From Gammaproteobacteria bacterium (lineage in GTDB: Bacteria > Pseudomonadota > Gammaproteobacteria > Tenderiales > Tenderiaceae), in the NCBI GenBank assembly GCA_016200485.1, contig JACQEP010000024.1:1-64000 (forward strand): a stretch of 64,000 bases of DNA. The letters run 5' to 3'. A program made the position numbers and the translations under genes. The notes beneath the pieces were generated by a model that worked only from the letters and a program-made list of their open reading frames with translations, made no database searches and was not told the DNA's origin. Within the stretch, counting starts at the first letter, position 1; every line of letters starts with the position of its first letter. Shown piece after piece: positions 1 to 64,000 of the stretch.

Positions 1-777
<777 letters not shown>

Positions 778-932
778 AAAGTTTGCGGTTGTATAAGCTA
801 CAACCAAGCCTTTTGATGAAGAGCAAACCCTGTCAAAACGTTTAAGTTTGACTTGGTTGCTTTTACATCGATTCTTTCGCCGAAACGAACTATCGACATA
901 AGCACCCACACAAATTGCTTAATTCATTGAGT

Positions 933-944
933 TTTTAAAGAGCA
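933..944 (-). promoter_or_regulatory. boxA-like rRNA antitermination site
   Basis: Read on the minus strand this is TGCTCTTTAAAA, close to the boxA consensus TGCTCTTTA of rRNA leaders where NusB/S10 load. It sits between the most proximal promoter and the 16S 5' end, as expected for an rrn leader. Identified by eye only. Confidence 0.6.
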
Positions 945-975
945 TTCAGAGTGACCTCTGAATCAAGAGCGGGAG

Positions 976-1003
976 ATTCTACCAGCTTCCCGTTCCCTGT
1001 CAA
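976..1003 (-). promoter_or_regulatory. rrn promoter 1 (closest to 16S)
   Basis: Minus strand: TTGACA (998-1003), a 16-bp spacer, then TAGAAT (976-981), followed by a C-rich discriminator. This is the best -35 of the four promoters in this leader. The start point would lie about 190 bp upstream of mature 16S. Confidence 0.7.
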
Positions 1004-1059
1004 CCTGTTTCGTTGACCTTCTCGCGGCGCCGATTGAACCGGCCTTCGTGAGAGGCGCC

Positions 1060-1087
1060 ATTATACTGAGCGCTTCAGTTTCGTCAA
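1060..1087 (-). promoter_or_regulatory. rrn promoter 2
   Basis: Minus strand: TTGACG (1082-1087), a 16-bp spacer, then a perfect TATAAT (1060-1065), followed by the GC-rich discriminator GGCGCC, a feature of growth-rate and stringently controlled rRNA promoters. Confidence 0.75.
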
Positions 1088-1160
1088 GCATCTCTTTTAA
1101 ATTAATTTTCAAGAGGTTCCGCTTGCCTCTGATGCCGAACCGGCCATCAAGAGTGTGCGC

Positions 1161-1188
1161 ATTATACGCACCGTTTCTACTTCGTCAA
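1161..1188 (-). promoter_or_regulatory. rrn promoter 3
   Basis: Minus strand: TTGACG (1183-1188), a 16-bp spacer, then TATAAT (1161-1166) and the GC-rich discriminator GCGCAC. Its -35 context (GCTTGACGAA) matches that of promoter 2, suggesting duplication of a promoter unit. Confidence 0.75.
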
Positions 1189-1252
1189 GCACCCGATTGA
1201 ACCGGGTTTCTTGCCCCCTGAAGCACCACTACCACAGCACCAGGGAGCGCGC

Positions 1253-1280
1253 ATTATACAGGCCAACCTGCCGCTGACAA
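1253..1280 (-). promoter_or_regulatory. rrn promoter 4 (farthest upstream)
   Basis: Minus strand: TTGTCA (1275-1280), a 16-bp spacer, then TATAAT (1253-1258) and the discriminator GCGCGC. It begins immediately downstream of the tyrS stop, so tyrS transcription may run into the rRNA operon. Confidence 0.7.
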
Positions 1281-1299
1281 GCCCTGATTGGATATTTAT

Positions 1300-2499
1300 T
1301 TACTTGATGATCATGCGTGCAAAACGACGCTTGCCCACCTGGACAACGACGGCCGACCCGGACGTTAACTCCAACCCCTCATCTTCCAGCCGCTCGCCAT
1401 CGAGCTTGACCGCGCCCTGCTGGATCATGCGCCGCGCTTCGGAGGTGCTCGGGGTTAAACCTGCCTCTTTCAGTGCGGAGGTAATCGCCAGCGGGCCCGC
1501 CAACTCTACTTGCGGCATGTCGTCCGGCAGGACACCCTTCTGGAAGCGAGCTATAAAGGCTTCTTTGGCGGCGCGAGCGGCGACCGGATCATGGAAACGG
1601 GCCACAATTTCTTCACCGAGCTGGAATTTGGCGTCGCGGGGATTGAGTCCGTCACTCACCTGACATTTAAGACCTTCAACTTCCGACCACGGCCGGAAGC
1701 TCAGCAGTTCGAAATAACGCCACATCAAATCATCGGAGACCGACATGATTTTGCCGAACATCTCTTCCGGTGCATTGGCGATGCCGATGTAATTGGCCAG
1801 CGATTTGGACATCTTTTGTACGCCGTCCAAGCCCTCAAGAATAGGCATGGTGAGTACGACTTGAGGCTTCTGGCCGTATTGTTCCTGCAACTGCCGCCCC
1901 ACCAGCAAATTAAATTTCTGGTCGGTGCCGCCTAATTCTACGTCCGCCTTGAGCGCGACCGAGTCGTAACCTTGCACCAGCGGATAGAGAAATTCGTGGA
2001 TGGCAATCGGTTGATTGGAGCTATAACGTTTATCGAAATCATCACGTTCCAACATGCGCGCCACTGTGTGCTTGGCGGCCACCTGGATCAGGTCAGCCGC
2101 ACTCATTTCGCCCATCCAGCTGGAATTGAACATCACCAGCGTTTTTTCCGGATCGAGAATTTTGAATATCTGGCGCTCATAGGTGCGCGCATTGTCGATG
2201 ACTTCATCGCGCGTCAGCGGTTTGCGCGTGGCGCTTTTACCCGTAGGGTCACCAATCATTCCCGTGAAATCGCCGATCAGGAAAATGGCTTCGTGCCCCA
2301 AGTCCTGAAACTGACGCAGCTTATTAAGCAATACGGTATGCCCGAGATGCAAATCCGGCGCCGTCGGATCAAAGCCGGCCTTGATCCGTAATGGGCGACC
2401 ACTTTTTAAACGTTCAGCCAATTCTTCTTCGCGCAGCAACTCCGCCACACCGCGCTTAATCACCGCCATTTGTTCCATCACTGTTGCCATCACCATCAC
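1300..2499 (-). CDS. tyrS: tyrosyl-tRNA synthetase
   Basis: Cytoplasmic class I aminoacyl-tRNA synthetase charging tRNA-Tyr. About 399 residues, the normal length for bacterial TyrRS. The HIGH-type signature is HLGH (about residues 50-53), following the typical [15 protein letters not shown] context. The KMSKS loop is intact (GVQKMSKSL, near residue 230), and the C-terminal 70 residues look like an S4 RNA-binding domain. The tyrosine pocket segment [10 protein letters not shown] is present. The annotated start has a GGAAAG ribosome-binding site about five bases upstream, but several Met codons follow within 11 residues, so the exact start is uncertain. It is divergent from the M23 peptidase gene, and its 3' end abuts the rRNA promoters. 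Confidence 0.96.
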
Positions 2500-2538
2500 C
2501 GCTTTCCGTGTCGCCCAATCGAGACAAATAGTATAAAT

Positions 2539-4038
2539 ATGAACGCTTTTACACTAAAAACAAAAATTTGCCCATTTTTCACGTTGACCACCCTGGCCTC
2601 AGCGGCTAAGGTATTGGGCTTGAAAAGGGATGTAACAGAAGGATCTGGTGTGACCGGCGTCAAATTTCGACCCCATAAGGCCTTTAGGAAGAGCCCGCAG
2701 CGGCCGACTACCAAGGCAGGTATGATAAAGAAGCATCTGCATTGGTATTTGATGGCGGGCGGCATCACCGTGGTCGGGGCCGCTTTTGGCTTGTTGCCGG
2801 ACGCTGCCGAGGCCATTCGCGGCCCGCTGGCTGGCATTCTGGCACCGGCTAGCGATATGAATCTACCCCTTGAAGTGCCGCCGCATGACGAAACCGCACT
2901 GACCAAGTCCAATGACGAGGGTACCGACGCGAGCATCTGGCAAACGGTAACCGTTCAAAAAGGGGACAACCTCTCTTCTCTTTTTTCCCGTTACGGCCTG
3001 AGCAGCCAGGAATTGCACAAGGTCACCCTGGCGCCGCTGGCCAAGAACAATCTTCGCAACCTACTCCCCGGCGAAACCCTGGAATTGCGCATCGATCAGA
3101 AGCAACAGAGCCTGACCGAGCTTAAATATGCATTTGATATGGGGCGGACCCTGCATTTGCAACGCGAAGACGATAGCTATAACGCGCAAATTATCGAGCC
3201 CGAGATCGAGCACCGGACACGGCAGGCCACCGGCACGATTGATGGCTCCCTGTTTGCGAGCGCCCAGGATGCCGGACTCTCGGACCGCACCACCATGGAA
3301 TTGGCCAGCATCTTTGGCTGGGATGTGGACTTTGCCCTGGACATGCGCGAAGGCGATACCTTTACCGTGCTTTATGAAGAAATCTACGTCAACGGTGAAA
3401 AGTATCGCGATGGCCATATCCTAGCGGCCGAGTTCGTCAATCAGGGACAAAGCTATCAGGCGATTCGCTATACCGACCCGGACGGCCATACCGACTATTA
3501 CACCCCGGACGCGCACAGTAAGCGCAAGGCCTTCATCCGCACCCCGGTAGAGTTTTCACGTGTCAGCTCCGGCTTCAACATGAAGCGTCTGCATCCGATT
3601 CTGAATACCATCCGCGCCCACAAAGGCGTGGATTACGCTGCCCCTATCGGTACGCCGATCAAGGTCGCGGGCAATGGCAAGGTGACCTTCCGCGGCGTGA
3701 AGGGCGGTTATGGAAATGTGGTGATCGTACAACACGGCAACACCTACAGCACCCTTTACGGCCACATGTCCGCCTTTGGCCGCGGCATCAAGACCGGCAG
3801 TTCGGTCAACCAAGGTCAGATTATCGGCTATGTCGGCAAATCCGGTCTGGCGAGCGGCCCGCATTTGCACTATGAATTCCGCGTCAACGGCATTCATCGC
3901 AATCCGTTGACCATCGCTTTACCAAACGCCGATCCACTACCAGCAAAATATCGGCAGGCGTTTAATGAGCACGCCAATCAGATGCTGGCACGTATCGACC
4001 AGATTAAACGCACCCGCGTTGCTTTAGCCAACCCTTAA
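2539..4038 (+). CDS. M23 family murein endopeptidase with LysM domain (MepM-like)
   Basis: Periplasmic, membrane-anchored D,D-endopeptidase expected to cut peptidoglycan cross-links. An N-terminal basic segment is followed by one hydrophobic anchor (around [18 protein letters not shown]). Then come a LysM-type repeat ([16 protein letters not shown]), an OapA/Csd3-like middle region and a C-terminal lysostaphin domain. Zinc ligands are visible as HKGVDYAAP (H and D) and as HLHYEF (HxH) near the end. The start is uncertain: the frame is open from 2470 (overlapping tyrS), the ATG at 2539 is used here, and the ATG at 2722 just before the anchor is also possible. It is followed two bases later by anmK, which recycles the anhydromuropeptides that wall turnover releases. 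Confidence 0.88.
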
Positions 4039-4040
4039 TC

Positions 4041-5138
4041 ATGAACAGCTACATCGGCTTGATGTCGGGCACCAGTATGGACGCCATCGACGCGGCCTTG
4101 GTACGCTTTGAGGCTGATGTGCCACACTTGATCGCCCACCATAGTCAGCCGCTACCGGCAGAGATCCGGCCCACCATTTTGCGTGTGGCGGCAGGCCAAC
4201 CGGTCACTGCAGCGACTATCGGCGCCCTTGACGCCCAACTGGGCGATTGCTTTGCCCATGCGGTATTGGCGCTGCTACATCATGCCAAGGTTGACCCTGA
4301 CACTATCGCTGCCATCGGCAGTCACGGTCAGACGCTATTTCACAGCCCGAACACCAGGCCTGCCTTTTCCTGGCAGATCGGCGATCCTAATATCATTGCC
4401 GAACGCACCGGGATTACGACCATCGCCGATTTCCGGCGCCGTGACGTCGCAGCGGGCGGCCAGGGTGCGCCGTTAGTGCCGGCTTTTCACCAGGCCGTGT
4501 TTGGCAAATCTGGCTGCGCGCGGGCAGTGGTTAACATCGGCGGCATTGCCAATGTCACCCTGCTCCCAGGCGAGCCAGCACAAACCCGCGGCTTTGACAC
4601 CGGACCCGGTAACTGCCTGCTCGATGCCTGGTGTGAACGCTACCTCGGTCACGCCTTTGATCAAGATGGCCGCTGGGGCGCGAATGGTAAGGTGAATGAA
4701 ACGCTATTACAGCGATTATTGGCGGATCCCTATTTCAGCGCCGCACCACCCAAGAGCAGCGGCCGGGAATATTTCAATCTCGATTGGCTGACACAACAAC
4801 AAAGCGACGACACCGCACAAAACATTCAGGCCACGCTGTGCGCACTGACTGCAGAAAGCATCAGCGCCGCCATCAAGCGCTATGCTCCGGCAACGCGGGA
4901 GGTGTATGTCTGCGGTGGCGGGGCGCATAATCGCACGTTGATGCAACAACTCGCGACGCGATTAGGCAACACGATCCGACTCGACACCACGCTAGCGCTT
5001 GGCGTCGATCCCGGCTGGGTGGAGGCCATGGCCTTTGCCTGGCTGGCAAAGCAGACCTTGAGCGGACTGCCCGGCAACTTGCCCGGCGTAACCGGGGCAC
5101 AGAGGCCGGTGATTTTGGGCGCAATTTATCCCGCGTAA
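4041..5138 (+). CDS. anmK: anhydro-N-acetylmuramic acid kinase
   Basis: Cytoplasmic kinase that opens and phosphorylates 1,6-anhydro-MurNAc to MurNAc-6-phosphate in peptidoglycan recycling. 365 residues, the family length. The N-terminus begins with the diagnostic GLMSGTSMDAIDAAL. Further actin-like ATPase motifs are GSHGQT, IGDPNIIAERT, VVNIGGIANVT and GFDTGPGNCLLDAW, and CGGGAHN near the C-terminus. The start codon lies two bases after the M23 peptidase stop, so the two are probably co-transcribed and translationally coupled. The 115 bp after the stop, before the convergent citrate synthase, show no clear terminator. Confidence 0.97.
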   Translation: MNSYIGLMSGTSMDAIDAALVRFEADVPHLIAHHSQPLPAEIRPTILRVAAGQPVTAATIGALDAQLGDCFAHAVLALLHHAKVDPDTIAAIGSHGQTLFHSPNTRPAFSWQIGDPNIIAERTGITTIADFRRRDVAAGGQGAPLVPAFHQAVFGKSGCARAVVNIGGIANVTLLPGEPAQTRGFDTGPGNCLLDAWCERYLGHAFDQDGRWGANGKVNETLLQRLLADPYFSAAPPKSSGREYFNLDWLTQQQSDDTAQNIQATLCALTAESISAAIKRYAPATREVYVCGGGAHNRTLMQQLATRLGNTIRLDTTLALGVDPGWVEAMAFAWLAKQTLSGLPGNLPGVTGAQRPVILGAIYPA

Positions 5139-5252
5139 AAATTCGGCCTTGGCCGCAACCGGCTTAAGCCACTCACTTCATCGGTTTGCGAACCGAGTCC
5201 TGAAATAACACCAGCACTTCCTGGAAGAGGACGTTTTTGAGGGCGGTGGCAA

Positions 5253-6422
5253 CTATCTTTGTTGCACCGACACATATTCGCGCATCGGCGCACCGGTATA
5301 GACCTGTGTTGGCCGGAAAATACGATTGTCGGCAAGCTGCTCGCGCCAATGCGCCAGCCAACCCGCGCTACGCGCCACGGCGAAGACCGAAGTGAATTGA
5401 TCCACCGGGATTCCCATCGCCCGATACAAAATCCCGGAATAATAATCGACGTTGGGATACACACCTTTTGGCCCTAAACGCTCGATGCAGGCCTGCTCCA
5501 GCTCTAGCGCCGTATCAAACAAGCGCGCCGTCTCGCCGCCGACATGCGTCACCGCCTGCTCAACCAGCCCCTGTAAAATGACTGCTCGCGGGTCTTTGAC
5601 CTTGTACTCGCGATGTCCCATGCCCCAGATTTTCTGTTTAGCCGCCAGCTTGGATTCCAGCCACGGACGCACCCGCTCCGGCGCACCGATCTCGTCCAGC
5701 ATGTCCACCACCCGCTCATTGGCACCGCCATGCAGGGGGCCGGCCAAGGTGCCGATGGCCGCCGCAACGACACCGTTGGGCGTGGCCAAGGTCGAGCCCG
5801 CCACCAGGGCGGCAAAGGTCGAGGCATTAATGGTGTGCTCGGCGTGCAGGATCAGACACACATCCAGAATCCGCGACCAGAACGGATCCGGCTCCTCGCC
5901 ATTGAACATGTACAGGAAATTGGCCGCCAGACTCAGATCCCGTCGCGGGGCGATCGGGTCGTAGCCATTGCGGATATGTTCCCACATGGTGACCAGTACC
6001 GGCATACGGGAGATGATCTTCACCGACATGCTGTGGATGTATTTCAGATTTTCGTTCGACGACGTCGCCGCCAAATATTCGGTGCCGGGATAAAACATCC
6101 CCAGGCTGGCCACCGCCGTCTGCAACATCTCCATCGGATGTCCTGAAACAGGCAGACTCATCATCATGGAGCGGATGTTGTATTTCACCCGCCGGTTTTG
6201 ACGCAACTGTTGATCAAATTCAGCCAAGGCGGCAGCGGTGGGCAATTGCCCATCCAGCAGCAACAGCGACGCTTCTTCAAAGCTACTCTGTGCAGCAAGC
6301 TGCTCGATGGGATAACCACGATAGGCCAGCACACCCTTATCGCCATCGATAAACGAGATATTCGATTTGGTCGCCGGTACCCCTTCGAGACCAGGCAAAT
6401 AATTATTCACCGCTACAGACAT
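5253..6422 (-). CDS. citrate synthase (short, type I-like)
   Basis: Condenses oxaloacetate with acetyl-CoA, the entry to the TCA cycle. About 390 residues, closer to the short dimeric bacterial citrate synthases and 2-methylcitrate synthases than to the 430-residue E. coli GltA. Catalytic-region motifs are visible: LHAEHTINAS, GPLHGGANE, GMGHREYKVKDPRA and the C-terminal ARSAGWLAHWREQ. The open frame extends 56 codons further upstream, but that part is low complexity; MSVAVNNYLPG at 6422 is the family-like start. No prpB, prpD or acnD neighbours are seen, so citrate synthase is favoured over 2-methylcitrate synthase. It reads toward anmK. Confidence 0.92.
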   Translation of the reverse strand: MSVAVNNYLPGLEGVPATKSNISFIDGDKGVLAYRGYPIEQLAAQSSFEEASLLLLDGQLPTAAALAEFDQQLRQNRRVKYNIRSMMMSLPVSGHPMEMLQTAVASLGMFYPGTEYLAATSSNENLKYIHSMSVKIISRMPVLVTMWEHIRNGYDPIAPRRDLSLAANFLYMFNGEEPDPFWSRILDVCLILHAEHTINASTFAALVAGSTLATPNGVVAAAIGTLAGPLHGGANERVVDMLDEIGAPERVRPWLESKLAAKQKIWGMGHREYKVKDPRAVILQGLVEQAVTHVGGETARLFDTALELEQACIERLGPKGVYPNVDYYSGILYRAMGIPVDQFTSVFAVARSAGWLAHWREQLADNRIFRPTQVYTGAPMREYVSVQQR

Positions 6423-6546
6423 CGCTATATGCACCTCATACGCACCTCTTGGAACCGAATGCGCAAGGATAGCAAAAGAGAACCGCCGCTGTCCCCTCAC
6501 GGAGATGGCGGCGGCATTTAGAAGACTGGAGCTATCAGATTTAGAT

Positions 6547-6906
6547 TTAGACGGAAAATGACGAACCGCAGCCGCAGCTCGTGGATGCATTTGGATTGCG
6601 AATCACAAAGTGAGCGCCTTCCAAACCTTCGGAATAATCAATTTCGGCACCATTGAGGTATTGAAAACTCATCGGATCAATCAGTAAACGGACACCGTCT
6701 TTTTCGACCACGGTATCGCCGTCATTAATCGACTCGTCGAAGGAAAATCCGTATTGGAAGCCGGAACAGCCTCCGCCCGTGACATAGATCCGCAGCTTGA
6801 GGGCGTCATTGCCTTCTTCCTGGATCAGCTCTTTAACCTTGGCGGCAGCGCCGTCAGAAAACATGACTGGAGGAAATTCATCTGCGTGAGTAGCGGCCAT
6901 ATTCAT
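6547..6906 (-). CDS. erpA: iron-sulfur cluster insertion protein ErpA
   Basis: A-type Fe-S carrier that passes [4Fe-4S] or [2Fe-2S] clusters to apoproteins such as those of isoprenoid synthesis. 119 residues with the three conserved cysteines: one in [13 protein letters not shown] and two in the C-terminal CGCGSSF. A length near 115 residues and the N-terminal placement next to bactofilin, DUF6776 and argC fit ErpA better than IscA or SufA, which lie in isc/suf operons. Transcribed in the same direction as bactofilin upstream, with about 100 bp between them. Confidence 0.94.
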
Positions 6907-7006
6907 AATGTTGCACCTAGCGTTGAGAAATTAATGGCTAAATTATACCTCATTTTTGCCCCCAGAAAGTGCAACCTGGGCTAACTATTTTTGTAACCCA
7001 CTGCAA

Positions 7007-7420
7007 TTAAACGGTTTTTTTGTCTTCCCGGGACCAGCCCTCGGACATGGCGGTGGCCTCGGCATCGACGCGATGCACCAGATTGCCATTCACTTCGGCA
7101 CCGATCGCCATTTCGATGAGATTGTAATAGACATTGCCGGTCACCCGGGCATTGGCCGCCAACTCAACCCGCTCCGAGGCATAGACATCGCCCAAGACCC
7201 GGCCATTGAGGATAACATTGGGTACCCGCACCTCGCCCTCAATCACGCCATGATCACTCAGTGTCAGCAATGAGGAGGATTCTTCGGCTTGGATATTGCC
7301 GATCACCTTGCCATCGACGTGAAATCCTCCGCTAAAGACGATATTACCCTTGATCTCGGTATTTTGCCCGATCAAGGAGTCGATCTTGGCGATTTTGTGC
7401 CGCTTACCGTTGGAGAACAT
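7007..7420 (-). CDS. bactofilin (polymer-forming cytoskeletal protein)
   Basis: Small self-assembling beta-helical filament protein that scaffolds local cell-wall synthesis or polar structures. 137 residues with a central bactofilin domain rich in short Val/Ile/Gly turns (IGQNTEIKGNIVFSGG, HVDGKVIGNI, GEVRVPNVILNGRVLGDV). The flanks are short and basic or acidic. It belongs to the conserved set erpA-bactofilin-DUF6776-argC, but here it is separated from DUF6776 by three plus-strand envelope genes. The 265 bp upstream (7421-7685) are a divergent promoter region with no gene I can support. Confidence 0.9.
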   Translation of the reverse strand: MFSNGKRHKIAKIDSLIGQNTEIKGNIVFSGGFHVDGKVIGNIQAEESSSLLTLSDHGVIEGEVRVPNVILNGRVLGDVYASERVELAANARVTGNVYYNLIEMAIGAEVNGNLVHRVDAEATAMSEGWSREDKKTV

Positions 7421-7685
7421 AGTTTGGCCTGACTCCGTTCAATGAAATCCATATACCCGTACCCCTGGTTATCGGCCGCAGGGCAATAGAATTTAGCACG
7501 CCGGAAGTCATACCCAATAATTTTCTGCACTAAAGAAAAATCCGAGGCGCGCCGATAAGTTAGGTAGTACGGTGCAACCCGCGTTCTGGCCGCGCCCGCA
7601 CTCCGGCTAGAATTTGAACTGCACACCGATGAGTTGAGATGGATTTTATTAGGACAGAGCTACAACGTAAGGGATCACTAGGACC

Positions 7686-8291
7686 GTGACACGAGCATCG
7701 CTGTTGATACTGCTGCTTAGCTTGGCAACCTCAGGGATAACCCAAGCCGAAACCGTTTACGTCAGCGGCGCTAATCGCGTTGGCGTACGCGCCGAAGCAG
7801 GCAGCAAAGACACCCCCCTCACCGTCGTGCAAAGAGGCGATGCACTGGAACTCCTCGAAAATAACGGTGACTACTGGCGAGTCCGCACCCAAAACGGTGT
7901 CGAGGGCTGGATCAAGAGCATCTACGCCGTACACACGCCCCCAACCAAAGCCCAAAACGACAAGCCGCAAATCGACAAACCGCAAATCGATAAGCCAACG
8001 AGCGACCAAGAAGTTCACAAGGCCGAACAATCAATCATCCAGCTGCGCAATCAACTGGAACAACAATTGGCCGAAAATCGCCAATTACAGAGCCGGGTAG
8101 AAGTTTTGAATACCGAGGTCTATAACCTGCATCAAAGCCTGTCCGATATTCGGGGCGATGATCCTACTCGCCATCGCGACTGGTTATTTTTATTCATTGC
8201 CCTCGCCGCCCTCGCGGGGCTTGGTTTTACCTTGGGCATTCTCTGGAACAAGCATCAAGTCGCCAAGAAGCTCGGCGGCCACAGCTTGTAG
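7686..8291 (+). CDS. SH3-domain protein of the TIGR04211/YgiM type
   Basis: Envelope protein with a cleavable-looking N-terminal hydrophobic segment (about residues 5-21, ending SGITQAET). A bacterial SH3 domain follows (about 22-82, VGVRAEAGSKDTPLTVVQRGD and DYWRVRTQNGVEGWIKS). Next come a linker with three near-identical DKPQI repeats, a coiled coil (about 110-150) and a C-terminal transmembrane helix with a basic tail. This matches the TIGR04211 layout: SH3 outside, coiled coil, membrane anchor. GTG start at 7686. The function of the family is not settled; a wall-associated role fits the neighbouring L,D-transpeptidase. Confidence 0.82.
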   Translation: MTRASLLILLLSLATSGITQAETVYVSGANRVGVRAEAGSKDTPLTVVQRGDALELLENNGDYWRVRTQNGVEGWIKSIYAVHTPPTKAQNDKPQIDKPQIDKPTSDQEVHKAEQSIIQLRNQLEQQLAENRQLQSRVEVLNTEVYNLHQSLSDIRGDDPTRHRDWLFLFIALAALAGLGFTLGILWNKHQVAKKLGGHSL

Positions 8292-8350
8292 TAATCCCAA
8301 TTAAATTAATAAATTGAAGTAACTGACTCCGGCGATATAAAATCACTGCT

Positions 8351-9346
8351 ATGAGCAGGGGCCAAAAGGGGATGCGGGTGCGGCAAATAACGGTATTTTT
8401 CTTGTCTATTACATTGCTCAGCAGCGTCCACGCTGCCACCCCTCTTGACGAGGCACGCCAGCTTGGCCAGCAAGGGAACTGGCAAGAGTCCCTTGCCCAA
8501 ACCAGCAGTTACCTCAAAAAAAACCCTGGCGATGTCGATGCGCTTTTTCTCAAGGGTATTGCCGCCAGCAAAAGCGGCAACCCCAGTCAGGCCATTGCCA
8601 GCTTTGAAGAAATCACCCGTCGCCGCCCGGATCTACCTGAGCCCTATAACAATCTGGCCGTGCTCTATGCCAAGGCCGGGGAATATGAGAAGGCCCAGCA
8701 AGCCCTGGAACACGCACTGGCCACCCACCCCAGTTACGCCACAGCCCACAACAATCTGAGCCAGATTTACAAAAAACTGGCGGCAATCGCTTATGATCGG
8801 GCACTCAATCTCAAGGCAGGTGCCAGCCAGAATGAGGCGCCGCTGGCCCTGATCGACAGTCTGCACCCGGTGGCCACCGCCCCCATCAAGGCTGGGGTCG
8901 AAAAAGTGGCGATTGCGCCCCCCGCGCCCACCCCCTCAGCTGCGTCTGGCCAGCCCCCTGCCGCCACAAGCTTACGTATTGAAGATAAAGCAAAAAAGGC
9001 CGATATAAAGGATATAGCGCAGACGGTTCAAGGTTGGGCGCGGGCCTGGAGCACAAAGGACGTTTCAGGCTATCTTGGTCACTACAGCCCGGACTACTTT
9101 CCAAGCGACGTGGCCTCCTCTCGCGCCGACTGGGAACAGCAGCGCCAGGAACGACTGACCCGGCCCAAATTGATCAAGGTACAAGTGGATCGATTGCAGG
9201 TCGAAATGATTGATGAACAAACGGCGAGCGCTGTTTTTCGGCAACATTATCGCTCCGACCGTATTTCTGATACCGTGCGCAAACAACTGCGCCTGAAACA
9301 ACAGGACAACCACTGGCTGATTATTGAAGAAACCATATTACGATGA
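8351..9346 (+). CDS. secreted TPR protein with C-terminal NTF2-like domain
   Basis: Signal peptide (about residues 1-28, ending SSVHAA), then three TPR units (about 30-140, for example NNLAVLYAKAGEYEKAQQALEHAL), a Pro/Ala-rich linker, and a C-terminal domain of about 115 residues. That domain has the SnoaL/NTF2 pattern (VQGWARAWSTKDVSGYLGHYSPDY) often fused to L,D-transpeptidases. The stop overlaps the next start (ATGA), so it is translationally coupled to the L,D-transpeptidase, which ends in a related domain (VLNTWKSDWESRDPERYLSHYS). Probably a periplasmic partner of that enzyme; no catalytic motif is seen here. Confidence 0.8.
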   Translation: MSRGQKGMRVRQITVFFLSITLLSSVHAATPLDEARQLGQQGNWQESLAQTSSYLKKNPGDVDALFLKGIAASKSGNPSQAIASFEEITRRRPDLPEPYNNLAVLYAKAGEYEKAQQALEHALATHPSYATAHNNLSQIYKKLAAIAYDRALNLKAGASQNEAPLALIDSLHPVATAPIKAGVEKVAIAPPAPTPSAASGQPPAATSLRIEDKAKKADIKDIAQTVQGWARAWSTKDVSGYLGHYSPDYFPSDVASSRADWEQQRQERLTRPKLIKVQVDRLQVEMIDEQTASAVFRQHYRSDRISDTVRKQLRLKQQDNHWLIIEETILR

Positions 9347-10560
9347 TGCAGGCATTTTCATCAAAACTAGGACTCTGCGCGCTGCTGACGCTGGCAAGTG
9401 CGTCTTCTGTTTTTGCGGACTCAAACAACAGTAGTCAAAGTGACTCCCGGTTACCGCTCAACGATCAATACGAACAATTATTGATCAACAGCCTTCAGGA
9501 CATCCAGGACGATCAGCTTGATGGGGCGCTGGAAAAGCTGGGAACCCTGGTGCAAACCAATCCCAAATTCAAACTGGCGCAATTGATCTACGGCGATCTG
9601 TTGATGGCCAAGGCCGGCCCGATCCAGGATTTTGGCGGCACCGCCACGCAGAGCGATGCCGTGAATGGCTTGCGCAGTGAGGCACAAGTCCGCTGGCAAC
9701 ATCATGTGGCCCATCCGGGTGATGAACAGATCCCCGCTTATATTTTAAATCTTGACCCCGCAATCAAATATGCGATCGTGGTCGATATCAGCCACTCGCG
9801 GCTGTATCTCTACGAAAACCAGCCCGATCAACCGCGACTCGTCTCGGATTATTATGTTTCCATCGGCAGAAACGGCGCCATTAAACAGCGTGAAGGTGAC
9901 CTGCGTACCCCGATTGGGGTTTACCAAATCACTGAATCTCTGGATATCGCCAAATTGCCTGACCTGTATGGCAGCGGCGCCTTTCCCCTGAACTATCCTA
10001 ATACCTGGGATCAACGCCATGGTAAAAGTGGTTCTGGTATTTGGTTACACGGCACACAAGGCGACACCTTTAGCCGTCAGCCACGCGCCAGCGAAGGCTG
10101 CGTCACCATGAGCAACACTGACCTGGATGCGATTAAACCAATGCTGCAAGTGGGACGGACCCCGGTGATCATTGCTGAGGAGATCGAATGGGTTTCTGCC
10201 AACAGCGTTTTAACCCAACGCCAGGATTTCGATGCCGTGCTCAACACTTGGAAATCCGACTGGGAGAGCCGCGACCCCGAACGCTATCTGAGCCATTATT
10301 CAAACCGCTTTTCCAATCAAGACATGGATTACAAGACTTGGGCGCAATATAAGCGCCGGGTAAATTCCCAAAAGCAGTTCATTAACGTGGAACTAAAGGG
10401 CGTCACCATTTTTAACTACCCCGGCGATGAGAAATTACGCGTGGTTACGTTCGAACAGGATTACCGCAGCGACAACCTCACCAACATCAGCCGCAAGCAA
10501 CAATTCTGGCGCCTTGAGGAAGACGGCAGTTGGCGCATCATTTACGAAGGTCCGGCCTGA
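9343..10560 (+). CDS. L,D-transpeptidase (YkuD) with NTF2-like domain
   Basis: Periplasmic enzyme expected to form 3-3 peptidoglycan cross-links or attach proteins to the wall. Signal peptide (about residues 1-24), a short helical region, then the YkuD domain (about 130-290). The catalytic signature is IWLHGTQGD followed by SEGCVTMSN with the nucleophilic cysteine. A C-terminal NTF2-like domain of about 115 residues follows. 405 residues, longer than minimal YkuD enzymes because of that added domain. Coupled to the upstream TPR/NTF2 protein by an ATGA overlap. Convergent with the DUF6776 gene. Confidence 0.88.
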   Translation: MMQAFSSKLGLCALLTLASASSVFADSNNSSQSDSRLPLNDQYEQLLINSLQDIQDDQLDGALEKLGTLVQTNPKFKLAQLIYGDLLMAKAGPIQDFGGTATQSDAVNGLRSEAQVRWQHHVAHPGDEQIPAYILNLDPAIKYAIVVDISHSRLYLYENQPDQPRLVSDYYVSIGRNGAIKQREGDLRTPIGVYQITESLDIAKLPDLYGSGAFPLNYPNTWDQRHGKSGSGIWLHGTQGDTFSRQPRASEGCVTMSNTDLDAIKPMLQVGRTPVIIAEEIEWVSANSVLTQRQDFDAVLNTWKSDWESRDPERYLSHYSNRFSNQDMDYKTWAQYKRRVNSQKQFINVELKGVTIFNYPGDEKLRVVTFEQDYRSDNLTNISRKQQFWRLEEDGSWRIIYEGPA

Positions 10561-10576
10561 TTTTCCAAACCCGGCG

Positions 10577-11284
10577 TTAACCCGCCGGCCAGGCAAAATT
10601 CTTTTCAACGCTCTTCCGGCCATTGGCCGCCACTTCAACGTGCACGTTACGCGCTATAAAACCCGGCGGCAGCCGAATATCACCACTAATCTTATCGAAG
10701 TAACGGAAACGGAAACTTGATTTCACACTCCGATCGAGACTGATCTCGCTAAAATCAATACTACGTGACTGGCCATTAACAGTACCTTCCAACGCCAGCC
10801 GCAGATTGCCCGCCACATTATTACCGTTATTCAACACCTGAGTAATCACCAATTCAAAACGGTAAAGTCCCCCTTCACCGGCGGGCTGCACCTTGAATGA
10901 TTGAATAGCAATCCCCCCCTGCCGTTCCGTCGGCGAGGCAATGCCGCGATAAAACTCCACTTCCTTGCGCAATTCCAGGATTTCCTCCTGTAATTGTTTG
11001 AGATCGCCGCGCACGGTGCCGTAGGATTGCTGATCAATCACCTGCCCCTGTTGCAAGGCGGCGAGCTGTATCCGCAATTGATCGCGCTCGCTCTCTATCT
11101 CCCGGAGCTTGCCGTGCAATTCCAGGCGTTGTTTGGAGGCCTCGATCACATCATAACCTCCCTGGTATTGGCCATAGGCATAAAATCCCCAGCCAGCCAC
11201 CACCGCGCCCAACCAGGCGCCACCAATCAGCAACCGATGCCGCCACGGGTGATGGTGCGCAATTATGAATTCACCGGATTTCAT
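10577..11284 (-). CDS. DUF6776 family membrane protein
   Basis: Single N-terminal membrane helix (about residues 15-38, LLIGGAWLGAVVAGWGFYAYGQ), a long coiled coil (about 45-110), then a beta-rich periplasmic domain. This matches the gammaproteobacterial DUF6776 proteins that lie between argC and bactofilin. Function unknown; an envelope role is inferred from topology and neighbours. Same strand as argC, 40 bp downstream of it. Confidence 0.8.
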   Translation of the reverse strand: MKSGEFIIAHHHPWRHRLLIGGAWLGAVVAGWGFYAYGQYQGGYDVIEASKQRLELHGKLREIESERDQLRIQLAALQQGQVIDQQSYGTVRGDLKQLQEEILELRKEVEFYRGIASPTERQGGIAIQSFKVQPAGEGGLYRFELVITQVLNNGNNVAGNLRLALEGTVNGQSRSIDFSEISLDRSVKSSFRFRYFDKISGDIRLPPGFIARNVHVEVAANGRKSVEKNFAWPAG

Positions 11285-11324
11285 CTTGGTTTACCTGAAA
11301 CATCCTTATTCTTACCTCTAAGGT

Positions 11325-12350
11325 TTACGGCAGCAACGCGATAGTCTCAAGCCCTGCCCGCTCATCAAATCCAAACATAATATTCATGTTTTGCACCGCC
11401 TGACCCGCCGCACCTTTAACAAGGTTATCGATCACTGACAACACGACGACGGTATCACCGTCCTGTGGCCGATGAACGGCAATGCGACAGGTATTGGCAC
11501 CTTTCACGCTGCGGGTCTCGGGATGAGCACCTTTAGGCAACACGTCAACGAATGGCTCGTCGCGATAACGCGCCTCAAACAACTTTTGCAAATCAGTGTC
11601 CTTGGTCAGTCGCGCATAAAGCGTGGCGTGAATACCGCGTATCATCGGCGTCAGGTGCGGCACAAACGTCAGACTCGCGCCCGCCGCCGCGTGATTCAGC
11701 CCTTGCCTGATCTCGGGCAAATGACGATGCCCCGGCACGGCATAGGCCTTGAAACTTTCGCTGGCCTCACACAACAAGGCATGCACTTCCGCCTTGCGGC
11801 CGGCGCCGCTGACACCGGATTTGGCATCGGCGATCAAGCCCTGTCGCTCGATCACGCCTGCTTCCAGCAACGGTAAAAAACCCAACTGCACGGCGGTGGG
11901 ATAACAACCGGGATTAGCCACCAGCCGCGCCTTGGCAATCGCCGCACGATTCACCTCGGGCAATCCATACACGGCTTCTGCCAGCAAATCAGGACACGCA
12001 TGCGGCATGCCGTACCAGGTTTGCCATTCGGCGGCGTCCTTGAGACGAAAGTCGGCGGCCAGGTCAATCACGCGCACACCGGCGGCCAATAGCGATGGTG
12101 TCATGGTCATCGCTGTGCCATTGGGCGTGGCGAAAAAAACGACATCGCATTCGCGCAATGCTGTTTCATTTGGCACGCTAAAGGCAAGATCAATATGCCC
12201 GCGCAGGTTGGGGAACATATCGGCGACGGCCATCCCTGCCTCCGAACGCGAGGTGATGATGTGCAATTGCACCTGCGGATGGCGCGCCAGCAGGCGTAGC
12301 AATTCAACGCCGGTATAGCCGGTGCCGCCAACAATGCCGACTTTGATCAT
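11325..12350 (-). CDS. argC: N-acetyl-gamma-glutamyl-phosphate reductase
   Basis: NADPH-dependent reduction of N-acetylglutamyl phosphate in arginine biosynthesis, cytoplasmic. About 341 residues. The N-terminal dinucleotide motif [16 protein letters not shown] and the active-site [14 protein letters not shown] (catalytic Cys) are clear, with [18 protein letters not shown] and [12 protein letters not shown] further on. The open frame runs 24 codons further upstream into a palindromic repeat; MIKVGIVGG at 12350 is the family start, with GGAG upstream. The other arg genes are not nearby. Confidence 0.96.
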
Positions 12351-12368
12351 TATTTTTCTCCTTGAACT

Positions 12369-12493
12369 ACAGGGTAAAGATAAAAGAGGAAAGATAAAAG
12401 GGAAAGCGCGCCTGCGGCGCATCTCAATCGATTTGGTTGCCGGCTCGATGCCGGCACATTCCCTTTCATCTTTTACCTTTCCTCTTTTATCTG
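12369..12493. repeat. Imperfect palindromic intergenic repeat (TTTACCTTTCCT family)
   Basis: The left arm (GATAAAAGAGGAAAGATAAA, 12379-12398) and the right arm around 12469-12493 are imperfect inverted repeats. They flank a GC-rich core with two small hairpins, one of them CGGCTCGATGCCGG. The right arm forms the last codons and stop of the cytochrome gene that ends at 12473. A related half-copy (TTTACCTTTCC followed later by TCACAAAT) occurs near 58277-58308. Confidence 0.6.
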
Positions 12494-13411
12494 TTTCACA
12501 AATGCCTTTTGCACATAACTGACAATGGCATCTATTTCCTGTTCCTTCAAGACGTGCCGCCAGGCCGACATCGTGGTGCCAGGAATACCCTCGCGAATGA
12601 CCTGTTTCAAGCGCGTCGCATCTTTGCCCGCCATCGCCTGCGGATCGGTCAGATCACGCGCATGCGGCTCCAGAAAACTGCCGATCCAGTTCTTGCCCGT
12701 GCCGTCGGCGGCATGACAAAAAGCGCAATTAGCCTGGAATAACATCTCGCCTTGGCGTTGCTGTGGCGTCAAATCTGAAAGTTTGGGCGCTGCGTCATGC
12801 TGATGATAAGGCGTGGCACCGCTCACTGCATCCGGCTGGCGATGCGAATAGGCGCCGCGCGGGAACGATGTCGGCCGCGCATCCCACACCAAGCCTTCAT
12901 CCGCCACCCGCGCCCGGTCATGACAGGTGATACAACTGCCCATGAACAGTTCGCGCCCATGACGTTGTTCCACTGTTAGTTTTTCCGGTGGTGTGTCGAG
13001 TGCGATTTCACCGCTGGCAAAGGGAAATGCGGCGGCGTAACGCTCATGATCCGGCCAACCGTTGCCCGCGGTGTGATAACGCGTCTGCGCCGCTGTGCCG
13101 CTCATATACGCCTGGCGAATATAATCCACCACGACCTCGATTTCATCGGCACTCAGGATGTCTTTAAATCCCTTCATCGCCGTACCAGGTCGCCCCTTGG
13201 TCACCGAAGTCAGCATTCGCTCGCGTGGCAGATCCTGGAGCCGGGTTGCCGTGAAAGCTCGCGGCGGTGGCTTGAGATAACTGGCTGCCAGCGTCTTGGC
13301 ATCGCCGGCATAACCGTGACAAAAATAACAGCGGTAATTGTAGAGGTCGCGCCCCTGTTCAAAACGGTTACGGGCACGGCTGCCGGCCGCCACCTCGACC
13401 GTCGATGGCAC
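12473..13411 (-). CDS. triheme c-type cytochrome, probably the 3' part of a split hexaheme gene
   Basis: Three CXXCH motifs (CYFCH, CITCH, CAFCH), each followed by class-I-like cytochrome segments such as [12 protein letters not shown] and [10 protein letters not shown], which hold candidate Met ligands. The frame has only a GTG start (13411) 27 residues before the first heme site. It has no signal peptide, which a c-type cytochrome must have to reach the maturation machinery. The frame stays open to 13457, inside the end of the upstream cytochrome gene. A one-base shift at the A9 tract (minus strand, 13450-13458) joins the two frames through a Pro/Ala-rich linker. I read this as the C-terminal half of one secreted hexaheme protein rather than an independent gene. 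Confidence 0.8.
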
Positions 13412-13440
13412 GGTCGCTGCTGTTGCAGGTACCGGGGAGC

Positions 13441-14619
13441 TTATCTGGCTTTTTTTTTAGCCGCGTTCTTGCCCTGGCTGATGAAGTCCTGGAACACGAA
13501 TTCGACGACATCGGCGATTTGCTGCGGTCCCAATACTTTGCCCCAGGCGGGCATCGGCGTTCCTGCCTTACCGATCACCACCGCCTTGAACAAGGCCGGG
13601 CGGTTCAAGGTACTTTGCGAGTCCGGATTCAGAAAATTACGCGGCGGTGGGACAATGAATCCGGCACGCGGCCCGGTACCATCACCACGCTGACCGTGAC
13701 AGGTGGCGCAATTGTTCATAAAGAATTCGCGGCCGCGCTCGAAATTGCCTTTGAGGCCATACGGCATCGGCAAACTCATATCCGCTTTAGCCACATCGGC
13801 GGAAAAATTCGGTGCCATGCCTGCGGAACCGACGCTGCCGGGCGCCTGGCCGTGAGCCGACTGTTCATGCGGCGATTGACCGGGCAGCGCCGCGCCTTCG
13901 CTGCCGGCATCGGGAATGACTTCACCCTGCATGAATCCACCGCGAATGTAATCGACGACACTGGCAATTTCCTGTTCCGACAACCGCCCGGAGAACGACA
14001 TCATCGCCGTCCCCTTGCGACCATGCGTCACCGAAGCGATCATCCGCGCCCGGGTCAATATCCGCCGCGACTGCGGCGCCGTGAAATTACGCGGCGGCGG
14101 ATTGAGCACGGAATAGGTCCAGGTGGAACCGTTACCCTTGTCGCCATGACACACGCGGCAATGTTCTTCAAAAATACGCTGTCCCTGGGGGGCGCTGATC
14201 GCAGCCGTAGCGGGTGGCTGAACGGGCGGTGCCGCCTCAGCAACGACCGCCGGGGCGGGGGCGACCGCCACCATAAATGTGGCGCGGATAAAATCGACCA
14301 CACCCTCGATTTGATTCTGTGACAACCGGCCCTGCCAACCCACCATCGCCGTTCCCTTGCGCCCATGAGTGACTGAGGCAATCATCCGGGCACGCGTCAG
14401 CTCGGCGGCCGCCTGCGGGCTTGTAAAATCGCGCGGGGGCGGATTGAGTCCAAACCGGGCACGGCTCTGGCCATCGCCCTTGTCCCCATGGCACACCGCG
14501 CAATTCTGGCGAAAAATCTGCTCCGCCTCAGACGCAGACACCGCCGCCGGGGACTGCCCCACCGCCAGCATGGCCGCCGCCAGCCACCACAGTTTTTGAC
14601 TCAAAGATATCCGTTGCAT
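13441..14619 (-). CDS. triheme c-type cytochrome (N-terminal half of probable hexaheme protein)
   Basis: Signal peptide (about residues 1-29, ending AVSASEA) and three repeats of a mono-heme class I cytochrome domain. Heme sites are CAVCH, CRVCH and CATCH, each followed by NPPPR(D/N)F and a GTAM or GTPM candidate axial Met (HGRKGTAMVGW, HGRKGTAMMSF, GKAGTPMPAW). Pro/Ala-rich linkers separate the domains. The reading frame ends just after a run of nine A residues (AAKKKAR stop), and the 312-residue ORF downstream continues the same domain series in the -1 frame. Expected in the periplasm as an electron carrier. Divergent from the pentaheme cytochrome gene. Confidence 0.88.
   Translation of the reverse strand: MQRISLSQKLWWLAAAMLAVGQSPAAVSASEAEQIFRQNCAVCHGDKGDGQSRARFGLNPPPRDFTSPQAAAELTRARMIASVTHGRKGTAMVGWQGRLSQNQIEGVVDFIRATFMVAVAPAPAVVAEAAPPVQPPATAAISAPQGQRIFEEHCRVCHGDKGNGSTWTYSVLNPPPRNFTAPQSRRILTRARMIASVTHGRKGTAMMSFSGRLSEQEIASVVDYIRGGFMQGEVIPDAGSEGAALPGQSPHEQSAHGQAPGSVGSAGMAPNFSADVAKADMSLPMPYGLKGNFERGREFFMNNCATCHGQRGDGTGPRAGFIVPPPRNFLNPDSQSTLNRPALFKAVVIGKAGTPMPAWGKVLGPQQIADVVEFVFQDFISQGKNAAKKKAR
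13450..13458 (-). other. A9 homopolymer at a likely frameshift or slippage site
   Basis: On the minus strand the 0 frame reads GCT AAA AAA AAA GCC AGA TAA. One extra A, or a -1 ribosomal slip, gives GCT AAA AAA AAA AGC CAG ATA. It then runs into the downstream triheme ORF with no stop. Tracts of nine or more A are known sites of transcriptional slippage; a true indel or an assembly error cannot be excluded from sequence alone. Confidence 0.6.
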
Positions 14620-14710
14620 GGGGAATTTGACACTATCATCAACATCAGCGGATATTGTCCCTTAAAATAACCATTTGCGCTACCAAAGCGATGCTTAGTA
14701 TGCTTTAAGG

Positions 14711-15484
14711 ATGACACTAGCAATGGCCAAGACCATAGCTCCGGGTACGGACAAAAAACGTTGGCGAATGATCGGCATACTCCTCGGCATGCTGGTCAGC
14801 ACCGGCGTGCTGGCGGGCACCCTCCTGGGTTCGAAACACGATTTCACCGGCCTCAACCAGCGCGCCGGGGTCGTCGCCATGCCCGGAGTCGCCTTCTCCG
14901 ATTACGGCAATCCCTGCGTTTATTGCCATTTGCCGCCGGAAAAGGCGGGCGTGGATTCCTCCGAGATCGGCGGCATCCCCGGCTGGAACCGTTTTCTACC
15001 CGCCACCAATGGCTATGCGCTCTACGACAGCCGCACCCTCGACAACAAGGTCAAAACACCGAGCCCGATCAGTCTGCTGTGCCTCTCCTGCCACGATGGC
15101 ACCATGGCCGTGGACATGACAGTATTCAAACCTGATGGCTTCAACAGCGCTCAGGACTCCGCGATGCACATGCGACTCAACGGCGGCAATGATTTGATGA
15201 ACTGCGGCAAATGTCATAACGGCGTCGCCGCCCACAGTATCGAGATCAAGCATTTGGGCACCGACCTGCAAAATGACCATCCAATCTCGATGAATTATGC
15301 CGGGCTAACGCCCAAGGACCAGGATTACTGGCCGCCCGATAATGAATATGGCTTTGCCAACGGTGTGAAGCTCTTTGAAAACCGGGTGGAATGCGCCACC
15401 TGCCATAACGTTCACAACCCCGACGTTAACCTTTTGTTACGTGTAGGTGCCGAACGCTTATGCGAAACCTGCCACATCAAATAA
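14711..15484 (+). CDS. pentaheme c-type cytochrome
   Basis: Signal anchor or signal peptide (about residues 18-38, MIGILLGMLVSTGVLAG) followed by five CXXCH motifs: about 69-73 CVYCH, 124-128 CLSCH, 165-169 CGKCH, 228-232 CATCH, 251-255 CETCH. The order SKHDF ... CLSCHDGT ... NDHPI ... CATCHNVHNP is shared with the tetraheme cytochrome at 56374-57189 and with the N-terminus of the undecaheme protein at 44654-47473, so the three are related. No Met-rich class I pattern, so bis-His hemes are likely. Followed one base after its stop by an NHL lipoprotein gene, with which it should form an operon. Confidence 0.87.
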   Translation: MTLAMAKTIAPGTDKKRWRMIGILLGMLVSTGVLAGTLLGSKHDFTGLNQRAGVVAMPGVAFSDYGNPCVYCHLPPEKAGVDSSEIGGIPGWNRFLPATNGYALYDSRTLDNKVKTPSPISLLCLSCHDGTMAVDMTVFKPDGFNSAQDSAMHMRLNGGNDLMNCGKCHNGVAAHSIEIKHLGTDLQNDHPISMNYAGLTPKDQDYWPPDNEYGFANGVKLFENRVECATCHNVHNPDVNLLLRVGAERLCETCHIK

Positions 15485-15485
15485 A

Positions 15486-16586
15486 ATGACGCGCTACATC
15501 ACGCGCGCGCCGCTGGCAGCCGCTCTGGCTTCATTACTGATCATCGGCACACCGTTATTGTTTTCAGGCTGCGCATCAACGCCGGAAACCGAAATCGTTG
15601 TGCCAACAGTCTTTCCACTACCTCCCGATGAGCCGCGCTTTATTTTCGAGCGCGCCTTGCGTTACAGCACCAACGTCGAGCAACTCTCCACCAGCGCCAA
15701 ACTAAAACGTTATGCCACCGGCGAAGACCCGGAAGTCAAAGGCCTGGTCAAACCTTTTGCCGTCGCCGCACGCCAGGGGCGTGTTTACGTCACTGACACC
15801 GTGCAGCGACGCGTGATCATGTTTGACCTCCAGAACAATCGTTACAAGGAATTTGACAATGAAGCCCCGGCTGAATTATTCAAACCGGCGGGGATTGATC
15901 TGTCACCACAAGGGGATGTCTATGTCGCCGATGTCGGCGCCCGCCGTGTCGTCGTCTACGATGCCGAGGGAAAATTCCTGCGTTTCATTGGTGATCCAGC
16001 GCAATTACAACGACCTGCAGGCATAGCCTTGTCGCCTGACGGACTACGTGCTTACATCCTCGACACCGGTGGCGTGGATAGCCAGGAGCATCGGATTGAA
16101 ATTTATGATGCCGTGAAGGGCGAACACCTGAAGACTATCGGCCGGCGCGGCACCGGCGAGGGCGAGTTCAACCTGCCGATTCAAATCACTGTCGCGCGCG
16201 ATGGCACGCTGTACGTCGTCGACAAGGGCAACTTTCGTGTCCAGGCCTTCGATGCCGAAGGTCACTATCTGCGCAGCTTCGGCAGCATCGGCCGGCTGCC
16301 GGGACAATTCTTTAGCCCCAAAGGGATTGCAACCGACAACGATGGCAATATCTACGTGGTCGATACCGCGTTTGGCAATGTGCAGCTCTTTAATCCGGAA
16401 GGGCAGCTGCTGATGGTCATTGGTCAGCGCGGCCAATCCAGCGCTCCGGGCAACTACATGCTGCCCTCGGGCATTGATGTCGACGAAAACGGGCGCGTCT
16501 ACATCGTTGATCAATTCTTCCGCAAAGTGGACGTTTACCGGCCACTGACCGCTACCACTCCCGCAGCGGCTTCAGCTCAACCCTGA
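15486..16586 (+). CDS. NHL-repeat beta-propeller lipoprotein
   Basis: Signal peptide with a lipobox (LLFSGC, Cys about residue 30 of this start), then about six NHL blades, for example DGLRAYILDTGG, DGTLYVVDKGNFRVQAFDAEG, DGNIYVVDTAFGNVQLFNPEG and NGRVYIVDQFFRKVDVY. The ATG at 15486 begins one base after the cytochrome stop; an in-frame ATG 13 codons earlier lies inside the cytochrome gene and is unlikely. The same pairing of NHL lipoproteins with multiheme cytochromes recurs at 47403-49903, so this is probably an outer-membrane or periplasmic docking partner of the pentaheme cytochrome. Its 3' end overlaps the convergent GGDEF-EAL gene by 10 bp. Confidence 0.86.
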   Translation: MTRYITRAPLAAALASLLIIGTPLLFSGCASTPETEIVVPTVFPLPPDEPRFIFERALRYSTNVEQLSTSAKLKRYATGEDPEVKGLVKPFAVAARQGRVYVTDTVQRRVIMFDLQNNRYKEFDNEAPAELFKPAGIDLSPQGDVYVADVGARRVVVYDAEGKFLRFIGDPAQLQRPAGIALSPDGLRAYILDTGGVDSQEHRIEIYDAVKGEHLKTIGRRGTGEGEFNLPIQITVARDGTLYVVDKGNFRVQAFDAEGHYLRSFGSIGRLPGQFFSPKGIATDNDGNIYVVDTAFGNVQLFNPEGQLLMVIGQRGQSSAPGNYMLPSGIDVDENGRVYIVDQFFRKVDVYRPLTATTPAAASAQP

Positions 16587-19042
16587 TTCCATTGCGTCGA
16601 CGTCAACCAGTCGATTAATTTATCGGGCGGCAACGGACCACAAATATAGTTACCCTGCGCCTCGTCACACCCCATCGCCAACACCCGCTCATACAGCTGT
16701 TCACTGGCCACCCCTTCCGCCACCACATGAATCCCGATGTTGTGCGCAAGATCAATAATCGAACGCACAATCACAACATCATTCTCATCCGCTTCCATGC
16801 CCATGACGAAGGATTTATCGATTTTTAGCTCATTGACCGGCATTTGTTTCAGATGCGCCAGGGAAGAATAACCGGTGCCGAAATCATCAATCGACAACTT
16901 GATGCCCATCGCACTCAACTGCCCCAACACCTCAAAGGCGCGCACCGGATCGGCCATGATCGCCGTTTCAGTAATTTCCAGCCGGATATGTCCCGGCGTA
17001 CATTCTGCATTCTGAAACAGCTCGGCCACTTTCGACGGAAACTTAGTATCTTGCAAATTGCGCACCGATAAATTAACAGCAATATCAAGACCAATATTTT
17101 CCGCCTGTAACCGGCCGCACAATACCAAGCTATTCCTCAACACCCACTGAGTCAATGGGCCGATCAAACCCGTCTGCTCGGCAAGCGGCACGAATTCATC
17201 CGGATACATCAATCCATGCTTGGGGTGCTGCCAGCGCACCAGCGCTTCGACACCAAACACCTTGCGATCATGCATCCGAACCTTGGGCTGAAAATGCAAT
17301 ACCAATTGATCGCGATCGATCGCGCCCCTCAACTCGCCCAACAGCGCAAGATTACGCAGACTATGTTGATCTGTGCTCGGGTCATACACCGCAAAGCCGC
17401 CATGCTGCCGCTTCGCCACATACATTGCCACATCACCACGCTGCATCAGCGTGACTTCATCATCGCCATGCTGTGGAAACAGCGAAACCCCGATACTCAC
17501 CCCAATATGCAGCACCTGCTCACCCAGAACAAAGGGTTCCTCAATGGAATCCAATAATTTCTCGGCAATGTGCTGCGCCTGATCAGCACTGGTCCTGGGC
17601 AACAAAACAGCAAACTCATCACCACCAAGACGGGCGATCGTATCTGACTCGCGCAATACCGCGCGCATGCGTTTCGCCACCTCTTGCAGCACCCGATCGC
17701 CATATTGGTGCCCAAGCGTATCGTTGATATCTTTGAAACGATCGAGATCCATGACCAGCAACGCCAGCGGCTGATGATCGCGCTGCGCCAACAGAATATT
17801 TTGCCGGACACGGTCAGAGAGCAATGTACGATTTGGCAACTCAGTGAGCGCGTCATGCAGAGCCTGATACTCCAACGCCGCCGTCTGACGCTTACTCTCG
17901 GTAATATCACGCACAACGGCGACAAAATAACGCTGTCCAACCAATACCATCTCACGCAGAGAAATTTCCAGCGGAAACTTCTCCCCGTCTTTACGTAAGC
18001 CGGTGGTTTCAGTGCGATTATTGATAATTCGCCCCTTACCTGTCAGCAGATATTTGCGCACATAGCGATCATGTTCCTTGCTATAGGGCTCTGGCATCAA
18101 CATGGAAACATTTCTTCCTACCATTTCAGCGCGCACATAGCCAAACATGCGCTCAACAGAAGGATTTACCGATTCAATAACTCCCTTCTCATCGGCCGTG
18201 ATGATGGCATCGAACACATTATCGGTCACTGCACGAATCCGGGTCTCGGTTGCGGCCAATTTATCCTGCATGTCATTAAACACGGAGGTGACTTGCCCCA
18301 ACTCATCACTCGAATGCACCGGTAATTTGATGTTACGCTCACCCGCCCCAACCCTGGCAATGGCATCCCGCAGCCGTTCAATGGGCCCCAAGACGCCGAC
18401 ACGCAATGCCAGCCAGATTCCCAGCGCGATCACAATCACCAATACCGCGGCGATACCCCATAAGTTGGCGCGCATTTCGTCAATCCGGGCAATCGCCTTC
18501 TGCCGCGACAGGCTCAGCTTCAACACACCACGCAAATGGCTTGTATCGTAGCCATGACACGCCAGACATTCAGGATCTGCATCTATCGGCTGCAACACCG
18601 TAATCTCTTCCGCAAACCGCAAATCGACGGCAACCCCCCCCTGAAGCGCCCGGTCAAAAGCGGCCGCTGAAGGGAAGGGCGCATGATGCGGTGGCACCGG
18701 CTCACGCTCGAACCTTAATTCCGAAAGATAATCGTTGACCTGATTGACAGTATTCAGATCGGTGAATGCCTCGTTACCATCGCGCCGCAGCACCTCGATA
18801 TCGACGATCCCGGCGGTGCCGTGCATGCTGTCAAGCCATTCTCGCGCCAAGGTGCCTTTACCATTGAGCATTAGCACTCGCAGACTGGCTAAAAGCGTCT
18901 GCGCATGAACCTTGGCCTGATCTATTTCTTCGTTATAAATGGCCTGGGTTAATTTATTTTCAATCAACATGCCCGCCACCAGCATCAGCGCAAATAGCAC
19001 CGACGCCAACGCCAGGGCGATACGTGTCCCCAGGCTGTTCAT
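16577..19042 (-). CDS. membrane sensor GGDEF-EAL protein with a heme-c motif in its periplasmic domain
   Basis: Turns over cyclic di-GMP in response to a periplasmic signal. Order over 821 residues: membrane helix (about 7-28); periplasmic domain (about 29-190) resembling DUF3365/Tll0287-type sensors with one CLACH heme site (C159, C162, H163); second membrane helix (about 195-212); HAMP; PAS (about 275-390); GGDEF; EAL. The GGDEF motif is intact (RLGGDEFAVLLP) with an RxxD inhibitory site (RESD) five residues before it. EAL residues are also intact (VEALVRW, NLSVRN, EITETA, DDFGTGYSS), so both activities are possible. Last gene of a minus-strand run of cytochrome c and two propeller proteins. 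Confidence 0.92.
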   Translation of the reverse strand: MNSLGTRIALALASVLFALMLVAGMLIENKLTQAIYNEEIDQAKVHAQTLLASLRVLMLNGKGTLAREWLDSMHGTAGIVDIEVLRRDGNEAFTDLNTVNQVNDYLSELRFEREPVPPHHAPFPSAAAFDRALQGGVAVDLRFAEEITVLQPIDADPECLACHGYDTSHLRGVLKLSLSRQKAIARIDEMRANLWGIAAVLVIVIALGIWLALRVGVLGPIERLRDAIARVGAGERNIKLPVHSSDELGQVTSVFNDMQDKLAATETRIRAVTDNVFDAIITADEKGVIESVNPSVERMFGYVRAEMVGRNVSMLMPEPYSKEHDRYVRKYLLTGKGRIINNRTETTGLRKDGEKFPLEISLREMVLVGQRYFVAVVRDITESKRQTAALEYQALHDALTELPNRTLLSDRVRQNILLAQRDHQPLALLVMDLDRFKDINDTLGHQYGDRVLQEVAKRMRAVLRESDTIARLGGDEFAVLLPRTSADQAQHIAEKLLDSIEEPFVLGEQVLHIGVSIGVSLFPQHGDDEVTLMQRGDVAMYVAKRQHGGFAVYDPSTDQHSLRNLALLGELRGAIDRDQLVLHFQPKVRMHDRKVFGVEALVRWQHPKHGLMYPDEFVPLAEQTGLIGPLTQWVLRNSLVLCGRLQAENIGLDIAVNLSVRNLQDTKFPSKVAELFQNAECTPGHIRLEITETAIMADPVRAFEVLGQLSAMGIKLSIDDFGTGYSSLAHLKQMPVNELKIDKSFVMGMEADENDVVIVRSIIDLAHNIGIHVVAEGVASEQLYERVLAMGCDEAQGNYICGPLPPDKLIDWLTSTQWNQG

Positions 19043-19103
19043 CGCCTGGTATCGCTCACAATCGCGTACTGCGCTGTATCGTTACTGCGCAAACAAACCA
19101 CCT

Positions 19104-20333
19104 TTACTTGACCCAGCCATTTTCGATATGGGCAACGCCGCCAAAACTGCCGACCCACACACTGCCATCCGGGGCATTCGCCATCGAGAAGACGTTATCT
19201 GCAAACAAACCATCGGCCACGGTCTTGACTTCAAAGGTCTTACCATCCACCTTCAACCGTGCCATTCCTTGATTGGTGCCCGCCCACAATTGGCCTTTCG
19301 CATCTTGAGATAGCATAAAAATATGGTTCGCGGGCAAGCCATCAGCCGTGGTGTAGTTGCGCCAGTTTTTACCGTCAAAACGGGCCAAGCCACCGCCCCA
19401 GGTTCCACACCAGACCGTGCCATCCGCCTGCACCACCATTGAGATCACGTAATTCGGGTTATAGGCGACGTTAACGTTATGCAAACCTTGCTCATCTTTT
19501 TGCCGCGCATGATGCATGGATGCTTTACCAGGATCACTCTTGAATTGTATGGCGTCCTTAACCAACTCAAGATCCGCGCCCAAACCATCCTTGTGCTGCC
19601 AGTTTTGCCACTGACCCTCTTTATAACGCGCCAGGCCATTCTCGGTGGCAAACCAGATTTCGCCATTTTGCCCTTCTTCCACGCCATAGACCCAAGGATT
19701 GGGCAGCCCGCCCTTCGTGTTCTCCATGGTGAAGGTTTCCCACGCTGTGGGATTGGAGAAATTCCCGCCCTTAACACGATTCGCGCCGGACCAGGTGGCG
19801 ATCCAGACATCGCCTTTTTTGGTGACGATCAAGTCGTACACGAACTGATCCGCCAGTCCTTGCGGAATATTGATATTTTCCCAGCTATCTTTGCTTGGAT
19901 CATACAGCGACAAACCACCACCATAAGTACCGACAGCAATGCGACCAAACACTTTGCTGATATGAAATATTCCGTTGGAGAGTAAACCCGAATTCTGGTT
20001 ATTGAACATCTTGTAGTCGTCGGCCTCGGTGTCATAACGCACGACGCCGCCAGAGGTGCCAATCCAGATATATTTGCCATCGGCAAACATACTCTTCACA
20101 TTGCGATTACCGACGCGAAAGTGGCTGAACCGCACATCGTTGCTCGTTGCCGCAACATTCATCATCTGGTCTGCCGCAGCCGGATGCGGCGCAGATGCGG
20201 GTGCTGCAACCGCGGTCGTTGCCGACTCAGTTGCCGAAACTGCATTGCTACTGCTACGCCCAAAATAATAGGCGGCACCGATCACACCCCCCGCCACCAC
20301 TACCGCACCCAATAGTTTCAGATTCAACTTCAC
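19104..20333 (-). CDS. two-component-regulator-type beta-propeller protein, membrane-anchored
   Basis: About 410 residues. A short cytoplasmic lead, one hydrophobic helix (LKLLGAVVVAGGVIGAAYYFG), then a series of propeller blades with the Reg_prop pattern: IWIGTSGGVVRYD, WIATWSGANRV, IWFATENGLARY, VWCGTWGGGLARFDG, LWAGTNQGMARL, VWVGSFGGVAHIE. The GTG at 20333 is chosen as start because it has an AGGAAAG site and overlaps the upstream stop by GTGA; the longer frame intrudes 70 bp into that gene. It lacks kinase or output domains, so it is a free-standing sensor or binding propeller. It sits between a paralogue and the GGDEF-EAL protein. Confidence 0.82.
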   Translation of the reverse strand: MKLNLKLLGAVVVAGGVIGAAYYFGRSSSNAVSATESATTAVAAPASAPHPAAADQMMNVAATSNDVRFSHFRVGNRNVKSMFADGKYIWIGTSGGVVRYDTEADDYKMFNNQNSGLLSNGIFHISKVFGRIAVGTYGGGLSLYDPSKDSWENINIPQGLADQFVYDLIVTKKGDVWIATWSGANRVKGGNFSNPTAWETFTMENTKGGLPNPWVYGVEEGQNGEIWFATENGLARYKEGQWQNWQHKDGLGADLELVKDAIQFKSDPGKASMHHARQKDEQGLHNVNVAYNPNYVISMVVQADGTVWCGTWGGGLARFDGKNWRNYTTADGLPANHIFMLSQDAKGQLWAGTNQGMARLKVDGKTFEVKTVADGLFADNVFSMANAPDGSVWVGSFGGVAHIENGWVK

Positions 20334-21475
20334 GGTTTCTTTCCTGCCTCTGGTGTTGCTGTTTTTAGTCCCAAACGCGTTACGCCACCGCGTGTGCCAA
20401 GCCATACTTCGCCGCCGGGGATTGCCGCTACCGCATAGACGTGATCACTCAACACGCCATCGCTACGCCCGTAGTTTTGCCAGGCTTCGCCGTCGAAACG
20501 GCTGACGCCATGATCGGTACCCAACCACAAGGCACCATCTTCCGCCTCAGCGATGCTGTACACCACATTGCCGGCGAGACCATTGCGCGTGTTGTAATTC
20601 GTCCACTTCGCACCATCGAACCGACCAACACCGCCACCCCAGGTGCCTGCCCAGATCTGATTTTTGCGATCGACATGAATGGCAAATACGTAATTGGGAT
20701 TGTAGGTAGGCTCGCCTTGCGTCAGCAGACTCAAATCGTGACGTGAGCGCGTCCCGAGACCGGTATTGAAACTGATCGGCAGATTGTCTTCGTTGGGCGC
20801 ACCCAGACCTTCTTTATGCGTCCAGGATTGCCACTGCTGACCATTAAACATCGAGACACCGCCTTCGGTGCCGAACCAGACACGATCCTGTTGATCAACG
20901 TCTATCCCATAGACCCATTCGTTAACGAGTTCTTTGACATAGGTATCGAGCTTGGCATCGTCACTCTGCCAGCGATTGACACCGGCCCAGGTGCCGATCC
21001 ACACCGGCCCGGATTTTTGCTGGGCAAAACTATAGACCCAGTAATCGGCGAGGCCGTGCATCGGGAAATAGACTTTCCATTTGTCATCGCGATAACGCGA
21101 CACGCCACCGCCATTGGTGCCAAACCACTTGTTACCATCACGGTCGACATAAGTCGCGAACACATATTCGTTGGCCAGGCCATCGGCGCGGGTAAAGGTA
21201 TGGCGTAACTCTTGCGTCGCCAGATTTACTTCATGTACACCGGCGGACGTTCCCACCCACAGACTGTTTGCACTCGGATCCAGCGCCATGGAACGCACAT
21301 AAATCTCCGGACCGACCTCAAAGGCATCAATCACCTTCCACGCCTTTTCCGCCATCACAGGCTTCACTGCCGCTTGTTTTGCGATTGGCCCAACCTTTTC
21401 CGCTCCCGTGGATGCGGAGTCAGAACAACCTGCCGCCAGCAGCACAGCGGTTAACATCAAACTTCGTTTCAGCAT
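20330..21475 (-). CDS. beta-propeller lipoprotein, paralogue of the adjacent propeller protein
   Basis: Lipoprotein signal with lipobox LLAAGC (Cys about residue 17), then at least seven Reg_prop-type blades, for example LWVGTSAGVHEV, KWFGTNGGGVSRYRDDKW, VWIGTWAGVNRWQ, VWFGTEGGVSMFNGQQW, IWAGTWGGGVGRFDGAKWTNY, LWLGTDHGVSRFDG and VWLGTRGGVTRL. The repeated phrase (PT)YNPNYV also occurs in the paralogue. The pair differ mainly in their anchor (lipid versus helix). Ligand unknown. Downstream of a small cytochrome c gene and upstream of its paralogue in one operon. Confidence 0.83.
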   Translation of the reverse strand: MLKRSLMLTAVLLAAGCSDSASTGAEKVGPIAKQAAVKPVMAEKAWKVIDAFEVGPEIYVRSMALDPSANSLWVGTSAGVHEVNLATQELRHTFTRADGLANEYVFATYVDRDGNKWFGTNGGGVSRYRDDKWKVYFPMHGLADYWVYSFAQQKSGPVWIGTWAGVNRWQSDDAKLDTYVKELVNEWVYGIDVDQQDRVWFGTEGGVSMFNGQQWQSWTHKEGLGAPNEDNLPISFNTGLGTRSRHDLSLLTQGEPTYNPNYVFAIHVDRKNQIWAGTWGGGVGRFDGAKWTNYNTRNGLAGNVVYSIAEAEDGALWLGTDHGVSRFDGEAWQNYGRSDGVLSDHVYAVAAIPGGEVWLGTRGGVTRLGLKTATPEAGKKP

Positions 21476-21484
21476 GCGGTTTAA

Positions 21485-21805
21485 TTAATTGAAGGTTCGA
21501 ATATGGGCGATGACATCAAGGATTTCCTGGGTCGTCAGCAAGCCGCGAAACGCAGGCATCACCCCGCCGCCGGTTTCAATTTTTTTCACCAGATCGGCAT
21601 CTGGCTGCATCAGCACTCGGCTGCGCTGAAAATCCGGGATACCGGGCATTTGTGCATGGCCGTTATTGCCGTGACAACCCGCGCATTGCTGGTTGTAGAG
21701 TTTGGCACCATTGAGTGCATCGGCGGCCGTAGCATTACCTGCCGCCAGTAGCGCGCCGCTTCCAATCACTATTGCGGCCAGCTGCCGCAGAGCCCATGAA
21801 TTCAT
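21485..21805 (-). CDS. small class I cytochrome c
   Basis: Signal peptide (about residues 1-27, ending NATAADA), one heme site (CAGCHG) and a downstream MPAFRGLLT giving the candidate Met ligand, the standard layout of a mono-heme periplasmic cytochrome c of about 80 mature residues. The ATG at 21805 has AGAGGA upstream; the longer in-frame start at 21835 adds 10 residues before the signal peptide and is less likely. Lies downstream of the TlpA-like gene and leads the propeller/GGDEF-EAL run, so it may be the redox partner of that sensing group. Confidence 0.87.
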   Translation of the reverse strand: MNSWALRQLAAIVIGSGALLAAGNATAADALNGAKLYNQQCAGCHGNNGHAQMPGIPDFQRSRVLMQPDADLVKKIETGGGVMPAFRGLLTTQEILDVIAHIRTFN

Positions 21806-21864
21806 AACAATCCTCTCGTGAACAACGGGTAACACTACCCTACAGCAGGAATCTTACCACCCGC

Positions 21865-22425
21865 TTATGGGGCTGTCGCCCTGCGTAAGGCTGTGTAATC
21901 ACCGCGAAAGGCCCGCTCCAGCCGCTGCCGCACCTCGGGCTGCTGCCATTCACGCGGCCCGGGCACACGCTCGATAAAGGTGCCGTCTGGGGCAATTAAA
22001 AGGGTGTAGGGGAAAACCTGCACCCCGAGCACATCAGTGGCCAGCGCCCGGCCAGGATCGACATAATTGGGAAAGCGCACCCCTTTGTCGTTCAAATACT
22101 CACGCACCAGGTGGGGGTCATCATCTTCGGCCAAGCCAAGCACGGCAAACCGCTCTGGATCCAAGGACTCACTCAAAGCTTGCAGATTAGGCAATTCACG
22201 ACGGCAAGGCTCACACCAGGTCGCCCAGATATTGAGGACCACTAGCTTGCCGCGATAATCCACGAGGGAGGCGGCGCTCCCATCGAGCGAGGTTAACTTG
22301 AGCGCCGGCAATGGCCGGTCATAGCTCAGACGATCCGTCAGCGGCGGCGGGGCCGAGTCGCACGCCACCAACATCAGCAGCAGGCCCACAGCACCTAAAC
22401 GGCTGGACTGTGAGCCGGGCATCAT
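21865..22425 (-). CDS. TlpA/ResA-like thioredoxin-fold lipoprotein
   Basis: Lipoprotein signal (LLLMLVAC, Cys about residue 22) followed by a thioredoxin fold with the active site WATWCEPCRRELP and the cis-Pro region VFPYTLLIAPDG. Such proteins keep apocytochrome cysteines reduced for heme attachment. It begins 10 bp after the ccmI stop and so extends the ccm operon. A dedicated reductase (CcmG) is also encoded in this operon, so this is a second, lipid-anchored one. Confidence 0.85.
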   Translation of the reverse strand: MMPGSQSSRLGAVGLLLMLVACDSAPPPLTDRLSYDRPLPALKLTSLDGSAASLVDYRGKLVVLNIWATWCEPCRRELPNLQALSESLDPERFAVLGLAEDDDPHLVREYLNDKGVRFPNYVDPGRALATDVLGVQVFPYTLLIAPDGTFIERVPGPREWQQPEVRQRLERAFRGDYTALRRATAP

Positions 22426-22434
22426 GCCGATTCT

Positions 22435-23733
22435 CTAGGGCACCACGCTGTCGATGGCAATCGCCAGATCGGTGCTACCGACCTTGACTGGACTTTTCTG
22501 TCCCAGCAAGTCACCGGACTGTGGCATGGCATTACCCGACTTGGAAATACGCGCACCGACGACCACTTCCGAGAATTTGGCCAAACTCATGTTCGGCATC
22601 ATCGCCATCGATTCATCGAGCGTGAATTTGAGCGGCAGATCTTTCACCTGCGCGCGCACGACCGCCAGTGGCATCGGCGGCCCGCTCACGGCACGGGCAA
22701 AGACGAACAGGGTATCGGTAGGTGCCGCCTTGGCCAACAATTCCCGATTCAAGCTCACCGTGCCGCTAACTTTAGCGGTACCCATTGCCACAGGCGCCGC
22801 CTTGGCCAATTGCTCCGCTGCTGCTGAAGCCGTGCTCGGTTTAGGCTTACCAAATTCACCCTTTGCCTGCCGCTGCTGATAACTGCGCGCTTCATCAATG
22901 TTCGCCTGCATGGCATTGGCGTCTTGCGAGTTCGGCGGCAACATTTTTTGCAAATGCTCCCAATACACCATCGCCGCACCAAAATCACCGCGTTCGAACA
23001 TCGCCGTGCCCATCAACCACAATGCCTTTTGGTTATTGGGATCGAGCTTCAGCGATTTCTCTAACCACTGCATCGGCTCGCCTTCCAGACTCTCGCCAGC
23101 CGCCATCGCAATGGCATCGGCATAATCCGCCAGCAATTGCGGATCCTCGCCCGCCAGCTGGATTGCCTTTTTGTAGGCATCCACGGCTTCAGGATAACGA
23201 TTCAATACGCTGTATGAACGCCCCAGCATGACCCAACCTTCAACATTGGAAGGGTCTTTTTGTAACTTGTCCGCCAATTTGCCAACCATCATCTCGACCT
23301 GAGCCGCCATGTTGGCTTTATCACCATGCGGCGACGCGGCGGCCATACTCGCCTTTTCCGGCTGCAGGGCTTCGAGATTACCCAATTTAAGATACAGTCC
23401 CACGGCCACAACGGGCACAACCAAACCGGCGACAACCGCAGTGACTGCAGAAAGCCGACGACTTTCACTGGCAGTACCCATTTCAACACCGGAGGTGTCT
23501 TCCAGCAACCGGCGATCGATCTCTTGTCGGCTTTTATCGAATTGTTCCTGATCGACATCGCCGCTCTTAAGATCGGCTTCCAACTCCGCCAATTGATTGC
23601 GATAGATCGAGATATTGACCTCGCTGCGCGCCAGGCGCGCGGCCTCGGCACGCCGCCGCAGCAACAACGGCAAAATCACGAACAACAGCGCAGCGATCGT
23701 CAGACCGCCAATCACAAACCAAAACAATGTCAT
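22435..23733 (-). CDS. ccmI: cytochrome c maturation protein CcmI
   Basis: Apocytochrome chaperone of System I that delivers the substrate to the heme ligation complex. 432 residues: two N-terminal membrane helices (about 3-22 and 88-108) with a cytoplasmic loop, a TPR domain (about 135-300, VEGWVMLGRSYSVLNRYPEAVDAYKKAIQLA), and the C-terminal beta-rich domain of longer CcmI proteins (LFVFARAVSGPPMPLAVVRA, VVVGARISKSGNAMPQSGD). Its start overlaps the ccmH stop. Confidence 0.93.
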   Translation of the reverse strand: MTLFWFVIGGLTIAALLFVILPLLLRRRAEAARLARSEVNISIYRNQLAELEADLKSGDVDQEQFDKSRQEIDRRLLEDTSGVEMGTASESRRLSAVTAVVAGLVVPVVAVGLYLKLGNLEALQPEKASMAAASPHGDKANMAAQVEMMVGKLADKLQKDPSNVEGWVMLGRSYSVLNRYPEAVDAYKKAIQLAGEDPQLLADYADAIAMAAGESLEGEPMQWLEKSLKLDPNNQKALWLMGTAMFERGDFGAAMVYWEHLQKMLPPNSQDANAMQANIDEARSYQQRQAKGEFGKPKPSTASAAAEQLAKAAPVAMGTAKVSGTVSLNRELLAKAAPTDTLFVFARAVSGPPMPLAVVRAQVKDLPLKFTLDESMAMMPNMSLAKFSEVVVGARISKSGNAMPQSGDLLGQKSPVKVGSTDLAIAIDSVVP

Positions 23734-24203
23734 GCCTTACCGTCCTCAGATTGATCCTGCAACAACGTTTCGGCACGGCGTCTATCCGCATCGGAAAGCG
23801 GCGCTTCAACAATTTGTTTCTTGCGGCGCAGAATATTCCAGTACAAAACGCCAACACCTAGTCCCAACAGTAAAAAGGGTCCAAACCAGAGCAACACGGT
23901 GGTCGATTTAAAAGGCGGACGATAACGCACATAATCGCCATAACGTTCGACCATGAAATCGACCACTTCACGATCGCTCTTGCCGGATTCCATCATTTCC
24001 TTGATCTGCTGCCGCATATCGCGCGCAAAATCGGAATTCGAATCCGACAATGACTGCCCCTGACACACCAGGCAACGCAACTCGCCCGCCACCGACATCA
24101 CGCGCGCATGCAATTGCGGATCCCCGCCCGTGAATTCAGCCTCTTTGGCACTCGCCCACAGCGGGAGCGATGCCAGCACCGCGATCATGATTACCCGTTT
24201 CAT
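23730..24203 (-). CDS. ccmH: cytochrome c maturation protein CcmH
   Basis: Thiol-oxidoreductase subunit of the System I heme lyase complex. 157 residues: signal peptide, the diagnostic LRCLVCQGQSLSDSNSDFA (Cys-X2-Cys-Gln), a long helix ending VERYGDYVRYRPPF, and a C-terminal membrane helix (LLWFGPFLLLGLGVGVLYW). This is the short CcmH, with CcmI as a separate gene, unlike the fused E. coli protein. Overlaps both neighbours by 4 bp. Confidence 0.95.
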   Translation of the reverse strand: MKRVIMIAVLASLPLWASAKEAEFTGGDPQLHARVMSVAGELRCLVCQGQSLSDSNSDFARDMRQQIKEMMESGKSDREVVDFMVERYGDYVRYRPPFKSTTVLLWFGPFLLLGLGVGVLYWNILRRKKQIVEAPLSDADRRRAETLLQDQSEDGKA

Positions 24204-24724
24204 CCGTTCAACTTCCTTACCAACGGCAGAATTTCGTTCTGCACGACTTCCGGCGTTACCGGCCCCGTGATCTTGTGGCGAATCACACCTTGCTTATCGA
24301 TGATGTAACTTTCGGGCACACCATAGACACCATAATCCACGCCCACACGACCCTCGTTATCCCAGGCGATGATGGTGTAAGGATTACCAAAATCACTTAG
24401 CCATTGAACGCCATCTTCACGTTTATCCTTGTAATCAAGACCAATGATCGGCAACTCGCCGCTGCGCGCCAACTGCATCAGCACCGGGTGTTCCTGGCGA
24501 CAGGACACACACCACGAGGCCCAGACGTTGAGCATCCACACCTTACCCAGCATTTGATCGCGGGCGATGCGTTGTTCAGACTGGTGCAATTGCGTCAAAT
24601 CAAACTGCGGTGCCGGCTTACCAATCAACGGCGAAGGCACTTCACGTGGATCGAGGCTCAGTCCCACATAGAGAAACACCGACAGCGCCACAAAAATCAC
24701 CAAAGGAATAAGATAACGCCCCAT
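24200..24724 (-). CDS. ccmG: thiol:disulfide interchange protein CcmG/DsbE
   Basis: Membrane-tethered periplasmic thioredoxin that reduces apocytochrome c. 174 residues: N-terminal anchor helix, then a thioredoxin fold with active site WASWCVSCRQEHP and the CcmG acidic insert (GLDYKDKREDGVQWL) and cis-Pro segment YGVPESYIID. Overlaps ccmF by one base and ccmH by 4 bp, so it is part of the ccm operon. Confidence 0.95.
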   Translation of the reverse strand: MGRYLIPLVIFVALSVFLYVGLSLDPREVPSPLIGKPAPQFDLTQLHQSEQRIARDQMLGKVWMLNVWASWCVSCRQEHPVLMQLARSGELPIIGLDYKDKREDGVQWLSDFGNPYTIIAWDNEGRVGVDYGVYGVPESYIIDKQGVIRHKITGPVTPEVVQNEILPLVRKLNG

Positions 24725-26754
24725 TACGCCTGCTCCGCCGCTGGTTTTGTCGTCGCTGCAATTACCACCGTTTGCTCTTTTGATGCGGCGGCCTTGCGCG
24801 CCAGCACGCGATAACGGCGATCCGAAATCGCAAACAGCCCGCCCAACGCCATCAGGATCGCGCCACCCCAGATCCAGACAACAAAGGGTTTGTAATATAC
24901 ACGCACCACCCAGGCACCGTTATCCACCGGCTCACCCAGCGAAACATAGAGGTCGCGCCAAAGATTGGTCTTGATTGCCGCCTCGGTCATGGGCATGGTT
25001 TGCACGGTATAAATGCGTTTTTCGGGGTGCATGGTGTCAATCTCCACCTCACCTTTCAACACGCGCATCAAACCGCGACTGGCCGTGTAATTCGGCCCCG
25101 ATGTCTCGATCACACCATCAAAACGGAAGGTATAACCGCCGACAGTCACCGTATCGCCGATCGCCATTTTCACATCTTTCTCGGTCTGATATTGCGTGAC
25201 CAAGGTGACGCCAATGATCGTCACTGCGACACCCATATGCGCGAGATGCATGCCGATGAAACTGCCGGGCATCGCTTTGATCGCCATCGCCGGCGTTTCA
25301 TCGGGACGCCGCGCCTTGATGCGCTGCGAGATACCATAAATCGAGGCCGTGATAATCCACGCCGCCATCAGCAATCCCAACGCGGCAAAGGGTGACCATT
25401 GACCAAAGGCATACGGCAGGACCAGTGCAATCACGGCGCTGGTGGCAAACGCCCAGCGCAATTGGCGTGCCACCGCCGGCATATCGGCCTTTTTCCAGCG
25501 TGCCAGCGGTCCAATCCCCACCAAAAACACCAGCGGCACCATCAACGGTACGAACACGGCATTGAAATACGGCGCGCCCACCGAGACCTTACTGGTCGGT
25601 GCCAACCAGCCAAATGACGCCAGACCTTCGATAATGATGGGATACACCGTCCCCAACAATACCGCGGCCGCAGCCACGGTCAGGATCACGTTATTAACCA
25701 GCAGCATCGTTTCCTTGGAAACCGGCTCGAACTTACCGCCCAATCCAACCTTGGGCGCGCGCCAGGCGTAGAGCAGCAACGAACCGACAACCACCACAAA
25801 CAGGAAGCCAAGAATGAACGTACCACGCGTCGGATCGGTCGCGAAGGCATGCACGGACGTAATGACGCCGGAACGCACCAGGAAGGTGCCAAGCAGACTC
25901 AGCGAGAAGGCGATGATCGCCAGCAATACCGTCCAACTCTTGAAGCCGCCGCGTTTTTCGGTCACCGCCAACGAATGTATCAACGCCGTACCGACCAGCC
26001 ACGGCATGAACGAGGCGTTTTCGACCGGGTCCCAAAACCACCAACCGCCCCAGCCCAATTCGTAATATGCCCACCAGGAACCGAGTGCGATACCACAGCT
26101 CAAAAACATCCAGGCCACAATCGTCCACGGCCGCGACCAGCGCGCCCAGGCGGCATCCAGCTTACCGCTCAACAACGCGGCGATGGCAAAGGCAAAGGCC
26201 ACGGAAAAGCCAACGTAACCCATGTACAGCATCGGCGGATGGATGATCAAACCCGGATCCTGCAGCAAGGGATTTAAATCGCGGCCATCGGGCGCCGCGG
26301 GTAACAAGCGTTCAAACGGATTCGAGGTCAGCAACATGAACAGCAGGAAACCAACGCTGATCAAGCCCATCACACCGAGGACGCGCGCCACCATTTCTTC
26401 CGTCAAATGACGACTGAAGACTGTGACGGCCACCGTCCAGATACCCAGCATTGTCACCCATAACAACAGGGAACCTTCATGGCCGCCCCACACGCCAGCG
26501 ATGCGATACATCAACGGCAATTGTGAATTCGAATGCGAGGCAACATACAACACGGAAAAATCGTTATTGATAAAGGCGTAAGTCAAACAACCGAATGCGA
26601 CTACAAGAAAAACAAACTGTCCCTGTGCCACTGGCCGTGCCAGCACCATCCATGCATCATAATTACGCCAAGCACCGATTAACGGCAGCGTACCTTGAAT
26701 CAGCGCCAGACAAAGGGCAATGATCAGCGCAAAATGGCCAATTTCTGGAATCAT
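24724..26754 (-). CDS. ccmF: heme lyase CcmF
   Basis: Large multi-pass membrane protein that reduces and ligates heme to apocytochrome c in System I. 676 residues with about 14-15 hydrophobic helices. The tryptophan-rich WWD segment WGGWWFWDPVENASFMPWL, the histidine-containing loops and a large periplasmic domain near the C-terminus (FRFDGVIETSGPNY) are typical. Separated from ccmE by 216 bp that hold palindromic repeats, the only sizeable gap in the ccm operon. Confidence 0.97.
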   Translation of the reverse strand: MIPEIGHFALIIALCLALIQGTLPLIGAWRNYDAWMVLARPVAQGQFVFLVVAFGCLTYAFINNDFSVLYVASHSNSQLPLMYRIAGVWGGHEGSLLLWVTMLGIWTVAVTVFSRHLTEEMVARVLGVMGLISVGFLLFMLLTSNPFERLLPAAPDGRDLNPLLQDPGLIIHPPMLYMGYVGFSVAFAFAIAALLSGKLDAAWARWSRPWTIVAWMFLSCGIALGSWWAYYELGWGGWWFWDPVENASFMPWLVGTALIHSLAVTEKRGGFKSWTVLLAIIAFSLSLLGTFLVRSGVITSVHAFATDPTRGTFILGFLFVVVVGSLLLYAWRAPKVGLGGKFEPVSKETMLLVNNVILTVAAAAVLLGTVYPIIIEGLASFGWLAPTSKVSVGAPYFNAVFVPLMVPLVFLVGIGPLARWKKADMPAVARQLRWAFATSAVIALVLPYAFGQWSPFAALGLLMAAWIITASIYGISQRIKARRPDETPAMAIKAMPGSFIGMHLAHMGVAVTIIGVTLVTQYQTEKDVKMAIGDTVTVGGYTFRFDGVIETSGPNYTASRGLMRVLKGEVEIDTMHPEKRIYTVQTMPMTEAAIKTNLWRDLYVSLGEPVDNGAWVVRVYYKPFVVWIWGGAILMALGGLFAISDRRYRVLARKAAASKEQTVVIAATTKPAAEQA

Positions 26755-26783
26755 TCAATCGTTCTCCCAAAATATTCCGCATT

Positions 26784-26958
26784 TATCACCACAGAGTGAT
26801 CATTAACAGCTGTTGATCCCTTCCCCCTTTCAGGGGGAAGGTTGGGATGGGGATAAACAGTTTGAGAACGCATTGCTGTCTACCCCCACCCTAACCCTCC
26901 CCCTGCGGGAGGGAATTTAGGTTAATCGTTCAAAATCTCTGTGTCTCTGTGGTGAACC
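26784..26958. repeat. Nested palindromic repeat between ccmE and ccmF
   Basis: Outer arms CACCACAGAG (left, about 26786) and CTCTGTGGTG (right, about 26945) form an inverted repeat. Inside lie two perfect short hairpins, at 26821-26839 (TTCCCCCT and AGGGGGAA arms) and 26895-26913 (CCCTCCC and GGGAGGG arms). The same outer motif recurs at 36400-36475 and the C/G hairpins at 29722-29745 and in the DUF58 gene. No coding sequence is seen in 26755-26970. Confidence 0.65.
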
Positions 26959-26970
26959 GTTATTACATTA

Positions 26971-27414
26971 TTATTCTTTCAGTGAATTGGCGATTTTCGC
27001 CTGATCGAGCGCCTTGGCAACTTCGGGCGGCATATAGGTTTCATCGTGTTTGGCGAGGACTTCCTCAGCCTTGAACACTCCGTCCGGCCCCAGTTTACCC
27101 TGCGCCACCACGCCCTGACCTTCCTTGAACAAATCTGGCAGGATGCCGACATAGGCCACCTTCACTGTCTGCGCATTGTCGGTCACATCAAACTGCACCG
27201 TGATTCCATCTGCTGCACGCTGGACTGTCCCCTGCTTCACCAAACCACCGAGACGGAAGGTGCGATCCTTGGGGGCTTCGTGCGCAGCCACCTGGCTGGG
27301 ACTGAAAAAGAGATTGATATTGCTCTGTAAGGCATTGAGCACCAAGGCAGCAATTGCACCCACTCCCACTAAACCGATAAGGATAATCGCGCCACGTTTA
27401 TATCTAGGCTTCAT
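26971..27414 (-). CDS. ccmE: heme chaperone CcmE
   Basis: Periplasmic heme chaperone that binds heme covalently and hands it to CcmF. About 147 residues: N-terminal anchor ([19 protein letters not shown]), OB-fold, and the heme-binding histidine in [14 protein letters not shown] (H-x-x-x-Y form). The ATG at 27414 is chosen because GGAGAAA lies about six bases upstream; an in-frame ATG at 27432 is six codons earlier. Overlaps ccmD by 11 bp. Confidence 0.95.
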
Positions 27415-27580
27415 TATTACTTTCTCCTGCATTCATCCGCATCATACGACCCAGGCGCTGGCGTAAAGTTCGATGCTGGCGGCGCACCATGACGATTTCG
27501 GCGATCATCAGTACCAGCGTCACGCCAAACGAACCCCAGATATAGAAGGCATAACCGCCCATGGCAAAGAAGTCGGCCAT
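27404..27580 (-). CDS. ccmD: heme exporter protein CcmD
   Basis: Small single-pass membrane protein (58 residues) that helps release holo-CcmE from the CcmABC complex. It begins [19 protein letters not shown], continues with a hydrophobic helix, and has a basic cytoplasmic tail ([15 protein letters not shown]), the classic CcmD layout. Its ATG overlaps the ccmC stop (TAATG) and it ends inside ccmE. Its position between ccmC and ccmE settles the identity. Confidence 0.93.
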
Positions 27581-28320
27581 TATTGCTTTCCTCCCACCAG
27601 CTCCGCCACCCAGTCGCTACGCTGTTCACGTTCGAGGATGATGCGGCGCACGCGGCTCAACGCCACGGCAATGGTATAAAACCAGCAGGCAAAGGCCATT
27701 ACCAGCAAGGTAATCAACATGACCGACGTCATCGATGATTCTGAACTCATCTTGATGCTGGCGCCTTGATGCAAGGTATTCCACCATTTTACTGAGTAAT
27801 AAATGATCGGGACATTAATCACGCCAACCAGCGCCAGCAAGCCACAGGCACGCGCGGCGCGGCGCGGATCGTCAATCGCTGCTTCCAGCGCCATGAAACC
27901 GATATAAAGAAACAGCAGGATTAACTCGGAGGTCAGACGTGCATCCCACACCCACCAGGCGCCCCACATCGGCTTGCCCCAGAAGGCACCGGTCCAGAGG
28001 GCGACGAAGGTAAACATGGCACCGGTCGGCGCCAGGGCACTGGCCATCATCGACGACAGACGTGTATTCCAGATCATGCCGGCCGCGGCCCAACCCGCCA
28101 TCACCACATAAATGAACATCGACATCCACGCTGCGGGAACGTGAATGAACATGATGCGATAACCTTCACCTTGTTTGTAATCGGTGGGCGCAACAAAGAA
28201 ACTCAAATACAAACCGACCACAAACAACAACGCCGCCGCGACACCAAACCACGGCGCAATGCGCCCAGCGAGGGGATAAAAACTGGCGGGCGAAGCATAC
28301 TTGAACCAATTAATCGCCAT
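27580..28320 (-). CDS. ccmC: heme exporter/handling protein CcmC
   Basis: Six-helix membrane protein that presents heme to CcmE. 246 residues with the WWD signature WGAWWVWDARLTSELILLFLY and flanking helices. Start at 28320 lies 15 bp after the ccmB stop; the stop overlaps ccmD. Confidence 0.96.
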   Translation of the reverse strand: MAINWFKYASPASFYPLAGRIAPWFGVAAALLFVVGLYLSFFVAPTDYKQGEGYRIMFIHVPAAWMSMFIYVVMAGWAAAGMIWNTRLSSMMASALAPTGAMFTFVALWTGAFWGKPMWGAWWVWDARLTSELILLFLYIGFMALEAAIDDPRRAARACGLLALVGVINVPIIYYSVKWWNTLHQGASIKMSSESSMTSVMLITLLVMAFACWFYTIAVALSRVRRIILEREQRSDWVAELVGGKQ

Positions 28321-28335
28321 TGTGAACTCTACTAC

Positions 28336-29004
28336 TTACTCCATTGAAATCCGTAATGCGGCCGCCGCTGCCCACGGTGCCAATATCGCCGCTGCAACCA
28401 ACATGGCCGCCAGCAACGACAATTGTCCTTCCGCTCCCAGACCGGAGACGGTGGCATCGACTGCACCCGCGCCAAAAATCAGCACCGGGATATACAGTGG
28501 CAACACCAGCAGCGATATCAACACACCGCCGCCGCGCAGCCCCAGCGTTAACGCCGCGCCGATCGCGCCGATCAAACTCAATACTGGCGTGCCGAGCAAC
28601 AAACTCACCACCAGCATCAGCAGCGCATCGCCCTCAAGGCCGTACTGCAAACCCAGCAGCGGTGCCATCAACACCAGCGGCACACCTGACACCAGCCAGT
28701 GCGCAATCACCTTACCCAGCACCAGCACCGGCAACGGTTGCGGCGTGAGCAGAATCTGTTCCAGCGTGCCGTCGGCAAAGTCGTCGGCGAACAAACGCGC
28801 CAATGACAACATCGAAGCCAGCAACGCAGCCACCCACAACACACCGGCGGCCATCGCCTTCAGCAGCGCCGCTTCCGGCCCCACGCCTAGTGGGAACAGA
28901 CTGACCACGATCACGAAAAAGAACAGCGTGGTCAACACATCCGCCCGGTGCCGTAGCGCCAAGGTTAAATCTCTTACAATGATGCAGCGCAGCGCGGCAA
29001 ACAT
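28336..29004 (-). CDS. ccmB: heme ABC exporter permease CcmB
   Basis: Permease subunit of the CcmAB transporter that powers release of holo-CcmE. 222 residues, six predicted hydrophobic helices, beginning with the cytoplasmic MFAALRCIIVRDLTLALRHR. The family segment FADDFADGTLEQILLTPQPLP is present. Starts 2 bp after the ccmA stop. Confidence 0.95.
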   Translation of the reverse strand: MFAALRCIIVRDLTLALRHRADVLTTLFFFVIVVSLFPLGVGPEAALLKAMAAGVLWVAALLASMLSLARLFADDFADGTLEQILLTPQPLPVLVLGKVIAHWLVSGVPLVLMAPLLGLQYGLEGDALLMLVVSLLLGTPVLSLIGAIGAALTLGLRGGGVLISLLVLPLYIPVLIFGAGAVDATVSGLGAEGQLSLLAAMLVAAAILAPWAAAAALRISME

Positions 29005-29006
29005 AA

Positions 29007-29624
29007 TCAGGAATTCAGATGCAGATGCTGCACACTGCCGACGGAGAGCGTGACCTCCTGGTGCGTGGTCAACATCACCATCCCACTCTTGGCCACATGT
29101 TCGGCGATAATTTCCTGCAACAAATTCACCGCCGTCACATCCAGCGCGACAAAGGGCTCATCCAGAATCCACAACTTCGCCGGTTGCAACAGCAGGCGGG
29201 CCAAGGCCACGCGCCGCTTTTGTCCCTGCGACAACACCTTCACCGGCAGATCGACACAACGCGCCAACCCCATCCGTTTCAACGCTGCTTCTACTGCCGC
29301 CTCAGTGACTTCAAAGCCACTCAAACCGCCAAAAATCTTTAAGTTCTCATAGCCCGTAAGCTCGTACTTCAATCCGGGCAAATGCCCCAGATACAGCAGC
29401 TCGCGGTGAAACTCCTCGCCTAACTTGCGTATCTCCTGGCCGTTCCATTCGATGCGGCCATGCTCGGGCAACACCAGTCCGGCAATCGTCCGCAGCAAGG
29501 TGGTCTTGCCGCTACCGTTGGGGCCATGGATATGCAGCACGCTACCTGATGCCAAGCCAAACGACAGCCCGGAAAACAACCGGCGGTCGCCGCGCACACA
29601 CTCCAGATCGCTAATGCCCAGCAT
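29007..29624 (-). CDS. ccmA: heme ABC exporter ATP-binding protein CcmA
   Basis: ATPase of the CcmABCD complex, 205 residues. Walker A GPNGSGKTTLLRTIAG, signature LSQGQKRRVALARLLL, Walker B LWILDEPFVALD, and H-switch TTHQEVTL. It is the first gene of the ccm operon (ccmABCDE-FGHI, then the tlpA-like gene). The upstream region to 29690 is short and no promoter stands out. Confidence 0.96.
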   Translation of the reverse strand: MLGISDLECVRGDRRLFSGLSFGLASGSVLHIHGPNGSGKTTLLRTIAGLVLPEHGRIEWNGQEIRKLGEEFHRELLYLGHLPGLKYELTGYENLKIFGGLSGFEVTEAAVEAALKRMGLARCVDLPVKVLSQGQKRRVALARLLLQPAKLWILDEPFVALDVTAVNLLQEIIAEHVAKSGMVMLTTHQEVTLSVGSVQHLHLNS

Positions 29625-29695
29625 CCAGTGCCTTATCCCCGTCCAAAAGAGCGACGATTATACATAAACATGCAGGGGACGACTGCCCCCTACTA

Positions 29696-29840
29696 GGCCA
29701 CCACCCCACCCCTTCGGGGCACCCCTCCTCCTGCAGGAGGAGGGGAGAATTTGATATCCCCTCCCATGGGTGGACGCGAGTGCATGGATGCACGAGGTAG
29801 GGCAATGCATGGAGCAGTTGCCGAGGGTGGTTGAAAACTG
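29696..29840. repeat. Composite palindromic repeat element, copy A
   Basis: Contains a perfect 24-bp palindrome (29722-29745, arms CCCCTCCTCCTG / CAGGAGGAGGGG) and a 41-bp core (29786-29826). The core contains AGGTAGGGCAA and GAGCAGTTGCCGAGG and matches the reverse complement of 56283-56323 at 38 of 41 positions by eye. Non-coding; it fills the 230 bp between ccmA and the FGE-like gene. Confidence 0.65.
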
Positions 29841-29891
29841 TGACACGCACTCCAGGCTCTCCTTGGAAATGAATTGTACAAGCGGCCCCGC

Positions 29892-30713
29892 CTACGGCCC
29901 CATCACCACCCGCAGACCGTTGCTGATGTCGCCAAAGTTCGGGACATAAGCACCCCGCTGCGCCGACCCCAGCCGCTCGGACTGATTATTCCAGGCCCCG
30001 CCGCGTACCGTGCGCTGACTACAATCGCCACCACCCCAGACCCGCGAGTCCGCTGGGGCGCCGTTATAATCCGGGTGCCAGCACTCCTGCACCCATTCCC
30101 AGACGTTGCCGTAGATGTCATACAATCCCCAGGGATTAGGTGCCAGACTGCCAATCGGCCGCGTCCCGGCATTACTCTCCGCCCCAAACCAGGCATAACT
30201 CCGCAGCTCGTCCGGATCATCACCGAAGAAAAAGCGACTGTGACTCCCGGCACGAGCGGCGTACTCCCATTCTGCCTCTGACGGCAGGCGATACTTATTG
30301 GTTCCCTCGATCAGGTTAAGTTTTTCAAGGAAACTCTGAGCCTCAAGCCAAGTGACCTGATCCACCGGACGCCGTGCGTCCGGGAATTGACTGGGGTTAT
30401 AACCCATCACCGCCTGCCATTGGGCCTGAGTCACCTCATGGGCCGCGATATAAAACGGCGCCACCATCACATCATGGCGCGGCGACTGATCGGGGCTGTC
30501 GCCCCCCATCGTGAATCGGCCACCCGGCACCAGCACCAGGTGCATGCCTAGGCTGTTGGTGAGGGTGGTGAGTTTGGCCTCTTCAGTGTGAGTGGTTTCG
30601 CCACCGCCCCAATGAGCAAGGAAGGCCAACAGTCCGGCCACCACCAGCACCCCGGCGGCGGGCGTCAGCAAGGCCCAACTGCTGCGGGGCGGATTTTGGA
30701 TGGATTCGTTCAT
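29892..30713 (-). CDS. membrane-anchored FGE-sulfatase (SUMF1-like) domain protein
   Basis: N-terminal membrane helix (WALLTPAAGVLVVAGLLAFLA), then a formylglycine-generating-enzyme-like fold of about 220 residues: MHLVLVPGGRFTMGGDSPDQSPRH, YIAAHEVTQAQWQAVMG, PVDQVTWLEAQSFLEKLN, YRLPSEAEWEYAARAG, YDIYGNVWEWVQE and RTVRGGAWNN. The paired catalytic cysteines of true FGE are not evident, so it is more likely a binding or scaffold member of this broad family. The ATG at 30713 is used; the longer frame upstream lacks similarity. The gene stands alone between repeats. Confidence 0.85.
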   Translation of the reverse strand: MNESIQNPPRSSWALLTPAAGVLVVAGLLAFLAHWGGGETTHTEEAKLTTLTNSLGMHLVLVPGGRFTMGGDSPDQSPRHDVMVAPFYIAAHEVTQAQWQAVMGYNPSQFPDARRPVDQVTWLEAQSFLEKLNLIEGTNKYRLPSEAEWEYAARAGSHSRFFFGDDPDELRSYAWFGAESNAGTRPIGSLAPNPWGLYDIYGNVWEWVQECWHPDYNGAPADSRVWGGGDCSQRTVRGGAWNNQSERLGSAQRGAYVPNFGDISNGLRVVMGP

Positions 30714-30894
30714 CGGAACACCTATGCCTGACCAAAGTGGGCAATCATACGTAAAATTGGGTGGGGAGGGGAAATGCTTAAAAGATATAGGATTTACACG
30801 TGCGAGATTCGCGCCTATTCGCGCTAAAGATATCTTGCTCCCACAAAACAACTATGGTAGAAATTACAATCATTTAATTAGGTAGCGTATTACA

Positions 30895-31638
30895 ATGCAA
30901 ACTCGCGCACAGTTCATTTGCTTGGCCGTGATCACCATTTTCACCCTTGGATGTACCGCACAGCCCACTCTTCAAATACCATTATCAAGTGGCTCTGCTA
31001 GCTCAATTAAATCATCATCAGTCATACTAATTACTAATAACCAAATCACGACCAATATCGACCGCTCTAATGTCGCGTCACTCATGGGCGGTGGTCTACT
31101 ATTCTCTCTTGTCGACATATCCAGGGATGGAATCAGACAAGCAAGCGCAAACAACTTAACAAACAGCCTGCTATCACAATGGATACAATATGACTTAAAA
31201 ACTCATTTAGCCACCGCATTACAGCCCATGTTAGATTCCACCTCGTGGCTTAATGTGAAAAATATTAAGCGCCTATCCCCCAACGAAGCAGTCTCTTCCG
31301 AGACCGCCTGTAACAACATCAACACAGATGCATGTGTACTGATAGGAACCATCTCATACTTTGACGAACCGCTAAACTCGATTACTTTAAAATCGGAAAT
31401 CAACGTCTTTATTAAAGACTCACGCGCACAATTTATAAAAGATCCTGCATATAAAAACACAGTGCTCTCAGTTTATCTATTACCAGGAAACACCACATCG
31501 AAAGACCAAGCTATTTCGACCTGGAGCGCCAATAACGCGCACCACCTAAGAGAGGCTTTCGACCAGGGCATTGCTGAAACCACTCGGCGCCTAGCTAAAG
31601 GCATATCGGATCCATATCGCAAAGGTTGGGTAAATTAA
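30895..31638 (+). CDS. hypothetical lipoprotein
   Basis: Not recognised. 247 residues with a lipoprotein signal (FTLGC, Cys about residue 20), so it is expected in the envelope. A Ser-rich stretch follows (SSGSASSIKSSS), then a mixed alpha/beta domain with two cysteines (ACNNINTDAC) that could pair. Base composition is visibly more A/T-rich than neighbouring genes (many AAA, ATT, AAT codons), suggesting recent acquisition. It stands alone between the FGE-like gene and a RAYT transposon. Confidence 0.7.
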   Translation: MQTRAQFICLAVITIFTLGCTAQPTLQIPLSSGSASSIKSSSVILITNNQITTNIDRSNVASLMGGGLLFSLVDISRDGIRQASANNLTNSLLSQWIQYDLKTHLATALQPMLDSTSWLNVKNIKRLSPNEAVSSETACNNINTDACVLIGTISYFDEPLNSITLKSEINVFIKDSRAQFIKDPAYKNTVLSVYLLPGNTTSKDQAISTWSANNAHHLREAFDQGIAETTRRLAKGISDPYRKGWVN

Positions 31639-31646
31639 CCTATAAC

Positions 31647-31700
31647 TTACGGCCGCTCCCGCACCGCAAACGACAACGCTTCGCCCGCAAAATCATCCAG
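31647..31700 (-). pseudogene. relic: 3' end of a second cupin-like gene
   Basis: Minus strand encodes LDDFAGEALSFAVRERP then TAA, identical in protein to the last 17 residues of the complete cupin gene at 32396-33559. The DNA differs at five or more third or degenerate positions (CTG/CTC, GAT/GAC, GCG/GCC, GAA/GAG, CGG/AGG), all silent, and the stop differs (TAA versus TGA). The rest of the copy is missing; the fragment ends next to the left REP of the RAYT element. Confidence 0.75.
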
Positions 31701-31705
31701 CAAGC

Positions 31706-31740
31706 GTAGCCTGGGTTGAGCGCGTTTTGCGAAACCCGGG
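31706..31740. repeat. REP, left flank of RAYT
   Basis: GTAGCCTGGGTTGAGCGC followed by GTTTTGCGAAACCCGGG, an imperfect hairpin. Its inverted partner lies at 32352-32386 on the other side of the transposase gene. Confidence 0.8.
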
Positions 31741-31763
31741 GCAGTCGTGAAACTTCCATCGAA

Positions 31764-32294
31764 TCATTCGCCAAATCTTCCCTCTGCACAAACATCATCA
31801 CCAGCCCAATTCATCGGATAAATGCCTTGCCGTACACATCGGTGAAACGAGGAATACGGCCAATCTGCGACGCGGGTCACATATCCGTGTTTGACGGGAT
31901 TGTAATGAATATAATCCATATGCCGTTCCACGTCGCCTTCATCGCGTAAGGTATGTTCCCAATACCGCCGTTGCCAGATACCGCGTTCACCTTTGTTGAT
32001 GCGTCCGGGGGAGCGGCCTTCGTCCACCGGTATCCGCCGCGAGAACCGCGATTTAATTTCACGCCAGCGTAACGCATAATCCGCATCGCCGGGCGGCAGG
32101 GTCCAGATGCAGTGTAGATGATCGGGCAGGATCACTATAGCGTCTATTTCAAAAGGGCGCTCTGCGCGCACCGAGCCTATGGCCTCACGCAAATCGGCAA
32201 CGTGTTCGATCAATAACCTTGAAGCGCGATCAAGCAACGTAACAGTAAAAAAATAACTCGCGCCGGGGATCACATTGCGGCGATAGCTAACCAT
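31764..32294 (-). CDS. REP-associated tyrosine transposase (RAYT, IS200/Y1 family)
   Basis: 176 residues, full length for this family. The HUH motif is IVILPDHLHCIWTLP, and the C-terminal helix carries the candidate nucleophile in HMDYIHYNPVKHGYV. The N-terminal RRNVIPGASYFFTVTLLDR is typical of RAYT proteins. Single-strand nuclease/transposase acting on REP hairpins. Intact, with no frameshift. Confidence 0.9.
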   Translation of the reverse strand: MVSYRRNVIPGASYFFTVTLLDRASRLLIEHVADLREAIGSVRAERPFEIDAIVILPDHLHCIWTLPPGDADYALRWREIKSRFSRRIPVDEGRSPGRINKGERGIWQRRYWEHTLRDEGDVERHMDYIHYNPVKHGYVTRVADWPYSSFHRCVRQGIYPMNWAGDDVCAEGRFGE

Positions 32295-32351
32295 TTGGCG
32301 ATTAATCCACTTTTCTTACTGAAGGAGTATTCTCCAACTTTAACCTTTTTC

Positions 32352-32386
32352 CCCGGGTTTCGCGCACAGCGCTCAACCCAGGCTAC
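32352..32386. repeat. REP, right flank of RAYT
   Basis: Reverse complement reads GTAGCCTGGGTTGAGCGC then TGTGCGCGAAACCCGGG, matching the left REP in inverted orientation. It lies 9 bp from the stop of the complete cupin gene. Confidence 0.8.
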
Positions 32387-32395
32387 ACATATACA

Positions 32396-33559
32396 TCACG
32401 GCCTCTCCCGCACCGCAAACGACAACGCCTCGCCGGCAAAATCGTCGAGACAAAACACCGAATGCCAGCAGCAATGCTCGATATCCTGTTGCGGCAGGAG
32501 GATGACATCACCGGGTTGCAGGATGTAGGCGTAACCGGCTTCCACCAGTTGCCGTGAAAATTCCGGTACGCGGTTGAGCAGGGCTTCGAGGGGATCGTTT
32601 TTGGGATCATCCAGATAGGCGGCCATGCTGGCCGGGTTCGCCGCCTTGGTCAACAAGGTTTTCAAATCGCTAGGCTTGATCCCGGCGGCGGCCGTTAGGG
32701 GACGGATATCAGGGCGCGCCAGGAAACGCTGAATCTCTGCCACTAGCGTCTGTTTGGGCAGGGCGAACCAGCCGGTGCGGCCATAGGCCTGGGCGAAGAT
32801 CACGCCGAGATGGCCGCGTTCGACATCCTGATGAAACTGGGCGCCGCCATTGGGGGCGTTGAAGTAAACAATGCGTTCGACATAGGCCGGGGCCTTGATG
32901 GCGAGCGTTTCGCAGAGCGTGCGTTCGATCTCAGTATCACCGCTGATAATGATGGATTCAGGAAAGATCGCCTCGGTCAGTTGTGCCGCAAATTGCTGGC
33001 GCAGATAATCCGCCGCCACGTCTTCATATCCCACCATGCCGAAGGAAAAACGGAAACGCAGCGAGGCATCCTCTTCGTCAAAGGAAAGCCAGGAGAGCTT
33101 GACCCACAGGTTCTCGGCAACAATCTCGCCGTTGTCGAGACCGTCAAACTCCAGGGTCTCGATCTCTTGGGGATCACCTTCATCACACGTGGCCGCCAAC
33201 AAATCAAAGCTCCGTTCCAGGCGCGCGGCATAGGGTGCTTCGGCGATCAGATCGGCGGCGTCCTCACCCTCCAGCAACCGTTGCATCAGCGTCTGAGCCG
33301 CAGAAATCTGATCGGTATGTGCCTCCAATCCGGCCGCCACCAGCGTGGGCAGGAACACGCCGGCGCCGGCCTGCCACATGGCACGTGCTGTTAACGACGC
33401 AGGCTGACCCGGCCCTTGGGCGATCCAGCCGACGCTATAGCCGCGCCGCCCCAACCACAGCGGTTCACCCAAGCCGCGCCGCTGCGCCTCGGCGGCGGCC
33501 TCTTCTTGAGACCAATGGGTTGGGCCTAGATACACGGCGTTACTGGTTTGCGGGGTCAT
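32396..33559 (-). CDS. cupin / JmjC-like oxygenase-type protein
   Basis: Cytoplasmic protein of about 387 residues, no signal peptide. The C-terminal half resembles a 2-oxoglutarate/cupin fold: FHQDVERGHLGVIFAQ holds a possible H-x-D metal pair, and GDVILLPQQDIEHCCWHSVF a distal His. The N-terminal half (SQEEAAAEAQRRGLGEPLWLGRRG) is not recognised. The ATG at 33559 has AAGGTG upstream; the frame is open to 33673. A relic of a second copy lies at 31647-31700. The exact substrate cannot be told from sequence. Confidence 0.6.
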   Translation of the reverse strand: MTPQTSNAVYLGPTHWSQEEAAAEAQRRGLGEPLWLGRRGYSVGWIAQGPGQPASLTARAMWQAGAGVFLPTLVAAGLEAHTDQISAAQTLMQRLLEGEDAADLIAEAPYAARLERSFDLLAATCDEGDPQEIETLEFDGLDNGEIVAENLWVKLSWLSFDEEDASLRFRFSFGMVGYEDVAADYLRQQFAAQLTEAIFPESIIISGDTEIERTLCETLAIKAPAYVERIVYFNAPNGGAQFHQDVERGHLGVIFAQAYGRTGWFALPKQTLVAEIQRFLARPDIRPLTAAAGIKPSDLKTLLTKAANPASMAAYLDDPKNDPLEALLNRVPEFSRQLVEAGYAYILQPGDVILLPQQDIEHCCWHSVFCLDDFAGEALSFAVRERP

Positions 33560-33730
33560 GCGATTACACCTTATTTCCTTACTCGAAAGGCGGCCACTGT
33601 GCCGCAATTCTACCGTTGATTCAAGCATTGCCTGGGCTTGAAAACGGCTATAATTATCAGTCCAGGGAACCATTTCCCTGCGGACTCAGTCTTTAGGATT
33701 CTGACTACACAACAACAAGGAGCTTTCACA

Positions 33731-34279
33731 ATGCATAACTTTCGTTCCTGGCGCCTGGCCCTGGCGGGCGCAACTCTGTTTAGCGGCGCTGCCCTGGCGC
33801 AACCCCCGGCTGATATGCCCATGCATGGCAGTATGATGGGATCTGGCATGGAGATGGGCGGCATGGGCCACGGCATGATGGGCGGTGGCTGGTCTGATAA
33901 CAATGACCATTATGACCGCATGTTCAGCATGCACAATCTAAGCGCCCTCAACCTGACCGCCGACCAACGCAAAAAAATCGCTGATTTGCGCCGCGAACTG
34001 CGTAACAACACCTGGGACTTGCAACGCCAGGAAATCGACCAACGCGAACAGCTCGGCCTGCTCTACAGTGGTGATACCCTGGATGTAGCTGCAATCAAAA
34101 CCGCCTACGAGAAATTATTCCAGGTCAAACTGAAACTGATCGAACACACCCTCAACTTCAAGCAATCCTTGGAAAAAGTCCTGACCAAAGAGCAAATGAA
34201 ACAATTCCACCAGATGATGCATGGCATGATGGGTGGTTCGATGGACGGGATGATGGGAAGCCCGATGGATAAAGAGTAA
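33731..34279 (+). CDS. Spy/CpxP-like periplasmic protein, Met/Gly/His-rich
   Basis: Signal peptide (about residues 1-23, ending GAALAQ). A Met/Gly/His-rich stretch follows (MPMHGSMMGSGMEMGGMGHGMMGGG) that could bind copper or another soft metal. Then comes a helical LTxxQ-type domain (LNLTADQRKKIADLRRELR, VLTKEQMKQFHQMM) like Spy/CpxP/ZraP chaperones, ending in more Met-rich repeats. ATG 33731 has AAGGAG at the right distance. Probably an envelope-stress chaperone or metal-responsive protein. A strong hairpin (34288-34317) follows. Confidence 0.82.
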   Translation: MHNFRSWRLALAGATLFSGAALAQPPADMPMHGSMMGSGMEMGGMGHGMMGGGWSDNNDHYDRMFSMHNLSALNLTADQRKKIADLRRELRNNTWDLQRQEIDQREQLGLLYSGDTLDVAAIKTAYEKLFQVKLKLIEHTLNFKQSLEKVLTKEQMKQFHQMMHGMMGGSMDGMMGSPMDKE

Positions 34280-34287
34280 TTCCGCTC

Positions 34288-34317
34288 GTGGCGGCGGGGG
34301 AGAAACCCCGCCGCCAC
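34288..34317 (+). terminator. GC-rich hairpin after the Spy-like gene
   Basis: Perfect 12-bp stem GTGGCGGCGGGG / CCCCGCCGCCAC with a six-base loop, 8 bp after the stop codon. No U-tract follows, so it may act as an mRNA 3' stabiliser or a weak terminator. Confidence 0.55.
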
Positions 34318-34345
34318 GCCCGTGTTACTATCACCTCATGCAACA

Positions 34346-34470
34346 ATGTAGGGTGGGTTAGCCGCCTGCGGCGTAACCCACCAACCGTGCCGACAGGCAC
34401 TCCTTAAAAGATTGGTTTGAGTCGCTTCGCGACAACCTGGTGGGTTACGCTACGCTAACCCACCCTACAT
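34346..34470. repeat. MITE-like repeat with TGTAGGGTGGGTTA ends
   Basis: Terminal inverted repeats TGTAGGGTGGGTTA (34347-34360) and TAACCCACCCTACA (34456-34469) enclose about 95 bp with further internal hairpins. Related partial copies are at 60552-60592 and 61740-61830. It fills the gap between the Spy-like gene and moxR. Confidence 0.7.
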
Positions 34471-34483
34471 TTAGAATGAAGAC

Positions 34484-35479
34484 ATGAACAGCATTCACCC
34501 GATTGAGCCTCAGGCCCACGACCAGATCAAAAAATTCGCCACACTGCGGCAGCATATTCAAACCATCATCGTCGGCCAGAATCCGCTGATCGAGCGTTTG
34601 CTGGTGGCGGTATTGGCCGATGGCCATATATTACTCGAAGGCTTACCTGGCCTGGCCAAAACCACGGCGGTGCATACGCTGGCCGATGGCATGGCACTCA
34701 GTTTTTGCCGCATTCAATTTACGCCGGATCTGATTCCCGGCGACATCACAGGCACCGATATTTTTCTCACTCGCGAAGGCGAATTCCGTTTCAGCGAAGG
34801 GCCGATTTTCAACGAGATCATCCTCGCCGACGAAATCAACCGCGCGCCGCCGAAGGTGCAATCCGCGCTGCTGGAGGCGATGCAGGAACGACAAGTCACG
34901 GTGGCTGGCGTGACACGCAAGTTGCCCGCGATTTTCCAGGTGATCGCCACTCAAAATCCATTGGAGCAGGAAGGCACATATCCGTTACCAGAGGCGCAAC
35001 TTGATCGTTTTCTAATGAAGGTGAGACTCGATTATCCGAGCACCGACGCCGAACTGGAAATCATGCAGCGCGAAACGCAAAAACTGCGCGGTCAGCGGCC
35101 CCGTAGCGGTGGCGCTGTGATTACCACCGCCGATATTCTCGCTGCGCGTCATGTCGTTAATCACATTTTCATCGATGAGATGCTGGAGCGTTACATCGTC
35201 ACGCTCGTCAGCGCAACGCGCAATCCCACCGCCTGGTGGCCAGAGGCAAGCGCATGGATAGGGCATGGTGCGTCGCCACGGGCCAGCTTGGCGCTGGCCC
35301 GTGGCGCGCGGGCGCTGGCGTTTTTGCGGCAACGCGATTTCGTCGAGCCGGCGGATATTCTCGACTTGGCTCATGACGTGCTCGGCCATCGCATCGGACT
35401 CAGCTTTGCGGCGCGCGCGGCAGGCATCGACAACACTCAATTCATCAGCGGACTGTTGCAACGCGTTCCAGTTCCATAA
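34484..35479 (+). CDS. MoxR-family AAA+ ATPase
   Basis: Cytoplasmic ATPase that acts with the downstream VWA proteins as a chaperone-like module. 331 residues: Walker A in GLPGLAKTTAVHTLA, Walker B ILADEINRAPPKVQSALLEAMQERQVT, sensor ATQNPLEQEGTYPLPEAQLDRF. First gene of the operon moxR-DUF58-DUF4381-BatA-BatB-BatD; its last base overlaps the DUF58 start. Confidence 0.95.
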   Translation: MNSIHPIEPQAHDQIKKFATLRQHIQTIIVGQNPLIERLLVAVLADGHILLEGLPGLAKTTAVHTLADGMALSFCRIQFTPDLIPGDITGTDIFLTREGEFRFSEGPIFNEIILADEINRAPPKVQSALLEAMQERQVTVAGVTRKLPAIFQVIATQNPLEQEGTYPLPEAQLDRFLMKVRLDYPSTDAELEIMQRETQKLRGQRPRSGGAVITTADILAARHVVNHIFIDEMLERYIVTLVSATRNPTAWWPEASAWIGHGASPRASLALARGARALAFLRQRDFVEPADILDLAHDVLGHRIGLSFAARAAGIDNTQFISGLLQRVPVP

Positions 35480-36387
35480 TGTCTGCGCCGCTGCTTTCTG
35501 ATACCGAATTCGAACACCTCGCCGCGCAAGCGCGGCAACTCGTTCATCAGCGGCAAACACGCGGCGCCGGCCATTTCGCCGGACCGCATATCACCACGCA
35601 ACGCGGCCCCGGCCTTGAACTTCAGGATTTACGCGCGTATCAATACGGCGATGAAGTACGCCACATCGCCTGGCGTGCCAGCGCCCGCAGCCCACGGCCG
35701 CTGGTCAAAGTCTTTCACGCTGAACGCCGACTGCGCCGCTTGTTATGGCTGGACCAACATCCGGGCATGGCCTTTGCTACCCGCGGCGAATTGAAAGCCG
35801 CTCGCGCCTTGCGTGCGGCTGCGTTAATTGGTTTTTCTGCACTGCAACAACAAGCGGAAATCGGCGCCATTGTCAGCAATACGACCGATCACTTTTTTCC
35901 TTTCAGCGGCAAACTAAACCAGTGGCTGCGTCTGTTGGGTATTGCCAATCGTATTCCCCCTTCCCCCTGGAAGGGGGAAGGGGACTTAATAAAGGAGGCG
36001 AAACAACTACAAACTCAACTCCATCATCTTGACCGGCTTGCAACGCGCAACACCGAACTCCTATTGATCAGCGATTTTCAACACTGGGACGACTCGCTGC
36101 AAACAGCGATTGCGCCATTAGCAGACAAATGCAGAGTCACCGCCCTGCAAATTATTGATCGCGGCGAACTGGAATTACCCGCGGCTGGCAAGCTGCGACT
36201 GATATCACCTTACGATGGCCAAACCCATGTCATCGACAGCAGCAACCCACAACTGCGTCGTCGTTATCGCGAAGTGATGCAGCAACGACAAAATAACTTA
36301 TCTTCCCTGTTAAAGCGCAGCGGCATACAACACTGCGTTCTCTATACTGATGATGATGCACTAACCACTATCAACGAACTGCTATGA
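35479..36387 (+). CDS. DUF58 protein with an in-frame palindromic insertion
   Basis: 302-residue member of the MoxR-associated DUF58 family: GPGLELQDLRAYQYGDEVRHIAWRASARS near the N-terminus is the diagnostic segment, followed by a VWA-like fold. At about residues 158-167 the sequence PPSPWKGEGD is encoded by a near-perfect palindrome (35957-35983) that looks like a mobile palindromic repeat inserted in frame. A 95-bp repeat-bearing gap follows before DUF4381. Confidence 0.9.
   Translation: MSAPLLSDTEFEHLAAQARQLVHQRQTRGAGHFAGPHITTQRGPGLELQDLRAYQYGDEVRHIAWRASARSPRPLVKVFHAERRLRRLLWLDQHPGMAFATRGELKAARALRAAALIGFSALQQQAEIGAIVSNTTDHFFPFSGKLNQWLRLLGIANRIPPSPWKGEGDLIKEAKQLQTQLHHLDRLATRNTELLLISDFQHWDDSLQTAIAPLADKCRVTALQIIDRGELELPAAGKLRLISPYDGQTHVIDSSNPQLRRRYREVMQQRQNNLSSLLKRSGIQHCVLYTDDDALTTINELL
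35957..35983. repeat. C/G palindromic repeat inside the DUF58 gene
   Basis: Arms CCCCTTCCCCC and GGGGGAAGGGG (11 bp each) with a 5-base loop. Similar C-rich/G-rich hairpins occur in non-coding DNA at 26821-26839 and 29722-29745. Confidence 0.65.
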
Positions 36388-36399
36388 CCCTAAAAAATC

Positions 36400-36475
36400 A
36401 CAACAGAAATACAGAGATTGTGAGCAATGATACATTCTCAACCACTCTGTGCTCTCCGTGCCTCTGTGGTGAATA
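36400..36475. repeat. CTCTGTGGTG-type inverted repeat between DUF58 and DUF4381
   Basis: Left arm around ACAGAAATACAGAGATT and right arm CTCTCCGTGCCTCTGTGGTG. The right end equals the outer arm of the repeat between ccmE and ccmF. It separates two genes that otherwise belong to one operon. Confidence 0.5.
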
Positions 36476-36482
36476 AATATCC

Positions 36483-36953
36483 ATGAACAATACCGAACTT
36501 GAATCTCTGACAGTGCAATTAGCGGATATCCAATTACCGTCAGAGCCAATACTTTGGCCCTGGTATCTCGGTGGCATAATTGCACTTACTCTATTACTCA
36601 CTGTGGCACGGTTAAGCTTTCGCCAGAGACGTGCTAACACACAAACTATTCATCAACATTCTTCACAAGAAGCATTACAACGCTTGAAACAATTGCACGA
36701 CGAATGGCAAGCACAACAGATTGACGATCAACGCGCCGCATTTCGCCTCGCCAATTTGCTGCGACTCGGACTCAACCTTCCACAACTTACCGCTGAAGTG
36801 CCACCACAGTTAATGTTCGATGCAGAACTCTGGCAGAAAACTATCGAACAATTGCAGCAACTGCGTTATCACAATCAACCTATAATCAAGCTTGATCATA
36901 GCGTCTTCGACCATGCCCGCCGCTGGCTGACACAGGAAGCGACTCATCCGTGA
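36483..36953 (+). CDS. DUF4381 membrane protein
   Basis: 156 residues. A short N-terminal region with LADIQLPSEPILWPWYLG, one membrane helix (GGIIALTLLLTVARL), then a cytoplasmic helical domain. This is the standard DUF4381 protein between DUF58 and BatA in the Bat operon. Its stop overlaps the BatA start by 4 bp. Confidence 0.88.
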   Translation: MNNTELESLTVQLADIQLPSEPILWPWYLGGIIALTLLLTVARLSFRQRRANTQTIHQHSSQEALQRLKQLHDEWQAQQIDDQRAAFRLANLLRLGLNLPQLTAEVPPQLMFDAELWQKTIEQLQQLRYHNQPIIKLDHSVFDHARRWLTQEATHP

Positions 36954-37918
36954 TCACGCTGGCCGCACCATTCTGGTTGTTGTTATTGCCACTGCCGTGG
37001 CTACTATGGCGCATGGCATTGCGCCGCCCGCACCCCGCACCCGCATTAATCCACCCGCAGGCGACACTGCTGGCGCAACTCGCCGCCGAAACCGGCGCTG
37101 ACCGGCAACGGCCGCCGTGGTTGTGGTTGCTAGGTTGCGGTCTATTACTATTGGCGCTGTCACGACCACTGCTCACCTTCGATGAATCACGCGGCCGTAA
37201 CTTTCTGCTTGCCATCGATGTTTCGGGTTCGATGCGCGCACTTGATTACGCCATCAACAATCAAGCATTGAGCCGTCTCGATCTACTTAAGCGTGTAGTC
37301 GATGATTTTCTCTCCACCCGCAGCCATGATCGCGCCGGTTTACTGGTGTTTGGTGATGACGCCTATACGCTTGCTCCGTTGACCAGCGACATCGAACTCG
37401 TTCGGCGCTTATTGCGCGAAATTAAAAACGGCATGGCCGGTGAACGCACTGCGTTGGGCCAGGCCATTGCCCTGGGCGTGCAACGATTGCTACACGAAGA
37501 TACTCGCTCACGCATCATGATTCTGCTTACAGACGGCACCAATTCCGCAGGCGACATTCATCCCGAAGAAGCGTTATTGATGGCACGCCACGCCAACGTC
37601 CGCATTTACACCATCGGCCTGGGGCATGCAGGTAAAGTCTTGTTCCCGCGCGGCCCGATGGAACGACCGGAACTGAAAGAGGTACCGCTCGACGAGGCTA
37701 TGTTACAAAAACTGGCTCAAGAAAGCGGCGGCCGTTATTACCACGCCACTGCCAGCGGCGAATTGCCGAATATCATCGCCGATATCGAACAACTGGAAAC
37801 CATTCCGCTTGATGTGAATCGCGATTCGAGTAACGATCTGTTCTGGGTGCCATTGATTGCCGGAATGTCGCTATTACTCGGCGCCTGGCAGCGTGGCAAT
37901 CGCGAGGTGATGCCGTGA
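36950..37918 (+). CDS. BatA-like von Willebrand factor A membrane protein
   Basis: 322 residues: N-terminal membrane helices (ITLAAPFWLLLLPLPWLLW and a second near 60-76), a VWA domain with a complete MIDAS start DVSGSMRALDY and later LLTDGTNSAGD, and a C-terminal helix. Periplasm-facing metal-binding interaction module of the Bat complex. GTG start at 36950; overlaps BatB by 4 bp. Confidence 0.92.
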   Translation: MITLAAPFWLLLLPLPWLLWRMALRRPHPAPALIHPQATLLAQLAAETGADRQRPPWLWLLGCGLLLLALSRPLLTFDESRGRNFLLAIDVSGSMRALDYAINNQALSRLDLLKRVVDDFLSTRSHDRAGLLVFGDDAYTLAPLTSDIELVRRLLREIKNGMAGERTALGQAIALGVQRLLHEDTRSRIMILLTDGTNSAGDIHPEEALLMARHANVRIYTIGLGHAGKVLFPRGPMERPELKEVPLDEAMLQKLAQESGGRYYHATASGELPNIIADIEQLETIPLDVNRDSSNDLFWVPLIAGMSLLLGAWQRGNREVMP

Positions 37919-39675
37919 GCGAGCTTTGGTCACAATTCGCCTGGCAGCAGCCGTTATGGTTGTTGCTTGCGCCGTTGCCATGGTTACTGTGGCTATGGCG
38001 CAAGGATAAAACTCATCACCCAGCATTGGAGCGTTTTGCCAGCGCCGCACTCTGGCCACGCCTGCTGCATGGCATCGACCAGACGCTGACTCATCGTGGC
38101 CGTTGGCTGTTTTTCGGCGCCTGGAGTTTTGCCATCATCGCCGCTGCCGGTCCATTATGGTTGAAATCCGGCGAACAATTAAGCGCCGCGCCTGTTGGCA
38201 GCAACATTGTCGTAGTGCTCGACATCTCGCCATCGATGCTGGTCAGCGACGTTAATCCCAATCGTCTCGAACTCGCCAAGCGTCAATTGCTCAATTTTAT
38301 TCGTCAGCGACCACAGGATCGCTTTGCGCTAGTCACCTTCTCCGCCAATGCCTACACCGTGCTACCGCTGACGCACGATGCAAAAGCGCTGGAGCAATTT
38401 CTCGATGCGCTGAACCCGGAATTGGTCACCGTTCCCGGCACTAACGTCAACCGAGCGCTGGTGCTGGCGAACAAGATCCTGCGCCGCACACCCGGCACCC
38501 AAAACGGTCATGGCTTGGTGCTACTGCTGAGTGATGGCGAGATCCACGACAGCGACGGGCTGATCGCCGCTCGAACATTAGGTGAACAAGGGTATCCGCT
38601 TTATACGATAGGCGTGGGCACGACGGTTGGCGGTCCAGTGCCGCTACCGAACGGACAACTGGTGCGCCAGGAGGGCGAGATCATCACTTCACAGCTCCAA
38701 CCCGGCGTGCTGCAACGTTTCGCCGAGGCGGGCCACGGCGAGTATCAACCGCTATCCACCGCTGCCTGGTCTACCCTCGCCCGCGCCGCTGATCAACGCG
38801 CCCAGCCGATCTCTGAGCGGATGATCCGCCGTGGCACGACGGCCTTGTTTCCGTTCTTCTTGACCGCTGCCTTCACCCTCTTTCTGTGGGCCGGCTTTCG
38901 CCGCCCCGAGGCCCTCGCCGCCCTGCTCCTGGTCCCGTTATTATTGACCACCCCAGACTCGGAGGCTGCTCCCTGGGATGAGCTAACGGCTTATCAGGAT
39001 TTGAAAAAACAGAATTTTGAAGGCGCCATGCAAAAATATAGCGAGCTCGATCATTACAGCGGCCACCTCGGCCACGGCGCGGCCGCTTACCGGTTAAAAC
39101 ACTGGCAGCAAGCGCTGAATTCCTTCCGCAAGGCCGAAACTGCCAGCCGTGATCCTCAACAACAAGCCGCTGCCCTCCACAATCAGGGTAACGCTCTCGC
39201 TCAACTCAATCAGCTGGACGATGCCCGCGTCGCTTACCAACGCGCCCTGCAACTGCAACCGCAATTCCCCCAGGCTGCCCACAACCTCGCGCTGGTGAAT
39301 CGTTATCTGCAAGAACACGGCGGCACACACCAGAGCAAGAATCTCTTTTCGCGCCCTGGCATATTTAGCGATCAGCAGCAACAGACCGGCCCCGGCAGCG
39401 GTGGTGATATTGCCAATCGTATGAATGGCGATCAATCAGGCAATGATTTGCATCGTGGCGCCGAACGCGGCAATGGCGCACCGACGCAACATCAGCAAAG
39501 CATCGACAGCACGCTCGCAAATTGGGGCAAAATCAGCCCCAACGCAACTGACATTCCACAACGAACTTTGCAACAATTACAAAATCTCAACGAAGACGCC
39601 AAAACCATGCTCCAGCGCCGCTTTGCGACTGAAGATGAAAACACGCGCGGCATGGTAGGAGTAAAACCGTGGTAA
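37915..39675 (+). CDS. BatB-like VWA protein fused to TPR domain (BatB/BatC)
   Basis: 586 residues: N-terminal helix pair, VWA domain with MIDAS motif LDISPSMLVSDVN and LLSDGEIHDSD, membrane helices near 310-345, then TPR units (LHNQGNALAQLNQLDDARVAYQRALQL). A Gln/Gly-rich low-complexity tail follows. The TPR part corresponds to BatC of Bacteroides, so this is a BatB-BatC fusion. GTG start; the BatD start overlaps its end by 7 bp. Confidence 0.92.
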   Translation: MSELWSQFAWQQPLWLLLAPLPWLLWLWRKDKTHHPALERFASAALWPRLLHGIDQTLTHRGRWLFFGAWSFAIIAAAGPLWLKSGEQLSAAPVGSNIVVVLDISPSMLVSDVNPNRLELAKRQLLNFIRQRPQDRFALVTFSANAYTVLPLTHDAKALEQFLDALNPELVTVPGTNVNRALVLANKILRRTPGTQNGHGLVLLLSDGEIHDSDGLIAARTLGEQGYPLYTIGVGTTVGGPVPLPNGQLVRQEGEIITSQLQPGVLQRFAEAGHGEYQPLSTAAWSTLARAADQRAQPISERMIRRGTTALFPFFLTAAFTLFLWAGFRRPEALAALLLVPLLLTTPDSEAAPWDELTAYQDLKKQNFEGAMQKYSELDHYSGHLGHGAAAYRLKHWQQALNSFRKAETASRDPQQQAAALHNQGNALAQLNQLDDARVAYQRALQLQPQFPQAAHNLALVNRYLQEHGGTHQSKNLFSRPGIFSDQQQQTGPGSGGDIANRMNGDQSGNDLHRGAERGNGAPTQHQQSIDSTLANWGKISPNATDIPQRTLQQLQNLNEDAKTMLQRRFATEDENTRGMVGVKPW

Positions 39676-41312
39676 GACACATCATTGCGATTTGCCTTAT
39701 GCTCTGGCTCCCCGCCACCTGGGCCGCCAGTTTTACTGCTCAGGTTGATCGCCAACAACTAAGCACCGAAGAATCCGTCACGCTCACCCTGCAACTGATC
39801 AACAGCGAAACGCGTCTACGTGCCGAGGGCGTTAATCCCAACATCGATCTTTCGCTATTGAGCCGCGACTTTACCCTTGGCATACCCAAGACCGACTTCC
39901 GTTACACCCTGCATCAAGGCAATGGTCGCTCAACATCCGAGTTAACCGTTGAACTGTTTCCCAAACACAGCGGCCAGTTGGTGATACCTAGATTTAACAT
40001 TGACGGTTTGCGCAGCGCAGCCATCACACTCAACGTCAAACCCCTCGCCGCCGATGCCGCACCGGAAGTGTTTGCCCGCGCTCATTTCTCTAATTCAGCG
40101 CCGTGGACACATCAACAATTAATCGTTTATCTCGATGTCTATCACCGCGTCGCAATCGAGGGTGCCAGCCTCGGCAGCACACTGGAAACCACGCCGACAC
40201 GCATCGAGTTACTTCCCAACTGGGAATTACCACGTACCCGTTTAAAACAACGCCACAAGGGTTTTGACTATAATATTGAACGCCTGGCTTGGGCGATATT
40301 TCCAGACAAGAGCGGCACGTTTTCTGTACAAACACCGATCGTGGATTTATTTAAGGCTGGCGGCAAGCCGCAACATCTGCAATCACAGAAGCTGGAAGTT
40401 ACTGTCAAGGCACTGCCACCCGGCGTGCCAGACAACATCATTATTGGCAAACCACAACTCAGCGCCGGCGACTTGCCTGCATCCGCCAAACAAAACGAGG
40501 CCATCAACTGGACCTTAACTTTGTCTGCCCCCGCCGCAGTCTCTAGTCTGCCAGATTACTTACCGCTGCCTGAGTTTCCCGCTGCGCTTAAGCTCTATCC
40601 TGATCACGCGCAGCATGACAATACCAAAACCAATGACGGCATCACCGATCGCGCCAACTACACGCTCTCGATCATGCCACTTGAATCTGGAGCTTTCATA
40701 GTTCCTGAAATTAAAATCCCGTATTTCGATCCGGTGCGTGGCATTGCCGATATCGTCAGCCTGCCACGCCGCACGATCAACATCAGCGCCTCGACATTGC
40801 CTCGCACCATGCCAAACACATCGAACAGCAATACTCCACAGGCAATCATCCAAGAAAGCTCCACCTACAACCCAGTATTGCCGTGGCAAATCGCCACCGG
40901 GATGATGACACTCCTCTGGCTGGTAACGCTGACCTTGTGGGTCAGACGCAAACCCGCCGGTGCACGCGAATTTTCGCCACCACGTACAACCGTTGAGATC
41001 ACAGATCGCGCCAGTCAGCATCCGTTACAGGCGCAATTACTCGCCGCCTTTAACAGCATCACCTTGGAACAAGGCCTAACACACTGGCTGGAGGAATTTC
41101 CGGAAGATGGCGAAGCGCTGGAAATCGTACGTACCGTACAACGTCTTTGTTACGGCCATACCCATCATCACACCGTCGCTGACCCGCATCTTGCCGAACG
41201 CGTTTCGCAACTCTGCACCAAGATTAAAAATGCGAATAAATCTCACGAAACCACGCTCGACCCCTGGGCACCAGAGGCATTTACAGCCTCTCAACATCAC
41301 GAACGGAGTTGA
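39669..41312 (+). CDS. BatD-like protein (oxygen tolerance family)
   Basis: 547 residues: signal peptide (AICLMLWLPATWAAS), repeated beta-sandwich domains (VDRQQLSTEESVTLTLQL, RYTLHQGNGRSTSELTVEL), a membrane helix near 405-425 (WQIATGMMTLLWLVTLTLWV), and a cytoplasmic tail. Last gene of the Bat operon. The family name derives from Bacteroides aerotolerance; its function in Gammaproteobacteria is unsettled, with envelope maintenance the usual inference. Confidence 0.9.
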   Translation: MVRHIIAICLMLWLPATWAASFTAQVDRQQLSTEESVTLTLQLINSETRLRAEGVNPNIDLSLLSRDFTLGIPKTDFRYTLHQGNGRSTSELTVELFPKHSGQLVIPRFNIDGLRSAAITLNVKPLAADAAPEVFARAHFSNSAPWTHQQLIVYLDVYHRVAIEGASLGSTLETTPTRIELLPNWELPRTRLKQRHKGFDYNIERLAWAIFPDKSGTFSVQTPIVDLFKAGGKPQHLQSQKLEVTVKALPPGVPDNIIIGKPQLSAGDLPASAKQNEAINWTLTLSAPAAVSSLPDYLPLPEFPAALKLYPDHAQHDNTKTNDGITDRANYTLSIMPLESGAFIVPEIKIPYFDPVRGIADIVSLPRRTINISASTLPRTMPNTSNSNTPQAIIQESSTYNPVLPWQIATGMMTLLWLVTLTLWVRRKPAGAREFSPPRTTVEITDRASQHPLQAQLLAAFNSITLEQGLTHWLEEFPEDGEALEIVRTVQRLCYGHTHHHTVADPHLAERVSQLCTKIKNANKSHETTLDPWAPEAFTASQHHERS

Positions 41313-41315
41313 ACC

Positions 41316-42071
41316 GTGCTTATTCAAACCACATGCCCTGTTTGCCGAGGCGTCTGCCATTTTCTGGATGCTGTCGATTTCAATAAATCCTGCGAAGAGA
41401 GACAGGGAAAATTTTTACCGCCCGCAGGCATTTTGATTCGTTATTTCCTCTGTACAAAATGCAGCTTTTGTTTTGCCCCCGAATTTTCGCAATGGCGTCT
41501 GGAAGATTTTGAACAACGAATTTATAACCATAATTATGTCCACGTTGACCCGGATTATATTGATCTCCGTCCGCGCGCCAATGCACAGAATTTGATGCTC
41601 ACCTTCAAGGGATACGAGTCAACAATAAAACATCTTGATTACGGGGGCGGTGGTGGGCTGCTCAGCAGCATTCTGCGCGATGCTGGCTGGACATCCACGT
41701 CTTATGACCCATTTGTGGATCGGGACAAAAAGGTGGAAGCGCTGGGCAAGTACGATCTGATCACCGCCTTCGAGGTCTTTGAACATGTGCCTGATGTCCA
41801 ACAACTTATGGCGCATTTATCTACCCTGCTAGATCCAAACGGCCTGATTATTTTCAGTACCTTGCCGTCTGATAACGACATCGCCCCCCAACAAAGGCTT
41901 ACATGGTGGTACGCATCCCCTCGTAACGGGCATATCAGTCTTTTCTCGAGAAACAGCCTTTTGCTTTTAGGACAGAGCAAAAATTTTAAGCTTTGCAGTT
42001 TCGCTTACGGTCTGTTTGGCTTCTGGCGCCAAGCACCTCTCTGGGCCACGCACATTCTCCCCAACGACTGA
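41316..42071 (+). CDS. class I SAM-dependent methyltransferase with N-terminal zinc-ribbon-like Cys
   Basis: 251 residues. CPVCRGVC near the N-terminus and CTKCSFCF later could form a zinc site, as in methyltransferases of sugar or lipid modification pathways. SAM-binding motif I is HLDYGGGGGLLSSIL; post-motif segments are TSYDPF and LITAFEVFEHVPDVQQLMAHL. GTG start 3 bp after the BatD stop, so possibly co-transcribed, but no functional link is evident. Substrate unknown. Confidence 0.82.
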   Translation: MLIQTTCPVCRGVCHFLDAVDFNKSCEERQGKFLPPAGILIRYFLCTKCSFCFAPEFSQWRLEDFEQRIYNHNYVHVDPDYIDLRPRANAQNLMLTFKGYESTIKHLDYGGGGGLLSSILRDAGWTSTSYDPFVDRDKKVEALGKYDLITAFEVFEHVPDVQQLMAHLSTLLDPNGLIIFSTLPSDNDIAPQQRLTWWYASPRNGHISLFSRNSLLLLGQSKNFKLCSFAYGLFGFWRQAPLWATHILPND

Positions 42072-42100
42072 CACGACAGCCCTAAATCGACACCCGGTTA

Positions 42101-42793
42101 TCAACGCTTCGAAAAATCAATCTCGTGCTGTTTGATCGCGGGTGAATCCGCCTCTGGCCCATTGCGCTCCGTCCATTCCCGGCCGCGTTTTTCCAGCCAT
42201 TGCTGCTCGTCTTTCGGTAACGGACCGCGCTTCAAGGTCGATTCCCACTCCCACAAGGCTGAGCGCGCCTTGCGCAAATAAGGATCATTGGGTGGCGAAA
42301 GATGAATAAACGTGCGCATCGCGCCCAACGCCCCTTCCACATCCCCCATCTGCTCCAGCGCAACCGCCAGCCCCCAATAGGCATTGGCCTGATACGGCTC
42401 GATCTCAAGTGCAATGTTGAAAAAATCACGCGCGGCGGGATAATTTTGCATCCCGATCAACGCATAACCCATATTGACATAAGCCTCGGGCATGCGCGGC
42501 GCCAATGCAATCACACGATGCAGTGCCGTTATCGCATAATCGTATTTTTTGGCATGCAGCATGGCCACGGCCTGCTGAAAACGTTCTTCCAGCTCACGCT
42601 GACGGTATTGTTGCGAATGGCCACGCGGATCGGCCTTGGCGTCGATGATGGTTTCTCGCTGCGGCATTTTCAGATCAAACTGTGACCGACCACCGAAACC
42701 CACGACCATGGCGGCCACCAGGCTCACCAAAACCACCGAGGTCACTGCCGTCAGACGTTCGCTCCCATCTTGCAGCAACAGTGCACCACTCAT
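42101..42793 (-). CDS. TPR membrane protein of the cytochrome assembly module (NrfG/CcmI-like role)
   Basis: 230 residues: N-terminal membrane helix (AVTSVVLVSLVAAMVVGFG), then three TPR units (about 70-170, EAYVNMGYALIGMQNYPAARDFFNIALEIEPYQANAYWGLAVALEQ) and a charged tail. Its start shares a base with the CcsA stop, so it is translationally coupled to resB-ccsA. By analogy with NrfG and CcmI, which recruit apocytochromes to heme lyases, it may guide the multiheme apocytochromes to this CcsBA; that is inference. Last gene of the cluster. Confidence 0.78.
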   Translation of the reverse strand: MSGALLLQDGSERLTAVTSVVLVSLVAAMVVGFGGRSQFDLKMPQRETIIDAKADPRGHSQQYRQRELEERFQQAVAMLHAKKYDYAITALHRVIALAPRMPEAYVNMGYALIGMQNYPAARDFFNIALEIEPYQANAYWGLAVALEQMGDVEGALGAMRTFIHLSPPNDPYLRKARSALWEWESTLKRGPLPKDEQQWLEKRGREWTERNGPEADSPAIKQHEIDFSKR

Positions 42794-43638
42794 TAAATCA
42801 CCCCTTTATGCGCCGCTTCACTGAAATACGGCGTACCAAAATAAGTCATGAATGCCAAACCGAAAATCGCAAGAATGGCCAGCGCGCCAATGCGCGACGG
42901 AATCTTGTAGCTCAATCGCGCATGAATGCCGGCGCCAATCGACAACCAGGTCAAAAATGCCGATGTCTCCAACGCATCCCAGGACCAATAACGCCCCCAG
43001 GCATCCTGCGCCCACACCGCACCCGCCACCAGCATCAAACTATCAAACACCAGTGCCAGCATCATGAAACGCCAGGCCATTTGATCGAGAACTTCATCCG
43101 GCATTTGTTTGAGCAATCCCGCGAAACGCGGCACCGTACGTAACAACATCACTCCCGCCAAACCGGCAGCAACCAGACAAAACGACAAAAATATTTTGCC
43201 CAGACTCACATGCGCCCATAACCAATTATTGAAATAGGTTGGCGGCAGTCGACTGTCGGCCGGTTCCAGCATCAGTATCCAACTACCGAGCAACCAGATC
43301 AGCGGCATCACCACGACCGCACTCGGACGTAACACCGGCACACGCCAATAGATGATGGAATACACTAAACCAAGACTGAACAACTGACTCATCAGCAGTT
43401 CAAAGAGATTAACGAACGGCCCATGGCCAAGCCGCTCCCAGCGCACGCCCAGCGCCATTGCCAGCAACACCACACCGGTGACGATCGCCAACAACACCCA
43501 GCGCTCATAGCTCAGACTATTAGCGACAGCAACACCACCGTTACTCACGCGCCAGACGCCACGAAAAGCCATCGCCATTGCGCCCGCGTACGCTAGCAAA
43601 CCCGCCCATAACCACGGCATTTCCGCGACCATCATCAT
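42793..43638 (-). CDS. ccsA: System II cytochrome c synthase subunit CcsA (CcmC/CcsA family)
   Basis: Multi-pass membrane protein carrying heme for attachment to apocytochromes. 281 residues with about eight helices and the tryptophan-rich WAQDAWGRYWSWDALETSAFLTWLS typical of CcsA. The periplasmic-side histidines are near RWERLGHGP and ANWLWAHVSLG. Overlaps ResB by one base. Some databases name this family CcsB; it pairs with the adjacent ResB protein to form a CcsBA synthase, separate from the ccm system encoded 14 kb away. Confidence 0.9.
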   Translation of the reverse strand: MMMVAEMPWLWAGLLAYAGAMAMAFRGVWRVSNGGVAVANSLSYERWVLLAIVTGVVLLAMALGVRWERLGHGPFVNLFELLMSQLFSLGLVYSIIYWRVPVLRPSAVVVMPLIWLLGSWILMLEPADSRLPPTYFNNWLWAHVSLGKIFLSFCLVAAGLAGVMLLRTVPRFAGLLKQMPDEVLDQMAWRFMMLALVFDSLMLVAGAVWAQDAWGRYWSWDALETSAFLTWLSIGAGIHARLSYKIPSRIGALAILAIFGLAFMTYFGTPYFSEAAHKGVI

Positions 43639-44657
43639 TACGCCTTCACCGTCCGATTTCCAATTAACGCCTGCTCACGACGCTCTGGCGTCGCCAGCAA
43701 TGGCTGACTGGCAAATTTGCGCCAGTAGTGATGCGCCAAACCCAAAACCGCGGTAATCGCCGAGATAAATAATCCATACAAGGTCGGATCATAAAAAATC
43801 TTGTACCCAATCCAGGTCGAAAGTTGCTCGTAACGCAATTTACCACCGGGCAAATCAACGCTTTCACCGGGCGCCAATTCCACACGGCGCTCGCCATTAT
43901 TGACCACCAGCACGCCCTTAGCCTTACGACCATCAAGCACCCACGATTGTTCCTTGGTATAGCCTGTATCCAACCGCAACCAGAACTTTATGGGCTTGCT
44001 GCCCGGCGGCGTCCACTCACTATCCTGCTTGTATTCAAACATGGGATACGATGGCATATTCAAGGTACCGGTCACTGGCTCCCCGGTTTCCGGCGTCCAG
44101 GTCAACACCGGGGCAAACCCTTTATTGAAGCTGGTATAGAAACGATATCCTTCCAGCAGCAGCGGTTTATCATCACCCACAATCTGCTCGCGCACGCTTC
44201 CATTCGCCTGCGGCAATAACACCTGGCTGCGCGTCGAGCCACGCGTCAAACCCGGCGCGTAATCCACCGTATAGAATCCCTGCGTGAAATTTACCTGCTC
44301 AAGAGCGCCGCGATGCCAAGGGCCTTGACGCACATCCGCCAGCATCTCTGTACTGAAAGGCATCCCTTGCCCCAGCTCAAAACGCGCCTCAAAAAAAGTC
44401 AGCCGCCCGACTGCCGCCAGCACACAAATCCCGAACAACCCGATATGAAACACCAGCAACCCGGGGCGCCTGTTAATCCCAGGTTGAGTAATAATCGCTG
44501 CCAGGAGATTGAGCGCCAGAAACAACATCGGCGACGTCAACATCCACACCGACGTTGCCGCCGGATCGTCGTAGCTTAGCCCTGCACTCACCGCCAGCCA
44601 CGCCATACCCAGCAGGGTAAGACGCGTCGACGCCAGTCTGCGCAACACGCGCATCAT
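43638..44657 (-). CDS. resB: ResB-like cytochrome c biogenesis protein (CcsB/Ccs1)
   Basis: Partner of CcsA in System II. 339 residues: two to three N-terminal helices (LTLLGMAWLAVSAGLSY, WMLTSPMLFLALNLLAAII, FHIGLFGICVLAAVG), a large periplasmic domain (about 105-290) and a C-terminal helix (LYGLFISAITAVLGLAHHYW). Overlaps the undecaheme cytochrome stop by 4 bp, so it is translated directly after it. This suggests a heme-attachment unit dedicated to that cytochrome. Confidence 0.87.
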   Translation of the reverse strand: MMRVLRRLASTRLTLLGMAWLAVSAGLSYDDPAATSVWMLTSPMLFLALNLLAAIITQPGINRRPGLLVFHIGLFGICVLAAVGRLTFFEARFELGQGMPFSTEMLADVRQGPWHRGALEQVNFTQGFYTVDYAPGLTRGSTRSQVLLPQANGSVREQIVGDDKPLLLEGYRFYTSFNKGFAPVLTWTPETGEPVTGTLNMPSYPMFEYKQDSEWTPPGSKPIKFWLRLDTGYTKEQSWVLDGRKAKGVLVVNNGERRVELAPGESVDLPGGKLRYEQLSTWIGYKIFYDPTLYGLFISAITAVLGLAHHYWRKFASQPLLATPERREQALIGNRTVKA

Positions 44658-47473
44658 GGGAGATTATTACACGCCTCGCTATCGGCACCAGGATCCGTCA
44701 TCCAGGGAACGTTGCCAAAGTTGTTATTACCGCCAACCCGGCCGTTGCCCGGCGTCCCTGCCGAACCACAACTGGTATGCACCCAGGCACCACTGCGGCG
44801 GAAGTTCACCACCTTCAGTACAGAACCGTTGTAATAGGGGCCACGATAATAACGTGCCGTGGTGCGATTACGCACTTGCGTGCCTGCCGTCAAACCTATC
44901 TCTGTACCCACATCATTGAGATTGGCAAGGAAGTTTTTATTCTTCCAGCCGTGCGGGATGGCGATGTGACAGAAGTTGCAACGGAAATTGGATACCTGGC
45001 CAGTTTGTGCGTGGCCGATGTGCAGATTGTCATCTGCCGCATACAAGCAGGACGCGGCTCCCGTCGCCTGCCCCGGCTCACGCGAGAATCCGCTACGACG
45101 GATTGTACCCGTAATAACCCCCTGCGGATTAGATTTGCCGTAGGACTCGTAGTTGTGACACTTGAAACACAAACCATCCGGCGTGTTGGTACCGGTATTT
45201 TCCTCCCACGCACCCTTGAGCAGAAAGTTGTTATTCGAGCCGTGCGGTCCCCACACGGGGCCATGAGGCTGTGTACCGCGCGGCACTGAAGTCCCGGCAG
45301 CGGTGTCACTGCCATGACAATCGGTGCAATACATGGTCTGCACGCCAACACCGGCGTTAAAAGGCTCCTGCCAGTCATTCGCATCGGCTTGGCGCTGATT
45401 ATCGGCGGGACTGACAAATCCTTGCACCCCAGGATTGGCTGCGCCCGCCACCGCCGTGCGCCCCGTCGGCCGCATCACTGGATGCCAGGCGCGATGATTC
45501 TCTTCGCGATAGTTGACGCAATTACCTTGCGGATCAGTGTAACCACCATAGGGCGGGTTGTAATAATTGCCATAAAGATTAGCGCCTGCCTGTGCCGCCA
45601 CAACATTCAGCGTTCCCGTGTTGATACTGGCGCATGGCGTACCTCCGACATAGGCGCCGGTAGGTGAAGCCGGCGCAGTATCATTAAATTCAGCCTTATG
45701 CGAATCCGGCGACTGATACTCCACCGCCTGATTGGTGTAATTAAAGAGCGAGTTGGTGCCGGGTGGCGTACCCCCAGAGTGATTCGTTCCCAGCGGCGGC
45801 GGATTGGAACCATAGCCGTAATTGGAGTGGCACTTCATACAGACCTGATATTCACGCGTCACATAACTTTCTGGCGGCCGGTCGTCATTGCTGGCCAATG
45901 TTGCCGGCGCCACACCCACCGAAGCCTCGCCGCGCTTGACCTCGAACGTCGGCATCTGATTGGGATCAAAAGCCGTCGTCGGCCAGCCATAAGGCTCAAC
46001 ACCCCATGCGCCGCGCAACACTCCCGAGGCAATATTGCTATGCTTGCCCGTCGGATCATTGGCGATCTGCGTTATGGTGTGATTGTGCGTACCTTCATTA
46101 TCAGGCGCTGCCGGATTGGCAAAGAACTGCCGGTTTTTGATCACGCGATGCGGATTGTGGCAGTCCGTGCACTCGGCATGGCGATTACTCAAATCACCAA
46201 AGCCCAGTCGCTGCCGTGACTCCAGAAAATCTTTACCGCCACCGATTTCATTGGTAGTGCCAATCGAATGCCGTTCTTCCTGTGCCGGTTGATCGCTACT
46301 GGCAATCGGCATGTGAACACGCATGGTCGTAAAATCGGTCTTGATATCCGGCACTGCGGAACCCGCGCCCTGACCTTGCAACACATTACCATCCGCCGAG
46401 TGACAGGCGTAACAGGTCTCTTCAATCGCCGCCTTACCACCCTGTTTAAACTTGGCGCCCTTGGTGGTAATCTGAGTATTCCCATCCGTGCCCTCACGCA
46501 AAATGCGGCGCGCCCCTTGCACCGTATGCGGATCATGGCAGTTCAGACATGCCGCCTGCCACACCTTCATCCCCTTAGGGAAATCACGCAGCTCGGCCGC
46601 AGCATCCGTATAAGTCTGACCACCGGCAACAGTGGCATCTGAATTCGCATGCGCGGACAGCGCCCAGCCTTCTTTTTGATGACACGCAAGACAAATAATG
46701 TCATTCGCCTTGTCAAACGCAGCCCTCTCTGCCGGCTGCGCCTTCTGGAAGCGATTGACGCGCAGGAACTTGATGTTCTCGCCCTCGGTACTGCGAATGT
46801 GAGGGTCATGGCAGGTAACGCATTCCATGTTGCCATCATCCAGCGGCAACAATGGTCGCTGCCCCGGCGCGCGCGTACCGATATGCGACTCCACTTCAGG
46901 AATACGTAACTCCTGGTCGCGCAACGCACGTGCTGAATTAAATTTAAACGAGATCGGATGGTCGTTGCTCAGATCCACACCCAGGCGCCGGGTAAATCCG
47001 CTTTGCTCGCCCATGCCTTCAGGCATAGTGCCATCCAGCTTGGTGCCACCGACGGTCACATTAGGGCGCTCAACCCGATTCAGCACATTCACCGCACCAA
47101 TCGCCAGCGTGCCATCATGACATGACAAACAAAGTTTGGATTTGGTATTCGGCTGACCGATGTCCTGAAATTCGAGTGAAGTGGAGCTGTAAGGCGTATA
47201 CGTTTGGCCGCTGAGTTTGCGATTCCAGATCGGCGCTTTTGCGACACTGGCGCCGCCATGAGGGGTATGACAAAAGGCGCAGACCTGAGACTCCGTGGTC
47301 GCCTGCACGTTACGCGCAATACCCTCCGGCAACGCCGGCACGATCGCCGCCGAGAAATTGTGCTTGGTGTTGCGGATATCCGAGACGCGATCAGCCTGGG
47401 CGTTAACGCCCAGCAGCATGCTTAGCGTCAGCAGTGTCCCCACCCTCCACAGCATCCCCATTCCCATCTCCAA
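44654..47473 (-). CDS. uetJ: undecaheme c-type cytochrome (11 CXXCH), extracellular electron transfer
   Basis: 939 residues with signal peptide (about 7-27, ending GVNAQA) and eleven heme sites at about 65, 115, 218, 261, 309, 354, 435, 545, 716, 769 and 832. The first four follow the order CAFCHTPHGG, CLSCHDGT, SNDHPI, CVTCHDPH, CLACH, shared with the tetraheme and pentaheme cytochromes of this window. Hemes 8-11 are widely spaced by Gly/Asn/Pro-rich segments. Five extra cysteines (614, 652, 809, 902, 935) fall outside heme motifs. Likely the terminal outer-membrane or cell-surface cytochrome of the conduit. The symbol follows my recollection of the uetA-J cluster of Ca. Tenderia electrophaga. 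The start overlaps the upstream NHL gene by up to 71 bp. Confidence 0.88.
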   Translation of the reverse strand: MEMGMGMLWRVGTLLTLSMLLGVNAQADRVSDIRNTKHNFSAAIVPALPEGIARNVQATTESQVCAFCHTPHGGASVAKAPIWNRKLSGQTYTPYSSTSLEFQDIGQPNTKSKLCLSCHDGTLAIGAVNVLNRVERPNVTVGGTKLDGTMPEGMGEQSGFTRRLGVDLSNDHPISFKFNSARALRDQELRIPEVESHIGTRAPGQRPLLPLDDGNMECVTCHDPHIRSTEGENIKFLRVNRFQKAQPAERAAFDKANDIICLACHQKEGWALSAHANSDATVAGGQTYTDAAAELRDFPKGMKVWQAACLNCHDPHTVQGARRILREGTDGNTQITTKGAKFKQGGKAAIEETCYACHSADGNVLQGQGAGSAVPDIKTDFTTMRVHMPIASSDQPAQEERHSIGTTNEIGGGKDFLESRQRLGFGDLSNRHAECTDCHNPHRVIKNRQFFANPAAPDNEGTHNHTITQIANDPTGKHSNIASGVLRGAWGVEPYGWPTTAFDPNQMPTFEVKRGEASVGVAPATLASNDDRPPESYVTREYQVCMKCHSNYGYGSNPPPLGTNHSGGTPPGTNSLFNYTNQAVEYQSPDSHKAEFNDTAPASPTGAYVGGTPCASINTGTLNVVAAQAGANLYGNYYNPPYGGYTDPQGNCVNYREENHRAWHPVMRPTGRTAVAGAANPGVQGFVSPADNQRQADANDWQEPFNAGVGVQTMYCTDCHGSDTAAGTSVPRGTQPHGPVWGPHGSNNNFLLKGAWEENTGTNTPDGLCFKCHNYESYGKSNPQGVITGTIRRSGFSREPGQATGAASCLYAADDNLHIGHAQTGQVSNFRCNFCHIAIPHGWKNKNFLANLNDVGTEIGLTAGTQVRNRTTARYYRGPYYNGSVLKVVNFRRSGAWVHTSCGSAGTPGNGRVGGNNNFGNVPWMTDPGADSEACNNLP

Positions 47474-48560
47474 GGTATTGAAAGATCACCACGCGGCCAT
47501 TAAACATGTCCGCCACATAGATCCAACCATTGTTGTCCACCCACGCGCCAGCGGGCAGGTAAAACTGGCCGATGTCCTGGCCGGTCCCCCCAAGTGGCAA
47601 GAGCAGCTCACCTTTGTTATTGAATACTAACAAATAGTCGTATAAGGATTCCACCACATAGATATTGCCGTCACGATCGGCGGCGACGCCCTTCGGCCGT
47701 GAAAAATCCCCCAGATACATCCCGCGGTGACCAAAGGCACGCTGAAACTCCCCGGCCGCAGAAAACAGCTGAATCCGGGAATTGAGCGAATCGGTCACAT
47801 AGAGAGTGTTGTCGCGGAATGACAGATATGTCGGACCATTCAGCAGCCCTTCTTTTTCACCCGGCCCGCCGAACTCAAACAAAAACTCACCCGCCGCGGA
47901 GAAGACCTTGATCGCACTATCGGCCCGATCTGCGACATAAAGCCGCCCAGCGGCCTCATCCCAAGCCACGCCGGTAGGATGCTGCAGCCGATCCTGCCCG
48001 ACCACAGACATGGGCTGCCCGGCAGCATTTAACTGCACAACATAGCCGAGTTTGGAATCCGCCACCCAAAGGTGTCCGGCACGATCCACTGCCACCCCGA
48101 TCGGCAACTCAAACCGCACGCCCGACGCTGCGTATTCCCACACCAACAATTCTTTTGCGCCCGGGTCAAATACATACACTGCCTGGCGACTGACATCACT
48201 GACAAAAATTCGGCCATCGGCGCCCACTGTTCCCGATTGCGGCCGCTGCAAGATCACGGGGCCAGGGGTATGACGCACCCATCCCACCAGCCAGTAAAAA
48301 AAGCGAATACCTACGTTGGGCTTGGCCTCTACCGTATCACGGAAATTTTCTTCACCTGTCAACTGCCCGAGATAACGATAGCGCGGCTTCTCCGGCGGCT
48401 CCGGCCAGACCTTGGCCACCGTTTGCCGTGCATCACCACGATAATGAAATACCTTCGGCGCCTGGGCGCAGCCTGACAACACCAGAGCCAGAATCAATAT
48501 TAAAGATCTAACGCAAAGACGCGGAGGCGCAGAGGACGCAGGACCAATAATTTCAAACAT
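47403..48560 (-). CDS. NHL-repeat lipoprotein of the cytochrome cluster (second copy)
   Basis: 385 residues: lipobox LVLSGC (Cys about residue 31) and a six-bladed NHL propeller (FVSDVSRQAVYVFDPG, HLWVADSKLGYVVQLN, LYVADRADSAIKVFSAAGEF, LYVTDSLNSRIQLFSAAGEF, IYVVESLYDYLLVFNNKGEL, IYVADMFNGRVVIFQYL). The N-terminal residues about 7-17 (PASSAPPRLCVR) are encoded by one arm of a palindromic repeat (48511-48540), so the present start may be recruited from repeat DNA. The C-terminal tail overlaps the cytochrome start. Probably an outer-membrane-attached scaffold for cytochromes. Confidence 0.85.
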   Translation of the reverse strand: MFEIIGPASSAPPRLCVRSLILILALVLSGCAQAPKVFHYRGDARQTVAKVWPEPPEKPRYRYLGQLTGEENFRDTVEAKPNVGIRFFYWLVGWVRHTPGPVILQRPQSGTVGADGRIFVSDVSRQAVYVFDPGAKELLVWEYAASGVRFELPIGVAVDRAGHLWVADSKLGYVVQLNAAGQPMSVVGQDRLQHPTGVAWDEAAGRLYVADRADSAIKVFSAAGEFLFEFGGPGEKEGLLNGPTYLSFRDNTLYVTDSLNSRIQLFSAAGEFQRAFGHRGMYLGDFSRPKGVAADRDGNIYVVESLYDYLLVFNNKGELLLPLGGTGQDIGQFYLPAGAWVDNNGWIYVADMFNGRVVIFQYLGDGNGDAVEGGDTADAKHAAGR

Positions 48561-48694
48561 ATTCGTCCCGTATCAATAACGAAAGCATTTTAAGTTTCAC
48601 AAAACAAGAATATTGTGATGACAAAAGTAACGGCGCAGAGACATAAAGACATTGAATAAGTTTGCGTCCTCTGCGTCTCCACGTCTTTGCGTTG
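48510..48694. repeat. ACGCAAAGACGCGGAGGCGCAGAG inverted repeat pair
   Basis: Left arm (48511-48540, ACGCAAAGACGCGGAGGCGC ...) lies inside the 5' coding region of the NHL gene. The right arm (48663-48693, containing CCTCTGCGTCTCCACGTCTT) is its inverted copy. The same family flanks 62623-62728. Confidence 0.65.
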
Positions 48695-48727
48695 GATTTT
48701 TATGTTTGCGATAAATGGCAGTAAACA

Positions 48728-49903
48728 TTATTTCGCAGGCGGCAATACACCACTCCGCTCCGCCGCCATGCGGCCAATCTGGATCCGGCCATTGAGACTA
48801 TCGACGACATACAGCGATTGCCCTTCCAACCACAAATCTTCAATCCGCTTGAACTGACCCGGCGCACTACCATGGCCACCCAGCATCCCGATCAAGCGCC
48901 CACGATCAAACACCTTGATCAAATCATCTGCGTAGTCACCGACATAGGCGCGATTATTGTTATCAACGGCGATTGACGACGGGAACGTGACTTTTTGTTC
49001 CTCAAAGGAATACAAATACATCCCTTCCGCCGATAACACCTGCAATTTACGGCCGACGCGGGCACCCACGTAATAACCGTCCGGCCCGCGCGCCAGCGAC
49101 GTGATATTGATAAATTCACCCGAACCCGCACCGCGGCCACCATAGGTCATGGTCAACTGGCCCGCGCCATTGAAGCGCACCAACTGATCATAATGCCCGT
49201 CCGCCACCACCAGACCGCCATTATTTTCGACCACCAAACCGACCGGTTTGGCGAGGTTCAGCCGATTCTTGAACACCTGCCGCAGACGGCCATTTTCATC
49301 CAGCCACAGCACTTGCGCAGCGGTCATGTCCGCCAGATAAATCGAAAAATCCGGCGCCACATAAATATCGCGCACTTCGCCTTTGGTCACTGCTTTGAGG
49401 TCGACGACTTTTTCCAAGCGCGTGGAAATACGATCATAACGAAAGACGGCATCGTGACCGGCATCCACCACGTAGACAAAATCGCCACGCACCGCCACCG
49501 CCACCGGGCGCTGGAAGCGAATCTGAACCACACCCGTGATGGCATTACCAATCAGCCCGCCATCGATAACCTGCCAATCAAAAACTTTGATCGGCGCAAC
49601 AAAGTTTGGACCGGGTAACGGTGGCGCTGTCAGATCCGGCACTTCTACTGCCTCTTCCGCAAGCTCGGGGGGAATATCGAGATTGGAACGGCTGCTTTCT
49701 TTGGCTACGGCCGGAGGCGGCGCCGCCGTGCCCAGACTAAAATCCTGGAACAACTCGGCCAGCTCAGCGGCTTTTTCATCTTTGATTTGAGGTTCTTTGG
49801 CCTGTTCACGCGGCAGACTGCCGCAACCAGACATCAACACCGTCAGCCCCAGCAGGCAGGTGCTTATCTGATACCCGGTGCGTCTCGAGGCACTGAATGA
49901 CAT
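48728..49903 (-). CDS. NHL-repeat lipoprotein of the cytochrome cluster (first copy)
   Basis: About 391 residues: lipobox LTVLMSGC, a Pro/Ala/Glu-rich linker (about 30-95), then a six-bladed propeller (RGDFVYVVDAGHDAVFRYDR, FSIYLADMTAAQVLWLDENGRL, GGLVVADGHYDQLVRFNGAGQ, RAYVGDYADDLIKVFDRGRL, SLYVVDSLNGRIQIGRMAAE). The start at 49903 overlaps the triheme gene end by 40 bp. Paired with the second NHL protein; both are expected to face the periplasm or outer-membrane inner leaflet next to the beta-barrel. Confidence 0.85.
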   Translation of the reverse strand: MSFSASRRTGYQISTCLLGLTVLMSGCGSLPREQAKEPQIKDEKAAELAELFQDFSLGTAAPPPAVAKESSRSNLDIPPELAEEAVEVPDLTAPPLPGPNFVAPIKVFDWQVIDGGLIGNAITGVVQIRFQRPVAVAVRGDFVYVVDAGHDAVFRYDRISTRLEKVVDLKAVTKGEVRDIYVAPDFSIYLADMTAAQVLWLDENGRLRQVFKNRLNLAKPVGLVVENNGGLVVADGHYDQLVRFNGAGQLTMTYGGRGAGSGEFINITSLARGPDGYYVGARVGRKLQVLSAEGMYLYSFEEQKVTFPSSIAVDNNNRAYVGDYADDLIKVFDRGRLIGMLGGHGSAPGQFKRIEDLWLEGQSLYVVDSLNGRIQIGRMAAERSGVLPPAK

Positions 49904-50457
49904 CGTCCACAATTCTTGGTTGGCGGAAATGCCACTTTACCATGACATACTCCGCAATACTTTCCCTGAATGATGGCAGACATCGTAACGGGATTACCAC
50001 CCTTCTGCATCAAGAATATTTCGGGGTGGCAATTTTTACACGTCAGCCATTCCGTGTGCTGGCGATGAGGATAACGTACATAGGGCATTGAGCCCGTATT
50101 CTGGAAGATAACATCGAAATCGACCGGGTACATTTCTTCATCGCCCAGCAAACTCATCCGTGGCGTGATCAGCCCTTGATCCAGCGTCTTGACCCAATCG
50201 ATCACCCCCGACTTATCGCGAGGAAAGCCGGCCATTGCCTCCACTGGCTCCTGCAATACCTTGACCGCATCGTTGCTCGGATCATGGATGCCATCCTCGG
50301 ACACCGGCACCGCTCTGCTATCCAGCTGATAGTGATCGCCGCCGGACCAGAATTCACCACTGAACTTATCCTGCACATACGCAGCGCGCGGCAACAACCC
50401 TATCGCCAAGGTTGCCACAAACACCATGCACAGAATTATCAGCTTCCTACGAAACAT
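49864..50457 (-). CDS. triheme c-type cytochrome (c7-like), third of three
   Basis: 197 residues: signal anchor (about 5-25), a conserved spacer domain (DGIHDPSNDAVKVLQEPVEA ... IDWVKTLD) and a triheme domain with CKNCH (140-144), CGVCH (168-172) and CGRCH (183-187). Interspersed histidines (YPHRQHTEW) can serve as distal ligands, as in c7/c3-type cytochromes. Closely similar in layout to the 229-residue cytochrome at 52174-52863. Periplasmic electron carrier or conduit component by inference. Confidence 0.88.
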   Translation of the reverse strand: MFRRKLIILCMVFVATLAIGLLPRAAYVQDKFSGEFWSGGDHYQLDSRAVPVSEDGIHDPSNDAVKVLQEPVEAMAGFPRDKSGVIDWVKTLDQGLITPRMSLLGDEEMYPVDFDVIFQNTGSMPYVRYPHRQHTEWLTCKNCHPEIFLMQKGGNPVTMSAIIQGKYCGVCHGKVAFPPTKNCGRCHSVPRDAPGIR

Positions 50458-50540
50458 GCCGGAAAACCTACCCTTGGAATACAGGAGGGCGCCCCCCTCC
50501 AGGAGGGCGGCCCCAGCACACTATACACGCCGACCAGAGA

Positions 50541-52034
50541 TTATTGAACCCCGGCAAGACGCAAGGCACGCTGCAGATTGGAAGTCGCGGCCTCCATCGC
50601 CATGATTGCCATTTTATAATCACCCTTGGCCGCAACCTCTGCACCCTCGCGTTTGATCTGAGCAGCTTTTTTCACCAGCTCATCAATCATTTCCAGGGCG
50701 CGTTCAGCCGGCTGCTTCTGCTCAATGGCGAGCGGGATCAACTCTTCATAATTTTCAAGGCGCGACAGTTCGAATTCATATTCGTCTTTAGGCGTCTCGA
50801 AACTCTTGTCATACACCACGGTCTGCGACTGCAACATGTCGGTCAGGACCACAGTAATCATCGCCTGCGCCTTGTGCAACGACTTATTGGCACCGGCATA
50901 ATCGCCCTTGCCACCCAAGCTTTTACCTTCGCTCAGCAAGCGTTGATATGCAGCCTCGTCCAACACACTCTTGGGTTTCTGGCCGGACTTCTTCAGACGG
51001 TCCATGTTGCGCTTATATGAAATATCATAATTGCCAAGCGCCGAAATCAACTCGCCATACATGGCCTTGTGATCAACTGCCGCCATGTCGCTTTCGGTGG
51101 TCACGCTGCGCGAAGCTGAATTTACCAGGCGCAGACCTTCGTTCACCTGATCCATCGCCTGATCCAATTTGCCCGCGCTCAATGAGGCGCGCGCGGCATC
51201 AATCTGCTGCCGCGCCTGCTTCAACATGCCGATCGCCGCCGCATCGCCACTGCTCTCGATGCGATGCGAACTATCCGATTTCAGCACCATGTCGGCATAG
51301 CCAAGTTTTTGTTTGACGGCGCCCTCAGTCACCACCGCCGCGCGCTGACCGCCACTGACAGCCGCCTCTTCGGTAGCGCCCGCAGCTTCTTTCGCCTTGG
51401 CCAGGCTATCGCCCTTGTTGAGCACAAAAATTTTACCGCCCATATATTTATGGTTACGGCACTCGTAATAGAGCAAATCCGGCGTCCCCTGATCAGGCTT
51501 GAACGCCACCTCACCCTGGTAAATAAACTGCCCGGTAACACCATCGGTATAAGTACCTGCCCCCCAGCCTGCCGGGCTGGTGGTGAGATAGAAATCGTGT
51601 TGAATTCCGGTATCAACAGCAAATTTATAGACCTGGCCACGAGTGACCGCGATTTCCTTGCCCTGAGCCCCATTGACCGCAAAACCCATTCGCGATCCCT
51701 TGCTGAAATTAGGATGCGATTCATCCTTGTCAACGGCAGTAATCAAAAAGGTGTTCGGATCGGAGGACAGCTTCATCGGTGCCGATGAAGTCGCTGGCTT
51801 AGGCGCTGACTTTGCCGCCGCCGGCTCGACAGTCGCCGCTTGCGCGGGCGGTGGCGTCATCGGCGGTGGCGTAACGGTCGCCACATTCGGTGTAGGCGCC
51901 TGACTTGCCGCGCGCGGCGCGGCTGTAGTGGCGGAAGGCGCCACGTCAGCTTGCTTCTCTGGTGTCGAACCGCCGCACCCTGCCAGGATGGCCGCGATAG
52001 ACAAAGACAATACCTTAACTTTTATTTGCTTCAT
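50541..52034 (-). CDS. lipoprotein with cupredoxin-like copper motif and helical C-terminal domain
   Basis: 497 residues: lipobox LAGC (Cys 20), Pro/Ala/Thr-rich linker (21-88), then a beta-rich domain (about 90-208). That domain has the ligand set of a type 1 copper site, H146 (GIQHDFYL) and C192-x2-H195-x2-M198 (YYECRNHKYMGGKIFV). A long helical region follows (about 225-497, AIGMLKQARQQIDAARASLSAGKLDQAMDQVNEG) of the kind used in binding scaffolds. It lies between triheme cytochrome genes, so a copper electron-transfer or docking role is plausible; copper binding is inference from motif order. Confidence 0.8.
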   Translation of the reverse strand: MKQIKVKVLSLSIAAILAGCGGSTPEKQADVAPSATTAAPRAASQAPTPNVATVTPPPMTPPPAQAATVEPAAAKSAPKPATSSAPMKLSSDPNTFLITAVDKDESHPNFSKGSRMGFAVNGAQGKEIAVTRGQVYKFAVDTGIQHDFYLTTSPAGWGAGTYTDGVTGQFIYQGEVAFKPDQGTPDLLYYECRNHKYMGGKIFVLNKGDSLAKAKEAAGATEEAAVSGGQRAAVVTEGAVKQKLGYADMVLKSDSSHRIESSGDAAAIGMLKQARQQIDAARASLSAGKLDQAMDQVNEGLRLVNSASRSVTTESDMAAVDHKAMYGELISALGNYDISYKRNMDRLKKSGQKPKSVLDEAAYQRLLSEGKSLGGKGDYAGANKSLHKAQAMITVVLTDMLQSQTVVYDKSFETPKDEYEFELSRLENYEELIPLAIEQKQPAERALEMIDELVKKAAQIKREGAEVAAKGDYKMAIMAMEAATSNLQRALRLAGVQ

Positions 52035-52119
52035 TGCAACTCTCCCACGTCAGCTACTTGTTCAATGCAGACTGCGATCCCTGTGAGACATCCGACATCC
52101 ATTTGATATCCCTATCAGT

Positions 52120-52147
52120 GAGAAGGCCGCCCAAAGGCGGCCCTCTC
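52120..52147 (-). promoter_or_regulatory. strong intercistronic hairpin
   Basis: GAGAAGGCCGCC and GGCGGCCCTCTC form a 12-bp stem (one mismatch) with a 4-base loop between the second triheme gene and the cupredoxin-like gene. No U-tract follows on the minus strand, so an mRNA-stabilising or processing element is more likely than a full terminator. Confidence 0.5.
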
Positions 52148-52173
52148 AGAGCACACTCTAGATAGAGTAACGG

Positions 52174-52863
52174 TTAACGCCAAGGATTCTTTAGCGTTGA
52201 CTCACTCAAAGGCGGCTGCCAATCGGCCGGCTTCGGCTTGGAGTGACACTTCTTACAAGATTTGGTGGTGATCGGGAAGGACACCTTACCGTGGCACACA
52301 CCGCACTTCTGGCCGAGCAGGATCGCCGACATATTGATCTGGTTGGCACCCTTTTGTGGCACGAAGATGGCCGGATGGCAGTTGGAACAAGCCAGCCACT
52401 CGGTATGCTGACGATGCGGGAACACCACATCCGGCACCGAGGCCTTCACTTCACGGACGATGTCCATATCCATGACGAAGGGTTCTTCGTTGGAGTTGAC
52501 ACGATCCCAGCGCGGCGAGAGTTTTTTCTCGTCGATGGCCTTCACCCAGTCCACGTAGTTACCGAATTCGCTCGGCGGCAGACCCTGATAGGCTTCCAAT
52601 GGCGGCTGCAACACGAAGGTACCTTCGTTTTCAGCATCATGGATACCATCTTCCGGCGGCGGCGCGTTCTTCATCTTCTCCTTTTTCAGGTTCCGATTAA
52701 AGTTGTTAGAGCCTGCCACTTGCGCCACAACGATCGGCACTTGCTGAGACTGAGCCACAACACCACCAGCCTTGTTGGAAGCTGGCTCTGCGCTGTGCGC
52801 CGGAGCAGACATCGCAAAAGCCAGGGTCAACGACATTACAAAATGTTTAGCTTGACGCTTCAT
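52174..52863 (-). CDS. triheme c-type cytochrome (c7-like), second of three
   Basis: 229 residues: signal peptide (ending SAPAHSAE), a linker, the shared segment DGIHDAENEGTFVLQPPLEAY ... YVDWVKAIDEKKLSPRW, and a triheme domain with CSNCH, CGVCH and CKKCH. HRQHTEWLACSNCHP is almost identical to the 197-residue paralogue, so the two arose by duplication. Preceded 14 bp upstream by the 143-residue triheme gene. Confidence 0.9.
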   Translation of the reverse strand: MKRQAKHFVMSLTLAFAMSAPAHSAEPASNKAGGVVAQSQQVPIVVAQVAGSNNFNRNLKKEKMKNAPPPEDGIHDAENEGTFVLQPPLEAYQGLPPSEFGNYVDWVKAIDEKKLSPRWDRVNSNEEPFVMDMDIVREVKASVPDVVFPHRQHTEWLACSNCHPAIFVPQKGANQINMSAILLGQKCGVCHGKVSFPITTKSCKKCHSKPKPADWQPPLSESTLKNPWR

Positions 52864-52877
52864 GATTGCCCGCCCCC

Positions 52878-53306
52878 TTATTGCTTCTGCTCAACGGGCT
52901 TGTAGGGTGGCGCCACCAGGCGCTGAACCGTACTGCCGTGGAAATGGGTCGGAGTGCCTGGGATACCGGAATGGCACATGGCGCAGTTTTCTACAGACCA
53001 AGCCACTTCACCGTTATGGCAAGCGCCGCAGAACTTGCCGTCGATGATCTTGGCCATGGTGATCTTGTTGCCACCGGCCTTGAACTGGAAACCCAGGTCG
53101 GCGTGACAAACTTTGCAACGGAAACGAATGCGATGGAACCAGTGCGGGAAGACAACGGGACGAATACCGGCGGCATCCGCGTAGTTGTTGATCACCACGT
53201 CTGCATATTCGGCGTGCGCTGCTTGCGGGATAAAAAACGCGGCCAGCCAGGCCGTCACCCCCAGCAGAACATACCGCCACTTACTGTGCTTGGTAACACG
53301 TGACAT
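52878..53306 (-). CDS. triheme c-type cytochrome (c7-like), first of three
   Basis: About 142 residues: signal peptide (ending PQAAHAE) and one triheme domain with CKVCH, CGACH and CAMCH, plus His residues in FPHWFHRIRF and THFHGST that can complete bis-His ligation. Shorter than its two relatives and without their spacer domain. An AAGGAGAA site lies upstream; a TTG at 53312 two codons earlier is an alternative start. Expected as a soluble periplasmic shuttle to the outer-membrane conduit. Confidence 0.9.
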   Translation of the reverse strand: MSRVTKHSKWRYVLLGVTAWLAAFFIPQAAHAEYADVVINNYADAAGIRPVVFPHWFHRIRFRCKVCHADLGFQFKAGGNKITMAKIIDGKFCGACHNGEVAWSVENCAMCHSGIPGTPTHFHGSTVQRLVAPPYKPVEQKQ

Positions 53307-53396
53307 ATCCAATGTTCTCCTTACTATTTATAAATGTTATGAAAACTCGTTTAGATATTTTTATTATTTTTCAATCAGATCCACTCAAAAACACCA

Positions 53397-55169
53397 TCAG
53401 AACCGGCGCATGACGCGGAAGTATAGCAGATCATAATCGGTGCCGTCAGTATCCGTCAAACGCAAACTGAGGCTGGTGTCGAGCATGCCAATACTATAGA
53501 AAAGGGCATTCTCCCAATCGGTGCGGTCGATGGCGCCTTCGATCGAGATCCGGGAGATTATGTAATCGGAGATAAAACGTAATCGCGGCACGCCAAACAT
53601 TTGCAGATGTTCCAGCCGCAGCTGCCCGGTAGTACTGGTGGTTCGGGTGACGACCGTGCTGTAGGTATACTTCACCCATTGCATCGAAATATTACCTGTC
53701 AGGCTGGTGCGGCGCCCGAACTCCTGGGTACGGTTAAGCTGGACATTGGCCAGTTGCCGGTAATCATGCGAATCGACAAAATCCCGCGAGTCGGAGACCG
53801 TCGCCTGCGCCAGCGTCGTACCCTGCCAAGCGGTCTGGTAATAGCCCAAGGAGGCCGTGTGATCCAGACGCGGCACGGTGGCGCGGGTAGTCGCCGCCGC
53901 GCCGCTGTAATCATAGGACACGGCCTGCCCGGCGCTCAGCCGCACCGAATCAGTGGCATTCGATTTCTCCTGCGGATACCAGTTCCAGCTCAGGTTATGC
54001 CCGGCCTGCACACCGCCGTAGGTGTAATCATCAGTGGGCACCGCCTGATGATCCCAGGAGACATTGCCATACCCCTGCCACATCCCGCCCAACACCTGTC
54101 CCCAGTCCGTCTGATACTGGGCACCGACATGCTGACGGTGATCTTCGCTGGTGGTACCCGCCGTATAGTTGAAGGTGGAGGCAAAACTGGAATCCAGCCG
54201 CAGATTGTTGGTCATTTGATAAAACAGACCGGCATTGGCGGCGACCTGCGTCTGATCATTGGTGGCCACCGTTCCCTGCGAACCATCCAGGGTCATCAGC
54301 CGCATCCCGCCGCTGACCGTAAACGGCGAATTCACCGGCCGCCAGAAGGCAAAGCTCGACAATTGCGTGATATCCGTTCTCGACAGGCGCGTATCCTGAC
54401 TCGTCGGATCCAGAAATGAGCGATCATACTGATACGCGCTCACCTTGCTATCGAGACGAAAATGACTGACCGGCGTGTAAAAATGACTCAAATCAACAAT
54501 CGTGTTTTTGTTCTCGCGCCCGGCCACGGAATGCTGAGTCGTCTCGTAAGTGCCACGCGCCAGCATATGTTGCTGCGGCTTGCGCCAATCGGCATCAAAA
54601 CCAAGCGTCTGATCGTCGTACTTCCCCGTCGCGACCGAATCCCAGGTGCGATAATCATAACGCGCCTGATAACGACCGCCGTTTTCCGGCAGATATGACT
54701 GCCGCAGCCCAACAGAGGTACTTGAATAATCCTGGCCAACGAACGTGATCGGCGTCCCGCCCGTTTCCTGCCGATTGACGCGACTATCGCTCTTTTGCAC
54801 ATGCAGATTAAAAGGCGCATGGCTTTGCGGCATCACATCCAGCCCCCAATCCGCCGTCGCGATGCTGGCGTTATTGGTGCTGCTGGTGGAACCGGTTTGA
54901 GCAGTGATGCTGTCCTGGGTCAACGTTAACGACAAGTCCGTCGTCGCCAGGTACGGCTCCCAGAAATAAGTGGAAAGGTTCAGATTGGCCGCCAACTGAT
55001 TACTGACGTCGGAATCACCGGTCGACTCTTTCAGCGACCGATAGTTATAGCCAAGATAGCCTGATGACTCGACCGGCCCCAGGAATTGAGCAGCAGGCGC
55101 CGTCCCGCAGCTTGCCAGCCACAGTCCGCACACCCCTTGCACCATCATGCGCCGACGCCTTACTACCAC
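53397..55169 (-). CDS. outer-membrane beta-barrel of the porin-cytochrome conduit (MtrB-like role)
   Basis: 590 residues: Arg-rich n-region and signal peptide (ending CGTAPAAQ), then many amphipathic alternating strands with Tyr/Trp girdles (SGYLGYNYRSLKE, LSTYFWEPYLATTDLSLTLTQD, LNLHVQKSD-type strands). The C-terminal strand ends DLLYFRVMRRF, with the terminal Phe typical of BAM substrates. The size suits a barrel of more than 20 strands that can enclose a multiheme cytochrome, as MtrB/PioB do. No sequence relation to MtrB can be shown by eye. GTG at 55169; ATG at 55148 is an alternative start. Its neighbours (parvulin, trihemes) support the role. Confidence 0.82.
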   Translation of the reverse strand: MVVRRRRMMVQGVCGLWLASCGTAPAAQFLGPVESSGYLGYNYRSLKESTGDSDVSNQLAANLNLSTYFWEPYLATTDLSLTLTQDSITAQTGSTSSTNNASIATADWGLDVMPQSHAPFNLHVQKSDSRVNRQETGGTPITFVGQDYSSTSVGLRQSYLPENGGRYQARYDYRTWDSVATGKYDDQTLGFDADWRKPQQHMLARGTYETTQHSVAGRENKNTIVDLSHFYTPVSHFRLDSKVSAYQYDRSFLDPTSQDTRLSRTDITQLSSFAFWRPVNSPFTVSGGMRLMTLDGSQGTVATNDQTQVAANAGLFYQMTNNLRLDSSFASTFNYTAGTTSEDHRQHVGAQYQTDWGQVLGGMWQGYGNVSWDHQAVPTDDYTYGGVQAGHNLSWNWYPQEKSNATDSVRLSAGQAVSYDYSGAAATTRATVPRLDHTASLGYYQTAWQGTTLAQATVSDSRDFVDSHDYRQLANVQLNRTQEFGRRTSLTGNISMQWVKYTYSTVVTRTTSTTGQLRLEHLQMFGVPRLRFISDYIISRISIEGAIDRTDWENALFYSIGMLDTSLSLRLTDTDGTDYDLLYFRVMRRF

Positions 55170-55221
55170 TGCCGTCCCCGCATGCCGGTCATTTTGATTC
55201 GATGGCCCATTATGCCCCGAG

Positions 55222-56193
55222 TCATTCGTTTATCGTTATCGTTGTATCCACAACATCGATCCGCGCTGCTGCCCGCAACCGCTGTAACAACGCCTCCCAC
55301 TGCCGCCCCCCTTGATCCCGCTGCCACAATGCCTGCGCCCGCGCCGCCACTTGCTCAAAGGCATTGAGCTGCGGCGACTGACGCTCCAGCAAACGAAACA
55401 GCGCTATTCCTTGCAATAACGGCACTGGCTCTGAAATCTTGCCCGGCGTCAATTTATCCACGGCTAGCTGCGCCTCGGCCGACAACATCCCCTTATGCAC
55501 AAAACCCAGGTCGCCACCCTGCTCCGCCGAGGCATCGCCCGAATGCATCCGCGCCAGATCGGCAAAATTTTCACCGCGCTGCAATCTCTGCTGCAAACGC
55601 TTTGCTTCCTCCTCGGCCGCCCGCCACGCGGTGACTGGCGCCGATGGCGCGACCTTGAGCAGAATCACCGCCAGATGCAACCGTTCCGGCGTCGTAAACA
55701 AATCCTTGTGCGCGGCGTAATAAGCCTGCGCCGCCTTTGAATCCGGCGTCACCTGCCGCATCTGGCGCTCCAGCGCCGCCAGTCGCAACTGTTCCTCGCT
55801 CTGCTGCCGCAACTGCGCCTCGACCTGCACACGCTGCGCCTTATTCAGCCGCTCCAGACGCAGCTGCGCCGCGCCGCGCCGCATTTCATCCTGCAACGCC
55901 GCCTCCGCCACCACGATACCACGGCGCCGCGTTTCAGCCAGCAACAATTGTCGATCGATCAACTGCTGCGCCACCTCGCGCCGCAACTGCTCCAGTTTAT
56001 TTTGCTCTGCGCCACCATGAAAAAATTTCTGCCGCGATGCGCCATGCACCGCCGCCTCAAATTCGGTACGCGTGATCGTCACGCCATCGACCACGGCGAA
56101 TACTGACGATTCTGCAGCCACTGTCACTAACGGTAACAGCGCACACAGCACAGCCAACGTGCGTGCACACCGTCTCACAATCAACACTTTCAT
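55222..56193 (-). CDS. periplasmic PpiC-type parvulin prolyl isomerase/chaperone
   Basis: About 323 residues: signal peptide (ending LVTVAAES), a SurA-like helical N-terminal domain (about 25-150), then a parvulin domain (about 160-265). The parvulin domain has LHLAVILLKVAP, GENFADLARMHSGDASAEQGGDLGFVHKGMLSAEAQLAVDKL and PGKISEPVPLLQGIALFRLLE. Probably helps fold the adjacent beta-barrel or the secreted cytochromes. A similar isomerase accompanies porin-cytochrome clusters in iron-oxidising and biocathode bacteria, from memory. Confidence 0.88.
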   Translation of the reverse strand: MKVLIVRRCARTLAVLCALLPLVTVAAESSVFAVVDGVTITRTEFEAAVHGASRQKFFHGGAEQNKLEQLRREVAQQLIDRQLLLAETRRRGIVVAEAALQDEMRRGAAQLRLERLNKAQRVQVEAQLRQQSEEQLRLAALERQMRQVTPDSKAAQAYYAAHKDLFTTPERLHLAVILLKVAPSAPVTAWRAAEEEAKRLQQRLQRGENFADLARMHSGDASAEQGGDLGFVHKGMLSAEAQLAVDKLTPGKISEPVPLLQGIALFRLLERQSPQLNAFEQVAARAQALWQRDQGGRQWEALLQRLRAAARIDVVDTTITINE

Positions 56194-56212
56194 CACGCCA
56201 TGCACCACATCA

Positions 56213-56362
56213 ACACCCTCTCCCTCCGGGAGAGGGCTGGGGTGAGGGAATCCAAAACAAAACCCATTTTTTATCCCCTCATCCTCGGCAACTGCTCCTT
56301 GCGTTGCCCTACCTCGCGCATCCCTGCGCTCGTAACCTTCTCCCGGAGGGAGAAGGGACTAA
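56213..56362. repeat. Composite palindromic repeat element, copy B
   Basis: Palindromes at 56216-56236 (CCCTCTCCCTCCGGGAGAGG) and 56336-56356 (CCTTCTCCCGGAGGGAGAAG) flank a 41-bp core (56283-56323) that matches copy A (29786-29826) in inverted orientation at 38 of 41 positions. Lies between the tetraheme and parvulin genes. Confidence 0.65.
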
Positions 56363-56373
56363 AACTACACACC

Positions 56374-57189
56374 CTACTTGTTATGACAGGTCAGACACAG
56401 CTGACTGCCATCCGGTTTGATGCGCAAAAACGTCGGATTGTAATCCACATGCGGATCATGGCACGACGCACACTCCACATACGGCTGCGGATCGCCGACA
56501 TAGGCGCCCTTGCTGCCGGTGCGCGTATACAGCTTCATATCCGTGCGCTCAAAATCCGCGCTGCCATTCGGCGTATTGACCCACCACACGCGGCTGGTGC
56601 CCAAAATCTGGGTTGAGGCAGGATTAAAATCCGGATCGTGCCCCGGCCCTGCCGGATTGGTCAGCGAATAGCCACCGCCGGCATATTGAATGCCGATCGG
56701 ATGATCGTTCGTCAGATCCTTGCCCAGATTGGTGATTACATCCGGCCGCCCAATTCGTCCCTGCACCGTCGCCGCCTGACCACGCCAGGTACCGCGTTCA
56801 AAACCAGGCACCACGCGCCCCGAGCCCGGCTCGTTGAGCAAGGCATCCATCGCCTGTGTGCCGTCGTGACAGGAAAGACAGGCCAGCGACACCGAACCTA
56901 CCGGCTCAACCTTGGCATCGAGCGTGGTAGTGCCCATCTGATCATAAGTGGTGTAGCCATTGGGATCGAGATTGCGGTTCCACAACGGCGCATCGGCCTT
57001 GCCGTCGCCGCCGTGCGGCGTATGGCAAAACACACAGATCTCGCGCGTGCCGCTGAAGGTGCTGGCCGCATTCAGGCCTGTGGCGCCCAAATTATGCTTG
57101 GAATTGAAAATACCGGCCTGCGCCAGGGTGACGCAGAACACCAAAATCCCCGCCGCCAAGGCCCAGCGCTGTCGCCGTGTTGTTATCAT
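56374..57189 (-). CDS. tetraheme c-type cytochrome, first gene of the conduit cluster
   Basis: 271 residues: signal peptide (about 9-25, ending TLAQAG) and four CXXCH sites at 52-56 (CVFCHTPHGG), 104-108 (CLSCHDGT), 240-244 (CASCHDPH) and 265-269 (CLTCHNK), with TNDHPIG between the second and third. This is the doubled-CXXCH architecture, nearly collinear with the first 270 residues of the undecaheme protein. A GGGGAG site precedes the ATG. It opens the ten-gene operon; position suggests a periplasmic or outer-membrane electron donor or acceptor. Confidence 0.9.
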   Translation of the reverse strand: MITTRRQRWALAAGILVFCVTLAQAGIFNSKHNLGATGLNAASTFSGTREICVFCHTPHGGDGKADAPLWNRNLDPNGYTTYDQMGTTTLDAKVEPVGSVSLACLSCHDGTQAMDALLNEPGSGRVVPGFERGTWRGQAATVQGRIGRPDVITNLGKDLTNDHPIGIQYAGGGYSLTNPAGPGHDPDFNPASTQILGTSRVWWVNTPNGSADFERTDMKLYTRTGSKGAYVGDPQPYVECASCHDPHVDYNPTFLRIKPDGSQLCLTCHNK

Positions 57190-57212
57190 TTCAATTCTCC
57201 CCTAGCTTGGGA

Positions 57213-57242
57213 GTTCTAACATAGCGCCGTCAAAACTGTCAA
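57213..57242 (-). promoter_or_regulatory. candidate promoter of the conduit operon
   Basis: Minus strand: TTGACA (57237-57242), an 18-bp spacer, then TAGAAC (57213-57218), ending 23 bp before the tetraheme ATG. The perfect -35 is good; the spacer is one base long and the -10 matches four of six positions. Confidence 0.45.
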
Positions 57243-57324
57243 ACAAAACACTGGGTTAAGATGAAGCCGTAGAACGCGCGACACATCGGCCCGATTAGCA
57301 TTGGTGCGCACGGCGCACCCTACA

Positions 57325-57639
57325 TACTGGGACGTAAAATATCCCATGATCAGCAAGGCGTGGCGCAAGCACTGGGACACCCTCAACCCCCTGTTTGCCT
57401 ATCCGCCCGAGATTCGCAAAGTCATCTACACCACCAACGCCATCGAATCTTTGAACAGCGTCATCCGCACCGCTACCCGTAAACACAAGATCTTCGCTCA
57501 CGATGACTCGGCGTTTAAAGTGGTGTACCTGGCGATCCAACAGGCTTCAAAAAAATGGACGATGCCGATTCACAACTGGAAGATGGCCATGAACCGGTTT
57601 ATGATCGACTTCGAGGATCGCCTCAAAAACTATGTTTAA
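57325..57639 (+). pseudogene. IS256-family transposase, 3' remnant
   Basis: About 105 residues match the C-terminal end of IS256 (mutator) transposases: KYPMISKAWRKHWDTLNPLFAYPPEIRKVIYTTNAIESLNSVIRTATR and KKWTMPIHNWKMAMNRF. The catalytic DDE region upstream is gone; homology starts just after a short palindrome (GTGCGCACGGCGCAC). Dead element, lying between the conduit operon and the BrnTA pair. Confidence 0.88.
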
Positions 57640-57680
57640 TCAACCGGGCGGTTACACAGAATTGTTTACAGGCTCACTGG

Positions 57681-57905
57681 TCAGGCAGGCTTGCGCCACG
57701 AGATGTCAACTTTTCTGTGGTGCGCAACGCAGTCGCGAAGATACAAATTGATCAGGCTTTGATAAGGGACCCCCGACTCCTCCGCCATTTTCTTGAAGTA
57801 ATCGATCACATCCTCGCCAAGCCGCATGGTCACCGGCTTTTTCAAGCTTGATGCGTACGGATTCTTGCGCGACTTCATTTTTAAAAAATCATATTCTTTT
57901 TTCAT
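57681..57905 (-). CDS. brnA: BrnA-family antitoxin
   Basis: 74 residues with the BrnA ribbon-helix-helix-like region (KKPVTMRLGEDVIDYFKKMAEESGVPYQSLINLYLRDC). It overlaps the toxin stop by 4 bp (ATGA), the standard brnT-brnA order. It neutralises BrnT and, with it, represses the shared promoter. Confidence 0.88.
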   Translation of the reverse strand: MKKEYDFLKMKSRKNPYASSLKKPVTMRLGEDVIDYFKKMAEESGVPYQSLINLYLRDCVAHHRKVDISWRKPA

Positions 57906-58192
57906 GATGCGTCACCTTCGTAATACCTACATTCTTTCCGCGTGGCCTTGCGTGCCGAGATTATTCTGATGACATCGCCTGAACCTCTTTCACAGTGACA
58001 CACCACCAGAATTCTCGCCTCACTACTCAGCCCCAGCATAATGAATCGATCCTCTTCCATTCCAGAATGTTCCGGGTCAAAAAACTGAATCGCAAATTCA
58101 TCATAAAATACGGACCTGGCTTCTTCAAAAGAAACACCGTGCTTTCGTAAATTCGATGCCGCTTTTACCGGGGCCCATTCAAACTTGATCAT
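57902..58192 (-). CDS. brnT: BrnT-family ribonuclease toxin
   Basis: 96 residues, full length: FEWAPVKAASNLRKHGVSFEEARSVFYD at the N-terminus and EDRFIMLGLSSEARILVVCHCERG, RIISARKATRKECRYYE toward the C-terminus, all BrnT signatures. RelE-like RNase that inhibits translation. The ATG at 58192 is the family start but has no Shine-Dalgarno; the -35 (TTGACG) places a -10 next to it, so the mRNA may be leaderless. Confidence 0.9.
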   Translation of the reverse strand: MIKFEWAPVKAASNLRKHGVSFEEARSVFYDEFAIQFFDPEHSGMEEDRFIMLGLSSEARILVVCHCERGSGDVIRIISARKATRKECRYYEGDAS

Positions 58193-58212
58193 ATGTACAG
58201 TGTATGTACATA
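58192..58212 (-). promoter_or_regulatory. brnTA operator/promoter repeats
   Basis: Two copies of TATGTACA (plus strand, separated by three bases) and an inverted TGTACATA overlap the start of brnT, with TTGACG (minus strand, 58213-58218) adjacent. A suitable binding site for BrnA autorepression. Confidence 0.5.
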
Positions 58213-58313
58213 CGTCAATCTTTTCAAGCCCTGGGACAATATCGCCCTATCGGCAGATCTTCCCATTATCCGCTTACTTTACCTTTCCTTTTTTATCCGA
58301 ATCACAAATAAAA

Positions 58314-58335
58314 AAGGGCGCCCGGAGGCGCCCTT
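58314..58335 (-). terminator. rho-independent terminator of the porin gene
   Basis: Stem AAGGGCGCC / GGCGCCCTT with a four-base loop, followed on the minus strand by a run of T (TTTTTT). Lies 26 bp after the porin stop. Confidence 0.85.
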
Positions 58336-58360
58336 CTTGAACTTCAGATTCTCGAACCAA

Positions 58361-59440
58361 TTACATGGAAGAGAATTTGACGTTCAGGCCCACCGCCAGC
58401 GCGCTGGTGGTCTTGTCAGAGAAACCGCTGCTGACACCAACCAGACCGTTAGCAGCGGTAGCACCATTGTCGTTGCCCATCTGCGTATACAGAACATAGG
58501 CTTCGGTGTTGGCGCTCATGTTGGTGCTTGCGCCCAAGGCGAAGAAGGTACCACCATTGTTGTTACCGCTGTCGGTCTCATCTTTCTGACCCACTGCCAG
58601 CTTCACCTTGGTGTTAGCCGTCACGCCATAGGCAGCGCTAATGTAGACGTTGCTTTGATCGATCTTGGCAGTCGCGTTAACAGCATCTGCATCCTGGCTC
58701 TTGTTTTCATAGACCAGACCCAGGTCAAAACCGGCGATGCTGTAGCCCACGCCCAGCTTGGTGCCGTTCAGCGCCTCACCATTGGCAGCCAGACCCGCCG
58801 CGTTGTCAATGGTCTGATAGGCCAAGGAGACATACAGCGGGCCATTGGTGTACATACCGGCCAAGCTGACGGCAGAGTTGGTATTATCCTTGGTACCATC
58901 AGGCAGGTTGTCGGCACCGTTACCGGTCACACCAGCGTCAGCCACATAGGCCGCAGCCAGAGTGAAGCCGCTCCAGTCTGGCGAGATGTAGGCGATAACG
59001 TTCGGTGCACGGGCATCCATCGTCGCGTCGATCACGGCATTGTAGTCAGCGTAGGTGTCAGCGAACGGATCCAGTTTGGCGGTCGCGATCTTGTACGGGG
59101 TGTCATGGGTACCGGCAATCACGGTACCGAAGCCACCGGCCAAGCCAACGAAGGTATTGCGAACGCTCAGAGTCGCGCTGTTGTCGGTGAAATCAACGCC
59201 ACGCTCAATCTGCCACACAGCCTTCAAACCACCGCCCAGATCGTCGTTACCGCGGAAACCGAGGCGCGAGGCGTGGCTGGATACCGCCATCTTGCTGTCT
59301 TCAGCGGTCGTGGTCGGGTTGTCATCGCTGATATAGCCGACGGATACACGTGCCTGACCGTAGGTTTCCACAGCGGCCTGGGCCATCATTGGCGCGGCCA
59401 GAATGCCAGCCACTGCCAGAGTAATTAGTTTCTTCTGCAT
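58361..59440 (-). CDS. general outer-membrane porin
   Basis: 359 residues: signal peptide (ending APMMAQAA), then beta strands of a 16-stranded Gram-negative porin (VETYGQARVSVGYISDD, SRLGFRGNDDLGGGLKAVWQIERGV, VGLAGGFGTVIAGTHDTPYK). The C-terminal strand is TSALAVGLNVKFSSM; the terminal residue is Met rather than the usual Phe. It has an AGGGAGA ribosome-binding site and its own terminator, so is monocistronic. A trimeric diffusion porin, not the large conduit barrel. Confidence 0.93.
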   Translation of the reverse strand: MQKKLITLAVAGILAAPMMAQAAVETYGQARVSVGYISDDNPTTTAEDSKMAVSSHASRLGFRGNDDLGGGLKAVWQIERGVDFTDNSATLSVRNTFVGLAGGFGTVIAGTHDTPYKIATAKLDPFADTYADYNAVIDATMDARAPNVIAYISPDWSGFTLAAAYVADAGVTGNGADNLPDGTKDNTNSAVSLAGMYTNGPLYVSLAYQTIDNAAGLAANGEALNGTKLGVGYSIAGFDLGLVYENKSQDADAVNATAKIDQSNVYISAAYGVTANTKVKLAVGQKDETDSGNNNGGTFFALGASTNMSANTEAYVLYTQMGNDNGATAANGLVGVSSGFSDKTTSALAVGLNVKFSSM

Positions 59441-59697
59441 TATTGAATCTCCCTATATAGGTTAGTGAAATAGTCTTGTGACTTAAACACTTACAACAGC
59501 ACCTTAAAGCGCCGTGGGGAGGAGCATGCTACAGTTTTTACGTGAATGCAACATCCGGTCAAATGTGTTGCGAAAATGATACAGAGGCGAATCAGATGCT
59601 TGAGAAGCAGTAAGATGACACATTACACTGGTAAAAATAACTGACAACCAGCCTGATTTTGGATCGAAGTAAAATCCCCCCGATTGGAAAACAAATT

Positions 59698-59865
59698 ATG
59701 AAACCTTCCAACCAAATTGAATCCAACAACCCTCGTGCTACACAACCCGAGCAAACAGTGACATTAATCAAAATTCTGGCGCTCGGCGAACGCCAGCTCG
59801 AAGAGGGGCGCGTCTATCTTGTCTCGGAGGCAATCAAGAACCTGCGTCAGCGACAAAACGGTTGA
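59698..59865 (+). CDS. small hypothetical protein (antitoxin-like C-terminus)
   Basis: 55 residues from ATG 59698: MKPSNQIESNNPRATQPEQT and then LIKILALGERQLEEGRVYLVSEAIKNL. The second half resembles the C-terminal segment of some small antitoxins (LGERQIEEG-type), but no partner toxin lies beside it. The frame also extends to a TTG at 59659. Weakly supported. The 255 bp before it (59441-59697) hold the porin 5' region, nothing else recognised. Confidence 0.4.
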   Translation: MKPSNQIESNNPRATQPEQTVTLIKILALGERQLEEGRVYLVSEAIKNLRQRQNG

Positions 59866-59928
59866 ATTCTTTCCATAACGGTGGCTGCCTGAGGACATGA
59901 TTTTTTGCTTCGCCTAAACCGCCTGATA

Positions 59929-60166
59929 TTATTGGCTCAAAGCTGACTGCACTTGTGACCTCAACTTCGGGAGATCGTTTTTAATGGTTTTCCAGACAAT
60001 CTCGAGATCTATCTTGAAATAACCATGCGCCAATGCGTTGCGCATTTCATAGGCGAATGCCAATGGTAACTCGGGATGAGCAGCGGCAAACTCCGGGGAG
60101 TCTCGTTGAATATTACGACTGGCTTCGCCAATAACTTCAAAGACGTTGCTTATCCCGGCGACTCAT
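59929..60166 (-). pseudogene. hepT: hepT (HEPN toxin, DUF86) with internal deletion and frameshift
   Basis: The start MSRRDKQRL is in one frame and the rest, beginning NVFEVIGEASRNIQRDSPEF and containing the HEPN core EMRNALAHGYFKIDLEIVWKTI, is in another. About a third of a normal HepT is missing. The junction is GCAACGTCTT, which could encode either the N-terminal KQRL or the RNVF of the intact family, suggesting deletion between two short direct repeats. Overlaps the mntA stop (ATGA), the usual mntA-hepT arrangement. Confidence 0.75.
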
Positions 60167-60453
60167 ACCGGCTTTGCTTCAGACAATACTTGGCGCCGGA
60201 AAGAATCAGGGAGCGCCTTCGGTGTCAGCACATCCACCGGCACCCCTAGCAACTCATGCAGCTCATGACGAATTGCCCCGATATCCAGCAAAGTCGTCTC
60301 TGGTGTCGGATCAATCAGGAGATCAAGGTCACTGCCCTCGACATCATCGCCATGGACGACTGAGCCAAAAACCCGCGCATTGCGCGCCCGGTGCGACGCC
60401 ACTATGCGGCGGATATTTTTCCTGTGTATGTGTAGTGCTTCTGAGGGTTTCAT
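60163..60453 (-). CDS. mntA: MntA-like nucleotidyltransferase antitoxin
   Basis: 96 residues: minimal nucleotidyltransferase fold with GSVVHGDDVEGSDLDLLID (G-S-x10-D-x-D). The ATG at 60453 has GAGGAAA upstream; the open frame begins at 60510. In functional pairs it AMPylates HepT. Its partner here is broken, so this antitoxin is a leftover. Confidence 0.87.
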   Translation of the reverse strand: MKPSEALHIHRKNIRRIVASHRARNARVFGSVVHGDDVEGSDLDLLIDPTPETTLLDIGAIRHELHELLGVPVDVLTPKALPDSFRRQVLSEAKPV

Positions 60454-60551
60454 TATTTCCTCGGCGACTCCGTCAACGTGTTTCGATGATAGGCTGATCT
60501 TGAAGAACATCCAATACCTTGTGTTGTGTCACCTGCGGCGATCGCCTGGCG

Positions 60552-60592
60552 GGTTACGCTGCTGCGCAGCTAACCCACCCTACATTTAAAGA
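60552..60592. repeat. GTAGGGTGGGTTA-family repeat, short copy
   Basis: GGGTTACGCTGCTGCGCAGC followed by TAACCCACCCTACATTT, an inverted repeat matching the right end of the element at 34346-34470. Located between mntA and tRNA-Gln. Confidence 0.65.
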
Positions 60593-60620
60593 TAATTTTG
60601 GGGGCTAATTACAGAAAAAT

Positions 60621-60694
60621 TGGCTGGGGGACTAGGATTCGAACCTAGGTTGGCGGAGTCAGAGTCCGCAGTCCTACCGCTAGACGATCCCCCA
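60621..60694 (-). tRNA. tRNA-Gln (anticodon CUG)
   Basis: Minus strand folds as a cloverleaf: acceptor TGGGGGA / TCCCCCA, D arm TCTAGCGGTAGGA, anticodon stem GCGGA / TCCGC with loop CTCTGAC (anticodon CTG), T arm CCTAGGTTCGAATCCTAG, discriminator G and encoded CCA. 74 nt with CCA. Closely preceded by rpsI's terminator. Confidence 0.95.
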
Positions 60695-60746
60695 ATGCGG
60701 GCCCTTAGGATATAAAGGCCAGGAACACGTTGCAAGTCTGAAAACA

Positions 60747-60772
60747 ACAACCCGGGCAGAAGCCCGGGTTGT
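60747..60772 (-). terminator. terminator of the rplM-rpsI operon
   Basis: Stem ACAACCCGGGC / GCCCGGGTTGT with a four-base loop, followed on the minus strand by TGTTTT. Located 25 bp after the rpsI stop. Confidence 0.85.
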
Positions 60773-60796
60773 TTGGTACTGGGTACAAAAAGCGAA

Positions 60797-61189
60797 TTAA
60801 CGCTTGGAGTACTGTGGACGCTTGCGCGCCTTGTGCAAACCGATTTTCTTACGCTCGACCTCACGGGCGTCGCGGGTCAGGAAGCCGACCTGGCGCATGA
60901 CGCTGCGCAGGGCTTCATCTTGCTCGACCAGGGCGCGGGCCAAACCGAGGCGGATGGCGCCGGCTTGACCGCTACCACCACCCCCTTCAACGGTGACGAA
61001 GACGTCGTACTTGCCGACGAGGTTGGCAGCTTCCAGCGGCTGACGCACGATCATGCGTGAGGTTTCGCGGCCAAAATATTGGTCCAGTGTGCGCTGATTG
61101 ACGGTGATGTTACCGGTGCCGGGCTTGATCCAGACGCGGGCGGAGGCGGTCTTGCGGCGGCCGGTATTGATCTGATTTGCTTGTGCCAT
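60797..61189 (-). CDS. rpsI: 30S ribosomal protein S9
   Basis: 130 residues with typical S9 segments: [56 protein letters not shown] and the conserved basic tail ending KRPQYSKR. Follows rplM by 23 bp, the universal rplM-rpsI order. Confidence 0.98.
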
Positions 61190-61212
61190 GGTGTTGATCC
61201 TGTGTTAAACCG

Positions 61213-61641
61213 TTAGATGTTCAGCGGCTTGGGCTGCTGTGCGGTATGTTCATGCGTGGCGCCGGTAAAGATCTTGAGCTTGCGGAACATGGCGCGGCCC
61301 AGCGGGTTTTTCGGCAACATGCCTTTGACGGCGAGCTGCAATACGCGCTCTGGCGCACGATCCATCATCTTTTCGAAGCTGATGGCCTTCATGTTACCGA
61401 TGTAACCGGTGTGGTGATAGTAGATCTTGTCCTTGGCTTTGCGGCCAGTGACACGAATCTTGTCGACGTTGACCACGACAATGTAGTCACCGGTATCGAC
61501 GTGCGGCGTGTATTCCGCTTTGTGCTTGCCACGCAGGCGAAGGGCGATCTGGGTGGCGAGGCGACCCAAGGTTTTGCCATCGGCGTCGACGACATACCAA
61601 TCGCGCTTGACGGTGGCTTCTTTTGCACTAAACGTTTTCAT
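61213..61641 (-). CDS. rplM: 50S ribosomal protein L13
   Basis: 142 residues: [52 protein letters not shown], the YYHHTGYIG segment and [19 protein letters not shown]. The ATG at 61641 is the family start; earlier in-frame Met codons add four residues. First gene of the rplM-rpsI operon. Confidence 0.98.
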
Positions 61642-61684
61642 CATGAACCCCAAAAATCAAACGAACCCTTCGGAAAGAGGCGAG

Positions 61685-61713
61685 ATTTTACACAGCCCGG
61701 CCTCAGGAAACAA
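61685..61713 (-). promoter_or_regulatory. candidate rplM promoter
   Basis: Minus strand: TTGTTT (61708-61713), a 17-bp spacer, TAAAAT (61685-61690), leaving a leader of about 38 nt before the rplM ATG. Confidence 0.5.
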
Positions 61714-61739
61714 GACCTTTGAGCACTCAAGAAGATATG

Positions 61740-61830
61740 AGTCGCCTTCGGCGACGACTTGGTGGGTTATCCACAGGACTAGGCCCCTTACAGGGGCCGT
61801 CGCGCCTCACGCCTAACCCACCCTACATTT
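61740..61830. repeat. MITE-like repeat, TAACCCACCCTACA family, second long copy
   Basis: GGTGGGTTA at the left (61761-61769) and TAACCCACCCTACA at the right (61814-61827) are inverted, with a hairpin between (GGCCCCTTACAGGGGCC). Located between the rplM promoter and the ABC permease gene. Confidence 0.65.
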
Positions 61831-61839
61831 AGATCTACA

Positions 61840-62592
61840 TTAAACCAACAGCCGCCGCTGCATCAGGCGCAGGGCGATGACGTTGGAGATCATACCGTAG
61901 GCCAGCGGTACGGCCAGATGCAACCATAAGCCATTGATTTCAGTGCCTGTCATTAGCGGCCGCACGAGGTCGACGCCGTGGGTCAGCGGCAGCAGCGAGG
62001 CGCCGGTCTGGACCCAGGGGGCGGCGCCATCGAGCGGGAAAAAGGTTCCGCTTAACAGGAACATGGGGGTTACCACTAGGGTGAAATAATAGAGGAAAAA
62101 GTCATAACCCGGGGCCAGCGAGGTGACCACCAGGGCCATGGCGCCAAAACAGCACCCGAGCAAAAAGACGATCGGCAGCACCAGCAGCGCGGTCCAGCCA
62201 TCGACCAAGCCCATGAGGGCAGCGACGATCAGGATGGCGGCGGAAGAAATGAGCGCCTTGGTTCCGGCCCAGATGATCTCGCCGATGAGGATGTCGGGCA
62301 GGCTTAAGGGGGTGGCGAGCATGGCGTCCCAGGTGAGCTGGACTTTCATGCGGGTGAAGGCGGAATACATGCACTCGAAACTGGCGGTATTCATGGCGCT
62401 GGCGCAGACGATGCCGGCGGCGAGGAAGGTGGCGTAGGACATGCCGTTCACCTCGCCGACAAAACTGCCCAGGCCGTAACCGAGGGCGAGTAAATACAGG
62501 AATGGCTCGCCGAAGTTGCCGAGCAATGAGGGTATGGCCATGGTGCGCCAGACCAGGGCGTTACGATGCCAGACGGGGTACCAGTTAAACAT
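61840..62592 (-). CDS. ABC-2 type exporter permease (NodJ family)
   Basis: 250 residues, about six membrane helices, beginning MFNWYPVWHRNALVWRTM and containing ALGYGLGSFVGEVNGMSYATFLAAGIVCASAMNTASFE, the ABC-2/NodJ pattern. Works with the ATPase gene 160 bp upstream (62753-63694). Substrate unknown; NodIJ-type systems often export lipids or oligosaccharides. Confidence 0.88.
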   Translation of the reverse strand: MFNWYPVWHRNALVWRTMAIPSLLGNFGEPFLYLLALGYGLGSFVGEVNGMSYATFLAAGIVCASAMNTASFECMYSAFTRMKVQLTWDAMLATPLSLPDILIGEIIWAGTKALISSAAILIVAALMGLVDGWTALLVLPIVFLLGCCFGAMALVVTSLAPGYDFFLYYFTLVVTPMFLLSGTFFPLDGAAPWVQTGASLLPLTHGVDLVRPLMTGTEINGLWLHLAVPLAYGMISNVIALRLMQRRLLV

Positions 62593-62622
62593 GCACCAAC
62601 TCTTTCAAAACGGCAAAAAACC

Positions 62623-62728
62623 CAACGCGGAGACGCAAAGGCGCGGAGAAAAAACCAAACGAACGAATTTTCCGGTCAAACTGATAGATTCTTCTTTGCA
62701 TCTCTGCGTCTTTGCGCCCTCTGCGTTT
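62623..62728. repeat. ACGCAAAGGCGCGGAG inverted repeat between exporter genes
   Basis: Left arm AACGCGGAGACGCAAAGGCG and right arm ATCTCTGCGTCTTTGCGCCC are inverted copies, of the same family as the pair at 48510-48694. It separates the ATPase and permease genes of one transporter. Confidence 0.65.
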
Positions 62729-62752
62729 ACAAATATTCGCTTTGTCTCTGAA

Positions 62753-63694
62753 CTAAGCATCGCGCAGCTCCTTGCCAGTGAGCTTGAGGAAGACGTCTTC
62801 CAGATTGGCGCGACGATGCAGGAAGTTCAGTCGCGGGTATTGTTGCAAGGAACGGAGCAAGGGGTGCTCGTCCTGGGCATAACAAAACACGGTTTCGCCG
62901 ACGAACTCCATGCGCTGCGTTAGGGCGCGGCCATGATCGGCGCTCCATTGTTCGACGCCGGGGCCGTAGACTTCGATCACTTGGGGTTCGATATGGGCGC
63001 GAATCAGCGACTGCGGGCCGTCCTCGACCAGGATGCGGCCGTTGTCCATGATCGCCAGGCGATCACAGAGACGCTCAGCTTCATCCATGTAATGCGTGGT
63101 GAGGATCAGCGTTTTACCGGCAGCAAGCAATTCCCGCAACCGGCGCCAGATAAGTTGCCGCGCCTGAGGATCGAGGCCGGTGGTCGGCTCATCCAGAATC
63201 AGCAAGTCTGGATCGTTGACCAGGGCGCGCGCCAGCGTCAGACGTCGTTTCATGCCGCCGGACAAGGTGCCGATGCCGGCATCGGCCTTGTGTTCAAGCG
63301 CGGCGAATTGCAGCAGTTGCGGCAGGCGTTCGGCAATCTCCTTCGCCGGAATACCGAAATAACTGCCGTAGGTGCGCAGATTTTGGGTGACAGTGAAATC
63401 GGGATCGAGATTATCGGCCTGCGGCACGACACCCAGGCGGCGATGCATGAAGCGCGCGGCGTGCGGAATCGAATAACCGAGCACATTAAGCTCGCCACTT
63501 GTCGGCGGCGTGACGCCGAGCAGCATGCGCAAGGTCGTGGTCTTGCCGGCGCCGTTCGGACCTAACAAACCGAAACATTGGCCGCGACGCACGGTGAGAT
63601 CGACATTTGCGACCACATCGCGCTCGCCGTACCGCTTGCACAAGGCGCGCGCTTCGACCACCACTTCCGTTGGCGCTGCTGACAAGGCTTCCAC
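62753..63694 (-). CDS. ABC exporter ATP-binding protein (NodI family)
   Basis: 313 residues: Walker A GPNGAGKTTTLRMLLG, signature LSGGMKRRLTLARALVNDPDLL, Walker B LLILDEPTTGLDPQARQ, switch His in LTTHYMDEAERL. C-terminal regulatory tail of the NodI/DrrA type. Its start is 2 bp after the ferredoxin stop. Confidence 0.93.
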   Translation of the reverse strand: MEALSAAPTEVVVEARALCKRYGERDVVANVDLTVRRGQCFGLLGPNGAGKTTTLRMLLGVTPPTSGELNVLGYSIPHAARFMHRRLGVVPQADNLDPDFTVTQNLRTYGSYFGIPAKEIAERLPQLLQFAALEHKADAGIGTLSGGMKRRLTLARALVNDPDLLILDEPTTGLDPQARQLIWRRLRELLAAGKTLILTTHYMDEAERLCDRLAIMDNGRILVEDGPQSLIRAHIEPQVIEVYGPGVEQWSADHGRALTQRMEFVGETVFCYAQDEHPLLRSLQQYPRLNFLHRRANLEDVFLKLTGKELRDA

Positions 63695-63696
63695 GT

Positions 63697-64000
63697 TTAG
63701 ATTTTTAACCGGTCAACCGGCTGGCCATTAACCAGATGTTGGTCGATGATGTCGTCGATATCGTCCTTATCGACATAGGTGTACCAAGTACCTTCGGGAT
63801 AAACGACCATCACCGGACCTTCATCACAGCGATCCATACATCCGGCATTGTTGACGCGCACCTGACCCTTGCCGTTAAGGTTCAGCGCTTTGACACGCTT
63901 CTTGCAGTAATCGCGCATTTCTTGCGCCTTGTGATCCTGGCAGCAGGCCTGACCGTCATCGCGCTGATTGGTGCAGAAAAAGATATGATGCTGATAATAA
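63697..64000 (-). CDS. thioredoxin-like [2Fe-2S] ferredoxin (5' end beyond window)
   Basis: The open frame enters from the right edge: YQHHIFFCTNQRDDGQACCQ, then ALNLNGKGQVRVNNAGCMDRC and EGPVMVVYPEGTWYTYVDKDDID. Cysteines in FFCTN, QACC, NAGC and DRC are the ligands of the thioredoxin-like [2Fe-2S] ferredoxins. Roughly 100 residues are visible, so only the first few codons are missing. Electron carrier of unknown partner, adjacent to the NodIJ exporter genes. Confidence 0.9.
   Translation of the reverse strand, partial: YYQHHIFFCTNQRDDGQACCQDHKAQEMRDYCKKRVKALNLNGKGQVRVNNAGCMDRCDEGPVMVVYPEGTWYTYVDKDDIDDIIDQHLVNGQPVDRLKI

Follow-up and report, generated by a model that had tools for sequence, protein, structure and literature searches.

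The uet cluster of a Tenderiales bacterium: a probable outer-membrane electron-uptake conduit with an OmcE-type cytochrome, a predicted cupredoxin and adjoining haem-attachment genes

Gene content and organisation of the locus

The window analysed here is a stretch of 64,000 nucleotides (contig JACQEP010000024.1, positions 1 to 64,000, assembly GCA_016200485.1) from a gammaproteobacterium of the order Tenderiales, and the uet locus within it is described by its gene content and order, its conservation, the homologies of its products and their predicted folds. Ten genes are read on the minus strand from 57189 to 44654. The first, uetA (56374-57189), encodes a tetraheme cytochrome of the OmcE type and candidate extracellular filament subunit with four CXXCH motifs. 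It is followed by uetB (55222-56208), encoding a parvulin/SurA-like periplasmic peptidyl-prolyl isomerase (PF00639, E 3e-16; SurA_N_2), and by uetC (53397-55169), encoding a predicted outer-membrane beta-barrel. Three genes specify triheme c7 cytochromes, namely uetD (52878-53312; PF14522, TIGR04257 nanowire_3heme, PDB 3ov0 at E 9e-46), uetE (52174-52863), whose product has an N-terminal extension, and uetG (49864-50457), the last two being assigned by Pfam C7, three CXXCH motifs each and family profiles. Between uetE and uetG lies uetF (50541-52034), which encodes a lipoprotein (lipobox ILAGC). Two NHL-repeat lipoproteins are encoded by uetH (48728-49912; PF01436, lipobox LMSGC), which overlaps uetG and has an uncertain start codon, and by uetI (47403-48560; PF01436, E 6e-26, lipobox LVLSGC), which overlaps the start of uetJ (44654-47473), the gene for an 11-heme cytochrome. 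A remnant of a Mutator-family transposase occupies 57301-57639 on the plus strand, between uetA and the upstream porin gene.

An earlier note on this DNA had proposed the ten minus-strand genes, a total of 24 heme-c sites and an identity as uetA-J. All ten open reading frames are present in that place and on that strand, a recount by CXXCH motif returns the same sum (uetA 4, uetD 3, uetE 3, uetG 3, uetJ 11), and a motif count over the ten frames found no CX3CH or CX4CH sites in the cytochromes. The proposed gene kinds likewise agree with Pfam, which places a parvulin domain in UetB, C7 in UetD, UetE and UetG, NHL repeats in UetH and UetI, and paired-CXXCH matches in UetA and UetJ. The name uet stands for undecaheme electron transfer (Eddie et al. 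2022, as relayed in PMC10734462 and PMC12575090). In the published description, UetA is a tetraheme cytochrome, UetB a peptidylprolyl isomerase, UetC a beta-barrel porin, UetD, UetE and UetG trihemes, UetH and UetI NHL proteins and UetJ the undecaheme cytochrome (PMC10734462), and in Ca. Tenderia electrophaga the corresponding run comprises the trihemes Tel_16515, Tel_16520 and Tel_16530, the TPR gene Tel_16525 and the undecaheme gene Tel_16545 (PMC5371394). Kinds and order at the present locus match both the description and the run Tel_16515-16545. Because haem numbers, gene order and gene lengths recur in all relatives, the cluster is not a chance assembly. The ten genes thus form a genuine cluster that already has a name, uetA-J, and that probably carries electrons through the outer membrane. 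To the account relayed in these papers, the present analysis adds signs that UetA is kin to OmcE, that UetF has a copper site and that the cluster has haem-attachment genes of its own.

The extent given in the earlier note needs amendment: its ten genes stand, but the conserved unit does not end at uetJ, as it runs on to 42101 and comprises 13 genes. The additional genes, all on the minus strand, are a resB-like gene for System II cytochrome c assembly (43638-44657; PF05140), which overlaps uetJ by four bases (44654-44657), a ccsA-like cytochrome c assembly gene (42793-43638; PF01578, E 5e-19), which overlaps resB by one base, and a TPR gene (42101-42793; PF07719 and other TPR matches), which overlaps ccsA by one base. 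In the order, resB comes next after uetJ in all eight relatives readable at this point, and ccsA and the TPR gene follow wherever the contig continues (seven relatives). Among more distant loci (the best 80 of at least 494), resB directly follows uetJ in 55 of the 70 that have at least 1.5 kb downstream; in the subset of 57 whose downstream sequence reaches 4 kb, ccsA is present as well in 43 loci and the TPR gene in 42. The genome holds a single ResB match, the gene adjoining uetJ, and the window carries a separate System I (ccm) set at 21488-29624, apart from the System II pair resB-ccsA at 42793-44657. For these reasons (conserved adjacency, a sole ResB and a separate ccm set), resB-ccsA-TPR is likely to be a haem-attachment module dedicated to the Uet cytochromes. 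The same suggestion of a dedicated role has been made for ResB/ResC pairs beside Geobacter cytochrome genes (PMC2700814).

The product of uetC, about 590 residues long, had been taken for a barrel in the earlier note, a claim that would have fallen had no barrel topology emerged. An AlphaFold2 model built from nine sequences has 26 strands, and a Foldseek search of the PDB with it ranks MtrB, from the Mtr complex, at the top (6r2q_B, E 1.4e-6, TM 0.34), followed by other outer-membrane barrels. A C-terminal Phe is present in all nine sequences. UetC has no Pfam match, and profiles of UetC and UetF returned nothing meaningful among PDB sequences. A large predicted outer-membrane barrel therefore lies beside multiheme cytochromes, albeit one whose model is not cleanly closed and reaches a pLDDT of only 59 (pTM 0.48). 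The model supports assignment of UetC as an MtrB-like outer-membrane barrel, with modest confidence in the exact number of strands.

OmcE-type modules and a predicted cupredoxin

When compared by phmmer with all solved chains in the PDB, UetA matches 7TFS (E 2.9e-24) and 9yuq (E 1e-23). Since no further multiheme cytochrome of known structure appears up to E 1, the similarity is not a generic effect of CXXCH motifs. 7TFS is the OmcE filament (PMC12954529), in which one haem receives a ligand histidine from the adjacent subunit (PMC12954529, PMC9473688). The alignment extends over the full length at 37% identity, UetA being about 40 residues longer, and the two proteins have in common four CXXCH motifs, four further histidines (KH, TPH, NDHP, CHxxH) and a terminal CxxCHxK, with the eight haem-ligand histidines co-aligned and the distal ones of UetA standing in the OmcE order. 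Across 36 UetA rows, H32, H59, H163, H247 and all CXXCH histidines are invariant wherever present, and beyond these eight no further histidine is conserved. Judged from sequence comparison, UetA is homologous over its whole length to OmcE, a cytochrome-filament protein of Geobacter; the plain label of tetraheme cytochrome in the earlier note was correct but incomplete. In UetJ, the N-terminus up to about residue 270 also matches OmcE (E 4e-26) and contains the same tetraheme module; the other seven sites follow it. A weak resemblance to the DmsE/MtrA decaheme family, below the family cut-off, is seen at residues 252-364 of UetJ in 9/9 orthologues.

This anatomy of UetJ suggests that it may join an OmcE-like filament to the barrel. 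On the fullest reading, which we put forward tentatively and with clearly less than even confidence, UetA would form a filament, UetJ would act as its adaptor into the UetC barrel with the cupredoxin and the trihemes behind, this arrangement would be found in several classes of Proteobacteria, and in the Tenderiales it would serve as an uptake wire. A plain Mtr-like conduit that lacks a filament has a chance only slightly short of even: UetA would then be a monomeric surface cytochrome whose likeness to OmcE reflects shared tetraheme ancestry. The identity of just 37%, the occurrence of the same module inside UetJ, where polymerisation is not expected, and the lack of any reported Tenderiales filament in the literature searched are consistent with such a conduit, whereas the four distal histidines (one of them intersubunit in OmcE; PMC12954529) and the CxxCHxK terminus, shared with OmcE and likewise invariant in the 36 UetA rows, argue for the filament. 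The role of cytochrome filaments in electron transfer by Geobacter is itself disputed (PMC11077965; PMC13194489).

Elsewhere in the window, at 14711-16586 on the plus strand, a second OmcE-like cytochrome gene, whose product has five CXXCH motifs and ends in CETCHIK, overlaps a gene for an NHL lipoprotein. This pair, which adjoins ccm genes in G003, G008 and G010, the relatives where the region was read, may represent a further system of filament-type or surface cytochromes. Divergent from it and conserved with it are two minus-strand genes at 12473-14619, each with three CXXCH motifs and of the Cytochrome_CBB3 type. Two adjacent propeller proteins are encoded at 16577-21475 on the minus strand (the one tested is of the Reg_prop type), and next to them lies a large sensor-type gene whose product carries a CXXCH close to its N-terminus; the trio is conserved together in relatives.

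Rusticyanin is the blue copper protein of iron oxidation in Acidithiobacillus. A related fold is predicted for the domain at about residues 90-210 of UetF, whose DNA as modelled covers 140 codons (51396-51815, minus strand): the AlphaFold2 model has a pLDDT of 91, and its best solved folds are rusticyanins in 8/9 cases (E 5e-5 to 2e-4, TM about 0.45), followed by the multicopper oxidases, laccases and CueO. The residues H146, C192, H195 and M198 (protein numbering) are invariant in 28 aligned domains and also in A3. UetF is thus confidently predicted, on the basis of modelling, to carry a cupredoxin domain with a candidate His-Cys-His-Met copper site, fused to a TPR-like C-terminal half. The earlier note had called it a copper-motif lipoprotein, which was correct but incomplete. 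The match to rusticyanin indicates a common fold and not membership of the rusticyanin family; fold and His-Cys-His-Met pattern are shared, but identity is 15-19%, with no close kinship, and UetF differs in being a lipoprotein, in its fused TPR-like part and in its short Cys-x2-His-x2-Met loop, which is amicyanin-like. The Tenderia orthologue of UetF is annotated by TPR alone in PMC5371394.

Conservation, distribution and two architectures

Within the order (one family, five genera), relatives of UetJ or UetA were found in all 11 genomes, and wherever contigs are long enough the uet genes of these genomes keep one order and adjoin rplM-rpsI and the porin gene. All ten genes are present in G003, a relative from the same family as the genome studied. 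UetD is the most conserved gene product in the order (88-94% identity), and UetJ orthologues there are 65-71% identical. The earlier note would have been contradicted had the best matches been unrelated, non-clustered cytochromes; the relatives are instead clustered in the same order. UetC occurs in 41/370 sampled gammaproteobacterial genomes, and UetJ relatives were detected in at least 494 stretches in a genome scan, all such counts being lower bounds for the collection searched. The distant set consists of the best 80 of these loci, in which 84/86 UetJ copies have exactly 11 CXXCH motifs. UetJ was not found on the plasmids of PLSDB, and there is therefore no sign of spread by plasmids.

Among the best 80 loci, two architectures can be distinguished. 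Type I, to which the present locus belongs, has the order A-B-C-D-E-F-G-H-I-J and, when complete, nearly always 24 sites. Type II has the order A-B-C-D-E-F1-F2-G-D'-(H)-I-J and mostly 25-28 sites, usually with an extra triheme, and its members include Ramlibacter, Rhodoferax, Rhodocyclales, Kiloniellaceae, Magnetococcales and Thiodiazotropha. Its F1 and F2 products match the TPR-like half of UetF alone, and accordingly have no copper domain. In a UetJ tree made by a quick method and rooted at its midpoint, the type I loci all group within a single clade (support 99, 42 rows), and the type II loci all lie in the other half. The uet family thus appears to be large and to comprise two architectures, with the cupredoxin-TPR fusion confined to one branch. 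In six loci uetJ is duplicated in tandem or near-tandem (L077, L081, L083, L086, L094 and L121), the copies in L086 being nearly identical. A Noviherbaspirillum locus (L125, 1-9000) retains uetI-uetJ-resB-ccsA and has an upstream cytochrome with 24 CXXCH motifs in place of the usual uetA-G.

In every locus where they were seen, the parvulin and barrel genes separate uetA from the trihemes, an arrangement which, taken with the presence of LptD and the type 1 pilus assembly platform among the UetC fold matches below MtrB, would suit a line for the secretion and maturation of a surface cytochrome, made up of parvulin, barrel, haem lyase, TPR and propeller proteins, with UetC as a translocon and not an electron-conducting sheath. 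We regard such an export function as very unlikely, given that MtrB is the best fold match of UetC and that nearly every complete cluster encodes three or four trihemes together with the 11-heme protein, components for which an export machine would have no use.

Proposed electron path and comparison with known systems

We consider it likely that the uet genes of this bacterium encode an outer-membrane electron-uptake conduit, organised as one 13-gene unit, uetABCDEFGHIJ-resB-ccsA-TPR. The path that we infer, including the location and contacts of each cytochrome, any polymerisation and the direction of flow, would be as follows. UetC would form a large outer-membrane barrel like MtrB, and UetJ would bridge the barrel region, its N-terminal OmcE-type module facing UetA and its remaining haems continuing the chain. 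UetA would probably lie outside the cell, where it may form a cytochrome filament by polymerisation or cap one. UetD, UetE and UetG, together with the cupredoxin of UetF, would relay electrons through the periplasm to respiratory complexes of the inner membrane. UetB would help to fold or export the outer-membrane parts, UetH and UetI would provide propeller scaffolds, and ResB-CcsA-TPR would attach haem to the Uet cytochromes. Electrons would most likely move inwards, from an extracellular donor to UetA, to UetJ/UetC and on to terminal oxidases and, by reverse transport, also to NAD(P)H for CO2 fixation.

Inward flow is favoured because the genome encodes two RuBisCO large subunits and several haem-copper oxidases, a layout as described for Tenderia electrophaga, and because the trihemes of cathode-grown Tenderia are among its most highly expressed genes (PMC5371394). 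Two observations count against an uptake conduit: the Tenderia undecaheme gene showed no differential expression when two cathode potentials were compared (PMC5371394), and relatives occur in many lineages not known for electron uptake, such as Ramlibacter, Thalassotalea and Magnetococcales. A search of the genome with the Porin_O_P family, a weak test for Cyc2, gave no match, and the literature search found no direct experiment on any Uet protein. The same conduit run outwards, to reduce Mn or Fe oxides or another acceptor outside the cell, is possible because related parts reduce metals in Geobacter, where OmcE and triheme c7 relatives serve this purpose (PMC12307469), and because a study of a ghost-rock metagenome mentions undecaheme cytochromes in a Mn-reducing Dechloromonas (PMC13264449); relatives in many heterotrophic lineages would also fit. 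We nevertheless think this direction unlikely, since the genome has its two RuBisCOs and oxidases, and orthologues are strongly expressed on a cathode that supplies electrons, with O2 as the acceptor (PMC5371394).

The transfer of electrons between the inside of the cell and cytochrome filaments on its outside is described as poorly understood (PMC10553843). Should UetA prove to be a filament subunit of the OmcE type, one conserved operon would hold both filament and conduit, and UetJ would be a filament module fused to further haems, making the link between the two testable. As the cluster is common and UetJ relatives include those of named Ramlibacter, Thalassotalea and Noviherbaspirillum strains, genetic work may be feasible in organisms other than the uncultured Tenderiales.

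The uet cluster of Ca. Tenderia electrophaga, from the same bacterial order, shares all ten gene kinds and their order with the present locus, nothing essential differing between them, and a review states that uetABCDEFGHIJ is conserved in the Tenderiales (PMC12575090). With MtrCAB and MtoAB, uet has in common a barrel of about 26 strands, that of MtrB being the best fold for UetC; it differs in that UetC has no sequence match to MtrB, MtrC/OmcA is absent, and trihemes, a cupredoxin and NHL proteins are added. MtrAB proper was considered and rejected, given the missing Pfam match of UetC and the score of UetJ against the DmsE/MtrA family (46 bits, cut-off 192). PCC3, which has a periplasmic cytochrome with 21-27 hemes and a large extracellular cytochrome (PMC10734462), was likewise rejected, as the largest cytochrome here has 11 sites. 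OetABI with filaments of the OmcS/OmcX type, from sulfate-reducing partners of ANME (PMC10553843), shares the idea of a filament combined with a porin-cytochrome conduit; in these Desulfobacterota, however, the cytochromes and heme numbers differ, and the likeness is one of description. Related operons have been reported with PPIase and beta-propeller genes (PMC12246660). In Geobacter, too, the OmcE gene has a ResB/ResC pair nearby, but the operon of uetA also encodes a barrel and a cytochrome with 11 hemes. A further neighbour of the OmcE gene is ppcA (GSU0612), which encodes a triheme c7 cytochrome. It lies near the OmcE gene (GSU0618) of Geobacter sulfurreducens, as does the ResB/ResC pair GSU0613-0614 (PMC2700814).
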